64,000 nt of DNA, from assembly GCF_014267175.1 (NCBI RefSeq), contig NZ_JACMTR010000002.1, positions 1,725,001 to 1,789,000 on the forward strand, read 5' to 3'. The notes below the pieces were generated by a model. The model was given only the letters and a program-made list of their open reading frames with translations, ran no database searches and had not been told where the DNA came from. Numbering within the stretch: position 1 is the first letter of the stretch; each line of letters begins with the position of its first letter. The DNA comes from Pseudonocardia sp. C8 (GTDB taxonomy: Bacteria; Actinomycetota; Actinomycetes; Mycobacteriales; Pseudonocardiaceae). A program made the translations under genes and the position numbers. Below, in pieces: positions 1 to 64,000 of the stretch.

Positions 1-2761
<2,761 letters not shown>

Positions 2762-2878
2762 TGACGTGTTGTTCGCATCCACTGTGTGACCCTGAGTCCA
2801 CAACCGTGCCCGTGTCGGGGTGGTTGTGTGGGTTGGTCCCTGCGGGGTTTCTTGTGGGGTTTATTTTTGGATAGTGTT

Positions 2879-2995
2879 GTCGGTGGTTATGGCGGTAGGG
2901 GAACGCCCGGTCCCATTCCGAACCCGGTAGCTAAGCCTTCCAGCGCCGATGGTACTGCACTCGTCAGGGTGTGGGAGAGTAGGTCGCCGCCGACA
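2879..2995 (+). rRNA. rrf: 5S ribosomal RNA
   Basis: A 117-nt segment with complementary ends (GTCGG at 2879 and CCGAC near 2994) and the conserved 5S interior CCATTCCGAACCCGG, followed by GCCGATGGTACTGC and GGGAGAGTAGG. It lies about 118 nt after the 23S 3' end, the normal 16S-23S-5S order. The spacer 2762-2878 holds no tRNA that I can see. Confidence 0.96.
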
Positions 2996-3010
2996 TTCAA
3001 CCTCAGAAGG

Positions 3011-3049
3011 AGCGCCCCGGAACCGGTGAACGGTTCCGGGGCGCTTTTT
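3011..3049 (+). terminator. Rho-independent terminator of the rRNA operon
   Basis: A perfect 15-bp stem (AGCGCCCCGGAACCG, 3011-3025, pairing with 3031-3045) has a 5-nt loop and is followed by a T run at 3045-3049. It sits 15 nt after the 5S gene, so it ends the rRNA transcript. Confidence 0.95.
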
Positions 3050-3130
3050 CGTGTGTCCAGGACCGGGCCGGGCGGGGCGCGCCGGTGCCGGGGCGTGGCT
3101 GACGGCCACTGATGTATGCGGATCGCTCAT

Positions 3131-3140
3131 TTGTATACTT
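3131..3140. promoter_or_regulatory. Candidate GntR/FCD operator (TTGTATACTT)
   Basis: A GTATAC palindrome in an AT-rich patch (TTGTATACTTG) lies 40 nt before the VOC gene whose downstream partner encodes a GntR/FCD repressor. FCD regulators of the VanR type often bind TTGTATACAA-like sites. The pairing with the adjacent regulator is inference. Confidence 0.4.
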
Positions 3141-3179
3141 GTGCTGCCGGAGGGTCCGGCACCGCGTCGAAAGGCCGTC

Positions 3180-3611
3180 ATGAGCACCGCAACGCCCGCC
3201 CGTCCCTGCTTCCACCTCGCGATCCCGGTCGACGACCTCGTGGCGGCCCGCCGCTTCTACGGCGAGGTCCTCGGGCTGTCCGAGGGGCGCTCGTCGGACC
3301 TCTGGGTCGACTGGAACTTCCACGGCCACCAGGTCGTCACGCACGTCGCCCCGCGTTCGACGCTGCCCGCGCACAACCCTGTCGACGGCCACGACGTGCC
3401 CGTCCCGCACTACGGGCTGGTCCTGTCCGTGCCGGCGTTCCACGAGCTCGCGGACCGGCTCCGGTCGGCCGGCACGCGGTTCGTCATCGAGCCGTACCAG
3501 CGGTTCGCCGGCGAGCCGGGGGAGCAGTGGACGATGTTCCTCACCGACCCGGCCGGCAACAACCTCGAGTTCAAGGCGTTCGCCGACGAGTCCCAGATCT
3601 TCGCGAAGTAG
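3180..3611 (+). CDS. VOC-superfamily protein, predicted extradiol-dioxygenase-like (COG3565 type)
   Basis: 143 aa glyoxalase/extradiol-dioxygenase fold. The N-terminal [21 protein letters not shown] repeat and the C-terminal [15 protein letters not shown] segment mark the two halves of the VOC fold; the central [18 protein letters not shown] stretch is typical of the COG3565 group. His and Glu residues suited to metal binding are present near residues 11, 58 and 134. ATG 3180 was chosen because it starts right before the conserved repeat; the open frame upstream runs into the terminator. The next gene, a GntR regulator, starts directly after the stop codon, so the two form an operon. Substrate unknown. 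Confidence 0.85.
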
Positions 3612-4295
3612 ATGCCACCGACCAAGGCCGACGCGATTCACGACGCGCTGCGCGACGACATCGTCGCCGGCCGTCGCGCGCAGGGGTCGGTTCTCGACGA
3701 GGCCGAGCTCGCCTCGACGTTCGGCGCCTCCCGGACCCCGGTCCGGGAGGCGCTGCGCCGCCTGCAGAGCGAGGGCCTGCTCACGACCGGCAGCCGCCGC
3801 CAGATGCGAGTGGTCGACCTGTCCGGGCACCGCAGCGACGCCCAGCGGCGCGAGGTCGCGCTGCTGCGCGTCGCGCTGGAGGGTGCCGCGGCGACCGAGG
3901 CCTGCCGGGTGCACGCCGACACGGATATCGACCCCCTGCGCGTCGCGGTGCTGCGGCAGCGACGGACGGCGGCGACCGGTGACGTCGAGGCGTTCCTCGC
4001 CCTCGACGAGGAGTTCCATCGCGAGCTCGCCGCACTCGCCCGGATGCCGACGCTCTCCCTGCTGCTCGACCAGCTGGGCGCGTTCGTCCGGCTCGCCCGG
4101 CAGGGCGTCCCCACCGACACCGGGCACATGCTCGGGCTCGCCGACGAGCACGAGCGGCTCCTGGACCTGCTCGAACGCCGTGACCCGGCCACGCTGCGGG
4201 AGGCGCTGGCCGCCCACATCGACGACGTCGGACCACGCGGCGCTGCTCCGAACGGGGGTCGGGTGGAACCGGACGGGCCCGGTGTACGACAGTGA
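3612..4295 (+). CDS. GntR-family transcriptional regulator (FCD subfamily)
   Basis: 227 aa. Residues about 1-70 form the winged helix (LADTFGASRTPVREALRRLQSEGLL pattern: ELASTFGASRTPVREALRRL), and residues about 85-215 form an all-helical FCD ligand domain with the EFHRELAALA metal-binding helix. The ATG at 3612 abuts the stop of the VOC gene, which suggests coupled translation and a local repressor of that gene acting at the candidate site near 3131. Effector unknown; aromatic or organic acids are usual for the subfamily. Confidence 0.9.
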   Translation: MPPTKADAIHDALRDDIVAGRRAQGSVLDEAELASTFGASRTPVREALRRLQSEGLLTTGSRRQMRVVDLSGHRSDAQRREVALLRVALEGAAATEACRVHADTDIDPLRVAVLRQRRTAATGDVEAFLALDEEFHRELAALARMPTLSLLLDQLGAFVRLARQGVPTDTGHMLGLADEHERLLDLLERRDPATLREALAAHIDDVGPRGAAPNGGRVEPDGPGVRQ

Positions 4296-4299
4296 GGGC

Positions 4300-4695
4300 A
4301 TGACCTGTCAGCAGTGCCGCGAGGTGGTGTCCGCGTCCCTGGACGGTGAGGCGGGCGCCGCCGATCGGGCCGCCGCGGCCGCCCACCTCGAGGGGTGCCC
4401 GGCATGCCGCGCCTACGCGGAGGGAGCCGAGCGGGTCGGCCGGCTCGCCCGGGTCGGGCCCGCGGAGCAGGTGCCCGACATCGCGGGGGCGCTGCTGGCC
4501 TCCCTCGGGATCTCCGCGCCGGAGCCGGTCGATGCGCCTCCGGCACCGCCCGCGCTGAGCTGCCTGCCCGGCGGCTGCTGCGGCAGCGCCTCGGCCGACA
4601 CCGCGACGACCCGGTCGGCGTGCGGCTGCCCGTCCACCTGCGGCTGCGGCTGCCAGGACGGCGCACCCTGCCGCTGCGGCACCCGGGCAGCCTGA
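4300..4695 (+). CDS. Zinc-finger (zf-HC2) anti-sigma-like protein with cysteine-rich tail
   Basis: 131 aa. The N-terminus reads MTCQQCREVVSASLDGE and then HLEGCPACRAY, the H-x3-C-x2-C pattern of zf-HC2 anti-sigma domains. There is no transmembrane segment and no adjacent sigma factor. The last 45 residues contain about eleven Cys in CC, CGC and CxC arrangements (CGCPSTCGCGCQDGAPCRCG), resembling a metal-binding tail rather than a sigma-inhibitor. It starts 4 nt after the GntR stop. A metal or redox sensing role is inference. Confidence 0.7.
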   Translation: MTCQQCREVVSASLDGEAGAADRAAAAAHLEGCPACRAYAEGAERVGRLARVGPAEQVPDIAGALLASLGISAPEPVDAPPAPPALSCLPGGCCGSASADTATTRSACGCPSTCGCGCQDGAPCRCGTRAA

Positions 4696-4859
4696 CCGCG
4701 TCGACCGTGCTGCGTGACCGCGTCGACCGCGCCGCGTGACCGCGACGACCGGGCCGCCTGACCGCGACCACCGGGCCGCTCGGCGCCGCCCGGGTTCCCG
4801 GGCCGCGCACCGGCGTGATGGGATGCGTGTCGTCCCGGCGAGGAGCGGATGAGGACCCC

Positions 4860-5354
4860 ATGAGCGAGCGCCGCCCCTCCGGCCCGGTAGCCACGGCCGA
4901 GCTGGAGAAGGAGCTGACCCGGATCGCCTGGCGCGTGGAGCGCTGGATCGACCCGGGCCCGTCCGCGGTGGTGGCCGGCGCCGCGTCCGCCGCGGTGGCG
5001 GCGTCGCTGCTCATGCCGTGGTCGGACCCGTTCACCGGCTGGCAGGTGCTCACCGGCCAGGCCGGCCTGGGCCCGCTCCCGCGGCTGTTCGCTCTGGTCA
5101 CCATCACCGGCCTGGTCGTGTCCGCGCTGGCGTTGCTGACCCGGTTCTGGCCACTGGCCTGGGCGGCGACGACGGTCTCGGCGGCCGGCACCGTCACCGG
5201 GCTGTGGGCCGTCTGGTCGCGGCAGACCGGGACGGCCGACGCCGACATCGGGCCCGGGCTGGTCGTCGCCGTGATCGGGTTCTGCGTCCTGCTCGTCACC
5301 TGGGTGCGGATCCTGCTGACCGCCTGTCCGCGGGACGGCGCCCCGCCGGCCTGA
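4860..5354 (+). CDS. Actinobacterial membrane protein of unknown function
   Basis: 164 aa from ATG 4860, preceded by a GAGGA ribosome site. After a soluble N-terminus of about 40 residues there are four hydrophobic segments, near residues 40-58, 78-98, 105-125 and 138-158. This resembles the conserved four-helix membrane proteins of mycobacteria and Pseudonocardia with no assigned function. No neighbour gives a functional clue; it lies between the Cys-rich protein and a convergent TetR gene. Confidence 0.75.
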   Translation: MSERRPSGPVATAELEKELTRIAWRVERWIDPGPSAVVAGAASAAVAASLLMPWSDPFTGWQVLTGQAGLGPLPRLFALVTITGLVVSALALLTRFWPLAWAATTVSAAGTVTGLWAVWSRQTGTADADIGPGLVVAVIGFCVLLVTWVRILLTACPRDGAPPA

Positions 5355-5406
5355 CCACGCGTCGCCCGGCAGGCGCTCGGAGGGCCCATTTGCGCGCCCG
5401 GGAGGC

Positions 5407-6054
5407 TCACCGGCCGCCGCGGGAGGCGGCGTCGGCGAGCCGGGTCCAGGTCGTGACGAGCCACGCCTCGTAGGTCTGGTCGTCCCAGCCGGTGGTCCGG
5501 TCCAGCAGAAGGTAGGTCTCGGCCTGGCCCAGGACGGACCCGGTGTCGGCGAGCCAGTCGATCTCGGCGTCCGCCGGGAGCAGCCCGTCCGCGGCCATGT
5601 TGCGCCAGAAGCCGTCGAGGGCCCGGCGCGTCTGGTCCCGGGCTGCCTCCGCGCGGGCGGCGATCTCGGGTTCGAGGGCTTCGGCCTGCTGGGCGACGCG
5701 GAGCAGCGGCCCGGACCGGGCCATGAGCCAGGCGGTGATCCTGGCCATCTCCCGTATCCGGTCGGCGCGGCCCGGCGCGGTCATCGCGGCCCGGAACCAG
5801 TCCCGGTCGGGGACGGCGATGTCCCGGGTGTCGCCGCCGATCGCCACGTCGAGACACCGCTGCAGGAGTGCGACCTTCGTGGCGAACCGGACGTACACCG
5901 TGCGGGGGGCGACACCGGCCCGGGCCGCGACGTCGGCGAGCGTGGTGGCGACGTAGCCCCGTTCGACGAACAGCTCGGTCGCCGCGCGGACCAGCCGTGA
6001 CTCGGTGTCGGCGCGCCTGGCGGCGCGCAGGTCTCGGTTGACTTCTCCCGCCAT
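5407..6054 (-). CDS. TetR-family regulator, divergent from a VOC gene
   Basis: 215 aa. Residues about 12-60 are a TetR helix-turn-helix (ATELFVERGYVATTLADVAARAGVAPRTVYVRFATKVALL); the C-terminal ligand domain is not diagnostic. The ATG lies 4 nt from a 36-bp imperfect palindrome (6058-6093) that also covers the start region of the divergent VOC gene. Autoregulation and control of that gene are therefore likely. Ligand unknown. Confidence 0.9.
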   Translation of the reverse strand: MAGEVNRDLRAARRADTESRLVRAATELFVERGYVATTLADVAARAGVAPRTVYVRFATKVALLQRCLDVAIGGDTRDIAVPDRDWFRAAMTAPGRADRIREMARITAWLMARSGPLLRVAQQAEALEPEIAARAEAARDQTRRALDGFWRNMAADGLLPADAEIDWLADTGSVLGQAETYLLLDRTTGWDDQTYEAWLVTTWTRLADAASRGGR

Positions 6055-6057
6055 GAG

Positions 6058-6093
6058 TTGCAGTATAGCTGCATAAATGCAGTTTCACTGCAA
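6058..6093. promoter_or_regulatory. TetR operator, nested palindrome between tetR and VOC gene
   Basis: The outer arms TTGCAGT (6058-6064) and ACTGCAA (6087-6093) enclose an inner palindrome CTGCAT-AA-ATGCAG (6069-6082). The two 16-nt halves, TTGCAGTATAGCTGCA and the inverse of TGCAGTTTCACTGCAA, match at 13 of 16 positions. The site is AT-rich within GC-rich DNA and fills the divergent promoter. Confidence 0.75.
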
Positions 6094-6109
6094 ATTCCTG
6101 GAGGTCCCC

Positions 6110-6574
6110 GTGAGCGACGTCCCTCGCCTCGACGGCATCCACCACCTGAAACTGCCCGTCGCCGACCTCCGGCGTTCCCTGGCGTGGTACCGCGCCCACC
6201 TGGGTTACGAGCCGATGATGGAGTTCGTGGAGGACGGCGTCCTGATGGGTGTGGCGATGGCCCATCCCGCGGGCGGGCCCGATCTGGCACTCCGGTGTGA
6301 CCCGGAGCGGGCTGCGGCCGCCGCCGGGTTCGACTACTTCGCCATCGGCGTGCCCGGAAAGGACGCCCTCGAGGCGCTCGCCGCCCACCTCGACGGCCAC
6401 GACGTCGCCCACGCCGGCGTGCACCGCACACAGGTCGGCTGGATCCTGCCGGGGGTTCACGACCCGGACGGGCACGAGGTGCGGTTCTACACCGTGCCGC
6501 TCGAGCGGCCCGCCGGAACCGCCGGGCCGGGCATCGGGCACGATCTCCGCCCGGCCGTCGACGTGCCGTCGTGA
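6110..6574 (+). CDS. VOC family protein (glyoxalase-like)
   Basis: 154 aa from GTG 6110, which has a GGAGG site 6-10 nt upstream; the ATG at 6077 lies inside the operator and is rejected. GIHHLKLPVADLRRSLAWYRAHLGY forms the first beta-alpha-beta unit, and HDPDGHEVRFYTV carries the C-terminal metal-site Glu. Divergent TetR control suggests an inducible role in detoxification or ring cleavage; substrate unknown. Confidence 0.85.
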   Translation: MSDVPRLDGIHHLKLPVADLRRSLAWYRAHLGYEPMMEFVEDGVLMGVAMAHPAGGPDLALRCDPERAAAAAGFDYFAIGVPGKDALEALAAHLDGHDVAHAGVHRTQVGWILPGVHDPDGHEVRFYTVPLERPAGTAGPGIGHDLRPAVDVPS

Positions 6575-6632
6575 CCGCCGGCGCCCGGGACCCGTCCGGC
6601 GTCGGCGCGAGCGCTGGGCCCGCGTTGCAACC

Positions 6633-6659
6633 AAAACATACATGCTGTATGTATGTTTT
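6633..6659. promoter_or_regulatory. Perfect palindromic operator abutting a start codon
   Basis: Two perfect 11-nt arms, AAAACATACAT (6633-6643) and ATGTATGTTTT (6649-6659), are separated by 5 nt. The right arm ends at the base before ATG 6660, leaving no room for a Shine-Dalgarno site. The likely binder is the TetR protein encoded by the second gene of the operon. Confidence 0.8.
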
Positions 6660-7547
6660 ATGGCGTTCAGCGATGCACTGGGCACGGAACGAGAGGTCGT
6701 GCTCGCCGGCGGCCGGATCCGGTACCGGGAGCGGGGTGAGGGGCCGCCGGTCGTGTTCGTGCACGGCCTGCTCGCCAACGCCGACCTGTGGCGGGACGTC
6801 GTGCCGGGGCTCGCCGCGACCGGGCTGCGTTGCGTGGCACCGGACTGGCCCTTCGGGGCGCACACCGTCCCGGTCCCGGACGCCGACCTGAGCCCGCCGG
6901 GCGCGGCCGCGCTGATCGGGGAGTTCCTCGAGCGCACGGACCTGCGCGAGGTCACGCTCGTCGCGAACGACACCGGCGGGGCGATCGTGCAGATCCTCAT
7001 GGCGTCCCGGCCGGAACGCGTCGCACGGGTCGTCCTGACACCCTCGGACTCGTTCGAGCGGTTCTTCCCGCCGCTGTTCGGCTACCTGCCGCACCTGGCG
7101 CGGGTGCCCGGGACGGTCGAGCTGTTGCTCCGGGCGATCGCGGTTCCGGCACTCGCGCGGTTGCCGTTCGCGTTCGGCGGGCTTGCCCGTACCCGGCTGC
7201 CGGACGACCTGATCGCGGGGGTGACCGTGCCCGGACGCCGGGACCCCGCGGTGCGCGACGACCTGCGTCGCTTCCTGCGCGGGGTGGATCGGCGGCACAC
7301 CATCGCCGCGGCACGGGCGCTGTCCGGCTTCGACCGCCCCGTCCTGCTGGTGTGGGCGGTGGAGGACCGGATCTTCCCGATCTCGCTGGCGCACCGGCTC
7401 GCCGGGCTGCTGCCCCGGGCCCGGATCGTGGCCGTCCACCGATCCCGTACGTTCGTCCCGATCGACCGGCCGGACCGGCTGATCGAGGAGATCCGGGAGT
7501 TCGTGCGTGCCGAACGAGTCGACGTCACCGAGGCGGACCCAGGCTGA
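6660..7547 (+). CDS. Alpha/beta-fold hydrolase with Asp at the nucleophile elbow
   Basis: 295 aa. The oxyanion-loop motif VVFVHGLLANADLWRDV and an elbow reading VANDTGGAI are visible: Asp replaces the usual Ser, as in haloalkane dehalogenases and related dehalogenase-like hydrolases. The expected C-terminal catalytic His is not obvious (VHRSRTFVPIDRP instead of GHxxxxE). Start: ATG 6660 directly follows the palindromic operator; an in-frame ATG at 6642 lies inside it. No Shine-Dalgarno site is present, so leaderless translation is plausible. The tetR gene overlaps its 3' end by 41 nt, so the two form an autoregulated operon. Substrate unknown. Confidence 0.8.
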   Translation: MAFSDALGTEREVVLAGGRIRYRERGEGPPVVFVHGLLANADLWRDVVPGLAATGLRCVAPDWPFGAHTVPVPDADLSPPGAAALIGEFLERTDLREVTLVANDTGGAIVQILMASRPERVARVVLTPSDSFERFFPPLFGYLPHLARVPGTVELLLRAIAVPALARLPFAFGGLARTRLPDDLIAGVTVPGRRDPAVRDDLRRFLRGVDRRHTIAAARALSGFDRPVLLVWAVEDRIFPISLAHRLAGLLPRARIVAVHRSRTFVPIDRPDRLIEEIREFVRAERVDVTEADPG

Positions 7548-8130
7548 CCGCCGCCGGGCGACCCGGGACGCCCTGCTCGCCGCCGGACGGCGCCTGTTCG
7601 CCGAGCGCGGCGTCGGCGCGGTCGCGGCGGCCGAGCTGGTCGAGGCCGCGGGAGTCACCCGCGGGGCGCTCTACCATCACTTCGACGACAAGAACGACCT
7701 GTTCCGGGCGGTGTTCGAGGGCATCGAGCGGGACCTGCGTGACGAGTTCACCGCGCGTGCGGACGCGGCCGGCTCGGCCGTCGAGGGCCTGGTCACCGCG
7801 GTCGGGTGGTTCCTCGACGCCTGCGAGCGCCCCGAGGTCCACCGGATCTGCCTGCTCGACGCGCCGGCCGTGCTCGGGTGGGAGCGGTGGCGCGCGATCG
7901 AGCGTGAGCATGCCCTCGGTGCCCTGACCGAGCGGCTCGGCGCGGCCGCCGCGGAGACCGGTACCGAGTTGCCCGGGCCGGTGGACGTCGTCGCGTCGCT
8001 GCTGTTCAGCGCGGTGATCGAGGCCGCGCTGGCGATCGGGCACGCCGCCGACCCGGCTGCCGAGCGCGCCCGGGTCGAGCCGGCGCTGTACGGGCTGGCG
8101 GCGCGCACGCTGGGGATCCGCCCCGGCTGA
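7507..8130 (+). CDS. TetR-family regulator
   Basis: 207 aa from GTG 7507. The helix-turn-helix spans about residues 15-65 (GRRLFAERGVGAVAAAELVEAAGVTRGALYHHFDDKNDLF). It overlaps the end of the alpha/beta hydrolase gene and presumably represses the pair through the 27-bp palindrome at 6633-6659. The C-terminal domain, with conserved LLDAPAVLGWERWRAIE, resembles TetR proteins with the TetR_C_33-type ligand pocket. Confidence 0.9.
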   Translation: MPNESTSPRRTQADRRRATRDALLAAGRRLFAERGVGAVAAAELVEAAGVTRGALYHHFDDKNDLFRAVFEGIERDLRDEFTARADAAGSAVEGLVTAVGWFLDACERPEVHRICLLDAPAVLGWERWRAIEREHALGALTERLGAAAAETGTELPGPVDVVASLLFSAVIEAALAIGHAADPAAERARVEPALYGLAARTLGIRPG

Positions 8131-8151
8131 GCGAGCGCTACGCTCCGCCCC

Positions 8152-9021
8152 GTGGCAGCGCAGCTGATGCCGGCGGCGTTCTTCGGGCACGGCAACCCGA
8201 TGAACGCGCTCGCGACGAACCGGTACACCACCGCCTGGCGGGCGTTCGGCGCGGCCGTGCCCCGCCCGCGGGCGATCCTGGTGATCTCCGCGCACTGGTA
8301 CGTCAACGCGACCGCGGTGACCACGATGCCGCGGCCGCGCACCATCCACGACTTCTTCGGCTTCCCGCAGGAGCTGTTCGACGTCCGCTACCCCGCACCC
8401 GGCCTGCCCGAGCTGTACGACGAGGTCGCCGAGATCGCGAAGCCGACCTGGGTCGGGGCGGACGTCGACAGCTGGGGCATCGATCACGGCACCTGGTCGG
8501 TGCTGGTGCACGCCTTCCCGGACGCGTCGATCCCGGTCGTGCAGCTCTCGATCAACGCCGAGAAGCCGCTCGACTACCACCTCGATCTCGGGGCCAAGCT
8601 GGCCCGGCTGCGCGAGACCGGGGTCCTCGTCGTGGCCAGCGGCAACGTCGTCCACAACCTGGGCGGGCTGGACCGCACGCGGCCGGACAGCGGCTTCGAC
8701 TGGGCCGAGCGGTTCGACGAGGCGGCCCGCGAGGTCATGCTCGGCGCCCCGGCGGAGTTCGCGACCCTGGACCGGCACCGCGACTACCGGCTCGCCGTCC
8801 CGACCGCGGACCACTTCGTGCCGGCGCTGTACCTGGCCGGGGTGGCCTCGGCGGACCCCGGCGGCGGCGCGCCGGAGGTTCTGGTCGACGGCTACGCCTA
8901 CGGCTCGCTGTCGATGACCGCCTACACCCTGGGCCTGTCGTGCCCGGAGGTCCCGGGCGCCGAGACGGGGACGGCCCCCGCGCTGCCGGACGGGCCGCCG
9001 CCGGAGTCGTCGAACATCTGA
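8152..9021 (+). CDS. ygiD: 4,5-DOPA dioxygenase extradiol (YgiD/LigB superfamily)
   Basis: 289 aa from GTG 8152. The class III extradiol dioxygenase signature is present: AAFFGHGNPMNAL at the N-terminus (metal His), ISAHWYVN near residue 45, WGIDHGTWSVLVHAFP near 110 and a C-terminal DHFVPALYLAG (His). Fe or Zn would be bound by these His residues. The family opens DOPA or other catechols; YgiD of E. coli is the best-known relative. It stands alone 21 nt after tetR, so cotranscription with that operon is possible. Confidence 0.88.
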   Translation: MAAQLMPAAFFGHGNPMNALATNRYTTAWRAFGAAVPRPRAILVISAHWYVNATAVTTMPRPRTIHDFFGFPQELFDVRYPAPGLPELYDEVAEIAKPTWVGADVDSWGIDHGTWSVLVHAFPDASIPVVQLSINAEKPLDYHLDLGAKLARLRETGVLVVASGNVVHNLGGLDRTRPDSGFDWAERFDEAAREVMLGAPAEFATLDRHRDYRLAVPTADHFVPALYLAGVASADPGGGAPEVLVDGYAYGSLSMTAYTLGLSCPEVPGAETGTAPALPDGPPPESSNI

Positions 9022-9028
9022 CCCGCGC

Positions 9029-9475
9029 TCACGCCCTGGACCCCGCCGACGCCGCGATCACCCGGTCGAGCACGGCACGCAGGTCCTCCAGCTCGGACAG
9101 CGGCATGCCGAGCCGGTCCACGATCGCGGGCGGGATCGCCTCGGCCCGCTCGCGCAGGGCCCGGCCCTCGTCGGTCAGCGTGACCGCGAGCGTCCGCTCG
9201 TTACCGGGCACCCGGCGGCGATCCACCAGCCCGGCCGCCTCGAGGCGCTTGAGCAGCGGCGACAGCGTGCCCGGGTCCAGCGCGAGCACCTGGGCCAGCT
9301 CGCCGACCGAACGCGGCGCGCGCTCCCACAGCGCCAGCAGCACCAGGTACTGCGGGTGGGTGAGCCCCATCGGCTCGAGCAGCGGCCGGTACAGCGCGAT
9401 CACGTTCCGGGCGGCGACGGCCAGCCCGAAGCAGACCTGGCGGTCCAGCCGGAGCAGGTCGGGGTCGGTGTCCAC
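9029..9475 (-). CDS. MarR-family regulator, OhrR-like
   Basis: 148 aa from GTG 9475. The sequence LDRQVCFGLAVAARNVIALYRP carries the N-terminal Cys that senses organic hydroperoxides in OhrR, followed by the MarR winged helix (LAQVLALDPGTLSPLLKRLEAAGLV). No ohr peroxidase gene is adjacent; the divergent gene encodes a DUF5313 membrane protein. A palindrome TTGGTGCACCAA lies 20 nt upstream. The redox-sensing role is inferred from the Cys position. Confidence 0.85.
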   Translation of the reverse strand: MDTDPDLLRLDRQVCFGLAVAARNVIALYRPLLEPMGLTHPQYLVLLALWERAPRSVGELAQVLALDPGTLSPLLKRLEAAGLVDRRRVPGNERTLAVTLTDEGRALRERAEAIPPAIVDRLGMPLSELEDLRAVLDRVIAASAGSRA

Positions 9476-9494
9476 GACCCGGTATCGTACATTG

Positions 9495-9506
9495 TTGGTG
9501 CACCAA
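9495..9506. promoter_or_regulatory. Palindrome TTGGTGCACCAA between marR and DUF5313 gene
   Basis: A perfect 12-bp palindrome lies in the 48-nt divergent promoter, 20 nt from the marR start and 18 nt from the DUF5313 start. Its placement suits a MarR operator. Confidence 0.55.
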
Positions 9507-9523
9507 GAATTGGGAGGCCAACC

Positions 9524-9916
9524 GTGGACGCACCGATCCGGCCGAATCCGCTGCGCTGGCTGCTGTACGTCTTCGGTGCCGGCCTGCCGGCCCGGCACCG
9601 CACCTGGGTGCTGCACGACGTGACCGCGCCGACCTGGCGGCTGCGCCATCTCGTGCGGGTCACCGTGCAGCTGGCGCCGATCGGCGTCGCGCTGTACCTG
9701 CTGATCCCGGGCCCGGCGCACGTCAAGGCGCTCTCGGTGCTCGCGGGCGCGCTGCTGGGCTACTTCTACTCGCTGGCGTACATGCAGGAGTCGGCCGAGC
9801 ACCGGGTCGCGAAGGCCGGCTACCCCGTCGGGTCCGCCGCGGCCGTCCGCGCCGAGGCGGAGGAGGGCGGCCGCGCCGCCGCGCGGGAGCGGTACGCGCG
9901 CCGCTGGAGGGGCTGA
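9524..9916 (+). CDS. DUF5313 family membrane protein
   Basis: 130 aa from GTG 9524 with GGGAGG upstream. The sequence PNPLRWLLYVFGAGLPARHRTWVLHDVT followed by a hydrophobic LAPIGVALYLLIPG and LAGALLGYFYSLAYMQESAEHRVAKAGYP is the DUF5313 pattern seen in mycobacteria and Pseudonocardiaceae. Two transmembrane segments are visible near residues 48-65 and 73-92. Function unknown. Confidence 0.85.
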   Translation: MDAPIRPNPLRWLLYVFGAGLPARHRTWVLHDVTAPTWRLRHLVRVTVQLAPIGVALYLLIPGPAHVKALSVLAGALLGYFYSLAYMQESAEHRVAKAGYPVGSAAAVRAEAEEGGRAAARERYARRWRG

Positions 9917-9918
9917 CA

Positions 9919-9964
9919 GTCGGTCGAGCTTTCACTATTCTGTCGACCGACAAGAATGTGAAAG
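9919..9964. promoter_or_regulatory. Two overlapping inverted repeats upstream of the kynurenine operon
   Basis: GTCGGTCGA (9919-9927) pairs with TCGACCGAC (9943-9951), and CTTTCAC (9929-9935) pairs with GTGAAAG (9958-9964). Both sit within 57 nt of the kynU start and are AT-enriched. The PaaX-family protein of the operon or a distant regulator could bind here; which one is not determined. Confidence 0.5.
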
Positions 9965-9975
9965 GGAGGCCCGGG

Positions 9976-11190
9976 GTGGACGATCTCGACGCGGAGGCGA
10001 AGCGGCTCGACGCGGAGGACCCGCTCGCCGCGTACCGCGACCGGTTCCTGCCCGCCGACGGCGTCGTCGCCTACCTCGACGGCAACTCGCTCGGCCGCCC
10101 GCTGCGCGCCGCCGCCGACCGGGTCGCCCGCTTCGTCCACGACGACTGGGGCACCCGCCTGATCCGGGGCTGGGACGAGGGCTGGATCGACCTCCCGCAG
10201 CAGCTCGGCGACCGGATCGGCCGGATCGCGCTCGGTGCCGCGCCGGGCCAGGTCGTCGTGGCCGACTCGACCACCGTGCTGCTGTACAAGCTCGCCCGCG
10301 CGGCCGTGGACCACGCCCTCGCCGCCGGGCGCGACGAGATCGTCGTCGACACCGACAACTTCCCGACCGACCGCTACGTGCTGGAGGGCATCGCCGCCGA
10401 GCGCGGCGCCGTGCTCCGCTGGATCACCTCCGACCCCGCGTCCGGGGTGACCCCGGAGCAGGTCGCCGCCGTGGTGGGCCCGCGCACCGCGCTGGTCCTG
10501 CTGAGCCACGTGGCCTACCGCTCCGGGTTCCTCGCCGACGCCCCGGCGATCACCCGGATCGCGCACGACGCCGGCGCGCTCGTCTGCTGGGACCTCTCGC
10601 ACTCGGTCGGCTCGGTGCCCCTGGAGCTCGACGCCTGGGGCGCCGACCTGGCCGTCGGCTGCAGCTACAAGTACCTGAACGGCGGCCCCGGGTCGCCCGC
10701 GTTCGGCTACCTCGCCACCCGGCACCTCGGCGTGCTGGCCCAGCCGGTGCAGGGCTGGTTCGGGCACCGCGTGCCGTTCGAGATGGGACCCGGCCACGAG
10801 CCGGCGCCGGACGTGCGGGCACTGCTGTCCGGCACGCCGCCCGTCTTCGCGACCGTGCCGCTGCAGGCCGGGCTGGACCTGCTGGAGGAGGCCGGGATCG
10901 CCGCGGTCCGGGCCAAGTCGGTCGCGCTCACCGGGTTCGCGCTGCGGATCGCGGACGCCCTGCTCGTCCCGCACGGCGTCGAGGTCGCGACACCGCGCGA
11001 CCCGGACCGCCGCGGCGGGCACGTCACGCTGCAGCGGGCGGGTTTCGCCGAGGTCACCGCGCGGCTGTGGGCGCGCGGGGTGATCCCCGACTTCCGGGCG
11101 CCCGACGGCATCCGGATCGGCCTCGCGCCGCTGTCGACGTCGTTCGCCGAGCTGCTCGCCGGGCTCCGGGCCCTCGCAGGCGAGCTGTGA
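9976..11190 (+). CDS. kynU: Kynureninase
   Basis: 404 aa PLP enzyme that cleaves kynurenine to anthranilate and alanine. The motifs LDGNSLGRPL near residue 34, VVDTDNFPTDRY, HVAYRSGFLAD, the PLP-aspartate segment CWDLSHSVGSVPLEL and the Lys Schiff-base segment CSYKYLNGGPGSPAF match the family. GTG 9976 follows an AGGGAGG site; GTG 9958 lies upstream of that site and is less likely. First gene of kynU-paaX-kynA, with 4-nt overlaps at each junction. Confidence 0.95.
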   Translation: MDDLDAEAKRLDAEDPLAAYRDRFLPADGVVAYLDGNSLGRPLRAAADRVARFVHDDWGTRLIRGWDEGWIDLPQQLGDRIGRIALGAAPGQVVVADSTTVLLYKLARAAVDHALAAGRDEIVVDTDNFPTDRYVLEGIAAERGAVLRWITSDPASGVTPEQVAAVVGPRTALVLLSHVAYRSGFLADAPAITRIAHDAGALVCWDLSHSVGSVPLELDAWGADLAVGCSYKYLNGGPGSPAFGYLATRHLGVLAQPVQGWFGHRVPFEMGPGHEPAPDVRALLSGTPPVFATVPLQAGLDLLEEAGIAAVRAKSVALTGFALRIADALLVPHGVEVATPRDPDRRGGHVTLQRAGFAEVTARLWARGVIPDFRAPDGIRIGLAPLSTSFAELLAGLRALAGEL

Positions 11191-11978
11191 GCGCCGGGTC
11201 GCTGCTGCGCTCGTTCCTCGGCGCGCACGTCCGCGGGCTCGGCGGCAGCGTCGCCGCCGGCGACGCCGTCACCCTGCTGGGTGCGGCGGGCTGCTCGGAG
11301 AACGGCGTGCGGACCGCGCTGTCGCGGCTCAAGGCCCGCGGCACGCTGCTCGCCGAGGACGGCCGCTACCGGCTGTCCCCGGCGGCGCTGCGGGACCTGG
11401 AGCGCGGTGACCGGCGGATCTACGGCTATCACCCGATGGCCGAGGACGACCCGTGGATGGTGGTGCTGTTCTCGGTCCCGGAGAGCGACCGGCCGGTGCG
11501 GCACCGGCTGCGCAGCGAGCTGACCCGGCTCGGGTGCGGGGCGGTCGCGCCCGGCTCCTGGGTGGGGCCCGGCCACCTCGCCGACGAGGCCGTCGAGGTC
11601 CTCACCGAGCAGGACCTGGCCCGCTACGTCACCGTGTTCCGTGCCGCCCGGCCGGTCACCGCGGCCGACCGCGTCCCGAGCTGGTGGGACCTCGACGGGC
11701 TCGCCCGCCGGCACCACGCGTTCCTGGACGAGATGGGCCCGATCGAGCGGCGCTGGTCCGGCGACGGCGGGACGGACGAGCAGGCCTTCGTCGACCACCT
11801 GAACCTGGTCGACGCCTGGCGCGAGCTGCCCTACCTCGATCCCGGCCTGCCGGAGTCGCTGCTGCCGCCGGGCTGGCCGGGCCGGGAGGGCGTCGCGCTG
11901 TTCGCCCGGCTGAACGGCCGGCTGGAACCACCGGCCCGGGCGCACGTCCGGGCCGTGATCGAGGGAGGCGCCCCATGA
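11187..11978 (+). CDS. PaaX-family transcriptional regulator inside the kynurenine operon
   Basis: 263 aa. The N-terminal winged helix (CSENGVRTALSRLKARGTL) is followed by the PaaX middle domain (WMVVLFSVPESDRPVRHRLRSELTRLGCGAVAPGSWVGPGHL) and the C-terminal LVDAWRELPYLDPGLPESLLPPGWPG segment. PaaX controls phenylacetyl-CoA catabolism and responds to aryl-CoA thioesters. Here it overlaps kynU and kynA by 4 nt each, so it probably controls tryptophan breakdown; an anthraniloyl-CoA-type effector would make sense but is inference. Confidence 0.88.
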   Translation: MSAGSLLRSFLGAHVRGLGGSVAAGDAVTLLGAAGCSENGVRTALSRLKARGTLLAEDGRYRLSPAALRDLERGDRRIYGYHPMAEDDPWMVVLFSVPESDRPVRHRLRSELTRLGCGAVAPGSWVGPGHLADEAVEVLTEQDLARYVTVFRAARPVTAADRVPSWWDLDGLARRHHAFLDEMGPIERRWSGDGGTDEQAFVDHLNLVDAWRELPYLDPGLPESLLPPGWPGREGVALFARLNGRLEPPARAHVRAVIEGGAP

Positions 11979-12826
11979 ACGACAGCACCCGACCGCTGGA
12001 GGAGGGCATCGTCCGCGACTTCGCGGAGGACACCGGGAACCTGTCCTACGGCCGCTACCTGCGCCTGGACCGCATCCTCGACGCCCAGCAGCCGCGCAGC
12101 CGGCCCGAGCACCACGACGAGATGCTGTTCATCATCCAGCACCAGACCTCCGAGCTGTGGCTCAAGCTCGTGCTGCACGAGCTGCGCACCGCGGCCGAGG
12201 ACATGGCCGCCGACGACCTCGGGCTCGCGCTCAAGCGGCTCGCCCGGGTCAAGCACATCCAGCGCACGCTGATCGAGCAGTGGTCGGTGCTCGCGACGCT
12301 CACCCCGACCGAGTACGTCCAGTTCCGCGGCGCGCTCGGGACGTCGTCGGGGTTCCAGAGCTACCAGTACCGGGCGGTCGAGTTCGTGCTCGGCAACAAG
12401 GACGCGGCGATGCTCGAGATGTTCACCGACGACGCGCACGCGCACGGGATGCTCAGCGAGGCGCTGCACGCGCCCAGCCTCTACGACCAGTTCCTGCGGC
12501 TGCTCGCCCGGCGCGGCTTCGCCGTCCCGGCCGACCTGCTCGAGCGGGACGTCACCCTCGCCCACACGTTCCACCCCGGCCTGGTCCCGGTGCTCGCCGA
12601 GGCCTACGCCGACACCGAGCACCACTGGGACGTCTACGAGGCCTGCGAGCAGCTCGTCGACATCGAGGAGAACTTCCAGCTGTGGCGGTTCCGGCACCTC
12701 AAGACCGTCGAGCGGACGATCGGGACGCGGTCGGGCACCGGTGGGTCCAGCGGCCGCGACTTCCTGCGCCGGGCCCTGGAGCTCACGTTCTTCCCGGAGC
12801 TGTACGCGGTCCGCACGGCGCTGTAG
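11975..12826 (+). CDS. kynA: Tryptophan 2,3-dioxygenase
   Basis: 283 aa haem enzyme that opens tryptophan to N-formylkynurenine. The motifs LSYGRYLRLDRIL, HHDEMLFIIQHQTSELWLKLVLHEL and SSGFQSYQYRAVEFVLGNK, the haem-ligand helix WRFRHLKTVERTIGTRSGTGGSSG and a C-terminal FFPELYAVRTAL match the family over its full length. ATG 11975 overlaps the paaX stop. The kynurenine formamidase needed between KynA and KynU is not in this operon; cyclase-family genes at 38917 and 46286 are candidates. Confidence 0.96.
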   Translation: MNDSTRPLEEGIVRDFAEDTGNLSYGRYLRLDRILDAQQPRSRPEHHDEMLFIIQHQTSELWLKLVLHELRTAAEDMAADDLGLALKRLARVKHIQRTLIEQWSVLATLTPTEYVQFRGALGTSSGFQSYQYRAVEFVLGNKDAAMLEMFTDDAHAHGMLSEALHAPSLYDQFLRLLARRGFAVPADLLERDVTLAHTFHPGLVPVLAEAYADTEHHWDVYEACEQLVDIEENFQLWRFRHLKTVERTIGTRSGTGGSSGRDFLRRALELTFFPELYAVRTAL

Positions 12827-12832
12827 GCGCCG

Positions 12833-13558
12833 TCAGTCCCGACCGGCCTCGACGATCTTGCGGGCGAGCAGCTCCGGTGCGGTGAACATGACCTCGTGGC
12901 TGCCGGGGAGCTGGACGAGGCGGTAGGCACCCAGCCGGGACGACATCCGTGGGTGCCACCCCCACTCCCCGGGTGGGAGCGCGGTGTCCTCGGTCGCGTT
13001 GATGTAGGACTTCGGGAGCTCCAGCTCGTAGAAGCGGGTCAGGTCCAGCGGGTCGTCGAACGGCCGGAACGGCTCGGGGGACAGCATCGCGTACGTCGAC
13101 TCGGCGAGTTCCAGGTCGGCGTCCTGGATGAACGCCTCCCGCCAGATCGGGAACGGGAGCGTGACGGTGTTGTCGTCGCTCGCCGCGGCCAGCGACCGGA
13201 ACAGCTCCCGGTAGTGCGGCGGGCACTCGTCGAGCAGCGAGTGGCCCGGCCGCGGGACGAACGCGTTCCAGAAGACCAGCCGCCGCAGCCGGTCCGGGAC
13301 CTCCTCGGCGACCCGCGCGATGACGGTCCCGCCGAAGCTGTGGCCGAGCAGGACCACGTCGGTCAGCTCGTTCTCGACGAGGTAGCCGGTGATCGAGCGG
13401 ACGCAGTCGTCGTGGTCGACGGCCTTGTCCACGCCCGCCCCGTGACCGGCCACGGTCGGGGTGTGGACGGTGTGGCCGTGCCCGCGCAGGGCGTCCGCGA
13501 CGGGACCCCACAGCGCGCCGTCGTGCCAGGAGCCGTGGACCAGGACGTAGGTGCTCAT
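12833..13558 (-). CDS. Alpha/beta hydrolase, plant-esterase (MES/HNL) type
   Basis: 241 aa. MSTYVLVHGSWHDGALWGPV, the nucleophile elbow LLGHSFGGTVIA (Ser near residue 76) and LPGSHEVMFTAPELLARKI with the catalytic His are all present, so the Ser-Asp-His triad looks intact. The family includes salicylate methyl esterase and hydroxynitrile lyase relatives. It converges on kynA with a 6-nt gap. Given the surroundings it could deacylate an N-acylanthranilate or an aryl ester; this is unproven. Confidence 0.85.
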   Translation of the reverse strand: MSTYVLVHGSWHDGALWGPVADALRGHGHTVHTPTVAGHGAGVDKAVDHDDCVRSITGYLVENELTDVVLLGHSFGGTVIARVAEEVPDRLRRLVFWNAFVPRPGHSLLDECPPHYRELFRSLAAASDDNTVTLPFPIWREAFIQDADLELAESTYAMLSPEPFRPFDDPLDLTRFYELELPKSYINATEDTALPPGEWGWHPRMSSRLGAYRLVQLPGSHEVMFTAPELLARKIVEAGRD

Positions 13559-13659
13559 CGGTGTCGCCTCCGGGTTGGTGTGACTGCCGGCAGTGAAGCC
13601 TCCGGCGGCCGTGCCGGCGAGCCGCTGCGCGCGGATGGCCGCGGAACGAGGCGGCGGGG

Positions 13660-14586
13660 TCAGCCCGGACGCCGGTCCTCGCTCGGCAGGCGGCCGAAGC
13701 GGCGCCGGTAGGCGGCCGCGAACCGCCCGAGATGACCGAAGCCCCAGTCGTGGGCGACCTCGGCGACCGGCCGCCCGCCGGACCGCAGCTCGGCGCGGAC
13801 CCGGTCCAGGCGGACATTCCGCAGGTGGGTCAGCGGGGTGGTCCCGAGCCGCTGCCGGAACGTCTCCTGCAACGAGCGCGGCCCGACCCCGGCCGCGGCG
13901 GCAACGGCAGCCAGGTCGACGTCCCGGTGGGCGTGCGCGTCGATGAACTCGAGGGCGCGGTCCAGCGCGGCGGTGCCCCCGGCCGCGGCGGGGACCGTGG
14001 TGAAGGACGCTGCCGCGGCGGACGCGACCAGGTCGGCCACGTGCCGGCGCAGCGGGGAGTCGTCGGCGATCAGCCCGTGCGGCACGGCCTCGGCCAGCAG
14101 GAACCGGGTGACCGCGTCCCAGGCTGCGGGAGCACCGGACCTGCCGGTGACCAGCCGGTTCCCGGTGCCGGGACCGGCTGCGCCGACCCGGCACAGTGCG
14201 CGGGTCGAGACCTTGACGGTGAGGAGCCGGCAGCCGGGACCGAAATCCAGCCGGTGCGCGTCGTCCGGGCCGAGCAGTACGGCCTCGCCGCGGCCCGCGG
14301 TCGTCGTCCCGTCCGTGCCGCTGACCGTGAGCGCCCCGGACAGGGGGCGGGAGATCAGCACGAAGTCGCGGAACTCCTCGGCCCGGATGTGCACCGGCTC
14401 GCTGCCGTAGCCGAGCCGGAACACCCCGACGTCGGGTCCGTCGGCAGCCGCGTGCCGGGCCCGGAACCCCGTGCCGCGGCCCCGCACGGTGATCATGTGC
14501 GGGCAGTAGGACCTGGCCACCTGCGCACGGGCCTCGTCGAGGTCACGCGAGTCGAGCACCTCGAGCAAGGGGTCGGTGACGCGCAT
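13660..14586 (-). CDS. AraC-family regulator (AraC_binding_2 type)
   Basis: 308 aa. Residues 1-190 form the cupin-like sensor domain, starting with the subfamily signature RDLDEARAQVARSYCPH. The two AraC helix-turn-helix motifs occupy about residues 205-300 and end in DWGFGHLGRFAAAYRRRFGRLPS. It shares an unusually close C-terminus with the AraC proteins at 45223 and 48797. The esterase gene downstream on the same strand is the likely target. Confidence 0.9.
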   Translation of the reverse strand: MRVTDPLLEVLDSRDLDEARAQVARSYCPHMITVRGRGTGFRARHAAADGPDVGVFRLGYGSEPVHIRAEEFRDFVLISRPLSGALTVSGTDGTTTAGRGEAVLLGPDDAHRLDFGPGCRLLTVKVSTRALCRVGAAGPGTGNRLVTGRSGAPAAWDAVTRFLLAEAVPHGLIADDSPLRRHVADLVASAAAASFTTVPAAAGGTAALDRALEFIDAHAHRDVDLAAVAAAAGVGPRSLQETFRQRLGTTPLTHLRNVRLDRVRAELRSGGRPVAEVAHDWGFGHLGRFAAAYRRRFGRLPSEDRRPG

Positions 14587-14658
14587 GCTGACCCTCCCGG
14601 TGACGGTCGCCGCAGCGTACTCCCGGGGCCGGGCGCGCTCCGCCGCCGAGCGGTGCTC

Positions 14659-16044
14659 CTAGCGTCCCGGCGGCGGGTGTGCAGTGCCGCCCAGGTCGGC
14701 GAACAGGCTGGTCATCGCGGCGACGGCCTCCCGCAGCACCGGGACGAGGACGTGCTCGTCCGGCCCGTGCTGCCCGCAGCCGGGGTGCGCGTGCGGGATC
14801 CACACGGTCGGCAGGCCGAGGACGTCGGCGAACACGTCGTTGGGGATGGTCCCGCCGAGGTTGGGCAGCAGCACCGGTTCCTGCCCGGTGCCGCGGGCGA
14901 GCGCCGCCAGCGCCCACCGCACCCACGGGTTGCCCGGGTCGGTGCGGGTCGGCGGGCGCGTGGGGCCGACGTCCACCTGCACCATGTCCAGGCCGTGCGC
15001 GGCCAGGTGCTCGGCGAGCGCCGCGCCGATCCGGTCGACGTCCGTGCCGACCACGGTGCGCAGCTGGCAGTGGGCGGTCGCGGATCCCGGGATGGCGCCG
15101 ACCGGGCGTGCCGGGTCGCCGGCGTCGAGGGCGAGCACCTCGAAGCTGTTCCAGGCCAGCACCCGCTCGGCCGCGGTCAGCCCGGGTTCGCCCCAGGACG
15201 GGTCGACCAGCGGGGCGCCGGCGCCGCCGCCGACCGGCACACCGGCCAGCGCACGGCGCACCGCCGCCGGGGGCTCCGGCGGCCGCAGCCCGGGCACGAG
15301 GATCCGCCCGTGACCGTCCACGACGGATGCGATCGCGGCGGCGAGGGTGGTGGCCGGGTTGCGCAGCAGGCCACCCCAGTTGCCGGAGTGGTGCGCGCCG
15401 ACCCGCAGCGGCACGGACAGGGTGAGCATCGTGACGCCGCGTGACCCGAGGAACACCGTCGGGCGGTCCGGGGCGACGCGCGGGCCGTCCGAGGCGATGA
15501 GCACGTCCGCGGCCAGCGCGGCCCGGTGCTGCGCGCACGCCTCGGACAGCCCGGGGGAGCCGCGCTCCTCACCGGTCTCGACCAGCACCTTCAGGTTGAA
15601 CCCCAGCCGGCCGCGGGTCGCGAGGACCGCCTCCAGGGCGAGCAGGTTGACCGAGTGCTGGGCCTTGTTGTCGGCGCTCCCGCGGCCGTACCAGCGGTCG
15701 CCGTCGGCGGTGAGCCGCCAGGGGTCGAGGTCCACCCGCCAGCGCGCGGGTTCCCCGTCGACGACGTCGGCGTGCCCGTAGAGCAGCACGGTCGGCAGCG
15801 TGTCGTCCTCGTGCCGGGTGCCGAGCAGCAGCGGGCACTCGGGCAGCACCGGGTTGTCGAGGACGCGGACCGCGCAGCCCAGCCCCGCCAGCGCCGGGAC
15901 CATCTCCTCGTCGAGGTAGCGGCGCAGCGCCGGGGCCGGGTCGGGCGCGTTGCTCTCGGTCCGGTGCGCGACCCGCCGGGCCAGGGTCTCCCGGAACCCG
16001 CCGCCGTCGAAGACGCGGAGCGCCCGGTCCAGTGCGGCCGTCAT
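14659..16044 (-). CDS. M20-family metallopeptidase/amidohydrolase
   Basis: 461 aa. Metal-binding motifs are visible: LLYGHADVVDGEP (first His-Asp), WYGRGSADNKAQ (bridging Asp), ETGEERGSPG (catalytic Glu-Glu) and a C-terminal HAHPGCGQHGPDEH. A dimerisation domain lies between about residues 190 and 330. Relatives are dipeptidases and aminoacylases. ATG 16044 overlaps the stop of the upstream MHS transporter gene by 4 nt, so import and hydrolysis of an N-acyl or peptide-like substrate are coupled. Confidence 0.9.
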   Translation of the reverse strand: MTAALDRALRVFDGGGFRETLARRVAHRTESNAPDPAPALRRYLDEEMVPALAGLGCAVRVLDNPVLPECPLLLGTRHEDDTLPTVLLYGHADVVDGEPARWRVDLDPWRLTADGDRWYGRGSADNKAQHSVNLLALEAVLATRGRLGFNLKVLVETGEERGSPGLSEACAQHRAALAADVLIASDGPRVAPDRPTVFLGSRGVTMLTLSVPLRVGAHHSGNWGGLLRNPATTLAAAIASVVDGHGRILVPGLRPPEPPAAVRRALAGVPVGGGAGAPLVDPSWGEPGLTAAERVLAWNSFEVLALDAGDPARPVGAIPGSATAHCQLRTVVGTDVDRIGAALAEHLAAHGLDMVQVDVGPTRPPTRTDPGNPWVRWALAALARGTGQEPVLLPNLGGTIPNDVFADVLGLPTVWIPHAHPGCGQHGPDEHVLVPVLREAVAAMTSLFADLGGTAHPPPGR

Positions 16045-17324
16045 CGGATGATCGATCCCTTCCGGCCGGTGGCCAGCGCCGCGAGGCTGAGCACGGCCGC
16101 CACGGCGACGACGACACCGGGCACGGCGTTGCTGCCGGTCCCCGCGATCAGCGCGGTCGAGATCAGTGGCGTGACGCCGCCGAACAGGACGACCGCGGCG
16201 TTGTAGCTCAGCGACAGGCCCGACGCGCGGGTCGCGGACGGGAAGCAGGCCGCCATCAGCGACGGCAGCGGGCCGTAGTACGCCGCCTTCAGCAGCCCGA
16301 TCCAGGCCATGACCGCGATCAGCAGCGGGAGCGCGGGCGCGGCGGTGAGCACGAAGAACAGCGGCAGGGTCGTCGTCGCGATGAGCACGCCGGCCACCGT
16401 CATCACGCGGATCGCGCCGAACCGGTCGGCGAGGTGCCCGAACCACGGCGTGGCGACCAGCAGGATCGCGCCGGTGACCAGGGTGGCGACGAACCCGGAC
16501 GAGGCGGGCAGGCCGAGCTCCTTGCTCGCGAACGTCGGCACGTAGAGGATCACGTAGTTGACCACCGTGGACACGACGAGCGCGCCCCCGGCGACGAGGA
16601 GCCGTGTCTTCTGCCCGCGGACGATCTCCCGCAGCGGCGACGCCTCGGTCTGCCGGTTCGCCACCGCCGACTCCGGTGGCTCCGGGAGGTGCCGGCGCAC
16701 GTACCACCCGACCGGACCGATGAGCAGGCCGAACGCGAACGGGATCCGCCAGGCCCAGCCGGTCAGCTGCTCCGGGGTGAACAGCGTGGTGAGGGCGGTG
16801 CCGAACCCGGCCGCGAGCAGCGTCGCCAGTCCCTGGCTCGCGAACTGCCAGCTGCCCAGGAAGCCCTTGCGCGGGTTGTCCTGCTCGACGAGGAACGCCG
16901 TGGCACTGCCGAACTCCCCGCCGGCGGAGAAACCCTGGACGAGCCGCGCGACCAGCAGCAGGACCGGCGCGAGCGCGCCGAGGGTGGCGTAGCCGGGAAG
17001 CACGACGATGATCGCGGTCCCCAGCATCATCAGCCGGATGGAGAGCATCAGGGTGGCCTTGCGGCCGTGCCGGTCCGCGTAGCTGCCGAGCACGATCGCG
17101 CCCAGCGGGCGGACCACGAACGACACCGCGAACGTGCCGAAGGTCAGCAGCAGCCCGACGGTCGGGTCGTCGGACGGGTAGAAGACGGCGGCGAGGGTCG
17201 CGCCGAGGAACCCGAAGATCGCGATGTCGAACCACTCGAGCGCGTTGCCGATCGATGCGGCGACGACGGGGCGCATCGCCGAGCGGCGGGTCGGGGTCGA
17301 GCGGGCGGTGGACTGGTCGGTCAT
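16041..17324 (-). CDS. MFS transporter, metabolite:H+ symporter (MHS) family
   Basis: 427 aa, twelve predicted helices. MHS hallmarks are GNALEWFDIAIFGFLGATLAAVFYP near residue 25, GSYADRHGRKATLM after helix 2 and RLVQGFSAGGEFGSATAFLVE. The family imports organic acids such as citrate, shikimate, proline or aromatic acids with protons. It is transcribed with the M20 hydrolase and divergently from the LysR regulator at 17453. Confidence 0.9.
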   Translation of the reverse strand: MTDQSTARSTPTRRSAMRPVVAASIGNALEWFDIAIFGFLGATLAAVFYPSDDPTVGLLLTFGTFAVSFVVRPLGAIVLGSYADRHGRKATLMLSIRLMMLGTAIIVVLPGYATLGALAPVLLLVARLVQGFSAGGEFGSATAFLVEQDNPRKGFLGSWQFASQGLATLLAAGFGTALTTLFTPEQLTGWAWRIPFAFGLLIGPVGWYVRRHLPEPPESAVANRQTEASPLREIVRGQKTRLLVAGGALVVSTVVNYVILYVPTFASKELGLPASSGFVATLVTGAILLVATPWFGHLADRFGAIRVMTVAGVLIATTTLPLFFVLTAAPALPLLIAVMAWIGLLKAAYYGPLPSLMAACFPSATRASGLSLSYNAAVVLFGGVTPLISTALIAGTGSNAVPGVVVAVAAVLSLAALATGRKGSIIR

Positions 17325-17452
17325 GGGGCCTCCTGTCGGCGGAGCAGCCGGATTCGCAGGAAGCTACCGACGGGCGTCCGCCGGGAACACACGATTCGAA
17401 AGCCCATACGATGTCGTTGCGTTTCAGGCAAAGCTCCTGCTGAGGAGGCCCG

Positions 17453-18349
17453 ATGCAGGTCCTGTCCCCGGCACTGCGATACCTGCTCGAGGTGGCCGCG
17501 ACCGGGTCGATCACCGAGGCCTCGGCCTCGCTGCGGGTCGCGGCGTCGTCGATCAGCCGCCAGATCACGCGGCTGGAACAGCAGGCGGGCGTGCCACTGT
17601 TCGAACGGCACCCGGGCGGGATGCGCCCGAGCCCGGCCGGGCGGTTGCTGATCGAGGCCGCCCGCCGCTGCCGGGCCGAGGAGGAGCGGGCCGAGGCCGC
17701 GATCGCCGGGCTGACCGATGCAGCCCGGACCACCGTGCGGCTCGCGGCCTCCGAGGGCTTTGCCGCCGGGCTGCTGCCCCAGGTGATGGCGCGGTTCCGC
17801 CGCGCGCACCCGCGGACCCGGTTCGAGGTGCACGTCGTCGAGCCGGCCACCGCGACCGAGCTGGTGCGGGAGGGCACCGCGGACGTCGCGCTCACCTTCA
17901 GCCTGGCCCCGCAGCGCGACGTGGAGGTGCTGCACTCCGAGGTGCTGCCGGTGTCGGCGGTCGTGGCCGACGACCACCCGCTGGCCCGGCGGGACGCGCT
18001 GTGGCTGGCGGACCTGCAGCCGCACCCGCTGGCGCTGCGGCGCAGCCCCTCCACGTTGCGCCAGCTGTTCGACATTGCCTGCAGCCTGCAGCAGCTGAGC
18101 TTCGAGGTCGCCGTGAGCAGCGACAACCCGTGGCTGCTGCTCGACGTCACCCGGCACGGCCGGCTGGTGACCCTTGCCGGCCGGTACTCGGTGACCGGGC
18201 CGCACGCGACCGGGCTGCGGCTGGTTCCGCTGCGCGACGAGGTGCTGCAGCAGCGGGTGGTGCAGGTGCAGGCACTCGCCGGCCGGCACCCGGAGCCGGT
18301 CGTCGAGGAGTTCGTGGAGCTGCTGGTCGGCGTGCTGGCGCGGGAGTGA
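17453..18349 (+). CDS. LysR-family transcriptional regulator
   Basis: 298 aa from ATG 17453 with GAGGAGG upstream. The helix-turn-helix occupies residues about 5-63 (ATGSITEASASLRVAASSISRQITRLEQQAGVPLFERHP) and a substrate-binding domain follows. It is divergent from the MHS-M20 operon across a 128-nt gap, the standard arrangement for a LysR activator and its target. Effector presumably the transported substrate. Confidence 0.92.
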   Translation: MQVLSPALRYLLEVAATGSITEASASLRVAASSISRQITRLEQQAGVPLFERHPGGMRPSPAGRLLIEAARRCRAEEERAEAAIAGLTDAARTTVRLAASEGFAAGLLPQVMARFRRAHPRTRFEVHVVEPATATELVREGTADVALTFSLAPQRDVEVLHSEVLPVSAVVADDHPLARRDALWLADLQPHPLALRRSPSTLRQLFDIACSLQQLSFEVAVSSDNPWLLLDVTRHGRLVTLAGRYSVTGPHATGLRLVPLRDEVLQQRVVQVQALAGRHPEPVVEEFVELLVGVLARE

Positions 18350-18352
18350 GCC

Positions 18353-18724
18353 TCAGCGCCCCGGGCTCACCGCGGCCGGAACCGGCCAGGGGGCGGGGCG
18401 GCCGTCGCCGTCGACGTGCACGACGGTGTGCCCGCCCTCGACGCACACCTCGCCGTCGCGGGTCACCTGCCAGCCGTAGGTGACCGAGGTCCGGCCGGTG
18501 CGCACGACGTCGAGCCGGATCTCCACCTCGTCCCCGGCCGCGAGCCCGCGCAGGTACGACACCTCGGCGGCCCGCCGCGGGAACGGGCCGACGTCGACGA
18601 CCCCGGCGGCGCGCAGCAGCTCGTGCTCGGCGAGCTCCACCCACCGGAACACCGACGACCAGTGGATCCGGCCGCTGGCGTCGGTGTCGGCGAACGGGAC
18701 CCGGTGGGTCAGCGTGTGGCTCAC
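18353..18724 (-). CDS. Acyl-CoA thioesterase, hotdog (4HBT/YbgC) fold
   Basis: 123 aa from GTG 18724. The YbgC/4-hydroxybenzoyl-CoA thioesterase active-site segment HRVPFADTDASGRIHWSSVFRWVELAEHELL is present with the catalytic Asp. GTG overlaps the stop of the fused monooxygenase gene by 4 nt, so it is the last gene of the aryl-CoA operon. It would release a free acid from an aryl-CoA or ring-reduced CoA thioester. Substrate inferred from the operon. Confidence 0.85.
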   Translation of the reverse strand: MSHTLTHRVPFADTDASGRIHWSSVFRWVELAEHELLRAAGVVDVGPFPRRAAEVSYLRGLAAGDEVEIRLDVVRTGRTSVTYGWQVTRDGEVCVEGGHTVVHVDGDGRPAPWPVPAAVSPGR

Positions 18725-21015
18725 GGCGTCTGCGCGCGCCGGCGGGCCGAGAGCCCGGACCGGTACTGCTTCGGGAACGGGTGGCCCCGGTAGTCCTGGT
18801 CCAGGGCGGCGTTCATCGTCCAGTACGGGTCGACCAGGTGCGGGCGGGCGATCGCGCACAGGTCGGCGCGGCCGCTCGCGATGATCGTGTTGGCGTCCTC
18901 CACCGACGACACCGCGCCGACGGTGATCGTCGGGACGCCGGTCTCCTGGCGGATCCGGTCGGCGAACGGGGTCTGGTAGAGCCGCCCGTACGCCGGCTTG
19001 GCGTCCACACTGGTCTGCCCGGTGGAGACGTCGACGATGTCGGCGCCGTGCGCGGCCAGCATCGGGGCGAGCGCGACGGCGTCGTCGCCGTCGAAGCCGT
19101 CGTCCACCCAGTCGGTGGCGCTGATCCGGACGCTGATCGGCTTGTCCGCGGGCCAGACCTCCCGGACCGCGTCGAGGATGCGCAGCCCCAGCCGGGCCCG
19201 GTTCTCCAGGCTGCCGCCGTAGTCGTCGGTGCGCCGGTTGGACAGCGGGGACAGGAAGCTCGACACCAGGTAGCCGTGCGCGAAGTGCAGCTCGAGCAGG
19301 TCGAACCCGGCCTCGTCGGCGCGGCGCGCATTGGCCACGAAGTCGGCCACGACCCGGTCGAGGTCCTCGGCGGTGGCCTCCCGCGGGACCTGGCTGTCGG
19401 GCCGGTACCGGATCGGTGACGGCCCGAGGATCTCCCAGCTCCCCGACTCCAGGGGCTCGTCGATGCCCTCCCACATGACCTTGGTCGAGCCCTTGCGCCC
19501 GGAGTGGCCGAGCTGCGCGCCGATCTTCGCGTCGGTGCGGTCGTGCACGAACCGCACGACCCGCGCCCAGGCGTCGCGCTGCTCGTCGGTCCAGAGCCCC
19601 GGGCAGCCCGGGGTGATCCGGGCATCCGGCGAGGTGCAGATCATCTCGGTCATGACCAGGCCCGCGCCGCCCTGGGCGCGGGCGCCGAGGTGGACCAGGT
19701 GCCAGTCGTCGGGGACCCCGCCGGTGGCGGAGTACTGCGCCATCGGGGAGACGACGATCCGGTTGGGCAGTTCCAGCCCGCGCAGCCGGTAGGGGTGGAA
19801 CATCGGCGGGGTGCCGGGCTCGACGTGGAGGCCGAGCTCGCGGGTGCGGTCGGCGAGCCAGGCGTCGACCCGGCCGACGTAGGCGGCGTCGCGCAGCTTG
19901 AGGTTGTCGTAGGTGACCCGCTGCGAGCGGGTCAGCAGCTGGAAGGTGAACCGTTCGGGGGCGAGGTGCCGGTAGCGGCGGGCGCCCTCGAACCACTCCA
20001 GGCTGGTCTGTGCGGACCGCTGCAGCGACTCGACGAGCGGCTTGCGGTCGTCCTGGTACGCCTTGAGCGCGGCCTCGACGGTCGGCTCCCGGTCCACGGC
20101 CGACGCCAGCCCGATCGCGTCCTCGAGCGCGAGCTTGGTGCCCGAGCCGATGGAGAAGTGCGCGGTGTGCGCGGCGTCGCCGACGAGGGCGACGTTGCCG
20201 GCCGTCCAGCGCTCGTTGCGCACGACGCCGAAGCTCAGCCAGCCGGAGTTGTTGCCGATCAGCGGGTGACCGTCGAGCAGGTCGGCGAAGATCTCCTCGC
20301 AGAACCGCATCGAGCGCTCGTCGTTCTCGCCGGGCTTGCGCGGGACCTCGGCGAACCGGTCCAGCCCGGCCCGGCGCCACGTCTCGGAGTCGGTCTCGAC
20401 GATGAACGTGGAGCGCTCGCCGTCGTACGGGTAGATGTGCGCCCAGAACAGGCCGTGCGGGGTCTCGACGAACTGGAAGGTGAAGCAGTCGAACGGCCGG
20501 GTGGTGGCGAACCACACGTACTTGGCGGTCCGGCGGTCCACGCTCGGCCCGAACGCGCCGGCCAGCTCGGTGCGGATCGCGGAGTTCACGCCGTCCGCGG
20601 CGATCACCAGGTCGTGCCCGCGCCGCAGCTCCGCCAGCGGTGGCGCGGGGGTCGCGTAACGGACGTCGACGCCCAGCTCGGCGGCGCGCTCGCCGAGGAT
20701 CGCGAGCAGGCGCTTGCGTTCCAGGGCGGCGAACGCGTGGCCGTCGGAGCGTTCCCAGGTGCCGAGGAAGTCGACGTCGATCGCCGACCAGTGCCGGAAC
20801 TCCGCGGCGATCCGGCCCAGCGACTCGGGGTCGGCCGACTCGATGTTCTCCAGGGTCTCCTGGGAGAACACGACGCCGAAGCCGAACGTGTCGTCGGCCC
20901 GGTTGCGCTCGTAGACGGTGATCTCGCGGGCCGGGTCGGCCTTCTTGAGCAGGATCGCGGAGAACAGCCCGCCCGGGCCGCCCCCCACCGAGACGATCTT
21001 CCGTGCGGCGGTCAC
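18721..21015 (-). CDS. Anthraniloyl-CoA monooxygenase/reductase (FAD hydroxylase fused to OYE domain)
   Basis: 764 aa from GTG 21015, the usual length for 2-aminobenzoyl-CoA monooxygenase/reductase. Residues 1-about 385 are a class A flavin hydroxylase: GGGPGGL near residue 11, TFGFGVVFSQETLENI (the aryl-CoA hydroxylase signature shared with salicylyl-CoA 5-hydroxylase) and LVGDAAHTAHFSIGSG. Residues about 395-755 are an old-yellow-enzyme barrel (PNRIVVSPMAQYSATGGVPDDWHLVHLGARAQGGAGLV, then FAHGYLVSSFLSPLSNRRTDDYGG). The known reaction hydroxylates and reduces the ring of anthraniloyl-CoA; salicylyl-CoA is the main alternative substrate. Confidence 0.93.
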   Translation of the reverse strand: MTAARKIVSVGGGPGGLFSAILLKKADPAREITVYERNRADDTFGFGVVFSQETLENIESADPESLGRIAAEFRHWSAIDVDFLGTWERSDGHAFAALERKRLLAILGERAAELGVDVRYATPAPPLAELRRGHDLVIAADGVNSAIRTELAGAFGPSVDRRTAKYVWFATTRPFDCFTFQFVETPHGLFWAHIYPYDGERSTFIVETDSETWRRAGLDRFAEVPRKPGENDERSMRFCEEIFADLLDGHPLIGNNSGWLSFGVVRNERWTAGNVALVGDAAHTAHFSIGSGTKLALEDAIGLASAVDREPTVEAALKAYQDDRKPLVESLQRSAQTSLEWFEGARRYRHLAPERFTFQLLTRSQRVTYDNLKLRDAAYVGRVDAWLADRTRELGLHVEPGTPPMFHPYRLRGLELPNRIVVSPMAQYSATGGVPDDWHLVHLGARAQGGAGLVMTEMICTSPDARITPGCPGLWTDEQRDAWARVVRFVHDRTDAKIGAQLGHSGRKGSTKVMWEGIDEPLESGSWEILGPSPIRYRPDSQVPREATAEDLDRVVADFVANARRADEAGFDLLELHFAHGYLVSSFLSPLSNRRTDDYGGSLENRARLGLRILDAVREVWPADKPISVRISATDWVDDGFDGDDAVALAPMLAAHGADIVDVSTGQTSVDAKPAYGRLYQTPFADRIRQETGVPTITVGAVSSVEDANTIIASGRADLCAIARPHLVDPYWTMNAALDQDYRGHPFPKQYRSGLSARRRAQTP

Positions 21016-21908
21016 GGGATCTTCACCAGCCCTTCCTGGACGACCGAGGCGAGCAGCCGGCCGTCGGCGGAGAAGAGCCGCGCCCGGCCCAGCCCGGTGC
21101 CGCGGGTCGCGACCGGGGAGTCCTGCACCAGCGCCACCCAGGAGTCCATCCGGCCGTCGTGGTGCCACCACATGGCGTGGTCGAGGCTGGCGGTGACGAC
21201 GCCGTCGTCGGCCCACGCGGCCCCGTGCCGGCGCAGGATCGGCTCCAGCAGCGTGTAGTCGCAGACGTAGGCGAGCGCGCTGCGGTGCGTGCCGGGGTCG
21301 TCGGGCAGCCGCTCCCAGGCCTTCAGCCACACCGTCTGCCGGCTCACCCGCTCGCCGCCGGCGTCGGTGTAGATCGCCGACGGGGCGTGCCGGATGTCGA
21401 AGCTGCGGTGGAAGCGCCAGTACTCGGCGTCGCGGGTGTCCACACCGGTCAGCACGTCGGCGGTGCTCGGCAGCTCCTCGGGGGCCGTGCAACCGGGCGG
21501 CAGGGCCTCCGGCGGCAGGGTCTCGGCGTGGGACACGCCGTCGACCGGCACGCCGAACTGCGCCATCGCCCGGAAGATCTCCTTGCCGTTCTGCACGCCG
21601 CGGACCGCGCGGTGCGAGAACCCGCGGCCGTCGCGGACCCGCTCGACCTCCCAGCGGGTCGTCTCGTGCACGTCACCCGCCCGCAGGAAGTAACCGTGCA
21701 GCGAGTGGATCCGGCGGTCGTCGTCGCAGGTCAGCGTCATCGCACGCTCGGCCTGCGCGACGAGCTCGCCGCCGTAGGCCCGGCCGCTCGGGATGACCTG
21801 GTGGGTGGCGGTGAACGCGTCGTCGCCGTCCTTGGTCAGGTCCAGCGCGGCGAGCAGCGGGGCGACCGAGCGGGCGGTGGCCCCGGGCATCGGGATCGTG
21901 GAGCTCAT
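21012..21908 (-). CDS. tesB: Acyl-CoA thioesterase II (TesB type)
   Basis: 298 aa double-hotdog protein. VIPSGRAYGGELVAQA near residue 40, SLHGYFLRAGDVHETTRWEVERVRDGRGFSHRAVRGVQNGKEIF, and the C-terminal LDHAMWWHHDGRMDSWVALVQDSPVATRGTGLGRARLFSADGRLLASVVQEGLV with the Asp-Thr-Gln catalytic set match TesB. It overlaps the cupin gene and the monooxygenase gene by 4 nt each. Two thioesterases in one aryl-CoA operon suggest that a free acid is a deliberate intermediate. Confidence 0.93.
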   Translation of the reverse strand: MSSTIPMPGATARSVAPLLAALDLTKDGDDAFTATHQVIPSGRAYGGELVAQAERAMTLTCDDDRRIHSLHGYFLRAGDVHETTRWEVERVRDGRGFSHRAVRGVQNGKEIFRAMAQFGVPVDGVSHAETLPPEALPPGCTAPEELPSTADVLTGVDTRDAEYWRFHRSFDIRHAPSAIYTDAGGERVSRQTVWLKAWERLPDDPGTHRSALAYVCDYTLLEPILRRHGAAWADDGVVTASLDHAMWWHHDGRMDSWVALVQDSPVATRGTGLGRARLFSADGRLLASVVQEGLVKIP

Positions 21909-22360
21909 GCGCGGCGGTACCCCTCGAGGATCGCGTCGTCGACCTCGGGGAGGTTGACGACGATGTTGTCCGGCGTCCGGCAGGTCAGCCACACGAGTTC
22001 CTCGGTGGTGGACATGTTGCCCTCGACGTGCGGCATGTAGGGCGGGACGAACACGAAGTCGCCCTCGGTCATCTCGATCCACTGCTGGTAGTTCTCGCCG
22101 AACCAGATCCGGCCGGTGCCCTTGAGCACGTAGCCGCCGGTCTCGGCCTCGCCGTGGTGGTGCGGCAGCGAGCGGTAGCCGGGCTCGTTGGACACCTTGC
22201 CGTACCAGATCCGGGTGGCCGGGGTGTGCTGCGGCGAGACGCCGGAGACCCGGACTGCGCCACCGGACTGGCCGGTGTGGCCGTACTCCTCGCCGGCCCG
22301 GGTCACCACCGGGACGGCCGCGAGGTCGAGCTCCGCGTCCACCGTGCTCTGCTCACTCAT
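21905..22360 (-). CDS. Single-domain cupin protein
   Basis: 151 aa. Both cupin motifs are intact: LPHHHGEAETGGYVLKGTG (two His and a Glu for metal) and GDFVFVPPYMPHVEGN (third His and the Asn). The protein is too short for a classical two-cupin gentisate dioxygenase, but small cupins can be dioxygenases or isomerases. Sitting between an FAH hydrolase and thioesterases, it is a candidate ring-cleavage or enamine-processing enzyme. Function not known. Confidence 0.85.
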   Translation of the reverse strand: MSEQSTVDAELDLAAVPVVTRAGEEYGHTGQSGGAVRVSGVSPQHTPATRIWYGKVSNEPGYRSLPHHHGEAETGGYVLKGTGRIWFGENYQQWIEMTEGDFVFVPPYMPHVEGNMSTTEELVWLTCRTPDNIVVNLPEVDDAILEGYRRA

Positions 22361-23258
22361 GCGCTACCTCCACTACACGGCCGGGACCGGCGGTCCCGGG
22401 GAACGGGTCGGTCCGATCGATGCGGATCGGGGTGGTCAGGACGCCGACACCGGCCAGCTCGGTCTCGACGACGTCGCCGTCGTCGAGGAACCGCGGCGGG
22501 ATCCGCCCGGCGCCGACCCCGGCCGGGGTGCCGGTGAGCACGACGTCGCCGGGACGGAGCCGGGTGAAGGCGGAGACGTAGGCGACCAGCGCCGCCGCGT
22601 CGAACACGAGGTCGGCGGTGCTGCCCCGCTGCACGATCTCGCCGTTCACCCGGCAGGTCAGCTCCAGCCCGGCCGCCGGGTCCAGCGCGTCCGCGGTGAC
22701 CAGGACGGGGCCGAGCGGGGTGGTCGCGTCGAACGCCTTGCCCGGCAGCCACTGCCCCGTGTGCTGCTGCCAGGAGCGCACCGAGAGGTCGTTGGCCGCC
22801 GTGTACCCGGCGATCGCAGCGGCCGCCTCCGCCCGGGAGGCCCGGTGCAGCGGCGCCCCGACGACGGCGGCCAACTCGGCCTCCCAGTCCAGGCGCTCGG
22901 CCCACGCCGGGACCGTGACGGTGTCGTGCGCCCCGGCAAGGGTGTCGGCGTACTTGGTGAACAGCGTCGGGTGCCGGGGCAGGTCACGGCCCATCTCGCG
23001 GATGTGGCCGGCGTAGTTGTGCCCGCAGCAGACGACCTTCGCGGGCCGGGGGACCACCGGGCCGAACGTGACCCCCGGGGCCAGCGGCGGGAGCGGGGCG
23101 CCGGCGGGACCGTCCGGTCCCGCCGCCCGTGCCGCGGCGACACCGGTCGGGGAGGCCAGCAGGGCGCCGACATCGCGCTGCGGGAGCAGCACCCAGTCGC
23201 CGCCGGCGGCGACCGCCGCGACGGTGCCGTCGCCGGTGCGCAGGGTGGCGAGCCGCAT
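22353..23258 (-). CDS. Fumarylacetoacetate hydrolase (FAH) family protein
   Basis: 301 aa from ATG 23258 with GGAGGT upstream. The FAH core is clear: VVCCGHNYAGHIREMG, PTLFTKYADTLAGAHDTV, the metal-binding LDWEAELAAVVG (Glu pair), AAIAGYTAANDLSVR and GDVVLTGTPAGVGAGR. Family members hydrolyse or hydrate 2-oxo acids with a C-C bond beta to a carbonyl, typical of the lower part of aromatic ring-cleavage pathways. First gene of the leftward operon FAH-cupin-tesB-monooxygenase-thioesterase. Confidence 0.92.
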   Translation of the reverse strand: MRLATLRTGDGTVAAVAAGGDWVLLPQRDVGALLASPTGVAAARAAGPDGPAGAPLPPLAPGVTFGPVVPRPAKVVCCGHNYAGHIREMGRDLPRHPTLFTKYADTLAGAHDTVTVPAWAERLDWEAELAAVVGAPLHRASRAEAAAAIAGYTAANDLSVRSWQQHTGQWLPGKAFDATTPLGPVLVTADALDPAAGLELTCRVNGEIVQRGSTADLVFDAAALVAYVSAFTRLRPGDVVLTGTPAGVGAGRIPPRFLDDGDVVETELAGVGVLTTPIRIDRTDPFPGTAGPGRVVEVAHE

Positions 23259-23267
23259 CCCGACCTC

Positions 23268-23447
23268 CGTATGTCGTTCAACTGACGTACGTAACTGAAA
23301 CACGATGAACGGCCGCTGGCAAGAGGGGGGATCCCGGCCGCGCCGGTCCGCTCCGAGGGGCGTCCGGGGCGGGATCCCCAGGACATGGAGGGTTGTCCGG
23401 CGGCGCCGACCGTGCTCTGATGACTGGCGTCACGTCTGCGACATACG
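23268..23447. promoter_or_regulatory. Divergent promoter region with two inverted CGACATACG elements
   Basis: CGTATGTCG (23268-23276) lies 10 nt before the FAH start, and its exact reverse complement CGACATACG (23439-23447) lies 24 nt before the CoA-ligase start. An ACGTACGT palindrome occurs at about 23285-23292. The placement of one copy per divergent promoter suggests a shared regulator of the aryl-CoA cluster; its identity is not visible. Confidence 0.5.
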
Positions 23448-23470
23448 TCGAGCCGCCCAGGAGGGACGCC

Positions 23471-24799
23471 GTGACCGACCAGCCGTTCTGGAATCCCAAG
23501 ACCGAGCTCATGCCGCGCACCGACCTGCGCGAGCTGCAGCTGGCCAAGCTGCGGCGCGTCGTCGCGTGGGCCAAGGAGCGCAGCCCGCACTACCGGCGCA
23601 CGCTCGCGGGCGTCGACCCGGACCGGCTCCGCACCTGGGCCGACATCGACCGCATCCCGTTCCTGACCCGGGACGAGTGGATGGCCTCGCAGGACACGCA
23701 CCCGCCGTTCGGCGAGCTCCCGGTCACCGGTGCGGAGAACGCGATCCGGCTGCACACCACGTCCGGCACCTCGGGCCGGACCCCGCTGCGTGCGCTCGAC
23801 TCCCGCAAGGACTGGTCCTGGACGGCGGAGATGTGGTGCTACGCGCTGTGGGCCGCGGGCGTCCGGCCGCGCGACATCGGCTACGTCGCGTTCGGCTACG
23901 GCTCGTTCATCGGGTTCTGGGGCCTGCACAACGCGCTGGAGAAGATCGGCGCGCTGACCATCCCCGGCGGGGCGCAGACCACCACCCAGCGGGTCCGCCA
24001 GATCCACGACTTCGGGGCGACCGTCGTCGCGTCCACGCCGACCTACGCGCTGCGGCTGGCGGGCGAGGCCGAGGAGATCGGCATCGACCTGGTGAACGGT
24101 CCGGTCCGCACGCTGATCCTCTCCGGCGAGCCGGCCGGGTCCATCCCGGAGACCAAGGCGCTGATCGAACGGAAGTGGGGCGCCCGGGCGTTCGACACGG
24201 CCGGCATGACCGAGGTATCGACCATCGTCATGTTCGAGCCCGCCGAGCAGCCGGGCGGCTGCCACGTGATCGAGGACCACCTGCTGGAGCAGGTGATCGA
24301 CCCGGAGACCGGCCGCGAGGTCGGGTACGGCGAGCGCGGCGAGCGGGTCTGCACGTCGTTCGGGCGCTCGGCCATCCCGCTGCTGCGCTACCGCACCTCG
24401 GACCTGGTGGTGAAGGTGCCGCACACCCGGGCGTCGTCCGGGCGGACATGGGACCTCTACGCGGGCGGGATCATCGGCCGGGTCGACGACATGAAGCTCG
24501 TCCGCGGCACCAACGTCTACCCGGGTGCGGTCGAGGCCATCGTCCGCGGGTTCGACGGCATCGAGGAGTTCCAGATCCGGATCTCGCGCCCGGCCGAGCG
24601 CGACGAGATCGAGCTGCTCGTCGAGACCCTGCCGACCGTCGACGACGCCGGCTGGGCGCTGATGGCCGACCGGCTCACCGCCGAGCTGGCCGACGCCCAC
24701 GAGGGACTGCGCTTCCACGTCCGCCGCGCCGCCACCGGGGAACTGCCCCGGTTCGAGCTGAAGGCCAAGCGGCTCACCGACCTGCGCCCCGCCGGCTGA
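23471..24799 (+). CDS. PaaK-type aryl-CoA ligase, probable anthranilate-CoA ligase
   Basis: 442 aa from GTG 23471 with AGGAGGG upstream. The ATP motif TTSGTSGRTPLRAL near residue 98, FDTAGMTEVSTIVMFE, LRYRTSDLVVKV and the C-terminal PRFELKAKRLTDLRP place it in the phenylacetate-CoA ligase family. Divergence from the anthraniloyl-CoA monooxygenase operon suggests anthranilate (or salicylate) as its substrate, giving the CoA thioester with ATP cleavage to AMP. Confidence 0.85.
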   Translation: MTDQPFWNPKTELMPRTDLRELQLAKLRRVVAWAKERSPHYRRTLAGVDPDRLRTWADIDRIPFLTRDEWMASQDTHPPFGELPVTGAENAIRLHTTSGTSGRTPLRALDSRKDWSWTAEMWCYALWAAGVRPRDIGYVAFGYGSFIGFWGLHNALEKIGALTIPGGAQTTTQRVRQIHDFGATVVASTPTYALRLAGEAEEIGIDLVNGPVRTLILSGEPAGSIPETKALIERKWGARAFDTAGMTEVSTIVMFEPAEQPGGCHVIEDHLLEQVIDPETGREVGYGERGERVCTSFGRSAIPLLRYRTSDLVVKVPHTRASSGRTWDLYAGGIIGRVDDMKLVRGTNVYPGAVEAIVRGFDGIEEFQIRISRPAERDEIELLVETLPTVDDAGWALMADRLTAELADAHEGLRFHVRRAATGELPRFELKAKRLTDLRPAG

Positions 24800-24820
24800 C
24801 CTCGCGAAAGGGGAGACACG

Positions 24821-25078
24821 ATGACGACTCCGACCGCACCCGCCGTACCGGCCGCACCGCAGCCCGGCCAGCAGGGCGTCACCGACCTGCTCGGCCACCC
24901 GCTCGCCGACCACGAGCGCGCCCTCCTCGAGGTCTACACCGGACTCGTCGAGACGCTGAGCCGGGACGACCTGCCACCCTGCGTGGCCGCGAACCTGCGC
25001 GCCGCGCTGGCCCCGGTGGCCGTCGCCGTGACGGACCTGGGCCTGCGCTTCGAGCACCTGACCGACCTGGGCGTGTAG
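24821..25078 (+). CDS. Small uncharacterised protein downstream of the CoA ligase
   Basis: 85 aa with an AAAGGGGAG site before ATG 24821, 21 nt after the ligase stop, so it is very probably cotranscribed. The first 20 residues are Ala/Pro-rich; the remainder looks helical (DHERALLEVYTGLVETLSRDD and LRAALAPVAVAVTDLGLRFEHL). No family recognised. It could be a small accessory subunit of the aryl-CoA pathway. Confidence 0.6.
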   Translation: MTTPTAPAVPAAPQPGQQGVTDLLGHPLADHERALLEVYTGLVETLSRDDLPPCVAANLRAALAPVAVAVTDLGLRFEHLTDLGV

Positions 25079-25121
25079 CCGGCGCCGGACCGTGCCGTCC
25101 CACGCCGGCTCACGCCCGGGG

Positions 25122-26090
25122 TCACACCCGGTTCACGGGATGACGAGGTGGTTCCCCGCGCAGCACCCGGGCGACGTCGGCGAACGCGGTGCGACGGGTC
25201 TCCTGGTAGGAGTCGGCCGAGTAGTGCGCCGCGTGCGGGCTGAGCAGCACGTTCGGCAGGCCCCGCAGCGGGCTGTCGGCCGGCAGCGGCTCCTGCGCGA
25301 ACGTGTCGAGCCCGGCACCGGCCACGTGGCCGCGGCGCACGGCGTCGGCCAGCGCCTCCTCGTCGACGAGGCCGCCGCGGGACACGTTGACCACGACGAC
25401 CCCTGGCCGGGTGCGGGCCAGTGCGGCGGCGTCGAGGATTCCCCGCGTCCGCGGGGTGAGCGGCAGGTGCAGCGAGAGGACGTCCGAGGTCTCGACGACC
25501 TCGTCGGCTCCGGCGGGACGGGCACCGGCGGCGACCACCTCGTCGTCGGGTTTCCCGGGGTCGTGGACCTGTACGTGGAACCCCACGGCGGTGAGCGCGG
25601 CGGTGACCCGCCGCCCGATCCGGCCGAACCCGAGCAGGCCGACGGTCTGCTCACCCGGCCGCCGGATCTCGCCGTGGGGTGACCGGAAGTTCCAGCCGCC
25701 GGCGAGGACCTCGTCGTGGTAGCCGGGCAGACGGCGGGTCAGCGCCATGATCATGGCGACCGCGTGCGCCGCGACCTCGGTGATGTTGGCGGCAGGCACG
25801 TTCGTGACCTGGACGCCGCGCCGGGTCGCCGCGTCGACGTCGATCGTGTCCAGCCCGATCCCGAACCGCGAGACGACCCGGCAGGCGGGGAGCGCATCCA
25901 GCACCCGGGCGGTGATCGGCTCACGCAGCACCAGCAGCCCGCTCGCGTCGGCGCAGGCGTCGACCAGCTCGTCCTCGGTCAGGCAGGTCCGCTCCCGGAA
26001 GTCGACCTCCTGGCCGGCGAAGACGTCGACGTCGCCGGGCTCCACCTCGAGCAGCCCGTCGGTCTTCACCACGATCGGCCGGGCGCTCAC
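25122..26090 (-). CDS. D-2-hydroxyacid dehydrogenase, NAD(P)-dependent
   Basis: 322 aa from GTG 26090. GLLGFGRIGRRVTAAL is the Rossmann nucleotide motif near residue 160; SRFGIGLDTIDVDAATRRGVQVTNVP, the VNVSRGGLVDEEAL arginine segment and LLSPHAAHYS with the catalytic His complete the signature. Last gene of the operon MFS-HpcH/HpaI aldolase-dehydrogenase; a 4-nt overlap links it to the aldolase. It would reduce or oxidise the 2-oxoacid made or used by the aldolase. Confidence 0.92.
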   Translation of the reverse strand: MSARPIVVKTDGLLEVEPGDVDVFAGQEVDFRERTCLTEDELVDACADASGLLVLREPITARVLDALPACRVVSRFGIGLDTIDVDAATRRGVQVTNVPAANITEVAAHAVAMIMALTRRLPGYHDEVLAGGWNFRSPHGEIRRPGEQTVGLLGFGRIGRRVTAALTAVGFHVQVHDPGKPDDEVVAAGARPAGADEVVETSDVLSLHLPLTPRTRGILDAAALARTRPGVVVVNVSRGGLVDEEALADAVRRGHVAGAGLDTFAQEPLPADSPLRGLPNVLLSPHAAHYSADSYQETRRTAFADVARVLRGEPPRHPVNRV

Positions 26091-26857
26091 GACCGCACCT
26101 GCGCCTCGAGCACGGCGGCGGCCGCGTCGCGCGCCTGCGTGGCGGCGGCGCCGAGGAGACCGGCGTCGGAACCCATGACGAGCATCCGGACGCCGCGGCG
26201 GGCGAAGCGCTCCACCTGCTCGGGGTCGAGGCAGAACATACCGGTCGAGCGACCGGCCGCCGTGGCCGCGGTGAGGATCTTCTCCACCGCTGCGTCGTGT
26301 GCGGGTGACCCGGGCGGGGCGCCCATCGAGACGGCGAGATCCCCCGGCCCGACCATCACGACGTCGAGCCCCTCGACCGCGCAGATCTCCTCGACGGCCT
26401 CGACGCCGGCCACCGTCTCGACCTGTACGGCGCACAGGACGCGCGCGTTGGCGGTGGCCACCTCCTCCGGCATCGTCGTGCCGTACCGGGCGGCCCGGCC
26501 GGGGCCGGCGCCGCGTGCACCGTCCGGGGGGTAGCGGACCGCGGAGACGACCGCGCGGGCCTGCTCCGCGGACTCCACGCGGGGCACGAGGACTCCCGCG
26601 GCGCCCAGGTCCAGTACCCGGCCGATGTCGGAGCCGTGGTCGGGGACCCGGACCAGGACCGCGGCGCCGACGGCGTCCGCGGCGCGGATCATCGAGGCGA
26701 TGGTGGACGGGTCGAGGGCGGAGTGCTCGGCGTCGACGCAGACGGTGTCGAAGCCGGCCCAGCCGAGCACCTCGATCGCCGCGGTGCTACCGAGCCCGGC
26801 GAAGGTGGTCAGCAGCGGGGACTCGAGGATGCGGGAACGCAGGTCGTGCACGGTCAC
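26087..26857 (-). CDS. HpcH/HpaI-family aldolase
   Basis: 256 aa from GTG 26857. VLGWAGFDTVCVDAEHSALDP near residue 28, the arginine/metal segment LGAAGVLVPRVESAEQARAVVSAVRYPPDGARGAG, QVETVAGVEAVEEICAVEGLDVVMVGPGDLAVSMG with catalytic Glu and Asp, and a C-terminal glycine-rich GVRMLVMGSDAGLL match class II pyruvate aldolases. The reaction splits a 4-hydroxy-2-oxoacid to pyruvate and an aldehyde. Cotranscribed with the transporter upstream and dehydrogenase downstream. Confidence 0.92.
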   Translation of the reverse strand: MTVHDLRSRILESPLLTTFAGLGSTAAIEVLGWAGFDTVCVDAEHSALDPSTIASMIRAADAVGAAVLVRVPDHGSDIGRVLDLGAAGVLVPRVESAEQARAVVSAVRYPPDGARGAGPGRAARYGTTMPEEVATANARVLCAVQVETVAGVEAVEEICAVEGLDVVMVGPGDLAVSMGAPPGSPAHDAAVEKILTAATAAGRSTGMFCLDPEQVERFARRGVRMLVMGSDAGLLGAAATQARDAAAAVLEAQVRS

Positions 26858-28146
26858 GTGGTCTCTCCGGAGTGGGGGGTGGTCGTTCGTTCGGTGATCG
26901 GTCCGGGCCGGCTGCGGCCGGTGCGGAAGGTCAGGAGCCCGCCGAGCAGCAGCGGCACGGCGAGCGCGGCGAGAGCGAGGTCGAAACTGCCGGTCGACTC
27001 GCGGATCCAGCCAGTGAGGTAGGGGCCGACGAAGCCGCCGAGATTGCCGAAGCTGTTGGCCACGGCGAGCGCGGCGGCACCGGCCGCACCGGTGACGAAG
27101 CGGCGAGGGAGGGCCCAGAAGGCGCTGGCTCCGGTGTAGACGGCGAACGCCGCCACGCTCAGCAGGAACATCGACATGACTGCGCTGTTCACCCAGGCAC
27201 CGAGCAGGAAGGCGACGGCACCGGCCCCGCACGGCACAACGGCGTGCCAGACGTACTCGCCCGTGCGGGTCGTGTGCCGTCCCCACCAGACCATGCCGGC
27301 GGCGGCGACCGCGAACGGCACGGCGGTCAGCCACCCGGTGGCCACGGTCGAGACACCGAGGGCCTTGATGACCTGCGGCAGCCACAGCACCAGGGCGTAG
27401 CTGCTGGTCATGATCAGGAAGTACTGCAGGCTCATGAGGACCGTCTGCGAGTCGGTGAGCGCCTCGCGCAGCCGGACGTGCCCGCTCGTCGGGTCCGGGA
27501 GCTGTTCGCGCACCTCGTCACGCTCGGTGGGAGTGAGCCACCGCGCGTCCTCCACCCGGTCCGGCAGGTACCTCAGGACCACCACCGCGAGCACGACGGC
27601 AGGCACGGCCTCGATGACGAACACCCACTGCCAGCCCAGCGTCACCAGGATCCAGGTCGAGATCGGCGCGCTCAGCGCGTTGGCGGCGGGACCGAACGCG
27701 GACATCCCCGCCAGGACACGGGCGAACTCCCGCTGGCCGAACCACTGCCGCAGGTAGTAGACGACGCCGGGGAAGAAGCCCGCCTCCGCCGCGCCGAGCA
27801 GGAAGCGCAGCACGTAGAACGAGGTCGGGCCGTCGACCAGCGCCATGCCCGCCGAGATCAGGCCCCAGGTCAGCATGATCCGGAAGATCCAGCGCCGCGC
27901 GCCGTACCGGTCGAGCGCCAGGTTGGACGGCAGCTCGAACAGGAAGTAGCCGATGAAGAAGATCCCGGCACCGAGGCCGTACGCGGCGGCCGACAGACCG
28001 ATGTCGGCGTTCATCTCGAGCGCGGCGATGGAGACGTTGGTGCGGTCGATGATGTTGATGAAGAAGCAGACGCCGAGGAGGGGGACGAGCCGGCGCGCGG
28101 CCTTGCGCACCCCGGGTGCTGTCTCGGCAGGAGGGGAACTGGTCAC
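26854..28146 (-). CDS. MFS transporter, anion:cation symporter (ACS) family
   Basis: 430 aa from GTG 28146 with a GGAG site. ACS hallmarks are LLGVCFFINIIDRTNVSIAALEM in helix 1, GIFFIGYFLFELPSNLALDRYGARRWI around helix 2 and the loop, and LRFLLGAAEAGFFPGVVYYLRQWF. The family takes up sugar acids, tartrate and phthalate-type anions. First gene of the operon, divergent from the GntR regulator that likely represses it through the palindrome at 28249-28262. Confidence 0.9.
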   Translation of the reverse strand: MTSSPPAETAPGVRKAARRLVPLLGVCFFINIIDRTNVSIAALEMNADIGLSAAAYGLGAGIFFIGYFLFELPSNLALDRYGARRWIFRIMLTWGLISAGMALVDGPTSFYVLRFLLGAAEAGFFPGVVYYLRQWFGQREFARVLAGMSAFGPAANALSAPISTWILVTLGWQWVFVIEAVPAVVLAVVVLRYLPDRVEDARWLTPTERDEVREQLPDPTSGHVRLREALTDSQTVLMSLQYFLIMTSSYALVLWLPQVIKALGVSTVATGWLTAVPFAVAAAGMVWWGRHTTRTGEYVWHAVVPCGAGAVAFLLGAWVNSAVMSMFLLSVAAFAVYTGASAFWALPRRFVTGAAGAAALAVANSFGNLGGFVGPYLTGWIRESTGSFDLALAALAVPLLLGGLLTFRTGRSRPGPITERTTTPHSGETT

Positions 28147-28248
28147 AGGGACTCCGATCCGACGAGGCGACGTCGACCGACGGAGGGCGGAAGACGGAGG
28201 GCTGGAGACCGGACGCGGTCGTGCCCGATGGCACGGAAGGGTGGTCAA

Positions 28249-28262
28249 AAGTGTCGACACTT
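28249..28262. promoter_or_regulatory. GntR operator palindrome AAGTGTCGACACTT
   Basis: A perfect 14-bp palindrome with a further half-site AGTGTC at 28269-28274. It lies between the transporter operon and the divergent GntR gene, 30 nt from the GntR start. This is a textbook position for an autoregulatory operator. Confidence 0.75.
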
Positions 28263-28291
28263 GTCAAGAGTGTCTATGACATCATCGGAGG

Positions 28292-28978
28292 ATGACTGAG
28301 GTTCCTCCTGTGCTCGACCGCCCGACCGAGGTGCCGGCCGGCCGGCCCGGCCGCCTCGTCGAGCAGGTGCACGCGCGGTTGCGCCGCGCGGTGCTCGACG
28401 GGGAGCTGGAGGTCGGGGAGCGGCTGCGCGACTCCGTGCTCGCCGAACAGCTCGGGGTGAGCCGGGCGCCGGTGCGCGAGGCGCTGCGCATGCTCGAGCA
28501 GTCCGGGTTGCTGCTCAAGCCGCCGAACCGCTCCTACGTCATCGCGCGGTTCACCGAGTCCGACATCCGCGAGCTCGCCCGGATGCGGGTCGGGCACGAG
28601 ACCCTGGCGGTCCGGGTCGTGGTGCGCGAGCGGCTCTCGCTCGGTCCGGCCGCGGCAGCGCTCGAGGACCTGCGCGTGGCGGCGGACTCCCGGGTCGAGG
28701 CGACGGTCATCGCCGCCGACCGGGCGTTCCACGAGGCGCTCGTCGCCTGTGCCCGCCAGGCCCGGCTGGACGCGTCCTACGGCGCCCTGCGGGACCAGGT
28801 CGAGCTCGCGATGCGGCAGACCGATGCCTACGGCCGAGGCCGTGAGGGGCTGGTGCGGCGGCACGCGGACCTGCTCGGGACGCTGCGCGGGGCCGTGGCC
28901 GCCGGTGATCCGCAGGTCGCGATGGAACAACTCGAGCGGCACATCCTGGAAGGGATGGCCTGCCCGGACGCGCTCTGA
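28292..28978 (+). CDS. GntR-family regulator (FCD subfamily)
   Basis: 228 aa. The winged helix covers about residues 18-85 (LRDSVLAEQLGVSRAPVREALRMLEQSGLL); the FCD domain has the DRAFHEALVACARQARL metal helix. The GGAGG sequence touches ATG 28292 with no spacer, while a TATGAC element sits 12 nt upstream, so a leaderless transcript is possible. It should repress the MFS-aldolase-dehydrogenase operon. Confidence 0.92.
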   Translation: MTEVPPVLDRPTEVPAGRPGRLVEQVHARLRRAVLDGELEVGERLRDSVLAEQLGVSRAPVREALRMLEQSGLLLKPPNRSYVIARFTESDIRELARMRVGHETLAVRVVVRERLSLGPAAAALEDLRVAADSRVEATVIAADRAFHEALVACARQARLDASYGALRDQVELAMRQTDAYGRGREGLVRRHADLLGTLRGAVAAGDPQVAMEQLERHILEGMACPDAL

Positions 28979-29172
28979 CCGATCGGACCGGCGGTGGGGC
29001 GCGCCCGCTGCCGGTGGAGTGTTGTGGGCCGGCCTGCATCGTGCTTTCATTACGGACGTCGACTAGACGCTATACCTGCCTCGACGGCTCGTCGCGCGCG
29101 TTCGCCCCGCACGTCCGGCGGGGAGGCGGGTCCGGCCGAGCGCCGCACGACCATCACGACGAGGAGTAGTCC

Positions 29173-31338
29173 ATGGCCGAACGGTCCTTCGCCGCCGAGG
29201 TGCAGAAGCTGCGCGCCGGCGCGGGCGAGACCCTGCACGTCGAGGGGATCCTGGCCGTGACGAAGGCGCTGCTGCAGTCCGGCGTCGCCTACGTCGGCGG
29301 CTACCAGGGTGCCCCCATCTCGCACCTGATGGACGTCCTCGGTGACGCCCGCGAGATCCTCGACGAGCTCGACGTCCGGTTCGAGAACTCCGCCTCCGAG
29401 GCGACCGCGGCCGCGATGCTCGCCGCCTCGGTGCACCACCCGCTGCGCGGCGCGATCACGTTCAAGTCCCCGGTCGGCACCAACGTCGCCTCCGACGCGC
29501 TGGCCAACCTCGCCTCCGGAGGCGTGACCGGCGGCGCACTGGTGATCCTCGGCGAGGACTACGGCGAGGGTTCGTCGATCATGCAGGAGCGCTCGCACGC
29601 GTTCGCGATGAAGTCGCAGATGTGGCTGCTCGACCCACGGCCGAACACGACCGCGATCGTCGACGCCGTCGAGGCCGGCTTCGAGCTGTCCGAGGCGTCG
29701 CACACCCCGGTGTTCCTGGAGCTGCGGCTGCGGTCCTGTCACCTGCACGGCGGGTTCGTCGCCAAGGACAACCGGCGACCGCCGATGACCGTCGCCGAGG
29801 CCGCCGACGACCCGCGGCGGTCCGTCGACCGGATCGTGCTGCCGCCGGCGAGCTTCGCCCACGAGAAGGAGAAGCTGGAACAGCGCTGGCCGAAGGCCGT
29901 CCAGTTCATCCGCGAGCGCGGGATGAACGAGGTCTTCCCCGGTTCCCCGGAGGCGTCCGAGGTCGGGATCCTCGTCCAGGGCGGGCTGTACAACACGCTG
30001 AACCGGTCGATGGAGCTGCTCGGCTGCTCCGACGCGTTCGGTCGCACCCGGGTCCCGACCTACGTCATGAACGTGACCTACCCGGTCGTCGACTCGGAGA
30101 TCATCGAGTTCTGCTCCGGCAAGCGTGCCGTGATCATGGTGGAGGAGGGCCAGCCCGACTACATCGAGCAGAACCTGCACGCGATCCTGCGCCGCGCCGG
30201 GGTGACCACGGTGCTGCACGGCAAGGACATGCTCGCGGCCTCGGGGGAGTACACCTCGCAGGTCGTGACCCGCGGCCTGGACGAGTTCCTGACCAAGTAC
30301 ACCCCGGACGTCGTCACCCACCGGCCGTCGCTGCTGCTCGACCCGGCCGACCCGCGCAGCCCGCTCGCCCCACGGGTCGCCGCCGAGGTCGTCCGGCCGC
30401 GGCCGCCCGGCCTGTGCACCGGCTGCCCGGAACGGCCGATCTTCTCCGGGCTGAAGCTGGCCGAGCGGGAGACCGGGCAGCACCAGATCTCCGCGGACAT
30501 CGGCTGCCACCTGTTCGCGATCAACGCGCCCTTCGACATCGGGGCGACGACGATGGGCTACGGGATGGGCGCGGCCGGAGCCTCCGCGCTGGCCGGCGGG
30601 AAGTCGTCGCAACGCCCCGTCTCGATCATGGGCGACGGCGGGTTCTGGCACAACGGGCTGGTCTCGGGCGTCGGGAACGCGGTGTTCAACAAGTCCGACC
30701 AGGTGATGGTGGTCGTCGACAACGACTACGCGGCCGCCACCGGCGGGCAGGACGTGCTGAGCTCGCACGCCGAGTCCGAGCGCCGCTCGACGCGGCACCC
30801 GATCGAGAAGGCCGCCCGCGGCCTCGGGATCACCCGCGCGACCACGATCGACCACACCTACGACGTTCAGCGGGTCAAGGACGCCTTCCTGGCCGCGTTC
30901 CGCCGCAAGGAGTCCGGTCCCGAGCTGCTGGTCATGCAGTCCGAGTGCCAGCTGAACCGGCAGCGGCGGGTGAAGTCCGAGCGCGCCGCGAAGCTGAAGC
31001 GCGGCGAGCGCGTCGTCCGGGAGCGGTTCGGCGTCGACCCGGAGACCTGCACCGGCGACCACGCCTGCATCCGGATCTCCGGATGCCCGTCGCTGACGAT
31101 CACCGACAACCCGGATCCACTGCGGACCGATCCGATCGCGACGGTGCTCGACAGCTGCGTCGGCTGCGGGGTCTGCGGTAACAACGCGCACGCCGCGGTG
31201 CTCTGCCCGTCGTTCTACCGCACCGACGTCGTCGACAACCCCACCGTCTCGGAGCGGCTGCTGGCCCGGCTCCGGTCGTGGTGGATCTCGCTCGCGTCCC
31301 GGGGCATCGAGGCCCGGGCCGCCCGGATGGAGGCCTGA
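29173..31338 (+). CDS. Indolepyruvate ferredoxin oxidoreductase, alpha subunit (IorA-like)
   Basis: 721 aa with a pyrimidine domain at the N-terminus (LLQSGVAYVGGYQGAPISHLMDVL) and a ThDP-binding domain further on (GDGGFWHNGLVSGVGNAVFNKSDQVMVVVDNDYAAATGGQ). A cluster-binding tail carries CTGDHACIRISGCPSLT and CVGCGVCGNNAHAAVLCPSFY. The family oxidatively decarboxylates aryl 2-oxoacids to acyl-CoA with ferredoxin as acceptor. ATG 29173 follows GAGGAG. Operon of three genes with RidA last. Indolepyruvate would fit the tryptophan theme; other aryl oxoacids are possible. Confidence 0.9.
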   Translation: MAERSFAAEVQKLRAGAGETLHVEGILAVTKALLQSGVAYVGGYQGAPISHLMDVLGDAREILDELDVRFENSASEATAAAMLAASVHHPLRGAITFKSPVGTNVASDALANLASGGVTGGALVILGEDYGEGSSIMQERSHAFAMKSQMWLLDPRPNTTAIVDAVEAGFELSEASHTPVFLELRLRSCHLHGGFVAKDNRRPPMTVAEAADDPRRSVDRIVLPPASFAHEKEKLEQRWPKAVQFIRERGMNEVFPGSPEASEVGILVQGGLYNTLNRSMELLGCSDAFGRTRVPTYVMNVTYPVVDSEIIEFCSGKRAVIMVEEGQPDYIEQNLHAILRRAGVTTVLHGKDMLAASGEYTSQVVTRGLDEFLTKYTPDVVTHRPSLLLDPADPRSPLAPRVAAEVVRPRPPGLCTGCPERPIFSGLKLAERETGQHQISADIGCHLFAINAPFDIGATTMGYGMGAAGASALAGGKSSQRPVSIMGDGGFWHNGLVSGVGNAVFNKSDQVMVVVDNDYAAATGGQDVLSSHAESERRSTRHPIEKAARGLGITRATTIDHTYDVQRVKDAFLAAFRRKESGPELLVMQSECQLNRQRRVKSERAAKLKRGERVVRERFGVDPETCTGDHACIRISGCPSLTITDNPDPLRTDPIATVLDSCVGCGVCGNNAHAAVLCPSFYRTDVVDNPTVSERLLARLRSWWISLASRGIEARAARMEA

Positions 31339-33086
31339 TGCCCACCGTCATGCCCGCGCCTGCGGAGACCGGTTCGTGGTACACCGGCGCCCGCCCGATC
31401 ACGATCGCCGTGCTCGCCATGGGCGGCGAGGGCGGCGGCGTGCTCGCCGACTGGATCGTCGCCGTCGCCGAGCGGGCCGGCCACCACGCGCAGTCGACGT
31501 CGGTCGCCGGTGTCGCGCAGCGCACCGGGGCGACCGTGTACTACGTCGAGCTGTACCCGCCGACGTCCGACGTGGACGGTTCCGGGCGGCCGGAGCCGGT
31601 GCTGAGCGTGTTCCCGTCGCCGGGCGAGGTCGACGTCGTCGTCGCGTCCGAGCTGATGGAGTGCGGTCGCGCGGTGCAGCGCGGGTTCGCCACCCCGGAC
31701 CGGACGACGCTGATCGCCTCGACCAACCGGGTCTACTCGATCGACGAGAAGATGCACCCGGGGGACGGCCGGGTCGACTCCGCGCAGCTCCTGGCGGCCG
31801 CCGCTCAAGCCGCGAAACGGCTCGTCGCGGCCGACTTCGCCGCGATCGCCGCGGAGCACCGCAGCGTGATCTCCGCGGCCCTGTTCGGCGCGGTCGCCGG
31901 CTCGGGCGCGCTGCCGTTCACCCGCGAGCAGTGCGAGCGGGCGATCCGCGACGCGGGCAAGGGGGTCGAGGCCAGCCTCGCCGCGTTCGCCGGAGGGTTC
32001 GACGCGGCGCGGTCGGCGCTCGACCGGCCGTCCGGTGCTCCCGCCGAGGGCGCGCCGGACGCGGGAGCCGGAACGGGACCCGTTCCGGTCGAGCTCGCGC
32101 CCCCGCCGCGCCGCCCCGCGCCGGTCGACATCACGATCGGCCCGCGACCGGTGTCGCCGGAGGAGGAGAAGGCGAGGGAGGAGGCCCGCCGGAACGCGAT
32201 CGCCGCGTCCGACCCGGAGTCCCTCGTCGGACCGGACCTGCGCCCGCTCGCCCGCGCCGTGGCCGGCCTTCCCGCGGCGGCCCGGTCGACGGTCCTGCAC
32301 GGGCTCGTCCGCACCGGCCTCTACCAGGACGTCGACTACGCCCGGCGCTACCTCGACCGCGTCCGCGCGTTCGCCGCCGCCGACCCGGATCCGGGCGGCG
32401 ACGCCCGGCTCACCACCGCGGCGGCCCGGCACCTGGCGCTGTGGATGTGCTACCAGGACACGATCCAGGTGGCGCTGCAGAAGACCCGCCGGCAGCGGCT
32501 CGAGCGGGTCCGCGCCGAGGCACACGCATCACGGGCGCAGGTGAGCCAGGTCCGGGAGTACCTGCACCCGCAGTCCGAGGAGATCACCGACACGCTGCCC
32601 TACCGGCTGGGGAAGATCCTGCGCCGGTCGCGGGCGTTCACCCGCGCCGTCGACCGCGCCACCCGGGACGGGATGGTCCTCAACACGACGTCGGCCACCG
32701 GCTACACGATGCTGTCCACGATGGCCCGGCTGCGACCGCTGCGCCCGCGTTCGCTGCGCTTCGTGGAGGAGCAGGGCGCGATCGAGGACTGGATGTCGCT
32801 CGCGCTCGACGTCGCCGGAACCGATACCGCGCTGGCCGGCGAGATCGTCGAATGCCAGCAGGTCCTCAAGGGCTACGGCGCCACCTACGCACACGGCAAC
32901 GACAGCTTCGCCCTGCTCATGGGCGCGGCCCGGCGGCTGCGCGGGACCGACGACGCCGCCGCGGTGCTCGCCCGGCTCCGCTCCGCCGCCCAGGCCGACG
33001 AGGACGGCGCCGCGCTGCGCGCGCAGCTGTCCGGCGCCGGCCTCCCCACGACCCCCGACACGAGGAAGAAGAGGACCAGGTCATGA
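31338..33086 (+). CDS. Indolepyruvate oxidoreductase beta-type subunit with DUF6537-like extension
   Basis: 582 aa, about three times an archaeal IorB. Residues about 20-215 form the pyruvate:ferredoxin oxidoreductase gamma domain (AVLAMGGEGGGVLADWIVAVAERAGHHAQSTSVAGVAQRTG). A Pro/Ala-rich linker near 230-275 precedes a mostly helical C-terminal domain (about 300-560) like the DUF6537 part of actinobacterial and proteobacterial indolepyruvate oxidoreductases. ATG 31338 shares a base with the IorA stop. No Fe-S motif is visible in this subunit. Confidence 0.85.
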   Translation: MPTVMPAPAETGSWYTGARPITIAVLAMGGEGGGVLADWIVAVAERAGHHAQSTSVAGVAQRTGATVYYVELYPPTSDVDGSGRPEPVLSVFPSPGEVDVVVASELMECGRAVQRGFATPDRTTLIASTNRVYSIDEKMHPGDGRVDSAQLLAAAAQAAKRLVAADFAAIAAEHRSVISAALFGAVAGSGALPFTREQCERAIRDAGKGVEASLAAFAGGFDAARSALDRPSGAPAEGAPDAGAGTGPVPVELAPPPRRPAPVDITIGPRPVSPEEEKAREEARRNAIAASDPESLVGPDLRPLARAVAGLPAAARSTVLHGLVRTGLYQDVDYARRYLDRVRAFAAADPDPGGDARLTTAAARHLALWMCYQDTIQVALQKTRRQRLERVRAEAHASRAQVSQVREYLHPQSEEITDTLPYRLGKILRRSRAFTRAVDRATRDGMVLNTTSATGYTMLSTMARLRPLRPRSLRFVEEQGAIEDWMSLALDVAGTDTALAGEIVECQQVLKGYGATYAHGNDSFALLMGAARRLRGTDDAAAVLARLRSAAQADEDGAALRAQLSGAGLPTTPDTRKKRTRS

Positions 33087-33490
33087 CCGGAACCACCGAC
33101 ATCGAGCTCATCAACCCGGACACGCTGGCGAAGCCGTCCGGCTTCACCCACGCCGTCCGGCACGCCGACACCGTCCACCTCTCCGGCCAGACCGCGATGG
33201 ACGCGAGCGGGGCCATCGTCGACGGCGACATCGTCGACCAGTTCCGTCAGGCCCTGTCCAACGTGCTCGCCGCGCTGCGGGCCGCCGGTTCGGAACCGTC
33301 CGACCTGCTGTCGGTGCGGATCTACCTGACCGACATCCCCGGATACCAGGCCCGCGGCAAGGAGATCGGCGCCGTCTGGAAGGAGCTGTGCGGGCGGACC
33401 TACCCGGCGATGACGGGGGTCGGGGTCACGGCGCTGTGGCAGCCCGAGGCGATGATCGAGATCGAGGCGGTCGCGGCGCGCCGGGCCTGA
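33083..33490 (+). CDS. RidA/YjgF-family imine or enamine deaminase
   Basis: 135 aa. RHADTVHLSGQTAMDASGAIVDGDIVDQFRQALSNVLAALRAAGSE and a C-terminal substrate-binding VRIYLTDI ... LWQPEAMIEIEAVA match the trimeric RidA family, which hydrolyses reactive enamines/imines; the 2-aminomuconate deaminases of aromatic amine breakdown belong here. It overlaps the IorB-like gene by 4 nt. In this window an enamine from ring-opened or ring-reduced anthranilate is a natural candidate substrate. Confidence 0.88.
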   Translation: MTGTTDIELINPDTLAKPSGFTHAVRHADTVHLSGQTAMDASGAIVDGDIVDQFRQALSNVLAALRAAGSEPSDLLSVRIYLTDIPGYQARGKEIGAVWKELCGRTYPAMTGVGVTALWQPEAMIEIEAVAARRA

Positions 33491-33497
33491 CCGAGAG

Positions 33498-33531
33498 GCA
33501 CGCATCCGTCCCGGTCGGGGCGGGAGCGTGC
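33498..33531. terminator. Bidirectional terminator-like hairpin
   Basis: GCACGC (33498-33503) pairs with GCGTGC (33526-33531), and inside it CCGTCCCG pairs with CGGGGCGG (one G-U), with a 2-nt loop. It lies between the convergent ridA-like and DUF385 genes. There is no T tract, as is common in high-GC actinobacteria. Confidence 0.6.
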
Positions 33532-33606
33532 TGATCGACTCGGTCCGGCGCCGACACCGCGTGCCACTGCCGGGCGGGCGGGCGCTACCGGTCGCACGTG
33601 CCCCGG

Positions 33607-34056
33607 TCATGCGGGCCGCAGACGGATCAGGGCCAGGCCGCGGGCGAGCGCGCGGCGCAGGTCGTCACGGTGGACCGAGCCGTCGGGGCCGACCCGCAGC
33701 TGCTGGAACCGGGCGTGCGCCCGGTTGCCCGCGACGATGTGCGGGTACAGGGCGGCGACGGTGTCCTCGTCGGTCACCCGCTGCGGGTACAGCTCGCGGC
33801 GGCGGCCCCGTACCGTCGCCGTGACCGGCCGGTCGGGCGTCAGGTTGTGCAGCCACCTCGCTTCCGCGACCCCGATCAGCACCTCGTGGCCGTGCTCGCC
33901 GTAGGCGATCGGGATGGTGTAGCGCCTGCCGCTCTTCCGTCCGGTGACCTCGAGCAACATGATCTTCCGGCTCAGGACGCCGTGCAGGGGCGACCGCAGC
34001 AGCCTCCGCATCGCGGCGTCGACGTACTTCTGCAGCGGGCCGGTCGTGGTGGTCAT
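33607..34056 (-). CDS. Deazaflavin-dependent (F420) nitroreductase-like protein, DUF385
   Basis: 149 aa from ATG 34056 with CGGAGG upstream. MLLEVTGRKSGRRYTIPIAYGEHGHEVLIGV and the RWLHNLTPDRPVTATVRGRR segment match the Ddn/DUF385 split-barrel family, which binds F420 in mycobacteria. It is divergent from a MarR gene that likely controls it. Substrate unknown. Confidence 0.85.
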   Translation of the reverse strand: MTTTTGPLQKYVDAAMRRLLRSPLHGVLSRKIMLLEVTGRKSGRRYTIPIAYGEHGHEVLIGVAEARWLHNLTPDRPVTATVRGRRRELYPQRVTDEDTVAALYPHIVAGNRAHARFQQLRVGPDGSVHRDDLRRALARGLALIRLRPA

Positions 34057-34105
34057 CGCCGTACCTCCGTGTGCCGTCGTGACCACTCCCAAAGTACGCA
34101 CTCAC

Positions 34106-34118
34106 GGTGACTATCACC
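34106..34118. promoter_or_regulatory. Candidate MarR operator GGTGA-N3-TCACC
   Basis: Perfect 5-nt arms around CTA, midway between the divergent DUF385 and marR genes, and flanked by AGTAC (34093) and GTACT (34124). A short motif, so moderate support only. Confidence 0.4.
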
Positions 34119-34138
34119 ACCGAGTACTATCAGCTTCC

Positions 34139-34612
34139 GTGAGTTCCTTGACGGACCGGCCCAGCTTCCTGCTGTCGCAGCTCGGCTTCCACGTCGCCGC
34201 GGAGTTCGGCCGGCGGCTGGAACCCCTGGACCTCCGGCCGCGCCAGTTCGGGATGCTGACCTACCTGTCGGCCGGCGGGAACGTGACCCAGCAGGAGCTC
34301 GGTGCCCGGCTCGGCATCCACCGCAACGTCGTGGTCGGCCTGATCGACGACCTGGAGCGGCGTGGGCTCGCCGAACGCCGCAAGCACCCGGACGACCGCC
34401 GCGCGCACGCCGTCCGGCTCACCGACCTCGGGCGCGAGCTCCTCGGGCACGCCGAGCGGATCGCCGACGAGCTCGACGCCGAACTGCTCGGCGACGACGA
34501 CCGGCAGGCGCTCCTGCACCTGCTCCACCGCGCGGCCGCGCGGGCGGGGCTGCAGCACGGCGTCCACCCCGGACTGCAGGCCGGACCCGGGAACGCGCCC
34601 GGAGCGTGCTGA
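34139..34612 (+). CDS. MarR-family transcriptional regulator
   Basis: 157 aa from GTG 34139. The winged helix ELGARLGIHRNVVVGLIDDLERRGLAERRKHPDDRRAHAVRLTD occupies about residues 55-105. A TACTAT element (34125-34130) lies 8 nt before the GTG and there is no Shine-Dalgarno site, so translation is probably leaderless. GGTGA-CTA-TCACC (34106-34118) is a candidate operator in the divergent promoter shared with the DUF385 gene. Confidence 0.9.
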   Translation: MSSLTDRPSFLLSQLGFHVAAEFGRRLEPLDLRPRQFGMLTYLSAGGNVTQQELGARLGIHRNVVVGLIDDLERRGLAERRKHPDDRRAHAVRLTDLGRELLGHAERIADELDAELLGDDDRQALLHLLHRAAARAGLQHGVHPGLQAGPGNAPGAC

Positions 34613-34699
34613 CCCCGGGTAATCAACCGATGAGTTGAGCAGACGAGGGCGGTCTGCTCCCGTGTCGGGATCCGCATCGCACACGGCAGGGGAGCGGTC

Positions 34700-35293
34700 A
34701 TGGGCAAGGTACTGATGGGAGCGGTGGTCTCGCTCGACGGCTTCGTCGCCGCCGAGGACGACGGCGTCGGACCGCTGTTCGACTGGTACGGCAACGGCGA
34801 CGTCGAGGTGACCCTCGGCGATCCCGACCGGGTGTTCCGGGTGAGCGCGGCCAGCGCCGCCTACATCCGGTCCGAATGGTCGGGCGTGCGCGCGACCGTG
34901 ATCGGGCGCCGGCTGTTCGACATCACGAACGGCTGGGGCGGTGTGCCCGCAGCGGGGGAGCACGTCTTCGTCGTCACCCACCAGGTGCCGGCGGACTGGC
35001 CGTACCCGGACGCGCCGTTCACCTTCGTCACCGACGGCGTGGCGAGCGCGATCGCGCAGGCGCAGGCGTTCGCCGGTGACGGGGACGTCTCGGTCACCGC
35101 AGGGGACGTCGGTGGACAGGCCCTCGCACTCGGACTGGTGGACGAGGTGCACTCGGACCTCGTCCCGGTCGTGTTCGGCAGCGGCAAGCGGTTCTACGGC
35201 TCGTTCACCGGCGGCCCGCAGCTGCTCGAGGACCCGCGCGTCGTCGTCGAGGGCGACCGGGTCCTGCACCTGGTCCACCCGGTCCGCCGGTGA
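34700..35293 (+). CDS. Dihydrofolate reductase-like protein (RibD C-terminal domain)
   Basis: 197 aa. MGKVLMGAVVSLDGFVAAEDDGVGPLFDWY and the C-terminal GGQALALGLVDEVHSDLVPVVFGSGKRFY are diagnostic of the stand-alone RibD-C/YyaP-like family, which binds NADPH. The substrate is generally unknown. It is a single gene whose stop codon forms the loop of a terminator hairpin. Confidence 0.88.
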   Translation: MGKVLMGAVVSLDGFVAAEDDGVGPLFDWYGNGDVEVTLGDPDRVFRVSAASAAYIRSEWSGVRATVIGRRLFDITNGWGGVPAAGEHVFVVTHQVPADWPYPDAPFTFVTDGVASAIAQAQAFAGDGDVSVTAGDVGGQALALGLVDEVHSDLVPVVFGSGKRFYGSFTGGPQLLEDPRVVVEGDRVLHLVHPVRR

Positions 35294-35303
35294 CCGGCGG
35301 ACC
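35281..35303. terminator. Bidirectional hairpin between convergent genes
   Basis: GGTCCGCCGG (35281-35290) pairs perfectly with CCGGCGGACC (35294-35303). The 3-nt loop TGA is the stop codon of the RibD-C gene. It separates this gene from the convergent PaaX gene. Confidence 0.6.
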
Positions 35304-35311
35304 GGCCCGTC

Positions 35312-36184
35312 TCAGGAGCCGAGGACCCGGCCGACGTGCTCGCGGGCCGGGCCGGCCAGCCGGGCGCGCAGGCTCCCGAACAGCTCCTCGGCCCGGCTGC
35401 CGACCCAGTTGTCGGGCAGCGCCTCCAGCGGCAGGCCGGGGTCGAGGTAGGGCAGCCGCCGCCACACCGTCACCAGCGTGACGAAGTCGGCGAACGCCTG
35501 CGCGGGCGTCCCCTCGGAGGACTGCCATTTCCGCAGGACCGGCTCCTGCTGCTCCAGGAACGCCGCGTACTGGGCTTCGAGGGCCTCGAGGTCCCACCAC
35601 GAGGCGACCGTCTCGTGCAGCGGCCGGCCCGCCACGTGCCGGCTGCGGAACAGCTCGGTGTAGCCGCGCAGGCCGGCCCGTTCCAGGGCGTGCGAGGTCT
35701 CCGCCTCCAGGTGTGCCGGGGCCACCCACAGGCCGGGCGCGACGGTGCCCAGCCCCAGCCGGATCAGCAGGCTCCGCAGCTGGTGGCGCTGGTCGCGCGC
35801 GCTCTCCGGCACCGAGAACGCGACCAGCAGCCAGCCCTCGTCCGCGCCGGCCCGGCGGCGGGAGAAGATCCGCTCGTCGCCCTCGGCGAGGAGGTCGGAC
35901 GCCGCCGCCGACAGCCGGTACCCGGCCGCGCCGCCGACCCGCTCCGGTTCGAGCAGCCCGCGCCGTTTCAGGCGGGACACCGCCGAGCGGACCGCCTGGC
36001 CGTCGACCCCGAGGTCGCCGAGCAGGCGGACCAGCGACGCGACCGACAGCGCGCCACCGCGCTCGCGGGAGTACAGGCCGTAGACGCTCACGATGAGCCG
36101 GCGTGGCGGGGGGACGGCGGTCAGCTCGCTCAGGGATCCGTCGCGGCCCTCACCCGGCTCTAGCGCATCGGCGACTGTCGTCAC
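35312..36184 (-). CDS. PaaX-family transcriptional regulator
   Basis: 290 aa. GQAVRSAVSRLKRRGLLEPERVGGAAGYRLS is the winged helix, WLLVAFSVPESARDQRHQLRSLLIRLGLGTVAPGLWVAPAHL the middle domain, and VWRRLPYLDPGLPLEALPDNWVG the C-terminal segment. GTG 36184 has a TATCAT element 7 nt upstream and no Shine-Dalgarno site, indicating a leaderless transcript. It shares a strand with the MHS transporter upstream. Probably senses an aryl-CoA. Confidence 0.9.
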   Translation of the reverse strand: MTTVADALEPGEGRDGSLSELTAVPPPRRLIVSVYGLYSRERGGALSVASLVRLLGDLGVDGQAVRSAVSRLKRRGLLEPERVGGAAGYRLSAAASDLLAEGDERIFSRRRAGADEGWLLVAFSVPESARDQRHQLRSLLIRLGLGTVAPGLWVAPAHLEAETSHALERAGLRGYTELFRSRHVAGRPLHETVASWWDLEALEAQYAAFLEQQEPVLRKWQSSEGTPAQAFADFVTLVTVWRRLPYLDPGLPLEALPDNWVGSRAEELFGSLRARLAGPAREHVGRVLGS

Positions 36185-36221
36185 AGGAGAGATGATACGA
36201 GGTCGGGCGGCCGGCCCGCGG

Positions 36222-37559
36222 TCAGCGCGCCGGTTCGGGGTCGCGGACCGCGGGCCCCGGTCGGCGGCCGGTGAGGCCGGCCGACCGCCACGTGACCAGC
36301 AGCGCCACGATCGTCACCAGTGCCAGGCCGATCACGTACAGCGCCACCGGCACCGAGCTGCCGGTCGTCGCGAGCAGGGCGGTGGCGATGAGCGGGGACA
36401 ACCCGCCCGCGAACACCGCGGCCAGCTCGTGGGCCAGCGACAGGCCCGAGTAGCGCACCTCCCGGCTGAAGAGCTCGGTGAAGAACGCGGGCTGCGTGCC
36501 GATCATCGCCGCGTGGCACAACCCGTTGCCGAGGAAGAACGCGAGCAGGACCACGGCCGGCATCCCGGTGTCGATCATCCAGAAGAACGGGAAGGCGAGC
36601 AGTGCCAGGCCGGTGGCCCCGCCGAGGTAGACCGGGCCGCGCCCGACGCGGTCGGAGAGGTGGCCGAAGAACAGCATCGTGCCGATCGCGGCCGTCATCG
36701 AGGTCATGACTCCCAGCAGGAGCAGCTCCTGGGGCACCCCGACGTGCTTGCCGTAGACGAGGGCGAAGGTCAGGAAGATGTAGGACCCGCCGTTCTCGGC
36801 GACCCGCAGCGCCATCGCCAGCAGCAGGCTGCGCCGCTGCGTGCGGAACACCTCGACGACGGGCAGCCGCGGCGGGGCGTCCTGTGCGGAGGTGTCGTGG
36901 CCGCCGTGCTCGGCCGGGATCCGGAACCGGATGTAGATCCCGGCCCCGACCACGACCACGCTGACCAGGAACGGAACCCGCCATCCCCAGGCGAGGAACG
37001 CCTCGTCGCCGAGCATCACCTGGGTGAGCAGGAAGACACCCGACGACAGGACGAAGCCGAGCGCGAGGCCGGCCTGGCTCCAGGCCGAGAGGAACCCGCG
37101 GCGTTCCGCCGGCACGTTCTCGCTGATCATCAGCACCGCGCCGCCCCACTCGCCGCCCGCGGCCGTGCCCTGCAGCACGCGCAGCACGACCAGCAGCGCC
37201 GGCGCCAGGACCCCGGCCGTCTCGTAGGTGGGCAGGAGGCCGATCGCGAACGTCGCGACACCCATGATCGCCAGCGTGGCGACCAGGGCGCTGCGCCTGC
37301 TGAACCGGTCCCCGATGTGGCCGAAGATCACGCCGCCCAGCGGGCGGGCCATGAAGCCGACCGTGAGCCCCGCGAGCGAGGCGAGGGTGCCGATCAGCGG
37401 GTCACCGGTCGTCGGGAAGAACAGCGGGCCGAAGACGATCGACGCGGCGGTCGCGTAGAGGAAGAAGTCGTACCACTCCAGCGCGTTCCCGACGACGGAG
37501 GCGACGCCGTACCGGCTGGTCGACGGGGGCGGTGTGGGCGGGCGGGACGGAGTGCTCAC
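36222..37559 (-). CDS. MFS transporter, metabolite:H+ symporter (MHS) family
   Basis: 445 aa from GTG 37559 with AAAGG upstream. GNALEWYDFFLYATAASIVFGPLFFP, GHIGDRFSRRSALVATL and RVLQGTAAGGEWGGAVLMISEN are MHS hallmarks, and twelve helices are visible. It is divergent from the thiolase-like gene. Likely imports an organic or aromatic acid used by the 37.7-42.8 kb genes. Confidence 0.9.
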   Translation of the reverse strand: MSTPSRPPTPPPSTSRYGVASVVGNALEWYDFFLYATAASIVFGPLFFPTTGDPLIGTLASLAGLTVGFMARPLGGVIFGHIGDRFSRRSALVATLAIMGVATFAIGLLPTYETAGVLAPALLVVLRVLQGTAAGGEWGGAVLMISENVPAERRGFLSAWSQAGLALGFVLSSGVFLLTQVMLGDEAFLAWGWRVPFLVSVVVVGAGIYIRFRIPAEHGGHDTSAQDAPPRLPVVEVFRTQRRSLLLAMALRVAENGGSYIFLTFALVYGKHVGVPQELLLLGVMTSMTAAIGTMLFFGHLSDRVGRGPVYLGGATGLALLAFPFFWMIDTGMPAVVLLAFFLGNGLCHAAMIGTQPAFFTELFSREVRYSGLSLAHELAAVFAGGLSPLIATALLATTGSSVPVALYVIGLALVTIVALLVTWRSAGLTGRRPGPAVRDPEPAR

Positions 37560-37759
37560 GGTGTGGCCTTTCGGGTTGGTCGGACGGGAGCCGGTCGGTG
37601 GCTGTGCCGTGTGCCGGGTTCGCTGAGCGGACCGTGGCGCCCGGGAAAGCGCCGGAGCCGGGTAACACATGCGGCCGGTGCTGCCGCGCGATCGTGGTGG
37701 TGCGGGCGCGTTCGCGGGTCGGAGCGAGCGTCCTTCGTGATCCGCCGGAAGGAGTGGCC

Positions 37760-38902
37760 ATGACCGCCGTCGTCACGGGTGCCTACGAGGTCCCCTACAG
37801 CAGGCATCCCGATCCCGGTTGCTCGACCGGCGGGCTGCTCGCCGGGGCGGTGCTCGGTGCGGTGCGTGCCGCGGGGATCGACCTGGACCGGGTGGACGGG
37901 CTGGGCCTGAGCAGCTTCACCCTCCGGCCGGACCACGCCGTCGACCTGGCCTGGCGGATGGGGCTGACCCTGCGCTGGCTGGTCGAGGACCCGCACGGCG
38001 GCGCGAGCGGGATCAACCTGCTCATGCTGGCCCGCCGCGCGGTGGAGGCCGGGGACGCCGACTGCATCGTCCTGGTGGCGGGTGACCGTTTCGGACCCGC
38101 CGACTTCGCCGACCTGGTGGACAACTACAACACCGCGACCCGCGACCACCTCGCACCGCTCGGCTTCGGCGGGCCGAACGCCGCGTTCGCCCAGCTCACG
38201 ACCCGGCACGCGCGGGCGACCGGCCTCACCGAGACCGACTACGCCCGGATCCCGGTCGCCCAGCGCCGGTGGGCCGGCCGGAACCCCGGCGCCGTCTACC
38301 GCGACCCGATGACCGTCGAGGACTACCTCGCGGCCCCGGTCGTGACCACCCCGCTGCGCCGGCTCGACTGCGTGCCGGTCGTGTCCGGGGCCGACGCGAT
38401 CGTCGTCGAACGCGACGCGGACGCCGCCGGCCGCCCGCGGGCCCGGGTCCGGGCGCTGGCCGGGCGGCACAACCCCGACCAGCAGGACGGCGACGGCCTG
38501 CAGACCGGGCTCGCGCACGTCCGGGACCGGCTGTGGGACGGCGCCGGTGTCGGTCCGGAGGACCTCGACCTCGCCGGCGTCTACGACGACTACCCGGTGA
38601 TGGCGCTGATCCAGCTCGCCGACCTCGGCTGCGTCCCCGGTGACGACCTGCGGGCCTTCCTGCACGACCGGATCGACCGCGCGGGCTGGCCGCTCAACAC
38701 CTCGGGCGGCCAGCTGTCCGCCGGGCAGGCCGGAGCCGCGGGCGGCATGCACTTCCTGGTCGAGGCCGTGCTGCAGCTCCAGGGCCGGGCCGGGGACCGC
38801 CAGGTTCCGGACGCCCGGCACGCGCTCGTGACCGGCTACGGCATGGTCCTGTACCGATACGGGGCGATGGCCAACGCCGTGGTGCTGGAGGCCGGCCGCT
38901 GA
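37760..38902 (+). CDS. SCP-x/thiolase-like protein lacking the catalytic Cys
   Basis: 380 aa thiolase fold. The N-terminal active-site segment reads DPHGGASGINLLMLARRAVEAGDADCIVLVAGDR: Gly stands where thiolases have Cys in CASG. The later GVYDDYPVMALIQLADLG and NTSGGQLSAGQAGAAGGMHFLVEAVLQLQG match the SCP2-thiolase group that includes the retro-aldolase Ltp2. Such proteins need an OB-fold/zinc-ribbon partner; one is encoded at 40813. C-C bond cleavage of a CoA thioester is the likely role. Confidence 0.88.
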   Translation: MTAVVTGAYEVPYSRHPDPGCSTGGLLAGAVLGAVRAAGIDLDRVDGLGLSSFTLRPDHAVDLAWRMGLTLRWLVEDPHGGASGINLLMLARRAVEAGDADCIVLVAGDRFGPADFADLVDNYNTATRDHLAPLGFGGPNAAFAQLTTRHARATGLTETDYARIPVAQRRWAGRNPGAVYRDPMTVEDYLAAPVVTTPLRRLDCVPVVSGADAIVVERDADAAGRPRARVRALAGRHNPDQQDGDGLQTGLAHVRDRLWDGAGVGPEDLDLAGVYDDYPVMALIQLADLGCVPGDDLRAFLHDRIDRAGWPLNTSGGQLSAGQAGAAGGMHFLVEAVLQLQGRAGDRQVPDARHALVTGYGMVLYRYGAMANAVVLEAGR

Positions 38903-38916
38903 CCGGGAGGTCATCG

Positions 38917-39714
38917 TCATCCCCGGCCCGGGACGAACGCCAGCACCCGGGCCGGGCTCCCGGTGCCCCCGACGATCGGCAGCGGCGCGACCACCACGAC
39001 GGCGCCGGTGGCCGGCAGGAGCCCGAGGTTGCGCAGCGACGTGACGCCGTACCGGTCGTTCGCGAGCAGGTGGTGGTGGGCCGGCATCGGCGGGTCGAGG
39101 GAGAACCCGTTCCCGGCGTCGATCCCGACCGTCTCCACCCCGAAGCCGGCGACGGGAGTCTCCTCGGCGAGCCAGCGTGCGCACTCGGCCGAGATCCCGG
39201 GGGTGCGGGACACACCGTCGACGACGTTGAGGAACGCGTCGCGGTCGCCCCCGCGGGATTCCCAACCGGTGCGGTAGAGCAACCAGCCGCCCGCGCGGAG
39301 CGGACCGTGCTCGGCCTCCCACTCCCGGAGGTGGTCGACCTCGAGCAGGAAATCCGGGTCGCGGGCAGCGTCGGCGGAGCGGTCGACGACCATTGCCGGG
39401 CCGACCAGGCGGGTCACCGGGACCGAGGCCACGTCGTCACCGTCGGCGTGCGAGATCCAGTGCCGGGGCGCGTCGAGGTGGGTACCGACGTGCTCCCCGG
39501 TGTGGATGTTGTGGTGCCGCCAGAGGGGGCCGCCGCCGTCGAACGCGCTGACCTCCTCGAGGCTGAAGTCGATCAGGTTCGCGTACGGGGCGGGCAGCTG
39601 CAGGGTGGGTGTGTCGGCGCTCAGCGGGGTCGTCAGGTCGACGACGTCCAGCAGGCCGTCCCGCAACACGGAGGTCAGGTCGTGCAGGACGTCGGTCCCG
39701 GTCGTGGATGTCAC
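38917..39714 (-). CDS. Cyclase-family metal hydrolase (KynB/isatin hydrolase type)
   Basis: 265 aa from GTG 39714 with GGGAGG upstream. NIHTGEHVGTHLDAPRHW is the PF04199 metal motif HxGTHxDxPxH. PLPIVGGTGSPARVLAFVP closes the fold. The family contains kynurenine formamidase and isatin hydrolase; length and C-terminus resemble the latter group. It is a paralogue of the gene at 46286. Either N-formylkynurenine, N-formylanthranilate or isatin would fit the window. Divergent from IclR at 39939. Confidence 0.88.
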   Translation of the reverse strand: MTSTTGTDVLHDLTSVLRDGLLDVVDLTTPLSADTPTLQLPAPYANLIDFSLEEVSAFDGGGPLWRHHNIHTGEHVGTHLDAPRHWISHADGDDVASVPVTRLVGPAMVVDRSADAARDPDFLLEVDHLREWEAEHGPLRAGGWLLYRTGWESRGGDRDAFLNVVDGVSRTPGISAECARWLAEETPVAGFGVETVGIDAGNGFSLDPPMPAHHHLLANDRYGVTSLRNLGLLPATGAVVVVAPLPIVGGTGSPARVLAFVPGRG

Positions 39715-39938
39715 GGTCGTCCTCCCGAGTCGTGCGCCGGCCCTCGTCGGACGGCGCTCCGCTTCCCGCTCGGGCCACCGGGCGGGGGCGCCAGGCAATG
39801 CCAGCGGGCCGTCCCTGTCGAGCATCCGGTTCGCTGGCCGGAACGCCGCCTGCGCGCCCGGTCGGCAGTAGCATCGCCCTCCACCAGGTCGGCCGCGGCA
39901 CACCGCCGTCGCCGCGGCACGGTGCGGGAGGGTCGGTG

Positions 39939-40757
39939 ATGACGTCGGACCCGGAACCGGCGGACGAGGCCCGGAAGAGCGTCCTGGGTAAGGTCCAGCT
40001 GCTGTTGAGCGCCTTCCACACGGGCCCGCTGCAGATGCGGCTGACCGAGCTGAGCCGCCGCTCGGGCGTCCCCAAGGGCACGACCTACCGGCTGGCCCAG
40101 GAGATGGTGCGGTGGGGGCTGCTCGAGCGGGTCGGGGACCGCTACCAGATCGGGGTGCGGATGTTCGAGCTCGGGCAGCGGGTCCCGATCGCCGCCGTGC
40201 TCCGCGCGGTGTCCCGCCCGGTACTGACCGACCTCTACGCCGACACCCGGGCCAGCATCCACATGGCCGTGCTCGACGGGATCTGCGTGCGCTACGTCGA
40301 GAAGATCACCGGTTCGGCGCACGTGGTCACGCACTCCGACGTCGGCCGGCATTTCCCGGCCACGTGCACCTCGTCGGGCAAGGTGCTGCTCGCCCTGCAC
40401 CCGGACTCCGAGCGGGTCTGCGCGGAGCTCGCGACGACACCGTTCGCCCGGATGACCTCGCTCAGCGTCGGGTCGTGGCCGGACCTGCGGGACCAGCTCG
40501 ACACGATCCGCCGGCGCGGCTTCGCGCTGGAACGGCAGGAGGCGGCCGCCGGGTTCGGCAGCGTCGCGGTGCCGGTCGCCGGCCCCGACGGCGCGGTGTA
40601 CGCGGCCGTCTCGGCGGCCCAGCCGTTGCCGCAGTTCCACGTCGACCGGCTGGTGCCGCGGCTGCGGGAGGCGGCCCGCGGGGTGTCCCGGGCCGTCCAC
40701 GAGCGGCTCGCCACCGCCCCGGGCGGGTTCGGTCCGCTCACCGGCCCGCCCGATTGA
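39939..40757 (+). CDS. IclR-family transcriptional regulator
   Basis: 272 aa from ATG 39939 (GTG 39936 also possible), with GGGAGGG upstream. The winged helix spans about residues 15-75 (LTELSRRSGVPKGTTYRLAQEMVRWGLLER). The effector domain has GRHFPATCTSSGKVLLAL and RRRGFALERQEAAAGFGSVAVPVAGPDGAVYAAVS. It probably controls the divergent cyclase gene and/or the thiolase/synthetase genes. Confidence 0.92.
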   Translation: MTSDPEPADEARKSVLGKVQLLLSAFHTGPLQMRLTELSRRSGVPKGTTYRLAQEMVRWGLLERVGDRYQIGVRMFELGQRVPIAAVLRAVSRPVLTDLYADTRASIHMAVLDGICVRYVEKITGSAHVVTHSDVGRHFPATCTSSGKVLLALHPDSERVCAELATTPFARMTSLSVGSWPDLRDQLDTIRRRGFALERQEAAAGFGSVAVPVAGPDGAVYAAVSAAQPLPQFHVDRLVPRLREAARGVSRAVHERLATAPGGFGPLTGPPD

Positions 40758-40812
40758 CCGTCGCGTCGGGTGCGGCCGATCGTCGCCGGTGTTCGAGGTG
40801 ACGGAGGAACGC

Positions 40813-41145
40813 ATGACGATCGAGACGGGGCCCGGGGTCCGGGTGTGGTGGTGCGGGCGCGGGCACGCCTGCTTCCCGCGGCGACTGGTCTGCCCGGTGT
40901 GCCGGGACACCGGGTCGAGCCCGCGCGCCGCACGGGAGGGTGTGGTCGAGGAGGTGACCGACGCGCCGGGGACCGGCGTCCGGATGGTGACCGTCCGGCT
41001 GCCGGAGGGGCCGCGCCTGCTGGGACGGGTGGAGGCCGAGGCGGGACCCGGTGACCGGCTGCCGCTGAGCGCGGTGCCCGGTGTGCCCGGTGCCGTGCAC
41101 GTCCCGGACCCGCACGACCGCACGACCGGGACGGTGGGCCCGTGA
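40813..41145 (+). CDS. OB-fold/zinc-ribbon (DUF35) partner of thiolase-like protein
   Basis: 110 aa. WWCGRGHACFPRRLVCPVC is the rubredoxin-like zinc ribbon and the following VVEEVTDAPGTGVRMVTVRLPEGPRLLGRVE forms the OB-fold. Proteins of this type bind SCP2-thiolases (as in ChsH2-Ltp2) and help position acyl-CoA. It overlaps the acyl-CoA synthetase by 4 nt. The cognate thiolase-like protein is encoded 1.9 kb upstream. Confidence 0.85.
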   Translation: MTIETGPGVRVWWCGRGHACFPRRLVCPVCRDTGSSPRAAREGVVEEVTDAPGTGVRMVTVRLPEGPRLLGRVEAEAGPGDRLPLSAVPGVPGAVHVPDPHDRTTGTVGP

Positions 41146-42773
41146 ACGACCGCGTGACGACGACACCGCGGCCGGTACGGGACGGCGTCCCGGTAGCACC
41201 GCTGCGGGACCTGCCCCCGGAGCTGCGCACCGTTCCGGGGCTGCTGCGGTACCAGGCCGAGCGGTACGGCGACACGCCGCTGCTGCGGACCGACGACCTC
41301 GAGCGCAGCTACGCGGAGACGGCCGACGCGGTCGCGGCCGCGGCCGGCACGCTGCGGGCCGCCGGGATCGGGGAGGGCGACCGGGTGGCGCTGATGTGCG
41401 AGAACCGGGTCGAGATCCTCGACCTGACGTTGGCGTGCGCGTGGCTCGGTGCCGTCGCCGTCCCGCTGAACACCGCGCTGCGCGGGCCGGGGCTGAGCCA
41501 CCAGCTCGTCCACTCCGGGGCGGTGCTGCTGGTGACGGACTCGGCGCTGGTGGAGGCACTGGGGCCGATCGCGCCGCCCCCCGCGCTGCGGGAGGTCTGG
41601 GCGCTCGATGGTGTCCCGGCCCGGGTGCCGGAGAACTACCGCGTCGTCGCGCCGCCGGCGCCCGCAGGCCCGGTGGCGCCGGCCGCGGTGACCCCCGGGA
41701 CGACCGCGGTGATCCTCTACACCTCCGGGACCACCGGACCGGCCAAGGGCGTCGAGTGCCCGCACGCGCAGTTCTACTGGTGGGGGATCCTGGTCTCCGA
41801 GTCGCTCGGGATCGGCCCGGACGACGTGCTCTACACCTGCCTGCCGCTGTTCCACACCAACGCGCTCAACGCCTTCTTCCAGGCACTGGTCAGCGGGGCC
41901 ACCTTCCACGTCGGGCCGCGGTTCTCGGCGTCCCGGTTCTGGTCGCGGCTCGCCGCGTCCGGCGCGACCGTCACCTACCTGCTGGGTGCGATCGTGAACA
42001 TCGTCCACGCCACCGCACCCTCCCCGGCCGATCGTGCGCACCGGGTGCGGATCGCGCTCGCGCCGGGGACGCCGGCGTCGGTGATGGAGCCGTTCCGCGA
42101 GCGGTTCGGCGTCCGCCTGGTCGAGGGATACGGCTCCACCGAGACGAACGCCTGCATCGCGGCCCCGCCCGAGGAGCAGCGTCCGGGCTGGATGGGGCGG
42201 GTGCGCACGGGGTTCGCGGCCGCGGTCGTCGACGCTTGCGACAACCCGGTGCCCGACGGGGTGGTCGGCGAGCTCGTGCTGCGGTCCGACGAGCCGTTCG
42301 CCTTCGCCACCGGCTACCACGGTGAACCGGCCACGACCGTCGAGGCGTGGCGCAACCTGTGGTTCCACACCGGGGACGGCGTGGTCCGCTCGCCCGAGGG
42401 ATGGTTCCGGTTCGTCGACCGGATCAAGGACGCGATCCGGCGGCGGGGCGAGAACATCTCGTCGTTCGAGGTGGAGCAGGTCCTGCTCGCCCACGACGAC
42501 GTCGAGCTCGCCGCCGCCTACGCGCTGCCCTCGGAGCTCGGTGAGGACGAGGTCGCCGCCGCGGTCGTGCTGCGGGACGGCAGCATGCTCACCCCCGACG
42601 AGCTGGTCCGGTGGTGCGAGCCGCGGCTGGCCTACTTCGCGATCCCGCGGTTCGTGGGTGTCCTCGACGAGCTGCCCCGCACGACCAACGGCAAGGTCCG
42701 GAAGGCGGAGCTGCGGGCGCGGGGCGCGGACGGCCTGTGGGACCGGCAGCGGGCGGCCGCGCCGGCCGGGTGA
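41142..42773 (+). CDS. Acyl-CoA synthetase (AMP-forming, CaiC/crotonobetaine ligase-like)
   Basis: 543 aa from GTG 41142. AVILYTSGTTGPAKGVECPH is the AMP-binding P-loop, VEGYGSTETNACIAA the adenine motif, LWFHTGDGVVRSPEGWFRFVDRIKDAIRRRGENISSFEVEQVL the hinge and C-terminal start, and PRTTNGKVRKAELRARG carries the catalytic Lys. It activates a carboxylic acid as CoA thioester, which the thiolase-like/OB pair could then cleave. Its last 142 nt overlap the convergent flavin monooxygenase frame. Confidence 0.92.
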   Translation: MNDRVTTTPRPVRDGVPVAPLRDLPPELRTVPGLLRYQAERYGDTPLLRTDDLERSYAETADAVAAAAGTLRAAGIGEGDRVALMCENRVEILDLTLACAWLGAVAVPLNTALRGPGLSHQLVHSGAVLLVTDSALVEALGPIAPPPALREVWALDGVPARVPENYRVVAPPAPAGPVAPAAVTPGTTAVILYTSGTTGPAKGVECPHAQFYWWGILVSESLGIGPDDVLYTCLPLFHTNALNAFFQALVSGATFHVGPRFSASRFWSRLAASGATVTYLLGAIVNIVHATAPSPADRAHRVRIALAPGTPASVMEPFRERFGVRLVEGYGSTETNACIAAPPEEQRPGWMGRVRTGFAAAVVDACDNPVPDGVVGELVLRSDEPFAFATGYHGEPATTVEAWRNLWFHTGDGVVRSPEGWFRFVDRIKDAIRRRGENISSFEVEQVLLAHDDVELAAAYALPSELGEDEVAAAVVLRDGSMLTPDELVRWCEPRLAYFAIPRFVGVLDELPRTTNGKVRKAELRARGADGLWDRQRAAAPAG

Positions 42774-44305
42774 GGCGATGCGGCCCGGGCCGGTCTCAGC
42801 GTGCGGAGACTGGCGGGGTCCCGGCCCGGGCCCGCGACCGGCCCGGGTGCGTGCCGGGCCATCAGCTCCGCCGCCACCCGGGCGTAGGCGCCCGGGTTCA
42901 CCGGCAGCAGCCACTCCACCAGCCGCCGGCGCCGGCCGATGCCCGCACCCAGGTCGGAGAGCATCTCGTCGATGTTGTGCAGCGAGAACGGGATGATGTT
43001 GGTCCCGCGGGCGTGCCGGCCCTCGGTGCGCTCCTCCATCCACCGCAGCCGCTGCTGCACGAACTCCCGCCGCTGCGGCAGCGGGGGCAGGTCGATCCCG
43101 CCGGCCAGGTGGACGCCGATCCACAGCGCCGCGACCTCGGCCGAGAGCGGCGACAGGAACGACGAGTTGTACCCGCAGAAGCTCAGGTCCGGCACCGTGT
43201 GCGGGTGGATCTGCCGGTACAGCTCGAAGTTGCCGCGCTCGTCGACGAGCCGGTCGCGGACCTCGGGCGGCAGGAACGGCACCCGCTGGTGGAACCCGGT
43301 CCCGGCGACGACGACGTCCGCCGGGATCTCCGTGCCGTCCGCCAGCACCGCGACCGGGCGGCCGTCCCGCGCGCCCAGCGAGCCGATCACGGTGTCGCGG
43401 TGCACGGTGATCGAGCCGTCGGCGACGCCCTCGTAGAAGCCCTCGGTCGCGAGGCTGACGGTGCTCCGGGCGATGTCCTCGAGCGAGCCGTGCGGGACGA
43501 GGCCGAGGTCCGCCAGCTTGAGCTGGCGCACGATCTGGGCCTGCAGGCCGGCCATCATCCCGTCCCGTACCCCCTTGCCGGGGCCGTGCAGGAACCGCTC
43601 GAACCCGGCGAGCCGGGCGTAGCGGAACAGGCCCTCGCCGAGCCGGGTGAGCAGCAGGTACTTGTAGTTCAGCGCGCCGCCGATCCGGCGCGGCATCTTC
43701 CACAGCAGCTCCCGCGCGACGACCGTCGTCGAGGCCGACACCGCGTCGAGCGCGACGGCGACGTCGCAGGAGGACTTGCCGTAGCCGATCACGACGACGT
43801 GCCGGTCGCGGGCGTCGGCGAGGTCGGTGAACTCCGCGGGCGGGCAGTAGCGGCCGCCGGCGGCGCGGAAGGCTCCGGTGCCCGGGAACTCCGGCAGGAA
43901 CGGCTCGGAGAAGATCCCGTTGGCGACGACGAGGTGGTCGAACCCCTCGGTGCCGTCGCCCGTGGTGACCGTCCAGCCACCGCCCGGGCGGGGCTCGGCG
44001 GACACGACCTCGGTGGAGGTGCGGACCCGCTCCCGGATCCCGGTGTGCCTCGCGTACGACTCGAGGTACTCCTGGACCTGCTGACCGGTGGGCCACTCGG
44101 GGTAGTGGCGCGGCATCGGGTAGTCCGACAGCGAGTACGTGCCCTTGTCGTTCTGCGTGGTCAGCCCCGGGTAGCGGCGGGTGCGGCTCCAGACGCCGCC
44201 CACGTCCGGCGCCTTCTCGAACACGGTGACGTCGTGGCCGAAGCCGGTGAGCACCTTGGCCGAGGAGAGGCCGGCGAACCCGGCCCCGACGATCGCGATC
44301 TTCAT
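42632..44305 (-). CDS. Flavin-containing monooxygenase (FMO/BVMO-like)
   Basis: 557 aa. IAIVGAGFAGLSSAKVL is the FAD motif, FEKAPDVGGVWSRTRRYPGL the conserved FMO segment and VVVIGYGKSSCDVAVALDAV the NADPH motif. LAGTGFH-like VVAGTGFHQRVPFLP follows. Typical relatives end soon after LMARHAPG near residue 490; the last 60 or so residues are low-complexity and run antisense over the end of the acyl-CoA synthetase gene, suggesting a lost stop codon. ATG 44305 lies 15 nt after the SDR gene, forming an SDR-FMO operon. Confidence 0.85.
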   Translation of the reverse strand: MKIAIVGAGFAGLSSAKVLTGFGHDVTVFEKAPDVGGVWSRTRRYPGLTTQNDKGTYSLSDYPMPRHYPEWPTGQQVQEYLESYARHTGIRERVRTSTEVVSAEPRPGGGWTVTTGDGTEGFDHLVVANGIFSEPFLPEFPGTGAFRAAGGRYCPPAEFTDLADARDRHVVVIGYGKSSCDVAVALDAVSASTTVVARELLWKMPRRIGGALNYKYLLLTRLGEGLFRYARLAGFERFLHGPGKGVRDGMMAGLQAQIVRQLKLADLGLVPHGSLEDIARSTVSLATEGFYEGVADGSITVHRDTVIGSLGARDGRPVAVLADGTEIPADVVVAGTGFHQRVPFLPPEVRDRLVDERGNFELYRQIHPHTVPDLSFCGYNSSFLSPLSAEVAALWIGVHLAGGIDLPPLPQRREFVQQRLRWMEERTEGRHARGTNIIPFSLHNIDEMLSDLGAGIGRRRRLVEWLLPVNPGAYARVAAELMARHAPGPVAGPGRDPASLRTLRPARAASPHPAGAAARCRSHRPSAPRARSSAFRTLPLVVRGSSSRTPTNRGIAK

Positions 44306-44320
44306 GGGTGGTCCACCTGT

Positions 44321-45100
44321 TCAGTCGGCGAGCTGCGGGATGGCCGGGACGGCCCGTTCGGGGCCCATGGCGGAGTAGCCGCCGTCGACGGCCCAGTCGG
44401 CACCGGTGACCGCGGACGCGGCGGGGGAGAGCAGGAAGGCGACGACCGCCCCGACCTCGTCCGGGTCGGCGGTACGGCCGGTGAGGTGGAACGGCGCGGC
44501 GACCCGGTCGGTCTTCGCGCGGTCACCGCCGCTGAGCTCGTCCATGATCTTGGACCAGGTCCAGCCGGGGCTGACCGAGTTGACCCGGATGCCGTCGCCG
44601 GCCAGGTCCATGGCCATCGAGCGGGTGAGCTGGACCAGCGCCGCCTTGGCGGCCGGGTAGACCCAGCGGCCGGTCTGGGCGACCTTCGACGAGATCGAGG
44701 TCAGGTTGACGACGGCGCCGCCGGTGGCCGCGAGGTGCGGCCGCGCGGCCCGGGTGACCTGCACGGCGGACACCACGTTGACGTCGAGCGCGCGCAGCCA
44801 GTCGGCACGCCCGGTGTCGGGGCCCTCGTCGAGGTAGCTGCACGCCAGGTTGACCAGGCCGTGCAGGCCGTGCGCGGCCGCGGCGGACACGGTCGCGGCG
44901 ACCGCGTCGTCGTCGGTGATGTCGGTGGGGTGGAAGGTGGCGCGCGGACCGAGCTCGTCGAGCAGGGGCCGGGCTCGCTCGGTGTCGACGTCGGCGATCG
45001 CGACGGTCGCGCCGGCCGCGTGCAGGGCGCGGGCGACACCGTGCCCGACCAGGGTGGAACCGCCGGTCACGAGGACCGTGCGGCCGTGCAGGGCGCTCAT
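44321..45100 (-). CDS. Short-chain dehydrogenase/reductase
   Basis: 259 aa from ATG 45100 with GGAGGT upstream. VLVTGGSTLVGHGVARAL is the nucleotide motif; the catalytic set is SISSKVAQTGRWVYPAAKAAL (Ser, Tyr, Lys). Variation: NLACSY replaces the usual NNAG. First gene of the leftward SDR-FMO operon, divergent from an AraC gene. An oxidoreductase for an alcohol/ketone pair linked to Baeyer-Villiger-like chemistry is plausible. Confidence 0.9.
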   Translation of the reverse strand: MSALHGRTVLVTGGSTLVGHGVARALHAAGATVAIADVDTERARPLLDELGPRATFHPTDITDDDAVAATVSAAAAHGLHGLVNLACSYLDEGPDTGRADWLRALDVNVVSAVQVTRAARPHLAATGGAVVNLTSISSKVAQTGRWVYPAAKAALVQLTRSMAMDLAGDGIRVNSVSPGWTWSKIMDELSGGDRAKTDRVAAPFHLTGRTADPDEVGAVVAFLLSPAASAVTGADWAVDGGYSAMGPERAVPAIPQLAD

Positions 45101-45134
45101 CGGAACCTCCGGGACAACGAACTGCATCTAGCGG

Positions 45135-45156
45135 AATCGTGAATGCGGTCATGATT
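45135..45156. promoter_or_regulatory. Imperfect inverted repeat in SDR/AraC divergent promoter
   Basis: AATCGTGA (45135-45142) and TCATGATT (45149-45156) pair at 7 of 8 positions around a 6-nt centre, within a notably AT-rich stretch that continues to 45167. Probably the promoter/operator region shared by the SDR-FMO operon and araC. Confidence 0.4.
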
Positions 45157-45222
45157 TAGATATATGGTGGGCGTGACTATCCCCACTGCGCGGGCGCTGT
45201 CCGCCGGGCGCGAGGAGGTGCC

Positions 45223-46200
45223 GTGGCCGAGGTGCTGAACGGGTACCGGCGGGTGCGCTCGCCCGACCTGGACGAGGCGCGCGCACGGGTCGCGGAGGTG
45301 TTCTGCCCGCACCGGCTGGAACCGGTTGCGCGGTCCACGCCGGCGCCGGTGCGCTTCAACTCGGCGAGCTTCGGCGCGATCGGGCTGTCCTATCTCGCCT
45401 ACGGGACGACGGTGCGGATCCGCCCGGAGCCGCTGCGGACGTTCCTGCTCGTGCAGATCCCGCTGTCCGGCCGCGCCCTCGTGCGCACCGGCGGGACCGA
45501 CGTCGTCTCCGACCCGGCGACGGCGTCGGTTCCGGACCCGGACGCCGGCCTCGACATGACCTGGGAGGCCGGCAACGAGCAGCTGATCGTCCGGGTGGAC
45601 CGGGCGGCCCTCGACGCGCAGCTGCGGCGGATGCTCGGCCGGCCGCCGAGGACGCCGCTGCGGCTCGCCGCCGGCCTGGACCTGACGACGCCGTCGGCCC
45701 GGTCGTGGCTGTCCACCGTCGACCTGGTGCGGTCCGACCTGGACGGTCCCGGCGGGCTGGCGCACCCGGTGCTGCGTGCCCAGGCCGAGCAGCTGGTGCT
45801 CGGCCAGCTGCTCGCGGCCGTCCCGCACTCGGCGTCCACGGAGCTGCTCGAGGAGGCCGCCGACCCGGGCCCCGCCGCCCCGAAGGTGATCCGCCGGGCC
45901 GCGGCGCTGATCGACGACCACGCCCGCGAGCCGCTGACCGTCGACGACGTCGCCGAGGCCGTCGGGCTGTCGGTGCGGAGTCTGCAGGAGGGCTTCCGGC
46001 GGCACCTCGACACCACGCCGACCGCCCGGCTGCGCGAGGCCCGCCTGGCCGGGGTGCGTGCCGAGCTGCGCGCGGCCGACCCGACCCGGTGCACCGTCTC
46101 CCGGGTCGCCGCCGACTGGGGTTTCCACCACCTGGGCCGGTTCGCCGTCGCCTACCGCCGGCGGTGGGGCGAGTCGCCGTCGGCGACCCTGCGCGGATAG
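45223..46200 (+). CDS. AraC-family regulator (AraC_binding_2 type)
   Basis: 325 aa from GTG 45223 with GAGGAGG upstream. It starts with DLDEARARVAEVFCPHRLEPV, almost the same signature as the AraC at 13660, and ends with the AraC double helix-turn-helix (AVGLSVRSLQEGFRRHLDTTP, then DWGFHHLGRFAVAYRRRWGESPS). It lies between the divergent SDR-FMO operon and the codirectional cyclase/oxidoreductase pair, either of which it may activate. Confidence 0.9.
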   Translation: MAEVLNGYRRVRSPDLDEARARVAEVFCPHRLEPVARSTPAPVRFNSASFGAIGLSYLAYGTTVRIRPEPLRTFLLVQIPLSGRALVRTGGTDVVSDPATASVPDPDAGLDMTWEAGNEQLIVRVDRAALDAQLRRMLGRPPRTPLRLAAGLDLTTPSARSWLSTVDLVRSDLDGPGGLAHPVLRAQAEQLVLGQLLAAVPHSASTELLEEAADPGPAAPKVIRRAAALIDDHAREPLTVDDVAEAVGLSVRSLQEGFRRHLDTTPTARLREARLAGVRAELRAADPTRCTVSRVAADWGFHHLGRFAVAYRRRWGESPSATLRG

Positions 46201-46285
46201 CGGACACCGGCCGCGCGGAACGGATGGCCGCCCGCGCGCCCGGTGCCGGATCCTTCCCCGCACGCCCGCCCGACCCGGAGGTCCC

Positions 46286-47059
46286 ATGCCCGTGCTGCCC
46301 GCCCTGCTCGACGCCACCCGGTCCGGCGCGGTCCGGATCGTCGACCTGACCACGCCCCTGCAGGAGTCCACCCCGATCCTGGAGCTCCCGGCCCCGTTCG
46401 CGAACACCAGCCGGTTCCGGCTCGAGGAGCTCTCCCGCTACGACGACCGCGGCCCGGCCTGGTACTGGAACGACATCCACACCGGCGAGCACACCGGCAC
46501 CCACGTCGACGCCCCGAACCACTGGATCACCGGCAAGGACGGCCTCGACGTCTCCCGGGCACCGCTGTCCACACTGGTCGCTCCCGCGGTGGTGATCGAC
46601 AGGACCGCGGAGGCGGCGAAGGACGCCGACTTCCTGCTCGAGATCGCCCACGTGCAGGAGTGGGAGGCCGAGCACGGGTCGCTGCCCGAGGGCGGCTGGC
46701 TGCTCTACCGCACCGGCTGGTCCGCGCGCGGCGACGACGCGGCCGCGTTCGCCAACGCCGACGAGCACGGTCCGCACACCCCGGGCGTGTCCCCGGAGTG
46801 CGCGCGGTGGCTCGCCCGCGAGACCCCGATCACCGGGTTCGGCGTGGAGACCGTCGGCACCGACGCCGGGCAGGCGCCCGCGCTGGAGCCGGCGTTCCCG
46901 TGCCACTCCGAGCTGATGGGGGCCGGCAAGTGGGGGCTGACCAGCCTGCGCCGGCTCGACGAGCTCCCGGCCACCGGCGCGGTACTGGTGGTGTGCCCGC
47001 TGCCGATCGTCGGCGGGTCGGGCAGCCCGGCGCGGGTGCTCGCGCTGGTCGAGGGGTGA
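46286..47059 (+). CDS. Cyclase-family metal hydrolase (KynB/isatin hydrolase type), second copy
   Basis: 257 aa from ATG 46286 with CGGAGG upstream. DIHTGEHTGTHVDAPNHWIT is the metal motif and PLPIVGGSGSPARVLALVEG the C-terminus. It matches the 38917 gene closely along its whole length (for example GGWLLYRTGW and GFGVETVG in both), so the two are paralogues. Coupled by a 4-nt overlap to a Crt-like oxidoreductase. Candidate kynurenine/anthranilate deformylase or isatin hydrolase. Confidence 0.88.
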   Translation: MPVLPALLDATRSGAVRIVDLTTPLQESTPILELPAPFANTSRFRLEELSRYDDRGPAWYWNDIHTGEHTGTHVDAPNHWITGKDGLDVSRAPLSTLVAPAVVIDRTAEAAKDADFLLEIAHVQEWEAEHGSLPEGGWLLYRTGWSARGDDAAAFANADEHGPHTPGVSPECARWLARETPITGFGVETVGTDAGQAPALEPAFPCHSELMGAGKWGLTSLRRLDELPATGAVLVVCPLPIVGGSGSPARVLALVEG

Positions 47060-48678
47060 GCGTGGCGGCACACCGCGGCCGGGCCGACGCGGTCGTCGTC
47101 GGCGCCGGGATCAACGGGCTCGCCGCAGCCGCCCGGCTCGCCCGGGCCGGATGGTCGGTCGCCCTGGTCGACGACCACGACCGGATCGGCGGGTTCGTCG
47201 CCGCCCGCGAGCGGGACGGGTACGTACACGACACCTGGTCGAGCTGGCATCCGCTGTTCGTGACCGGTCCGGCGTACGCGGCGTTCGGCGCCGACCTGCA
47301 CCGGCACGGGCTGGCCTACGCCAACACCGACGGACCGCTGACCGCGACGGTCACCGCGGGCGGGGAGGTCGTGCTCGCGTACCGCGACGTCGCCGGGACC
47401 GTGGCCGGGTTCGCCGAGCCGGCCGACCGGGACGCCTACCGGGCCATGATCGAGCGGTTCGGCGCGCACGCCGCCGGGATCGGCGGGCTGCTCGGCGCGG
47501 AGCTGCACGCGCCGTCGTCGCTGGGGCCGGTCGCGACGCTGGCGCGGGCGGCCGGCCGGGCCGGGCTCGGGTCCTACGCCCGCGACGCGTTGACCTCGGG
47601 CCGCTCCTGGCTGCGCTCCCGGTTCGCCGGGCCGGAGACCGACCGCCTGTGGGCGCCGTGGCTGCTGCACGCCGGGCTGGCCCCGGACTCGGCCTCCGGC
47701 GGCCTGATGGTGCCGGTCCTCGCGGCGACCCTGCACGGTGCCGGGCTGCCGGTCGTCGCCGGGGGCGCCGGGAACTTCCTCACCGCGTGGGAGCGGCTGC
47801 TCGACGAGCTCGGCGTCTCCGTCCACACCGGACGGCGGGTGGAGCGGATCCGGACCGACGGCGGGGCGGCCGCGGGCGTCGCGGGGGACGGGTTCGAGAT
47901 CCGCGCCGAGCGCGCGGTGCTCGCCTCGGTCACCCCGCCCGCGCTGTACGGCACGCTCCTGCCCGCCGGCGCGGTGCCGCCCGGGGTCACCGCCGCGGCC
48001 GGCCGCTACCGGCCGGGCCGGGCCGCGATGCAGATCCACGTGGAGCTGTCGGGCCCGGTGCCCTGGGCCGATCCCCGCCTGGGCGGCGTGCCGCTGGTGC
48101 ACCTCTCGGACGGGTCGTCGTCGACGGCCATCGCCTGCGCAGAGGCGGAGGCCGGGCTGCTGCCCCGGCGGCCCACCGTCGTCGTCGGGCAGCAGCACGT
48201 GCTCGACCCGTCCCGGGTGCCCGAGGGCGCGGCCGCGCTGTGGCTGCAGCTGCAGGAACTGCCGTGGGAGCCGGTCGGCGACGCGGCCGGCGAGCTGGAC
48301 ACCACGGGCGGTTGGGGTCCCGCGCTCGCCGAGGCCTACGCCGGGCGGGTCCTGGACCGGATCGCCGCGCACGCACCGGGCCTGCGCGACCTGGTCCGGG
48401 GCGTCGAGGTGACCGACCCGGCCGGGATCGCGGCGTACAACCCGAACGCCCTGTGCGGGGACCCGTACGGCGGCTCGGCCGAGCTCGACCAGAACTTCTG
48501 GTGGCGCCCGCTGCCGACCTCGGGCGGCCACGCGACCCCGGTCCGGCGGCTCTGGCAGATCGGTGCGTCCACCCATCCCGGCCCGGGACTGGGCGGGGCG
48601 TCCGGCTACCTGGTGGCGGACCGGCTCGCCACCCCGGGCGCGTTCGCCCGGCTGCGGTCCCGGCTGCGCGGGACCTGA
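47056..48678 (+). CDS. FAD-dependent oxidoreductase, phytoene desaturase-like
   Basis: 540 aa from GTG 47056 (GTG 47062 possible). VVVGAGINGLAAAARLARAGWSVALVDDHDRIGGF is the dinucleotide motif, and WQIGASTHPGPGLGGASGYLVADRLA is the C-terminal FAD-binding segment of the CrtI/PDS superfamily. No other carotenoid gene is nearby, so a different dehydrogenation is likely. Cotranscribed with the cyclase-family hydrolase. Confidence 0.87.
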   Translation: MSVAAHRGRADAVVVGAGINGLAAAARLARAGWSVALVDDHDRIGGFVAARERDGYVHDTWSSWHPLFVTGPAYAAFGADLHRHGLAYANTDGPLTATVTAGGEVVLAYRDVAGTVAGFAEPADRDAYRAMIERFGAHAAGIGGLLGAELHAPSSLGPVATLARAAGRAGLGSYARDALTSGRSWLRSRFAGPETDRLWAPWLLHAGLAPDSASGGLMVPVLAATLHGAGLPVVAGGAGNFLTAWERLLDELGVSVHTGRRVERIRTDGGAAAGVAGDGFEIRAERAVLASVTPPALYGTLLPAGAVPPGVTAAAGRYRPGRAAMQIHVELSGPVPWADPRLGGVPLVHLSDGSSSTAIACAEAEAGLLPRRPTVVVGQQHVLDPSRVPEGAAALWLQLQELPWEPVGDAAGELDTTGGWGPALAEAYAGRVLDRIAAHAPGLRDLVRGVEVTDPAGIAAYNPNALCGDPYGGSAELDQNFWWRPLPTSGGHATPVRRLWQIGASTHPGPGLGGASGYLVADRLATPGAFARLRSRLRGT

Positions 48679-48763
48679 TCCGCCGTCGGGTCGTGCGCGC
48701 CGGCCGCGCCCGGCGCACCGGGCGGCTCGGGCGGCGCATCGCACCGCCGCCCGTGTGCCGGGC

Positions 48764-48793
48764 GCCCGGGGGAGCCGGCGGCTCCTCCCGGGC
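48764..48793. terminator. Bidirectional terminator-like hairpin
   Basis: GCCCGGGGGAGCC (48764-48776) pairs with GGCTCCTCCCGGGC (48780-48793) with one bulged base and a 3-nt loop. It lies between the convergent oxidoreductase (+) and araC (-) genes; no T tract. Confidence 0.55.
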
Positions 48794-48796
48794 CGG

Positions 48797-49759
48797 TCAC
48801 CGGCCGCGGTGGGCCGTCTGCGACGGCAGCTCCCCGTAGCGGACCCGGTAGTCGTGGGCGAAGCGGCCGAGGTGGCCGAACCCGCACGCGTGGGCGACCT
48901 CGGCGACCGGTGCCTCGCCGGCGGCGAGGGCACGGCGGGCGCGGGCCAATCGGATCTCGCGGAGTGCGGCGGCCGGGCCGCTGCCCCGCCGCCGCCGGAA
49001 CTCCTCCTGCAGCCGCCGGGTGCTCACCCCGGTGGCCCGGGCGAGGCCGCCGACGGTGACCGGCTCGGCATGGTGCTCCTCCAGCCAGGCGAGGGCACGG
49101 TCGACCAGATCGGCCGGTGCCGCGCGGGTCCGGTCGTCGTGCAGGGCACCGCTCGCGGTGTGCGGCAGGGACAGCAGGACCGCGGTCAGCAGCTGCTCCT
49201 CGAGCACTCGCGCGAGCATGCCCGCCGGACGGCCACCGCTGTCGCGCAGCACCCGGCACGTCGTCCGCCAGGCCTCGTCCAGCAGCGACGGCGGAGCGGG
49301 CGTCGGGACCGCGCCGGCCGGCAGGAACCGCACGGCGGGCCCCGGTTCCCGGCCGGTGAGCGTGCGAAGATGGTCCTCGATCCGGGCCGAGCCGGTCGAG
49401 ACGACCAGCGCCCCCGCGTGCGGGTCGGGTTCCATCACCGTGTGCCGGTCGCCGGACAGCACGAAGGCACCCGCCGCGACGCCGCCGTCGTAGAGGCCCC
49501 GGGCGCGGACCCGCATCGGCCCGAGCGGCACGGTGAGGGCGAACCGGGTGCGCGTCGGGAACGCGTCGACGGTCACCTCGGCGCCGTAGCGCACGAACGC
49601 GACGTTCGTGGCACCCAGCTCGGCCACGGCGACGGCGCCGTCCGGGCGGCCGCGCCGCACCCCGATCTCGTGCACGACCGTCACCCGCTGCACCCGCTCG
49701 CGCAGCTCGGCGAGCTCGTCGCTGCGCCGCGCCGGCACCGGCGTGTCCGATCCGTGCAC
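48797..49759 (-). CDS. AraC-family regulator
   Basis: 320 aa. GTG 49759 was chosen because AGGAGG (49765-49770) lies 5 nt upstream; the GTG at 49765 overlaps that site. The C-terminal helix-turn-helix pair (ATGVSTRRLQEEFRRRRGSGP, then ACGFGHLGRFAHDYRVRYGELPS) resembles the AraC proteins at 13660 and 45223. The sensor domain is more divergent. It follows the luciferase-like gene by 10 nt on the same strand, so it probably controls that gene. Confidence 0.9.
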   Translation of the reverse strand: MHGSDTPVPARRSDELAELRERVQRVTVVHEIGVRRGRPDGAVAVAELGATNVAFVRYGAEVTVDAFPTRTRFALTVPLGPMRVRARGLYDGGVAAGAFVLSGDRHTVMEPDPHAGALVVSTGSARIEDHLRTLTGREPGPAVRFLPAGAVPTPAPPSLLDEAWRTTCRVLRDSGGRPAGMLARVLEEQLLTAVLLSLPHTASGALHDDRTRAAPADLVDRALAWLEEHHAEPVTVGGLARATGVSTRRLQEEFRRRRGSGPAAALREIRLARARRALAAGEAPVAEVAHACGFGHLGRFAHDYRVRYGELPSQTAHRGR

Positions 49760-49769
49760 GAGCACCTCC

Positions 49770-50870
49770 TCAGACCGGGGCGCGGACGCCCCGCGCCTCC
49801 AACCTCGGGAGCACCTCCTGGGCGAAGTGCTCCAGCTCCGAGACGTAGTCCACGAAGGACAGCGTCATTCCGGCGAACCCGGCCTCGTGGAACGCCGCGA
49901 TCGCGTCGGCGACGTCGTCCGGGGTCCCGACCAGCGGGCAGGAGCCGTGCCCCGCGGCGAAGCGGGCACGGTAGGTGGACAGCATCTCGGGGGTGAACGA
50001 CTGCGCGTGCAGGCCCTGCAGGCGCATGAGGTTGTCCACCGCGGCCCAGTCGGCGTGCTCGTCGGCGTAGTGGCGCAGGAAGTCCTCGGCCTCGGCCCGG
50101 GTCGGCCGGCAGACGACGTGCCCGAGCGTGAAGACCCCGACCGTGCGGCCGTACCGGGTGCGGGCGGCGTGCCCGATCTCCCGCACGATCCCGGCACCGT
50201 CCTCTGGTCCGCCGACGATCGTGAAGGCGACGTCGGCGTTGCGGGCGGCGAAGCCACGCCCCTGCCCGGAGGAGCCCGCGTTGAGGACCGGGAGCGGGCC
50301 GTCGTGCGGTTTCGGCATGCTCTCGACCCCCTCCAGCCGGAAGAACCGGCCGTCGTGGTCGAACCGCCCGTGCTCGGTCCAGAGCCGGCGGATCACGTCC
50401 CACCACTCCTGGGCGAGCGCGTAGCGGGCGTCGTGGTCGGTGGGCAGGTCCGCGCCGAGCGCCCGGTACTCGGGCTCGTTCCAGCCCGCCACGATGTTGA
50501 TCCCGGCCCGCCCCGCGCCGATCCGGTCCGCGGTGGCGAGCTGCTTGGCGACGACCACGGGGTGGTGGAACGCCGTGTGCACGGTGGAGAACACCGTGAT
50601 CCGGCGGGTCCGGGCGAGCAGGGCCGACGCGAGCGTGGTCGGGTCGAGCACGCCCTCGTGGAAGTTGGTCTCGCCGCCGTAGCCGATCCAGCGGGCGATC
50701 GGGAGCAGGAAGTCGATCCCGGCGTCGTCGGCCAGCTCGGCGAGGCGCAGGTTGTCCTCCCAGCTGCCGGACCAGCGCTCCGGGACGCGGGTGACGGCGA
50801 GTCCGGACGAGCAGTTGGCGGAGAAGAGCCCGAGCTTGAAGCCCTTGCCGTCCGCGACGGGCTTGACCAT
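49770..50870 (-). CDS. LLM-class flavin-dependent oxidoreductase
   Basis: 366 aa TIM-barrel luciferase-like monooxygenase. FKLGLFSANCSSGLAVTRVPERWSGSWEDNLRLAELADDAGIDFLLPIARW at the N-terminus, GINIVAGWNEPEYRALG mid-protein and a C-terminal GTPDDVADAIAAFHEAGFAGMTLSFVDY fit the RutA/SsuD-like group that uses reduced FMN to open heterocycles or C-S bonds. ATG 50870 follows AGGAG. First gene of an operon with araC. A heterocycle substrate would fit the window but is unproven. Confidence 0.9.
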   Translation of the reverse strand: MVKPVADGKGFKLGLFSANCSSGLAVTRVPERWSGSWEDNLRLAELADDAGIDFLLPIARWIGYGGETNFHEGVLDPTTLASALLARTRRITVFSTVHTAFHHPVVVAKQLATADRIGAGRAGINIVAGWNEPEYRALGADLPTDHDARYALAQEWWDVIRRLWTEHGRFDHDGRFFRLEGVESMPKPHDGPLPVLNAGSSGQGRGFAARNADVAFTIVGGPEDGAGIVREIGHAARTRYGRTVGVFTLGHVVCRPTRAEAEDFLRHYADEHADWAAVDNLMRLQGLHAQSFTPEMLSTYRARFAAGHGSCPLVGTPDDVADAIAAFHEAGFAGMTLSFVDYVSELEHFAQEVLPRLEARGVRAPV

Positions 50871-50980
50871 GGTCGCTCCTGGTGGGTGCCGGTATGAGGT
50901 GCGCCGAGTCTCGGCCCGGCAGCGGCGCGCCCACGATCCGATTCGCGCGCCCGGTGGCCGATCCGCGTCCGGAAACGCGT

Positions 50981-52270
50981 TCAGGTCCCGGTCGTCACCC
51001 GGCGCGGGACCAGCGCCATCACGACCGCACCGAGCACGGCGGGGATCGCGAACGCCAGGAAGTTGGCGGCGAACCCGGCCCCGGTCGCCATGACCACACC
51101 GCCGTACAGCGGTCCGGCGATCGCGCCGATCCGGCCGATGCCCAGCGCCCAGCCGAGCCCGGTGGCGCGCAGGTGCTCCGGGTAGAACGTCGCGGTGTAG
51201 GAGTTGACCAGGATCGTGGTGCCGATCGTGCAGGCGCCCGCGACGGCGATGAGCGCGAGCAGCACCGGCGTCGGGAACCGGATCATCAGCAGCAGGATCG
51301 ACGCCCCCGCGGTGAGGAACATGCCGGTCACGACCGGGCGGGGACCGATCCGGTCGGCGACCGAACCGAGCAGCGGGGTGCCGAGGATCGCGCCGAGGTT
51401 GAGCGCGAGCAGGAACGCCAGCGCGCCGCCGAGCGGGTAGCCGGCCTGCCGCATGATCTGCGCGAGCCAGGTGTTGAGGCCGTACACGAGCAGCAGCCCG
51501 AACCCGGTGCCCAGCCAGAACAGCAGGGTGCCGCGCAGGTGCTCGCGGGCCAGCAGCGCCCGGACGCCCCCGGCCGGTGCCCCGGTCTCGGCGATCTCCG
51601 GGACGGGCATGCCGTACCGGCCGGCCAGCGCGGTGGCCTCCTCACGCCTGCCCCGCGCGGCCAGGTACGCGACCGACTCGGGCAGCGCGACGGTGACGAC
51701 CGCGACGAGCGCGGCACCGACCCCGGCGCCGATCCAGAACAGGGCGCGCCAGCCGAGCTGCTCCAGCAGAGCGATGCCGGCCAGTGCGGCGAGCACCCCG
51801 CCGACCGAGTAGCCGGAGAACATCAGGGCGTTGGCCGCGTTGCGCCGGCCCGGCGGGGCGTACTCGACGGTGAGCGCGATCGCCGTCGGCACCACGCCGC
51901 CGAGCCCGATGCCGGCCACGAACCGCAGCAGCCCGAAGACCTCCGGGTTCGGGGCGAGCGCGCAGAACAGCATCGCCACCGAGAACCAGCTGATGCAGAG
52001 GATCATCAGGCGGCGGCGTCCGATCCGGTCCGTGACGATCCCGGCGAGCAGGGCGCCGACCAGCATGCCGATCAGGGCCATCGAGCCGATCCACCCGGCC
52101 CGGCCGGGTGCCAGCGCCCACTCGCCCGAGATCAGCGCGGGCAGCACGGTGCCGTAGACGATCAGGTCGTAGCCGTCGACGACGATCGCCGTCCAGCACA
52201 GCGCGATCACCCAGGCCCGGGAGCGGGTTCCGGCCCGCGGTGGTGCGGACGTGCGGGTCACGTCGGTCAT
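50981..52270 (-). CDS. MFS transporter, aromatic acid:H+ symporter (AAHS) family
   Basis: 429 aa, twelve helices. CWTAIVVDGYDLIVYGTVLPALI contains the D-G-Y-D motif of helix 1 that is typical of PcaK/BenK, and GIVTDRIGRRRLMIL is the loop 2-3 signature. The family imports benzoate, 4-hydroxybenzoate or related acids. It lies 110 nt downstream of the luciferase-like gene on the same strand, with its own upstream region at 52271-52374. Confidence 0.92.
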   Translation of the reverse strand: MTDVTRTSAPPRAGTRSRAWVIALCWTAIVVDGYDLIVYGTVLPALISGEWALAPGRAGWIGSMALIGMLVGALLAGIVTDRIGRRRLMILCISWFSVAMLFCALAPNPEVFGLLRFVAGIGLGGVVPTAIALTVEYAPPGRRNAANALMFSGYSVGGVLAALAGIALLEQLGWRALFWIGAGVGAALVAVVTVALPESVAYLAARGRREEATALAGRYGMPVPEIAETGAPAGGVRALLAREHLRGTLLFWLGTGFGLLLVYGLNTWLAQIMRQAGYPLGGALAFLLALNLGAILGTPLLGSVADRIGPRPVVTGMFLTAGASILLLMIRFPTPVLLALIAVAGACTIGTTILVNSYTATFYPEHLRATGLGWALGIGRIGAIAGPLYGGVVMATGAGFAANFLAFAIPAVLGAVVMALVPRRVTTGT

Positions 52271-52374
52271 GGCGTTCCTCCTCGGTTGTCACCCGGTCGG
52301 GAAGCACCATATGGCGTAGGTATGCCGAACGTCACGCAAACAGCATGAAATTGTCATCGGCGGACGCGCGAGCG

Positions 52375-53031
52375 TCACCCGATCGGTCGCCCGGGCTCGA
52401 GGGTGGTGGTCAGCCGCTGGGCGCCGGGCCCGGCCAGCTGCGGCAGCGCGGCCGTCGTCCGCCCGGTGAGCAGCAACAGCAGCGCCTGGACCGGCCCGCG
52501 GACCTCGGCACCCTCGCCCACCCGCCAGTCGGCGTCGGTGGCGGTCAGGCGCAGCCCGCGGAGCCTGCGGCGGGCCCAGAACGGCCAGCCCATCCGCCAC
52601 ACCCGGTCGAGACCCTCCCGTGCGGCGCCGGCCGGCATGGCGACCGTGCGCCCGAGCGGGACGGCGACGTCCTGGATGTGCACCATCGTGTCGAACAGCA
52701 GGTTGTCGAGCGTGGTGATCGCCGGCTTGGCCCTGCTGCCGGCGAGCGTGCGGAGCTCGTCGACGAGCTCGGCGGCGGGCCGGGCGGCGTGCGCGACGGC
52801 CATGTCCCGGTTGACGGCCTGGAGGTCGCCGCGGGCGCGCACGCCCATCGCGAGGATGCGGACGATCCCCGGCGACTGCGGGGTGAGCGCGACGTGCGCC
52901 GCGACGTCGCGCACCCGCCACTGCGCGCACAGCGAGGGCCGCTCCCACTCCTCCGGGGTCAGTCCGGCGAGGAGGTCGGCCAGGACCCGGCGCTGGTCGG
53001 CGATCACGGTCCACTTCTCGTCGCGGTCCAC
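52375..53031 (-). CDS. Maleylpyruvate isomerase-like (DinB-fold) protein
   Basis: 218 aa from GTG 53031. LLAGLTPEEWERPSLCAQWRVRDVAAHVALTPQ is the actinobacterial TIGR03083/MDMPI N-terminal signature with the metal His, and LLLLLTGRTTAALPQLAGPG the C-terminal end. Some members are mycothiol-dependent isomerases of gentisate breakdown, others are unassigned. Two palindromes lie 12-46 nt upstream. Confidence 0.82.
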   Translation of the reverse strand: MDRDEKWTVIADQRRVLADLLAGLTPEEWERPSLCAQWRVRDVAAHVALTPQSPGIVRILAMGVRARGDLQAVNRDMAVAHAARPAAELVDELRTLAGSRAKPAITTLDNLLFDTMVHIQDVAVPLGRTVAMPAGAAREGLDRVWRMGWPFWARRRLRGLRLTATDADWRVGEGAEVRGPVQALLLLLTGRTTAALPQLAGPGAQRLTTTLEPGRPIG

Positions 53032-53042
53032 CGCGGAACCCC

Positions 53043-53077
53043 CTGACCGGTCAGAGTCTCTGACCAAGTGGTCAGAG
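53043..53077. promoter_or_regulatory. Two adjacent palindromes sharing TGACC/GGTCA
   Basis: CTGACCGGTCAG (53043-53054) is a perfect 12-bp palindrome; CTCTGACCA-AG-TGGTCAGAG (53058-53077) has perfect 9-nt arms. Both share TGACC/GGTCA half-sites. They precede the maleylpyruvate-isomerase-like gene and look like a double operator, but no TetR- or GntR-type gene is adjacent, so the regulator is elsewhere. Confidence 0.65.
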
Positions 53078-53149
53078 TTTCTTACGATCCGAGTGGCGCG
53101 TCAAGCCGGGGGTCGGCCGGACGTGGGTGGCGGTAAGAACCGCGGAGCG

Positions 53150-54379
53150 TCAGGGCACCGCGGGAGCCGCCCGGGGCGTCCGCACCTGCCGGCGGCGGAC
53201 GGGGGTCGCGACGGCCGCCAGGCAGGCGAGCGTCCCGATCGCGACCGCCGTCCAGGCGGCGGGGTAGCCGTGCCCGGGTGTCAGGGCCCCGACCGCCCAC
53301 GGGACGGCGAACCCCCCGACTCCGCCGACGGTCAGGAGCAGCCCGACCGCGGTCCCGACGTGCTCCGAGGGCACCCCCGCGACATCGGCCGGGATCGTCT
53401 GCCAGATCGCGAAGCAGCCGTTGAACCCGAAACCGACCAGGAACGCCGCGAACCACAGCCCGCCCGGGCCGAGGAGCGGGAGGAGCAGCGTGCCGGCCGC
53501 CTGGAGCACCAGGAACGCGGTGAACCAGGCCCGGCGGCGCCGGGAACGGTCCGAGAGCCATCCGGCGACCAGGCTTCCGGGTAGCCCGGCGACGCCGGCC
53601 ATGAGGGCGGCCAGCGCCGCCACCGACGCCGGGTAGTCCGCGTCGAGGGCGAACGTGCCGACCAGCTGCGCCACCGCGAAGTAGCCGCCATACCCGACGA
53701 AGAACGCCAGGCCGAAGCGCCACAGCGCCGTGTTGCCGAGCACGGCCCGGATCGACCCGCGGGTCAGCACGGTGCCGCGCAACTCGGCGGTCCCGTCGGG
53801 GGCCCGGTACACCGACCCCACCAGGACGGCCACGGCGAACGCCGTGCCACCGGCCGCGGCCAGGCCGGCGCGCCAGCCGAGCGCGTCGAGCACGGGTGTC
53901 CAGAGGTAGAGGCCGACGGCGACCCCGACGCTGAACGACGCCGACACGACCCCCATGGCCAGCGCGTGCTCGCGCTCGCGGAACCAGGCACTGACCGCGG
54001 CGATGCCGATCCCGGCGAACACGGAGGCGGCGAGGCCTGCGACCAGTCGCAGCACCAGCAACGTCCGGTAGTCGGGGGCCAGCGCCGCGAGCGCGGTGGA
54101 GGCCCCCTCCAGGGCCAGCCCGGCCGTCATGGTCGACCGCAGTCCGAACCGGACGGCCAGGAAGCCGGCCGGGATGTGCATCACCGCGTAGCCGCCCACG
54201 AACGCGGACAGCAGGAGGGCGAGCTCGGGCAGGCCCGAGGAGAACGCCTGAGCGACACCACCGAACGTGCCGGGCATGACGAACCAGTTGAAGGTGAACG
54301 CGACGAAACCGAGTGCGGTCACGCCCAGCATCAGCCACCGGCGGCCCGAATCCGGGCCGGCCGCAGGTGTAGGGGACAT
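53150..54379 (-). CDS. MFS transporter (CynX/nitrate-like)
   Basis: 409 aa, twelve helices. FVAFTFNWFVMPGTFGGVAQAFSSGLPELALLLSAFVGGYAVMHIPAGFLAVRFGLRSTM covers helices 1-2 and the loop. No specific transporter family is diagnosed. It lies 21 nt downstream of the HOD-like gene on the same strand, so it probably moves the substrate or product of that enzyme. Confidence 0.88.
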   Translation of the reverse strand: MSPTPAAGPDSGRRWLMLGVTALGFVAFTFNWFVMPGTFGGVAQAFSSGLPELALLLSAFVGGYAVMHIPAGFLAVRFGLRSTMTAGLALEGASTALAALAPDYRTLLVLRLVAGLAASVFAGIGIAAVSAWFREREHALAMGVVSASFSVGVAVGLYLWTPVLDALGWRAGLAAAGGTAFAVAVLVGSVYRAPDGTAELRGTVLTRGSIRAVLGNTALWRFGLAFFVGYGGYFAVAQLVGTFALDADYPASVAALAALMAGVAGLPGSLVAGWLSDRSRRRRAWFTAFLVLQAAGTLLLPLLGPGGLWFAAFLVGFGFNGCFAIWQTIPADVAGVPSEHVGTAVGLLLTVGGVGGFAVPWAVGALTPGHGYPAAWTAVAIGTLACLAAVATPVRRRQVRTPRAAPAVP

Positions 54380-54400
54380 CGTCGTCTCCTCGGCCGGTGG

Positions 54401-55195
54401 TCAGGCGTAGAAGGACCGGACGGCCTCGGCCACCGCGGCCGGGCTCTCCAGGGTGGGGAAATGGGTCCGGCCCGGGATGTGCACGGGCTCGAACCACGGA
54501 TTCTGTCGAGCGAAGTCCTCCTGGAACTGCCGGTACCCGGCTGCGAGCGGCTGGGAGTACACGTGCCGCACCCGGAGCCCGTCCTGAAGGCGTGTCATCC
54601 GCTTGAGCGGGTCGCCCCACTCGGCGTAGCTCTTCTGGATCTCCCGGCACGCGCGCATCCACATGCGTTCGCCGAACCAGGTCATCTCGCGGTTCACGTG
54701 GTCGATGACGTCGATGTTGTCGGTGCCCTCGGTCCACTCGTCGAACAGGCCCCGCCGGGCGGCGACGACGGTCTCCGGGGCGCACCCCTCCCGGATCAGG
54801 GTATGGAAACCCTCGAAGGGCTGCATCAGCCAGTCGACCACGACCGTCCGGCCGATCGATCGCGCGCCGAGCCGGTCGTGCACCTCGATGTTCACCCAGC
54901 ATCCGTGCGAGGTGGACAGCATCCGGACGTCCTCGAGTTCGAGCCGGTCGATCACCTCCAGGACGTCCTCGGCGAGATCGTCGGCGGTGAAGTCCCCGAC
55001 GTCGGTCAGCCGCCCGTCATGGCCGCGGAAGTTCAGGCAGAGCACCCGGTGGTCCTCGGCGAGCAGCGGCGCCAGGTGCCGGAACAGTCGGTGGTCCTGT
55101 GCCCAGCCGTGCAGGAGCAGCAGGGGCGGGGCTCCCGCGTCGCCGTACTCGACGTACTCGAGCGGGACCGTGCCGCGGGTCAGCGTCTTGATCAT
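54401..55195 (-). CDS. HOD/AqdC-like cofactor-free 3-hydroxy-4-quinolone 2,4-dioxygenase
   Basis: 264 aa alpha/beta-hydrolase fold. It carries the residues known in 3-hydroxy-2-methylquinolin-4-one dioxygenase (HOD): LLHGWAQDHRLF at 27-38, STSHGCWV with Ser96-His97, DWLM with Asp121, and GRTHFP with His245. HOD has Ser101, Asp126 and His251, the same spacing within one residue. RHVYSQP and FARQNPWF also match. The family opens the N-ring without metal or cofactor, releasing CO and an N-acylanthranilate; AqdC does this to the Pseudomonas quinolone signal. ATG 55195 has an AAGGA site; the frame extends upstream to GTG 55375 but that part looks noncoding. Confidence 0.85.
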   Translation of the reverse strand: MIKTLTRGTVPLEYVEYGDAGAPPLLLLHGWAQDHRLFRHLAPLLAEDHRVLCLNFRGHDGRLTDVGDFTADDLAEDVLEVIDRLELEDVRMLSTSHGCWVNIEVHDRLGARSIGRTVVVDWLMQPFEGFHTLIREGCAPETVVAARRGLFDEWTEGTDNIDVIDHVNREMTWFGERMWMRACREIQKSYAEWGDPLKRMTRLQDGLRVRHVYSQPLAAGYRQFQEDFARQNPWFEPVHIPGRTHFPTLESPAAVAEAVRSFYA

Positions 55196-55380
55196 GATCT
55201 GGTCCTTCCGGAGCCGACCGGCCCCGGGCACGGCGGTGCCCGGAGGCGTGCAAGGGATCGGTGCACCCGCCGCGCGGAAGGCGCACACGGCACCGTCCCT
55301 CCCGACGTGGGGGCGGTGCGGAGGAGCGGGCAGACGCTCCGTCGATGTGAGCGAGGTCGTGTTGTCGACGGCCACTGACG

Positions 55381-55420
55381 ACGGTAAGAGGGGCGACAGA
55401 GACAGTCAATAGCGCGCTAT
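55381..55420 (-). promoter_or_regulatory. Promoter and operator of the HOD-like gene
   Basis: Reading leftward, TTGACT (-35, 55404-55409), a 17-nt spacer and TACCGT (-10, 55381-55386) form a good sigma-70 promoter. The palindrome ATAGC-GC-GCTAT (55409-55420) abuts the -35. The same ATAGC-N2-GCTAT motif occurs at 55986-55999, so the MarR protein between them is the likely binder. The 5' leader is about 175 nt. Confidence 0.75.
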
Positions 55421-55428
55421 GAACTTCT

Positions 55429-55911
55429 TCACTTCTCGGCGATCTGCTCTTCGATGATCTCGACCAGGCGGCTGAGCACGGCCACGACGTCCGCGCGCTG
55501 CTCCGCCGGGAACCGGAGCAGGGAGTCCCGTTGCCAGTGGCGCAGCAGTGCGTACTTGGCCTCCCACAGCTCGCGTCCGGCCTCGGTCAGCTCCACCAGG
55601 ACGACCCGGTCGTCGTGCTCACCGGGGATCCGGCGGACGACCCCCTGCCGCTCCAGGCCGTTGATCATGCGGGTGACCGTCGGCTGGGCGATGCCCGCCT
55701 GGCGGGCGATCACGCCGACCGGGAGCGGGCCCTGATGGGCCACCGACTCCAGGGTGGCGACCTGGGCCTCGGTGAGGTCGGTGCCGGCTCCGCGCCTGCC
55801 GACCGTGCCACGTCCGCGCTTGAGAACGCGGTAGATGCCGTTGCAGGCCTCGGCCCAGGCGTCCTCCAGATCCGCGGGGAGGTCGGGGGTCTCGTCGTGC
55901 CGGTCGCTCAC
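55429..55911 (-). CDS. MarR-family repressor of the quinolone genes
   Basis: 160 aa from GTG 55911. The winged helix VGVIARQAGIAQPTVTRMINGLERQGVVRRIPGEHDDRVVLVELTEAG spans about residues 65-115. It sits between the HOD-like gene and the divergent FAD monooxygenase gene, each with an ATAGC-N2-GCTAT palindrome in its promoter. MarR proteins typically release DNA on binding an aromatic ligand, here plausibly a quinolone or anthranilate derivative. Confidence 0.92.
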   Translation of the reverse strand: MSDRHDETPDLPADLEDAWAEACNGIYRVLKRGRGTVGRRGAGTDLTEAQVATLESVAHQGPLPVGVIARQAGIAQPTVTRMINGLERQGVVRRIPGEHDDRVVLVELTEAGRELWEAKYALLRHWQRDSLLRFPAEQRADVVAVLSRLVEIIEEQIAEK

Positions 55912-55985
55912 CTGTCTCCGCCTCCTGGTCTGCCCGCACCCGCTGCCGTCCGGACGAGCTGCGATCCGGGGCTGGCGGCGGATCG

Positions 55986-55999
55986 CATAGCAAGCTATG
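55986..55999. promoter_or_regulatory. MarR operator CATAGC-AA-GCTATG
   Basis: A perfect palindrome in the divergent marR/FAD-monooxygenase promoter, overlapping a TATGTT -10-like element (55996-56001) on the + strand. It shares the half-site with the operator at 55409-55420. Confidence 0.78.
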
Positions 56000-56169
56000 T
56001 TCTGTCCGTCGAACCGGGCCACCCGACGTACGGGCCCGGTGGAACCCGCGACCGGTGGCAGGCCGGGCGGGCTCCCGGTCTCCGAACAGTACGGACCGCC
56101 CGTCCGCGCGGTCCCGGTGAGGCGCCCCGCGGACGGTCCGTGTCCGGAGGGGACGGAAGGACGTTCGAC

Positions 56170-57327
56170 ATGTCGTCACGCACGCCGCACGCGGAGGTGG
56201 TCGGGGCCGGTATCGGCGGACTGACCGCGGCCGCCGCGCTCGCCCGTCGCGGCTGGTCGGTCACGGTGCACGAACGCGAGGACACCGTGCGCGCGTTCGG
56301 CTCGGGCATCTACCTCTGGAGCAACGGGCTGGGCGTCCTCGGTGACCTCGGTGTGCGTGAGCGCACCGTCGAGGGCGCCCACCACGGCCCGTCGATCCAG
56401 ACCCGGGACCGCCGCAACCGGACACTCGCCCGGCTCCCCACGAACGGGCCGGGCCAGGTGCAGGTGCTCACCGTGCTGCGCGAGCGGCTGATCTCCGCGC
56501 TGGTCGCCGCCGCGACCGACGCGGGTGCGGAGATCGTGACCGGCTCGGCAGCGCACGCCGTCGACCCGCGCGGCGCGATCGTGCTCGACGGTGGCGAGCG
56601 ACGCGCGGCCGATCTCGTCGTCGTCGCCGACGGCGTCGGATCCCGGCTCCGAGACGGGCTGGGACTGCTCGGTCGCCGCCGGCGGCTGGGCCAGCGCTGC
56701 GCGCGCGTGCTCATCCCGCGGGACACCGATCTGCTCCCGGCCGCCGACGCCGACCACTACATCGAGTGGATGTCCGGGCGCCGGTTCCTGCTCTACACCC
56801 CGAGCAGTGTCACCGACGCCTACATCGCGCTGGTGTGTCCCGCCGGCGACCGGGAGGCCATGGGGGCCGAGATCCCGCGGCCGGTGTGGGAGCGGGCCTT
56901 CCCGCACGCCGCATCCATCGTGTCCCGCATCGGCCCGGTCGCCCGGTGGGACGAGTTCGAGTGGGTCGAGCTGCGGTCGTGGTCCACCGGCCGGGTCGCC
57001 GTGCTCGGAGACGCCGCGCACGCCCAGCCGCCGTACCTCGGGCAGGGAGGCGGATGCGCCATGATGGCGGCCCACGGGCTCGCCCATGCGATGAGCTGCG
57101 GTGCCGGAACGCCTGCCGAACGGCTGGCCCGCTGGGAACGGACCGAGCGACCGCTGATCCGGCACACCCAGCGGTTCTCGTACGGAATCGGCAGGCTCAA
57201 CGACGTGCCGGAGCTGCCGCGCCGGCTCTTGCTCTCGACCCTGGGGCGTTCGCGTTCGTTCGGCCGTTCCCGGCTCCGTGCCGCGCAGGCGGTCCCGACC
57301 GGCCTCCCGCGGGCGTCCGGTCGTTGA
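56170..57327 (+). CDS. FAD-dependent monooxygenase, candidate quinolone 3-hydroxylase
   Basis: 385 aa class A flavin monooxygenase. VVGAGIGGLTAAAALARRGWSV at residue 10, ADGVGS at 153-158 (DG motif) and LGDAAHAQPPYLGQGG at 279-294 (GD motif) are all intact. ATG 56170 follows GGAAGG. It is divergent from marR under the shared operator. In known quinolone pathways such a monooxygenase (AqdB or MeqF type) adds the 3-hydroxyl that HOD/AqdC then needs; this assignment is by context. Confidence 0.85.
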   Translation: MSSRTPHAEVVGAGIGGLTAAAALARRGWSVTVHEREDTVRAFGSGIYLWSNGLGVLGDLGVRERTVEGAHHGPSIQTRDRRNRTLARLPTNGPGQVQVLTVLRERLISALVAAATDAGAEIVTGSAAHAVDPRGAIVLDGGERRAADLVVVADGVGSRLRDGLGLLGRRRRLGQRCARVLIPRDTDLLPAADADHYIEWMSGRRFLLYTPSSVTDAYIALVCPAGDREAMGAEIPRPVWERAFPHAASIVSRIGPVARWDEFEWVELRSWSTGRVAVLGDAAHAQPPYLGQGGGCAMMAAHGLAHAMSCGAGTPAERLARWERTERPLIRHTQRFSYGIGRLNDVPELPRRLLLSTLGRSRSFGRSRLRAAQAVPTGLPRASGR

Positions 57328-57360
57328 GGACGCGCGCCCGGGTCCCGGACCGGCACACCC

Positions 57361-57594
57361 TCAGCCGGTCGACTCCTCGTCGATACCGGTGCCGGAGTCG
57401 TCGTCGACCGGGTCCTCGCCCTCGTGACCGGGCTCGCCGGTCCGGCTGCCGGTGACCCGCTCCTCGAGCTCGTCCACCACGGTCTCGGGGTCGAGCGGGG
57501 CGCGCCCTCCGGTTCCGGATCGTCCCTGGGGTGCTGCGATGTCACGGGTTCCGGGTACCCCGCTCGTGCGGCAGGCACACCGGACCGGCCGCAC
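57361..57594 (-). CDS. Small acidic uncharacterised protein
   Basis: 77 aa if started at GTG 57594, three nt after the stop of the upstream small gene. The second half is acidic (PETVVDELEERVTG and a C-terminal GEDPVDDDSGTGIDEESTG). No family recognised. The coupled position is the main support; the start and existence are uncertain. Confidence 0.45.
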   Translation of the reverse strand: MRPVRCACRTSGVPGTRDIAAPQGRSGTGGRAPLDPETVVDELEERVTGSRTGEPGHEGEDPVDDDSGTGIDEESTG

Positions 57595-57596
57595 GG

Positions 57597-57797
57597 TCAG
57601 ACGTCGGCCCTCGGTGCGGTCAGCCGGGCACGGGCCAGCCGCTCGACGAGCTCGGGCATCGCCCCGGCCGGGCTGCCGCGCAGGTCGTCGCAGGCCTTCC
57701 GGACGGCCGCGGTCACCTCCTCCCGGGAGACGTCCGGGCCGAGCTCGGCGAGCAACCGGTCGATCGCCTCGGCCGCACGGGTGAGATCCGGTGTCAT
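57597..57797 (-). CDS. Three-helix bundle dimerisation-domain small protein
   Basis: 66 aa from ATG 57797 with GGGAGG upstream. It has amphipathic helices TRAAEAIDRLLAEL, REEVTAAVRKACDDL and MPELVERLARARL, the pattern of small actinobacterial proteins described as three-helix bundle dimerisation domains, often near stress genes. A sigma-B-like promoter lies upstream at 57926-57950. Confidence 0.65.
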   Translation of the reverse strand: MTPDLTRAAEAIDRLLAELGPDVSREEVTAAVRKACDDLRGSPAGAMPELVERLARARLTAPRADV

Positions 57798-58105
57798 CCG
57801 GGCCTCCCGGGCCGGACCGCACGTGCGGGACACGGACGACACGCCCCCGCGTACCGACCCCGACCGCGACGCATCGGTGTGCGACCCATGACGACCTCCT
57901 CGTGGCCTCGGTGTGCCCGGGAGGGTTACCCCGTCCGTGGTCCGTCAACCGCGCGGGCGACGCGCCCACCCCCGAGCCCGCGTCCTGGTCCGCCGGACCG
58001 AACGGTGCCGCCGGCTTCGTTCCCGGGACCGAAGGACTCCCGCCGTGATCTCCCTACCGTCTCCCACCAGTCCCGTCAGAGCCGACGCGAGGGGAGACCG
58101 GAGCC
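57798..58105. other. 308-nt intergenic region before alkB
   Basis: It holds the leftward sigma-B-like promoter at 57926-57950 and the upstream region of alkB. I see no further gene and no strong operator. A GAGGGGAG ribosome site for alkB is at about 58090-58097. Confidence 0.5.
57926..57950 (-). promoter_or_regulatory. Sigma-B-like promoter (GGTT-N15-GGGTAA)
   Basis: Reading leftward, GGTT (57947-57950), 15 nt, and GGGTAA (57926-57931) match the actinobacterial sigma-B/SigF consensus GNNT-N14-16-GGGTA. It is about 130 nt upstream of the small helical protein. Similar elements precede genes at 61987 and 63343. Confidence 0.6.
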
Positions 58106-59518
58106 GTGAAGACCTACCCACTGTCCCGACCGGTGGACGGAAGGGACACCTGGCACGACGGCAAGCGCCACGCCTGGCTGCTGGGCCTGGTCGTGCCCAT
58201 CCTGCCGTTCCTCGCGATCGGGTTGCACCTGCTCACCGGGCTGTCGGTGATGCTGTGGCTCGGCCCGGTCGTCGTCCTGGTGATCGTCCCGGCGATCGAC
58301 CTGGTCGCCGGGCACGATCCGACGAACCCGCCGGACGAGGTGATGGAGCAGCTCGAGGAGGACCGCTACTACCGCTGGGTCACCTATGCGTACCTCCCGC
58401 TGCAGTACGCGGGCCTGTTCACGGGCACGGGGTACATCGCGTACGCCGGGGCCCCGTTGATCGGGAACATCGGCATGGCCGTCACCCTCGGCACCGTCGC
58501 CGGGGTCGCGATCAACACGGCGCACGAGCTCGGCCACAAGCGCGAGGACGTCGAGCGGTGGGCGGCCAAGATCGCCCTGGCGCCCAGCTTCTACGGGCAC
58601 TTCTACGTCGAGCACAACCGCGGCCACCACGTCCGCGTCTCCACTCCCGAGGACCCCGCATCGGCCCGGATGGGGGAGAGCTTCTACCGGTTCTGGCCGC
58701 GTACCGTCCTCGGTTCGCTGACCAGCGCCTGGAAGCTGGAGCGCAAGCGCTACGCCCGCCGCGACCGGCACCCGTTCCGGATCGGCAACGACGTGCTCAA
58801 CGCCTGGCTGATGTCGGTGGTCCTGTGGGGCGTGCTGATCGCGTCCTTCGGCTGGAGGCTGCTGCCGTACCTGCTGATCCAGGCCGTCGTCGGGTTCACC
58901 CTGCTCGAGCTGGTCAACTACATGGAGCACTACGGGATGCTGCGCCAGCAGGTCGGCCCGCCGGACCGCCGCCGCTACGAGCGGGTCACCCCGGCGCACT
59001 CGTGGAACTCCAACAACATCGCCACCAACGTGCTGCTCTACCACCTGCAGCGGCACTCGGACCACCACGCGAACCCGACCCGGCGCTTCCAGACCCTGCG
59101 CGACTTCCCGGAGGCCCCGGTCCTGCCGACCGGCTACACCGGGATGATGCTCGCCGCACTCGTGCCGCCGGTGTTCCGGCGGCTGATGGACCCGCTGGTG
59201 CTCGCGCACTACGACGGCGACCTGCGGCTGGCGAACCTGCAGCCGGCGAAGCGCGAGCGGCTGCTGGCCGCGTACCCGCCGCCCGCCGACCCGGTCGAGA
59301 CCGAGCTCGCCGACACCGCCCGGCAGAAGCAGGTCGACGGTGTGACCGCCGCCCGCTGCCCCGGCTGCGGTTACACCTACGAGGTCGCCGCCGGCAACGA
59401 GGCCGAGGGCTTCCCGGCCGGCACCGCCTGGTCGGAGATCCCCGACGACTGGACCTGCCCCGACTGCGGGGTCCGCGACAAGGTCGACTTCGTCGCCCTG
59501 ACGACCGAGGAGGTCTGA
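58106..59518 (+). CDS. alkB: Alkane 1-monooxygenase fused to rubredoxin
   Basis: 470 aa. Residues 1-390 are the membrane di-iron hydroxylase: hydrophobic helices near 25-65 and 95-135, then the eight-His set HELGH (140-144), HNRGHH (170-175) and LQRHSDHH (H317, H320, H321), plus NYMEHYG. Residues about 415-465 are a rubredoxin with CPGCGYTYE (C418, C421) and WTCPDCGVRDK (C451, C454). Fusion removes the need for a separate rubredoxin. A ferredoxin gene follows after 1 nt. The usual TetR (AlkU) regulator is absent; a PucR-type gene follows instead. Confidence 0.96.
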   Translation: MKTYPLSRPVDGRDTWHDGKRHAWLLGLVVPILPFLAIGLHLLTGLSVMLWLGPVVVLVIVPAIDLVAGHDPTNPPDEVMEQLEEDRYYRWVTYAYLPLQYAGLFTGTGYIAYAGAPLIGNIGMAVTLGTVAGVAINTAHELGHKREDVERWAAKIALAPSFYGHFYVEHNRGHHVRVSTPEDPASARMGESFYRFWPRTVLGSLTSAWKLERKRYARRDRHPFRIGNDVLNAWLMSVVLWGVLIASFGWRLLPYLLIQAVVGFTLLELVNYMEHYGMLRQQVGPPDRRRYERVTPAHSWNSNNIATNVLLYHLQRHSDHHANPTRRFQTLRDFPEAPVLPTGYTGMMLAALVPPVFRRLMDPLVLAHYDGDLRLANLQPAKRERLLAAYPPPADPVETELADTARQKQVDGVTAARCPGCGYTYEVAAGNEAEGFPAGTAWSEIPDDWTCPDCGVRDKVDFVALTTEEV

Positions 59519-59519
59519 G

Positions 59520-59714
59520 ATGAGGATCGTCGCCGACACGGGGGCCTGCGAGGGCTTCGGGATGTGCGAGGCCATGGCCGACGACTACTTCGAGATCGGG
59601 CCCGACGACGTGGTCGTCGTGCACGACGACCACCCGCCGGCGGCCGACCGGGAGCACGTGCACGCGGCCGTGCAGGCCTGCCCCGCTCGGGCGCTGCGCC
59701 TCGACGACAACTGA
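59520..59714 (+). CDS. [3Fe-4S]-type ferredoxin
   Basis: 64 aa. ACEGFGMCEAMADDYFEI and a C-terminal QACPARAL give C-x5-C and CP, the three-Cys pattern of [3Fe-4S] ferredoxins that serve cytochrome P450s and, here, the AlkB-rubredoxin protein. One nt separates it from the alkB stop, so the two are translated from one transcript. Confidence 0.88.
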   Translation: MRIVADTGACEGFGMCEAMADDYFEIGPDDVVVVHDDHPPAADREHVHAAVQACPARALRLDDN

Positions 59715-59730
59715 ACGGCACCCCCGCCGA

Positions 59731-59764
59731 CGCCCGTCCGGCCCGCTCCGGGGCCGGGCGGGCG
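59731..59764 (+). terminator. Terminator-like hairpin after alkB-ferredoxin
   Basis: CGCCCGTCCGGCCC (59731-59744) pairs with GGGCCGGGCGGGCG (59751-59764), 14 bp with one G-U pair and a 6-nt loop. It lies 17 nt after the ferredoxin stop. There is no T tract. Confidence 0.5.
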
Positions 59765-59787
59765 CCGGCGCGCGCTACGGTCCCGTC

Positions 59788-61008
59788 GTGCCCCCGGTGA
59801 CCGACACCCTCGCCCGCCTCGCCGGCGCGGTCCGGGACGACGCCGGCGCCCTCAACGGGCGGGTCCTTGCCGAGATCGACGCCGGGCTTCCGGACCTCGG
59901 CCGTGACCCGCGCGTGCGGGAGCTGCTGGTCGCGACGGTCGAGGGCTCGCTGGACGGCGCGCTCGCCGTCCTCACCGGTGGCGGGGACCCGGACGACGCA
60001 CCCGTCCCGCCGGCTGCCGTCGACATCGCCCGCCGGCTCGCCCAGCAGGGCGTCCCGGTCACCGTGCTGCTGCGCGCGTACCGGCTCGGGCAGGCCGCCT
60101 TCCAGCAGGTGCTGGTCGCACGGATCGCGGCGGCCGGGCTGGCCGCGGACGAGGTCGCGGCGGTCGTCCGGGAGCTGTCGTCGGTGGCGTTCGGCTACGT
60201 CGACCGGGTCTCCGAGGAGATGGTCGCCGTGCACCAGGCCGAGCGGGACGGCTGGGTGCGCCGCCGTGACGCGGCCCGGCTGTCCATGGTGGACGCCGTG
60301 CTCGCCGGCCGCGGCGGGACGACCGCCGAGGTGGAACGGGCACTCGGGCACCCGGTGACCGGCGAGCACCTGGCCGCGGTGATCTGGTCCGCGCCCGGGG
60401 CGCCGGACCCGGGCCGGGCCATGGAACGTGCGGTCGGCGCCGTCGGCGACGCGCTCGGGTGCACCCGCCCGCCGTTGGTCGTCGCGCCGGACGCGGCCAC
60501 CCTGTGGGCGTGGTACCCGGCACCCGTGGCCGCCGATGCGGCGCTCGAGCCGGGCGAGGTGTTCGTGGCGCTCGGGAGCCCGGACCGGGACCTCGACGGG
60601 TTCCGCCGCTCGCACCGGCGCGCCCGGCAGGTCCAGGCCGTCGTGACCGCGGCCGCGCCGGACACCCGGCACGCGGTGACGACGCCGGCCACGCTCGGAC
60701 CGCTCCTGCTCCTCGGCGCCGACACCGACCTGCTCGGCTCGTGGGTGCGGGAGGTCCTGGGCGGGCTCGCGACCGACGACGAGCCGCACGCGCGGCTGCG
60801 CGACACCCTCGACGCCTACCTGGGGGCGGGCGGCAGCCTGGCCGCGGCGGCGGCCGAGCTGCACCTGCACAAGAACTCGGTGCAGTACCGGCTGCGCCGC
60901 GCCGAGGAGGCCCGGGGCCGAGCCCTGTCGGACCGCCGGCTCGACCTCGAGGTGGCGCTACGGGCCTGCCGGGTGCTGGGGAGCGCGGTGCTGCGCCCCG
61001 CGGACTGA
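59788..61008 (+). CDS. PucR/CdaR-type transcriptional regulator
   Basis: 406 aa from GTG 59788. The C-terminus (about 345-400) is the PucR helix-turn-helix: LRDTLDAYLGAGGSLAAAAAELHLHKNSVQYRLRRAEEARGR. The N-terminal half is helical and includes VPVTVLLRAYRLGQAAFQQVLVARI, as in RsbRD-like/GGDEF-degenerate sensors of actinobacteria. Positioned just after alkB-ferredoxin, so it may control alkane use. Confidence 0.88.
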   Translation: MPPVTDTLARLAGAVRDDAGALNGRVLAEIDAGLPDLGRDPRVRELLVATVEGSLDGALAVLTGGGDPDDAPVPPAAVDIARRLAQQGVPVTVLLRAYRLGQAAFQQVLVARIAAAGLAADEVAAVVRELSSVAFGYVDRVSEEMVAVHQAERDGWVRRRDAARLSMVDAVLAGRGGTTAEVERALGHPVTGEHLAAVIWSAPGAPDPGRAMERAVGAVGDALGCTRPPLVVAPDAATLWAWYPAPVAADAALEPGEVFVALGSPDRDLDGFRRSHRRARQVQAVVTAAAPDTRHAVTTPATLGPLLLLGADTDLLGSWVREVLGGLATDDEPHARLRDTLDAYLGAGGSLAAAAAELHLHKNSVQYRLRRAEEARGRALSDRRLDLEVALRACRVLGSAVLRPAD

Positions 61009-61163
61009 CACCCGGTCGGCGGTCCGCGGGCGCACGCACGGGCGTGCCGGCCGCCGGCCCTGCCCCCGAACGGGCGAACTGCTCGGCCGAACGGCAGCCC
61101 GGCCGGGTCACCGTGCGTGCTTCGGGGCGCCGATGCGCCCGGACCCGGCTAGCGTGAGGAGCC

Positions 61164-61748
61164 ATGAGCCGTTCCCGGTCACTGGTCCTGCGGACCGTGG
61201 CCTGGTGCGTGGGTGTGCTGCTGGTGGGCGCGGGACTGCTGACCGCGGTCGTCGTCGGCGCGGGGACGCTCGTCGGGCCGGCCGAGGCCCGCGCCGGCAA
61301 GCAGATCGACGGTCCCGCCGGGGCCGCCGGGGACTTCGCCCGCCTCGCCGCCGCCGATCCGGAGGCCGCGCTCCGCTCCTGCACGCCGGCCCGGGGGACC
61401 GACTTCGACGCCCTGGTCGGCGCGTTGCCCACCGGCGCGGTCCCGGCCGGGGAGCGCTACGCGGTGACCGACGGCGACGTCGTGTTCCTGTCCGCGCCGG
61501 TGGTGGGGGAGGACCTCGCCGTCGCCGACGGGGACCGCGCGGTGTGGGCCTACGGACGGCAGGGGTTCGCCGCGGTCACCGACGACGCCCGCGCGCTCTC
61601 GGCGGACCTGCCCGGCCCGGAGCTCTACGGCCTCGACGCCGCGAGCCCCGGCGTCGTCCGGGTCGCGTCCTGTGTGGACGCCGCGCAACGCGTGGCGGGG
61701 ACCGCGCCGGAGCCGGCTCAGCCGGGCTCGCCCCGCCACTTCCGGTAG
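61164..61748 (+). CDS. Membrane-anchored or secreted protein of unknown function
   Basis: 194 aa. A basic start (MSRSRSLVLRTVAW) and a hydrophobic stretch at about residues 12-37 suggest a signal anchor; the rest looks extracytoplasmic with two Cys (near 71 and 172). No family recognised. Its 3' end overlaps the convergent DUF6343 gene by 31 nt. Confidence 0.65.
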   Translation: MSRSRSLVLRTVAWCVGVLLVGAGLLTAVVVGAGTLVGPAEARAGKQIDGPAGAAGDFARLAAADPEAALRSCTPARGTDFDALVGALPTGAVPAGERYAVTDGDVVFLSAPVVGEDLAVADGDRAVWAYGRQGFAAVTDDARALSADLPGPELYGLDAASPGVVRVASCVDAAQRVAGTAPEPAQPGSPRHFR

Positions 61749-61987
61749 AGGATCCAGCACAGGTCGGCCAGCGCGATCACGGCGACCACGACCAGCACGA
61801 CGGCGAACCACCGGATCCCGGCCCCCCAGGCCAGCACCGCGCCGACGGCGGAGACGACCAGCCCGAAGCCGGCCAGCACCGCCCGGAGGGTCAGCGCGCT
61901 GCGCGCCGGTGACGCCCCGCCGATCCCGGCGGTCGGATCGTGGTGGTCGGGCAACCCCTCGCGGTAGCGCTCGCGGTCAGGACTCAT
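61718..61987 (-). CDS. DUF6343 family small membrane protein
   Basis: 89 aa from ATG 61987 with GGAGGAG upstream. ARSALTLRAVLAGFGLVVSAVGAVLAW and IRWFAVVLVVVAVIALADLCWILYRKWRG give two transmembrane helices, as in DUF6343 proteins of actinomycetes. A sigma-B-like promoter precedes it at 62025-62050. Function unknown; stress-linked expression is inferred. Confidence 0.75.
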   Translation of the reverse strand: MSPDRERYREGLPDHHDPTAGIGGASPARSALTLRAVLAGFGLVVSAVGAVLAWGAGIRWFAVVLVVVAVIALADLCWILYRKWRGEPG

Positions 61988-62024
61988 CGGCTCCTCCCGG
62001 ACCGGACCGGTGTGGGCCCCGCGG

Positions 62025-62050
62025 ATACCCGGCGCGGGGGCCCGGCACAC
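62025..62050 (-). promoter_or_regulatory. Sigma-B-like promoter (GTGT-N16-GGGTAT)
   Basis: Leftward GTGT (62047-62050), 16 nt, and GGGTAT (62025-62030) match the sigma-B/SigF consensus. It is 38 nt upstream of the DUF6343 start. Confidence 0.6.
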
Positions 62051-62143
62051 CTGCCCTGTGACGGGGCCGGCGCAGGTGAATGCGGCGCGCCGCAGCGGGA
62101 ACCCCCCATGGGACCGCGCCGCACCGAAGAGAGGAGGACCACG

Positions 62144-62722
62144 GTGGCGAACGAACTCGAGGGCCGGACCGTCGCGATCCTGGCCGCGGACGGGGTCGAG
62201 CAGGTCGAGCTGACGCAGCCGCGGGAGGAGCTGCGCCGGGCCGGTGCCCGGGTGGACGTGGTGTCCCTGTCCACCGAGCCGATCCAGTCGATGAACTCCG
62301 ACATCAACCCGGCGGAGAAGATCGAGGTCGACCGGGCGGTCACCGACGTCTCGGCCGACGACTACGACGCCCTGGTGCTGCCGGGCGGCACCGTCAACCC
62401 GGACAACCTGCGCGCCGACGAGAACGCCGTCGCGTTCGTGCAGGCGATCTTCCGGGCGGGCAAGCCGGTCGGCGCGATCTGCCACGGACCCTGGACGCTG
62501 GTCGAGGCCGACGTCGTCAAGGGACGCACGGTGACCTCCTACCCGAGCATCCGCACCGACCTGCGCAACGCCGGCGCGACCGTCGTCGACGAGCAGGTGG
62601 TCTGCGACGAGGGCCTGGTGACCAGCCGCAACCCCGGCGACCTCGACGCGTTCTGCGCGAAGCTCGTCGAGGAGTTCGCGGAGGGCAGGCACCCGGTCCA
62701 CCCGGAGGGCGCGACCGCCTGA
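62144..62722 (+). CDS. DJ-1/PfpI family protein (YhbO-like)
   Basis: 192 aa from GTG 62144 with GAGGAGG upstream. VAILAADGVEQVELTQPREEL near residue 8 holds the catalytic Glu; GAICHGPWTLVEADVVKGRTVTSYPSIRTDLRNAG contains the nucleophile-elbow Cys-His. Relatives act as glyoxalase III-type, deglycase or stress-protective hydrolases. The neighbourhood of stress genes fits. Confidence 0.92.
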   Translation: MANELEGRTVAILAADGVEQVELTQPREELRRAGARVDVVSLSTEPIQSMNSDINPAEKIEVDRAVTDVSADDYDALVLPGGTVNPDNLRADENAVAFVQAIFRAGKPVGAICHGPWTLVEADVVKGRTVTSYPSIRTDLRNAGATVVDEQVVCDEGLVTSRNPGDLDAFCAKLVEEFAEGRHPVHPEGATA

Positions 62723-62750
62723 CCGGCCCGCACGCCACCCGCACGGCACG

Positions 62751-62786
62751 ACGACGGCCCGGGACCCGCCGGTCCCGGGCCGTCGT
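62751..62786. terminator. Bidirectional terminator hairpin
   Basis: ACGACGGCCCGGGACC (62751-62766) pairs perfectly over 16 bp with 62771-62786 around the loop CGCC. It lies between the convergent PfpI and DksA/TraR-like genes. Confidence 0.75.
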
Positions 62787-62796
62787 TGCGTGCCGG

Positions 62797-63153
62797 TCAG
62801 GGTTCCACCGGCCCGGGCATCTGCGCGTCGTCCTCGGGGTGCTCGCGGCAGCGGTCGGTCTCCGGCCGGATCTCGAGGCGCTCGTCGTCGATCTCGGCGC
62901 CGCACACGGCGCAGCGGCCGTACTCGCCCCGGTCCAGGCGGGACAGCGCGGCCCGCACCCGCTCGCGGCGGCCGTCCCGGGCACCGACGGCGAGGTCGTG
63001 GTCCATGGTCTCGGTGGCCCGCGACCCGGCGTCGCCGAAGTCCAGGCCCGCGGCGGAACGGTCGTCGCCGGGGGCCGGCTGCTCGCTGCCGACACCGCCG
63101 TCGAGGCGCTCGAGCTCGTCGGTCAGCAGGGTCCGTGCCCGCTCCGGGTCCAT
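62797..63153 (-). CDS. DksA/TraR-type zinc-finger protein
   Basis: 118 aa. A helical first part with RRERVRAALSRLDRGEYGRCAVCGAEIDDERLEIRPETDRCREH gives CxxC plus CxxH, the DksA/TraR C4-type finger with His as the fourth ligand. Such proteins bind RNA polymerase or serve as small regulatory factors. A weak sigma-B-like element (GCAT-N16-GGGTAG, 63202-63227) lies upstream. Confidence 0.82.
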   Translation of the reverse strand: MDPERARTLLTDELERLDGGVGSEQPAPGDDRSAAGLDFGDAGSRATETMDHDLAVGARDGRRERVRAALSRLDRGEYGRCAVCGAEIDDERLEIRPETDRCREHPEDDAQMPGPVEP

Positions 63154-63233
63154 CGGCTCTCCTTCCCTCGTGCCCGGCCCTCCGGCCGGGGCGGTGCGGG
63201 ACTACCCCGGTCGTCGCGGGGGCATGCGGGACC

Positions 63234-63258
63234 GTTTGTGCAGGGACGCACCGGGTAA
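63234..63258 (+). promoter_or_regulatory. Sigma-B-like promoter (GTTT-N15-GGGTAA)
   Basis: GTTT (63234-63237), 15 nt, and GGGTAA (63253-63258) match the sigma-B/SigF consensus closely. It is 85 nt before the SDR gene. Confidence 0.7.
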
Positions 63259-63342
63259 CCGTGCAGCGCCGGCGGGCCCGGGCATGTCCCCCCGCCCGCG
63301 CCCGCCGGCGACCAGCACCGACGAGCACCCCGGGAGGACCCC

Positions 63343-64000
63343 GTGCCCGAGAGCCCGCCCGCCCAGCAGCAGCCCCCGCCCGGCGGCACCGGCCCGATGG
63401 ACCCGCACCCCCGGGACGAGATGCGCGGCTACCGCGGGCGCGACCTCCTGGCCGGCACGGTCGCGCTGGTCACCGGCGGGGACTCCGGGATCGGCCGAGC
63501 GGTCTGCGTCGCCTTCGCCAAGGAGGGCGCCGACGTCGCGCTCGCCTACCTCTCCGAGGACGGCGACGCCGAGCACACGGCCGGGCTCGTCCGGGCCGAG
63601 GGACGGCGCTGCCTCATGCTGCGCGGCGACCTCGGCGACGCCGGGCACTGCACGGAGGTCGTCCGGCGCACCGTCGGCGAGCTCGGCCGGCTGGACACGG
63701 TGGTCAACAACGTGGCCACCCAGGAGCCGTACGACTCGCTCACCGACATCTCCGACGAGCAGTGGCTACGCACGTTCGAGGTCAACGTGCACAGCTTCTT
63801 CCGGGTCACCCGGGCCGCGCTGGAGCACCTGCCCGACGGTGGCGCGATCATCAACACCGGATCGGTCAACGGGTTGCGCGGCAACAAGTCCCTGCTCGAC
63901 TACTCGGCCACCAAGGGGGCGGTGCAGTCGCTGACGTACTCGCTGGCCCAGTCGCTCACGCCGCGGAACATCCGGGTCAACTGCGTGGCACCCGGCCCGG
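63343..64000 (+). CDS. Short-chain dehydrogenase (YhdF/YghA-like), 3' end outside window
   Basis: Partial, 219 codons present from GTG 63343 with GGGAGG upstream. A proline-rich N-terminus (PPAQQQPPPGG) and then ALVTGGDSGIGRAVCVAFAKEGADVALAY are typical of general-stress SDRs such as YhdF. NTGSVNGLRGNKSLLDYSATKGA carries Ser, Tyr and Lys of the active site. The reading frame is open at the window edge. Confidence 0.92.
   Translation, partial: MPESPPAQQQPPPGGTGPMDPHPRDEMRGYRGRDLLAGTVALVTGGDSGIGRAVCVAFAKEGADVALAYLSEDGDAEHTAGLVRAEGRRCLMLRGDLGDAGHCTEVVRRTVGELGRLDTVVNNVATQEPYDSLTDISDEQWLRTFEVNVHSFFRVTRAALEHLPDGGAIINTGSVNGLRGNKSLLDYSATKGAVQSLTYSLAQSLTPRNIRVNCVAPGP

Follow-up and report, generated by a model that had tools for sequence, protein, structure and literature searches.

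The window analysed here, the whole 64-kb stretch of DNA, carries a small regulated cluster that most likely serves to open the ring of a 4-quinolone with release of CO. Judged from its genes, the most likely role of the locus is the breakdown of a simple 4-quinolone. The family, fold, catalytic residues and clade of the dioxygenase, its partner gene and a conserved palindrome were computed for this locus. On the minus strand, the order of transcription is a MarR-family regulator of about 160 aa (55429 to about 55911), a predicted QDO-type 3-hydroxy-4-quinolone 2,4-dioxygenase of 264 aa with an alpha/beta-hydrolase fold (54401-55195) and, 21 bp after the dioxygenase gene, an MFS transporter (53150-54379). 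Beyond the regulator, a class A FAD monooxygenase of 385 aa (56170-57327, plus strand), MeqD/AqdB1-like and likely a 4-quinolone 3-monooxygenase, is encoded divergently. The open frame of the MarR gene extends to 56022, and its start at about 55911 was picked by comparing five relatives. All three accessory genes named in the original prediction (MarR, FAD monooxygenase and MFS) were found, the MFS gene lying outside the segment to which that prediction was assigned.

The dioxygenase and its subgroup

The frame at 54401-55195 is open and encodes Ser96-His97, Asp121 and His245 at the positions originally claimed, and these residues do not vary across 45 aligned rows, the window protein among them. 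The claimed HOD-like spacing was also observed, with Ser-Asp 25 and Asp-His 124 in both the window protein and QDO, and 25 and 125 in HOD. In the excerpted text of PMC3961685, the catalytic sets are Ser101/Asp126/His251 for HOD and Ser95/Asp120/His244 for QDO; the His/Asp dyad (D121, H245) and the elbow serine (S96) align to these positions. A sequence search against the PDB identified nine distinct sequences, all named QDO, AqdC-type or HOD (E 7.4e-95 to 3.1e-46), while the tenth was an epoxide hydrolase (E 2.8e-9), so the match to the HOD family lies far beyond chance. QDO was the top match in each sequence and fold search with the dioxygenase. The fold and the cap domain superpose better on HOD, QDO and AqdC than on other hydrolases. 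Esterases as best structural matches, named beforehand as the outcome contrary to the prediction, were looked for in these searches, and QDO, HOD and AqdC came out far above other hydrolases. One full-length copy is present in the 6.24 Mb genome, the other 11 matches being partial (best E 1.4e-8). According to an excerpt of PMC10548524, the HOD/QDO family has been widened to more than 150 members, nine of them tested.

Within this family, the sequence places the dioxygenase closer to the simple-quinolone enzyme than to the quorum-signal destroyers, with 53% identity to QDO versus 32-35% to HOD, AqdC, AqdC1 and AqdC2. A quick tree of 71 rows was built from 58 homologues minus two shorter than 230 aa (P0066 and P0067), plus loci and outgroup rows. 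The window protein and Pseudomonas putida QDO share a 54-row clade (SH-aLRT 100), apart from HOD and AqdC, and no grouping of the window protein with AqdC, AqdC1 or AqdC2 was observed in this tree. Outside the clade, AqdC1 is placed with HOD and AqdC with AqdC2, and the deeper joins are uncertain because of long branches, those of the outgroup and of some AqdC proteins (the program warned of the outgroup, AqdC1, AqdC2 and others). The branch that holds the window protein has 22 rows, and its named members are actinobacterial.

The pocket was described by 21 positions, comprising the 19 HOD ligand contacts given in the available portion of PMC10548524 together with Asp126 and His251. Over these positions, the window protein is identical to QDO at 18/21, to HOD and AqdC at 14/21 each, to AqdC1 at 13/21 and to AqdC2 at 12/21. 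It differs from QDO by A32, I134 and L150 in place of C, L and F. Met171 (HOD Met177) is common to QDO and HOD, and the residues found there in AqdC, AqdC1, AqdC2 and a Prescottella relative are Ser, Ala, Ser and Ala, respectively; a small residue at this position would possibly give room for an alkyl chain in the AqdC types. A scheme legend from PMC6479552 names a QDO substrate with H at C2, and the QDO-like pocket is suggestive of a C2-unsubstituted substrate. Gly137, which replaces HOD Leu143 in 54/54 rows of the QDO clade, might open pocket space rather than fill it and counts against this reading of the substrate.

Matches to the dioxygenase at E 1e-30 were identified in 3 of 394 genomes of the class, drawn evenly and including the window's own; the two besides it reach 36% and 35% identity and lie outside the QDO clade. 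Among 100 related genomes, 2 carried a match at the same threshold, again counting the window's own. This rare and patchy occurrence suggests exchange between genomes. A genome of the same genus (G438) contains both a QDO-type locus, whose dioxygenase gives a 72.348% match, the same as that of P. acaciae (L015), and a separate HOD-type locus.

Partner genes and a conserved palindrome

Neighbouring genes were compared across 12 of 14 loci, those from named genomes with a full-length dioxygenase relative; L021 and L022, with partial matches to other hydrolases, were left out, and one of the 12 (L019) comprises 12,183 bases only, with a short flank on one side. A monooxygenase relative was found in the fetched flanks of 11 of the 12. 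The exception is L011, a close relative without either the monooxygenase or a MarR partner. The copy at the locus is the best monooxygenase match of the genome in 6 of these 11 genomes; a better match is located elsewhere in the other 5, all alphaproteobacterial.

By sequence, the linked protein appears to be a 4-quinolone 3-monooxygenase of the AqdB/MeqD kind, as had been predicted. It is 57% identical to the flavoprotein adjoining HOD on pAL1, which we take to be MeqD (its record reads FAD-dependent monooxygenase). Identity to AqdB1, which one source calls an HHQ monooxygenase, is 54%, and to AqdB2 47%. The nearest solved structure by sequence is MHPCO (E 2e-61), and the next paralogue in the window's genome matches at E 1.6e-22. 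An excerpt of PMC5332414 describes AqdB2 as an NADH-dependent HHQ monooxygenase and reports that M. abscessus AqdB, which is outside our identity comparison, converted HHQ to PQS in E. coli. In a tree of 18 monooxygenases, 17 of them with a known dioxygenase partner, the proteins from QDO-type loci are split: those of Actinobacteria branch with MeqD and AqdB1, and the alphaproteobacterial ones are placed apart. Forcing all of them into one clade lowered the log-likelihood by 28.9 (p-AU 0.0005, in a test that was not blind: the groups were defined by locus, but the split was already visible in a larger tree). Two lineages at QDO-type loci would mean replacement of the partner or its recruitment on two occasions. 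The grouping with MeqD and AqdB1, which belong to 2-methyl and 2-heptyl quinolones, points away from a C2-H substrate. Furthermore, members of this monooxygenase family also occur without a dioxygenase nearby, as in Variovorax (L031).

MarR relatives are present at 5 of the 12 loci, all actinobacterial, a weak 34% match in L016 (E 1e-5) being left out of the count. The helix-turn-helix (DNA-reading) region is well conserved across six MarR proteins. Exact copies of the palindrome ATAGCnnGCTAT stand on either side of the MarR gene; these two are the only ones in the window, compared with 0 in 100 shuffles, a count that was not blind because the palindrome was picked from a list and then counted. 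With one mismatch allowed, a third match appears at 1942. Candidate operator 1, ATAGCAAGCTAT (55987-55998), lies in the divergent gap, at distances of 75 bp and 171 bp from the starts of MarR and the monooxygenase, respectively. Candidate operator 2, ATAGCGCGCTAT (55409-55420), lies in the gap between MarR and dioxygenase, 213 bp upstream of the dioxygenase start. Better support than the window count comes from the five MarR-bearing relatives, although some are close to each other: each carries one copy in the gap upstream of the monooxygenase. Altogether, the palindrome was found in 9 of 74 fetched loci, namely two stretches of the window that were fetched again and carry both copies, these five, the G438 locus (L025, matching P. 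acaciae) and a Metarhizobium stretch without the dioxygenase (L071), whose single copy was taken as chance. An exact search did not detect it in L011 or in six alphaproteobacterial loci. We consider it the likely shared operator of these MarR proteins, described here as new; our literature search found no paper on a MarR-controlled QDO-type locus.

At the place of MarR, the alphaproteobacterial loci have other genes. Pfam assigned one gene of L018 to the TetR type and recognised parts of a branched-chain-amino-acid-type ABC importer in four loci (L014, L016, L017 and L018); the remaining neighbours were classed by visual inspection of the listed genes. The transporter predicted to follow the dioxygenase is Meq-like by sequence, with 40% identity to the MFS protein encoded in meq. 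Its counterparts in L012 (Arthrobacter) and L013 (Paenarthrobacter aurescens TC1) are 54-55% identical to it; no such relative was observed in the other 10 loci.

A tentative proposal, to which we give slightly less than an even chance, is that QDO-type loci represent a separately assembled pathway for C2-unsubstituted 4(1H)-quinolones whose 3-monooxygenase was recruited at least twice: in Actinobacteria a MeqD/AqdB1-like enzyme next to MarR, and in Alphaproteobacteria an enzyme of another lineage, accompanied by a TetR-type gene and the branched-chain-amino-acid-type ABC importer. If true, this would point less to quorum signals than to a common source of simple 4-quinolone in nature, which might be tryptophan/kynurenine breakdown.

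Proposed pathway and competing readings

We regard a MarR-controlled two-step oxygenation of a small 4(1H)-quinolone, with a C2-H substrate as for QDO, as the probable function of the cluster. For this locus we infer the reaction itself, the C2-H substrate, the binding of MarR, the direction of transport and the fate of the product, as follows. The MFS transporter may import the quinolone, and the FAD monooxygenase would hydroxylate it at C3 with NAD(P)H and O2. In the dioxygenase, His245 and Asp121 would then remove the proton of the 3-OH group, and O2 would attack the bare substrate with neither cofactor nor metal; the ring would open between C2 and C4, and CO would be lost. A C2-unsubstituted substrate would yield N-formylanthranilate, which an unlinked deformylase would convert to anthranilate. 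MarR, bound to the two palindrome copies, would repress both promoters until quinolone or product binds the regulator. Since the substrate of QDO has H at C2, N-formylanthranilate is the expected product in place of the N-acylanthranilate originally predicted.

A Meq-like pathway, converting a 2-methyl or other short 2-alkyl 4-quinolone to N-acetylanthranilate, is the best of the alternatives and in our judgement unlikely. Of the clusters compared (meq and aqd), meq does have the closest monooxygenase (57%) and MFS protein (40%), Met171 is shared with HOD, and at the QDO-type locus of Beijerinckia (L016) a protein 42% identical to MeqF is encoded about 9 kb from the dioxygenase. MeqF is the N-acetylanthranilate amidase of the meq cluster, an alpha/beta hydrolase. 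However, the window dioxygenase belongs to the QDO clade and is not placed with HOD, and neither a quinaldine 4-oxidase nor a MeqF-type amidase adjoins it. Matches in the genome all lie outside the window: 14 at 31-35% for the large subunit of quinoline 4-oxidase (MeqL query) and six partial ones at 28-37% for MeqF. Additionally, the QDO-type and HOD-type loci within the single G438 genome suggest different substrates.

Destruction of HHQ and PQS by an Aqd-like pathway, as first proposed, is considerably less probable still. The gene logic is the same as that of aqdBC plus a transporter, and the monooxygenase is 54% identical to AqdB1, but the dioxygenase reaches 32-35% with AqdC, AqdC1 and AqdC2 against 53% with QDO and is separated from them by clade. 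It has a QDO-like pocket with Met171 instead of Ser/Ala at the cap position, no match to an AqdA-type amidase was found in the window, and a MarR with its own palindrome takes the place of the TetR-type AqdR. The original prediction of an aqd/meq-like pathway was right in its enzyme call and holds for the HOD/QDO/AqdC family, the monooxygenase of AqdB/MeqD kind, the MarR with its palindrome and the Meq-like transporter; specificity for HHQ/PQS and a quorum-quenching role are not supported, and its quorum-signal title exceeds the evidence.

That the protein is an ordinary alpha/beta-hydrolase (esterase or epoxide hydrolase) merely resembling HOD is scarcely credible and already refuted at the family level: Pfam assigns general hydrolase families only, NCBIfam matches are all under cut-off and the named relatives are labelled alpha/beta hydrolase or carboxylesterase, but QDO, HOD and AqdC stand far above other hydrolases in both fold and sequence searches, and the partner gene and palindrome are conserved. 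The relatives so named are likely CO-releasing oxygenases hidden under a wrong name. The enlargement of the family is reportedly the work of Wullich et al. in AEM in 2020, and the clade of the window protein may already be listed there.

As for the last step of the proposed C2-H pathway, neither a deformylase nor an amidase could be recognised in the cluster, and no window frame matched MeqF, AqdA1 or AqdA2 at E 1e-8, so the locus leaves the conversion to anthranilate unaccounted for. An alpha/beta hydrolase with the motif HGGYW, located beside MarR in L012 and L013, was considered as a deformylase and rejected, its nearest solved structures being weak matches (best 1.3e-11); within the genome of the window, the top match to it has 39% identity and is unlinked. 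A cyclase at 46286 matches isatin hydrolase and is therefore not claimed as a deformylase.

An LLM monooxygenase (49770-50870) was also examined as a part of the pathway. In Beijerinckia (L016), a 56% relative and the dioxygenase are some 2 kb apart, and the gene is present at E 1e-60 in the genomes of 9 of the 12 relatives. It was set aside on genome distribution, with the dioxygenase (E 1e-30) in 2 of 100 related genomes versus the LLM gene (E 1e-100) in 14, and because in Sciscionella and P. acaciae the LLM gene and the dioxygenase gene are on different contigs, the former together with a cyclase and an amine-oxidase-like gene. Both dioxygenase-bearing genomes of the 100 also carry the LLM gene, a possible loose link.

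The locus offers a clean pair for testing selection by the C2 substituent and a ready candidate for a 4-quinolone 3-monooxygenase partnering a QDO-type enzyme. Its MarR and the candidate operator recognisable beside it could serve in a search for the natural inducer.

Comparison with known systems

MHPCO (2-methyl-3-hydroxypyridine-5-carboxylate oxygenase) opens the pyridine ring itself, whereas at the window locus ring opening is assigned to the dioxygenase and not to the monooxygenase. From QDO of Pseudomonas putida 33/1 (PDB 3ibt), the window protein, whose activity is predicted, differs by its actinobacterial branch and three pocket positions.

The meq cluster on plasmid pAL1 of Arthrobacter sp. 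Rue61a (HOD/MeqE) likewise groups the genes for a monooxygenase, a dioxygenase and an MFS protein, with the 57% and 40% identities given above for the first and last of these, but its dioxygenase is only 34-36% identical. It also contains xanthine-dehydrogenase-type subunits and the adjoining alpha/beta hydrolase MeqF, both absent from the window locus, which, unlike meq, has a MarR with a divergent promoter.

The aqd clusters of Rhodococcus erythropolis BG43 (AqdA1B1C1 and AqdRA2B2C2) share with the window locus a related monooxygenase (54% to AqdB1, 47% to AqdB2) and a dioxygenase of the same family, the latter however only 32-34% identical. AqdC2 and M. abscessus AqdC have Ala where the window protein has Ser96. 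In the excerpted text of PMC5332414, the BG43 clusters include an amidase, of which none was found in the window, and the AqdR of M. abscessus is of TetR type.

Cyclase, amine oxidase and LLM genes

The group at window positions 46286-50870 comprises an isatin-hydrolase-like cyclase, an FAD amine-oxidase-like protein, an AraC regulator and an LLM flavin monooxygenase (RutA/SfnG-like). The cyclase matched 5nmp with an E-value of 1.5e-83, and its PF04199 match is shared by a second cyclase-family protein (38917-39903), encoded on the strand opposite to the cyclase at 46286. Sciscionella (L072) and P. acaciae (L073) likewise keep their cyclase, amine oxidase and LLM genes side by side. In Beijerinckia, the dioxygenase is followed by LLM and amine oxidase genes (L016), and a 56% cyclase (L063) is located farther along the same contig.

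Other genes in the window

The two genes at 29173-33086 form a pair resembling indolepyruvate:ferredoxin oxidoreductase (IorA-like; PRK08312). A search at E 1e-60 detected IorA relatives (60-61%) in all six alphaproteobacterial dioxygenase-bearing genomes and not one in the six actinobacterial genomes with the dioxygenase. A kynureninase-like protein (9958-11190) scored 238.5 bits against TIGR01814, slightly below the cut-off of 246.4. For the protein at 8152-9021, which resembles 4,5-DOPA-extradiol-dioxygenase, the score was 300 bits, above the cut-off of 233. Anthranilate, the putative end product of the proposed quinolone pathway, is also a product of kynureninase; these two genes lie 43-46 kb from the QDO-type dioxygenase locus. 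A single protein at 58106-59518 combines an AlkB-like membrane fatty-acid-desaturase domain with a C-terminal rubredoxin domain, and a PucR-type regulator adjoins it.

Related loci in Variovorax and Pseudonocardia

Plasmid 4 of Variovorax sp. SRS16 carries a 51% relative of the window monooxygenase (L031, 7001-8194), accompanied by an ABC importer and ring-cleavage genes. No HOD/QDO/AqdC-family dioxygenase was found within the fetched flanks of this locus, and the substrate of this relative may be different. In the Pseudonocardia genome G438, contig C7 contains a second, HOD-type cluster (L026) composed of a dioxygenase, a monooxygenase and an MFS transporter. Its dioxygenase matches HOD at 49%, and its MFS protein matches the meq transporter of Arthrobacter sp. 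Rue61a at 57%.
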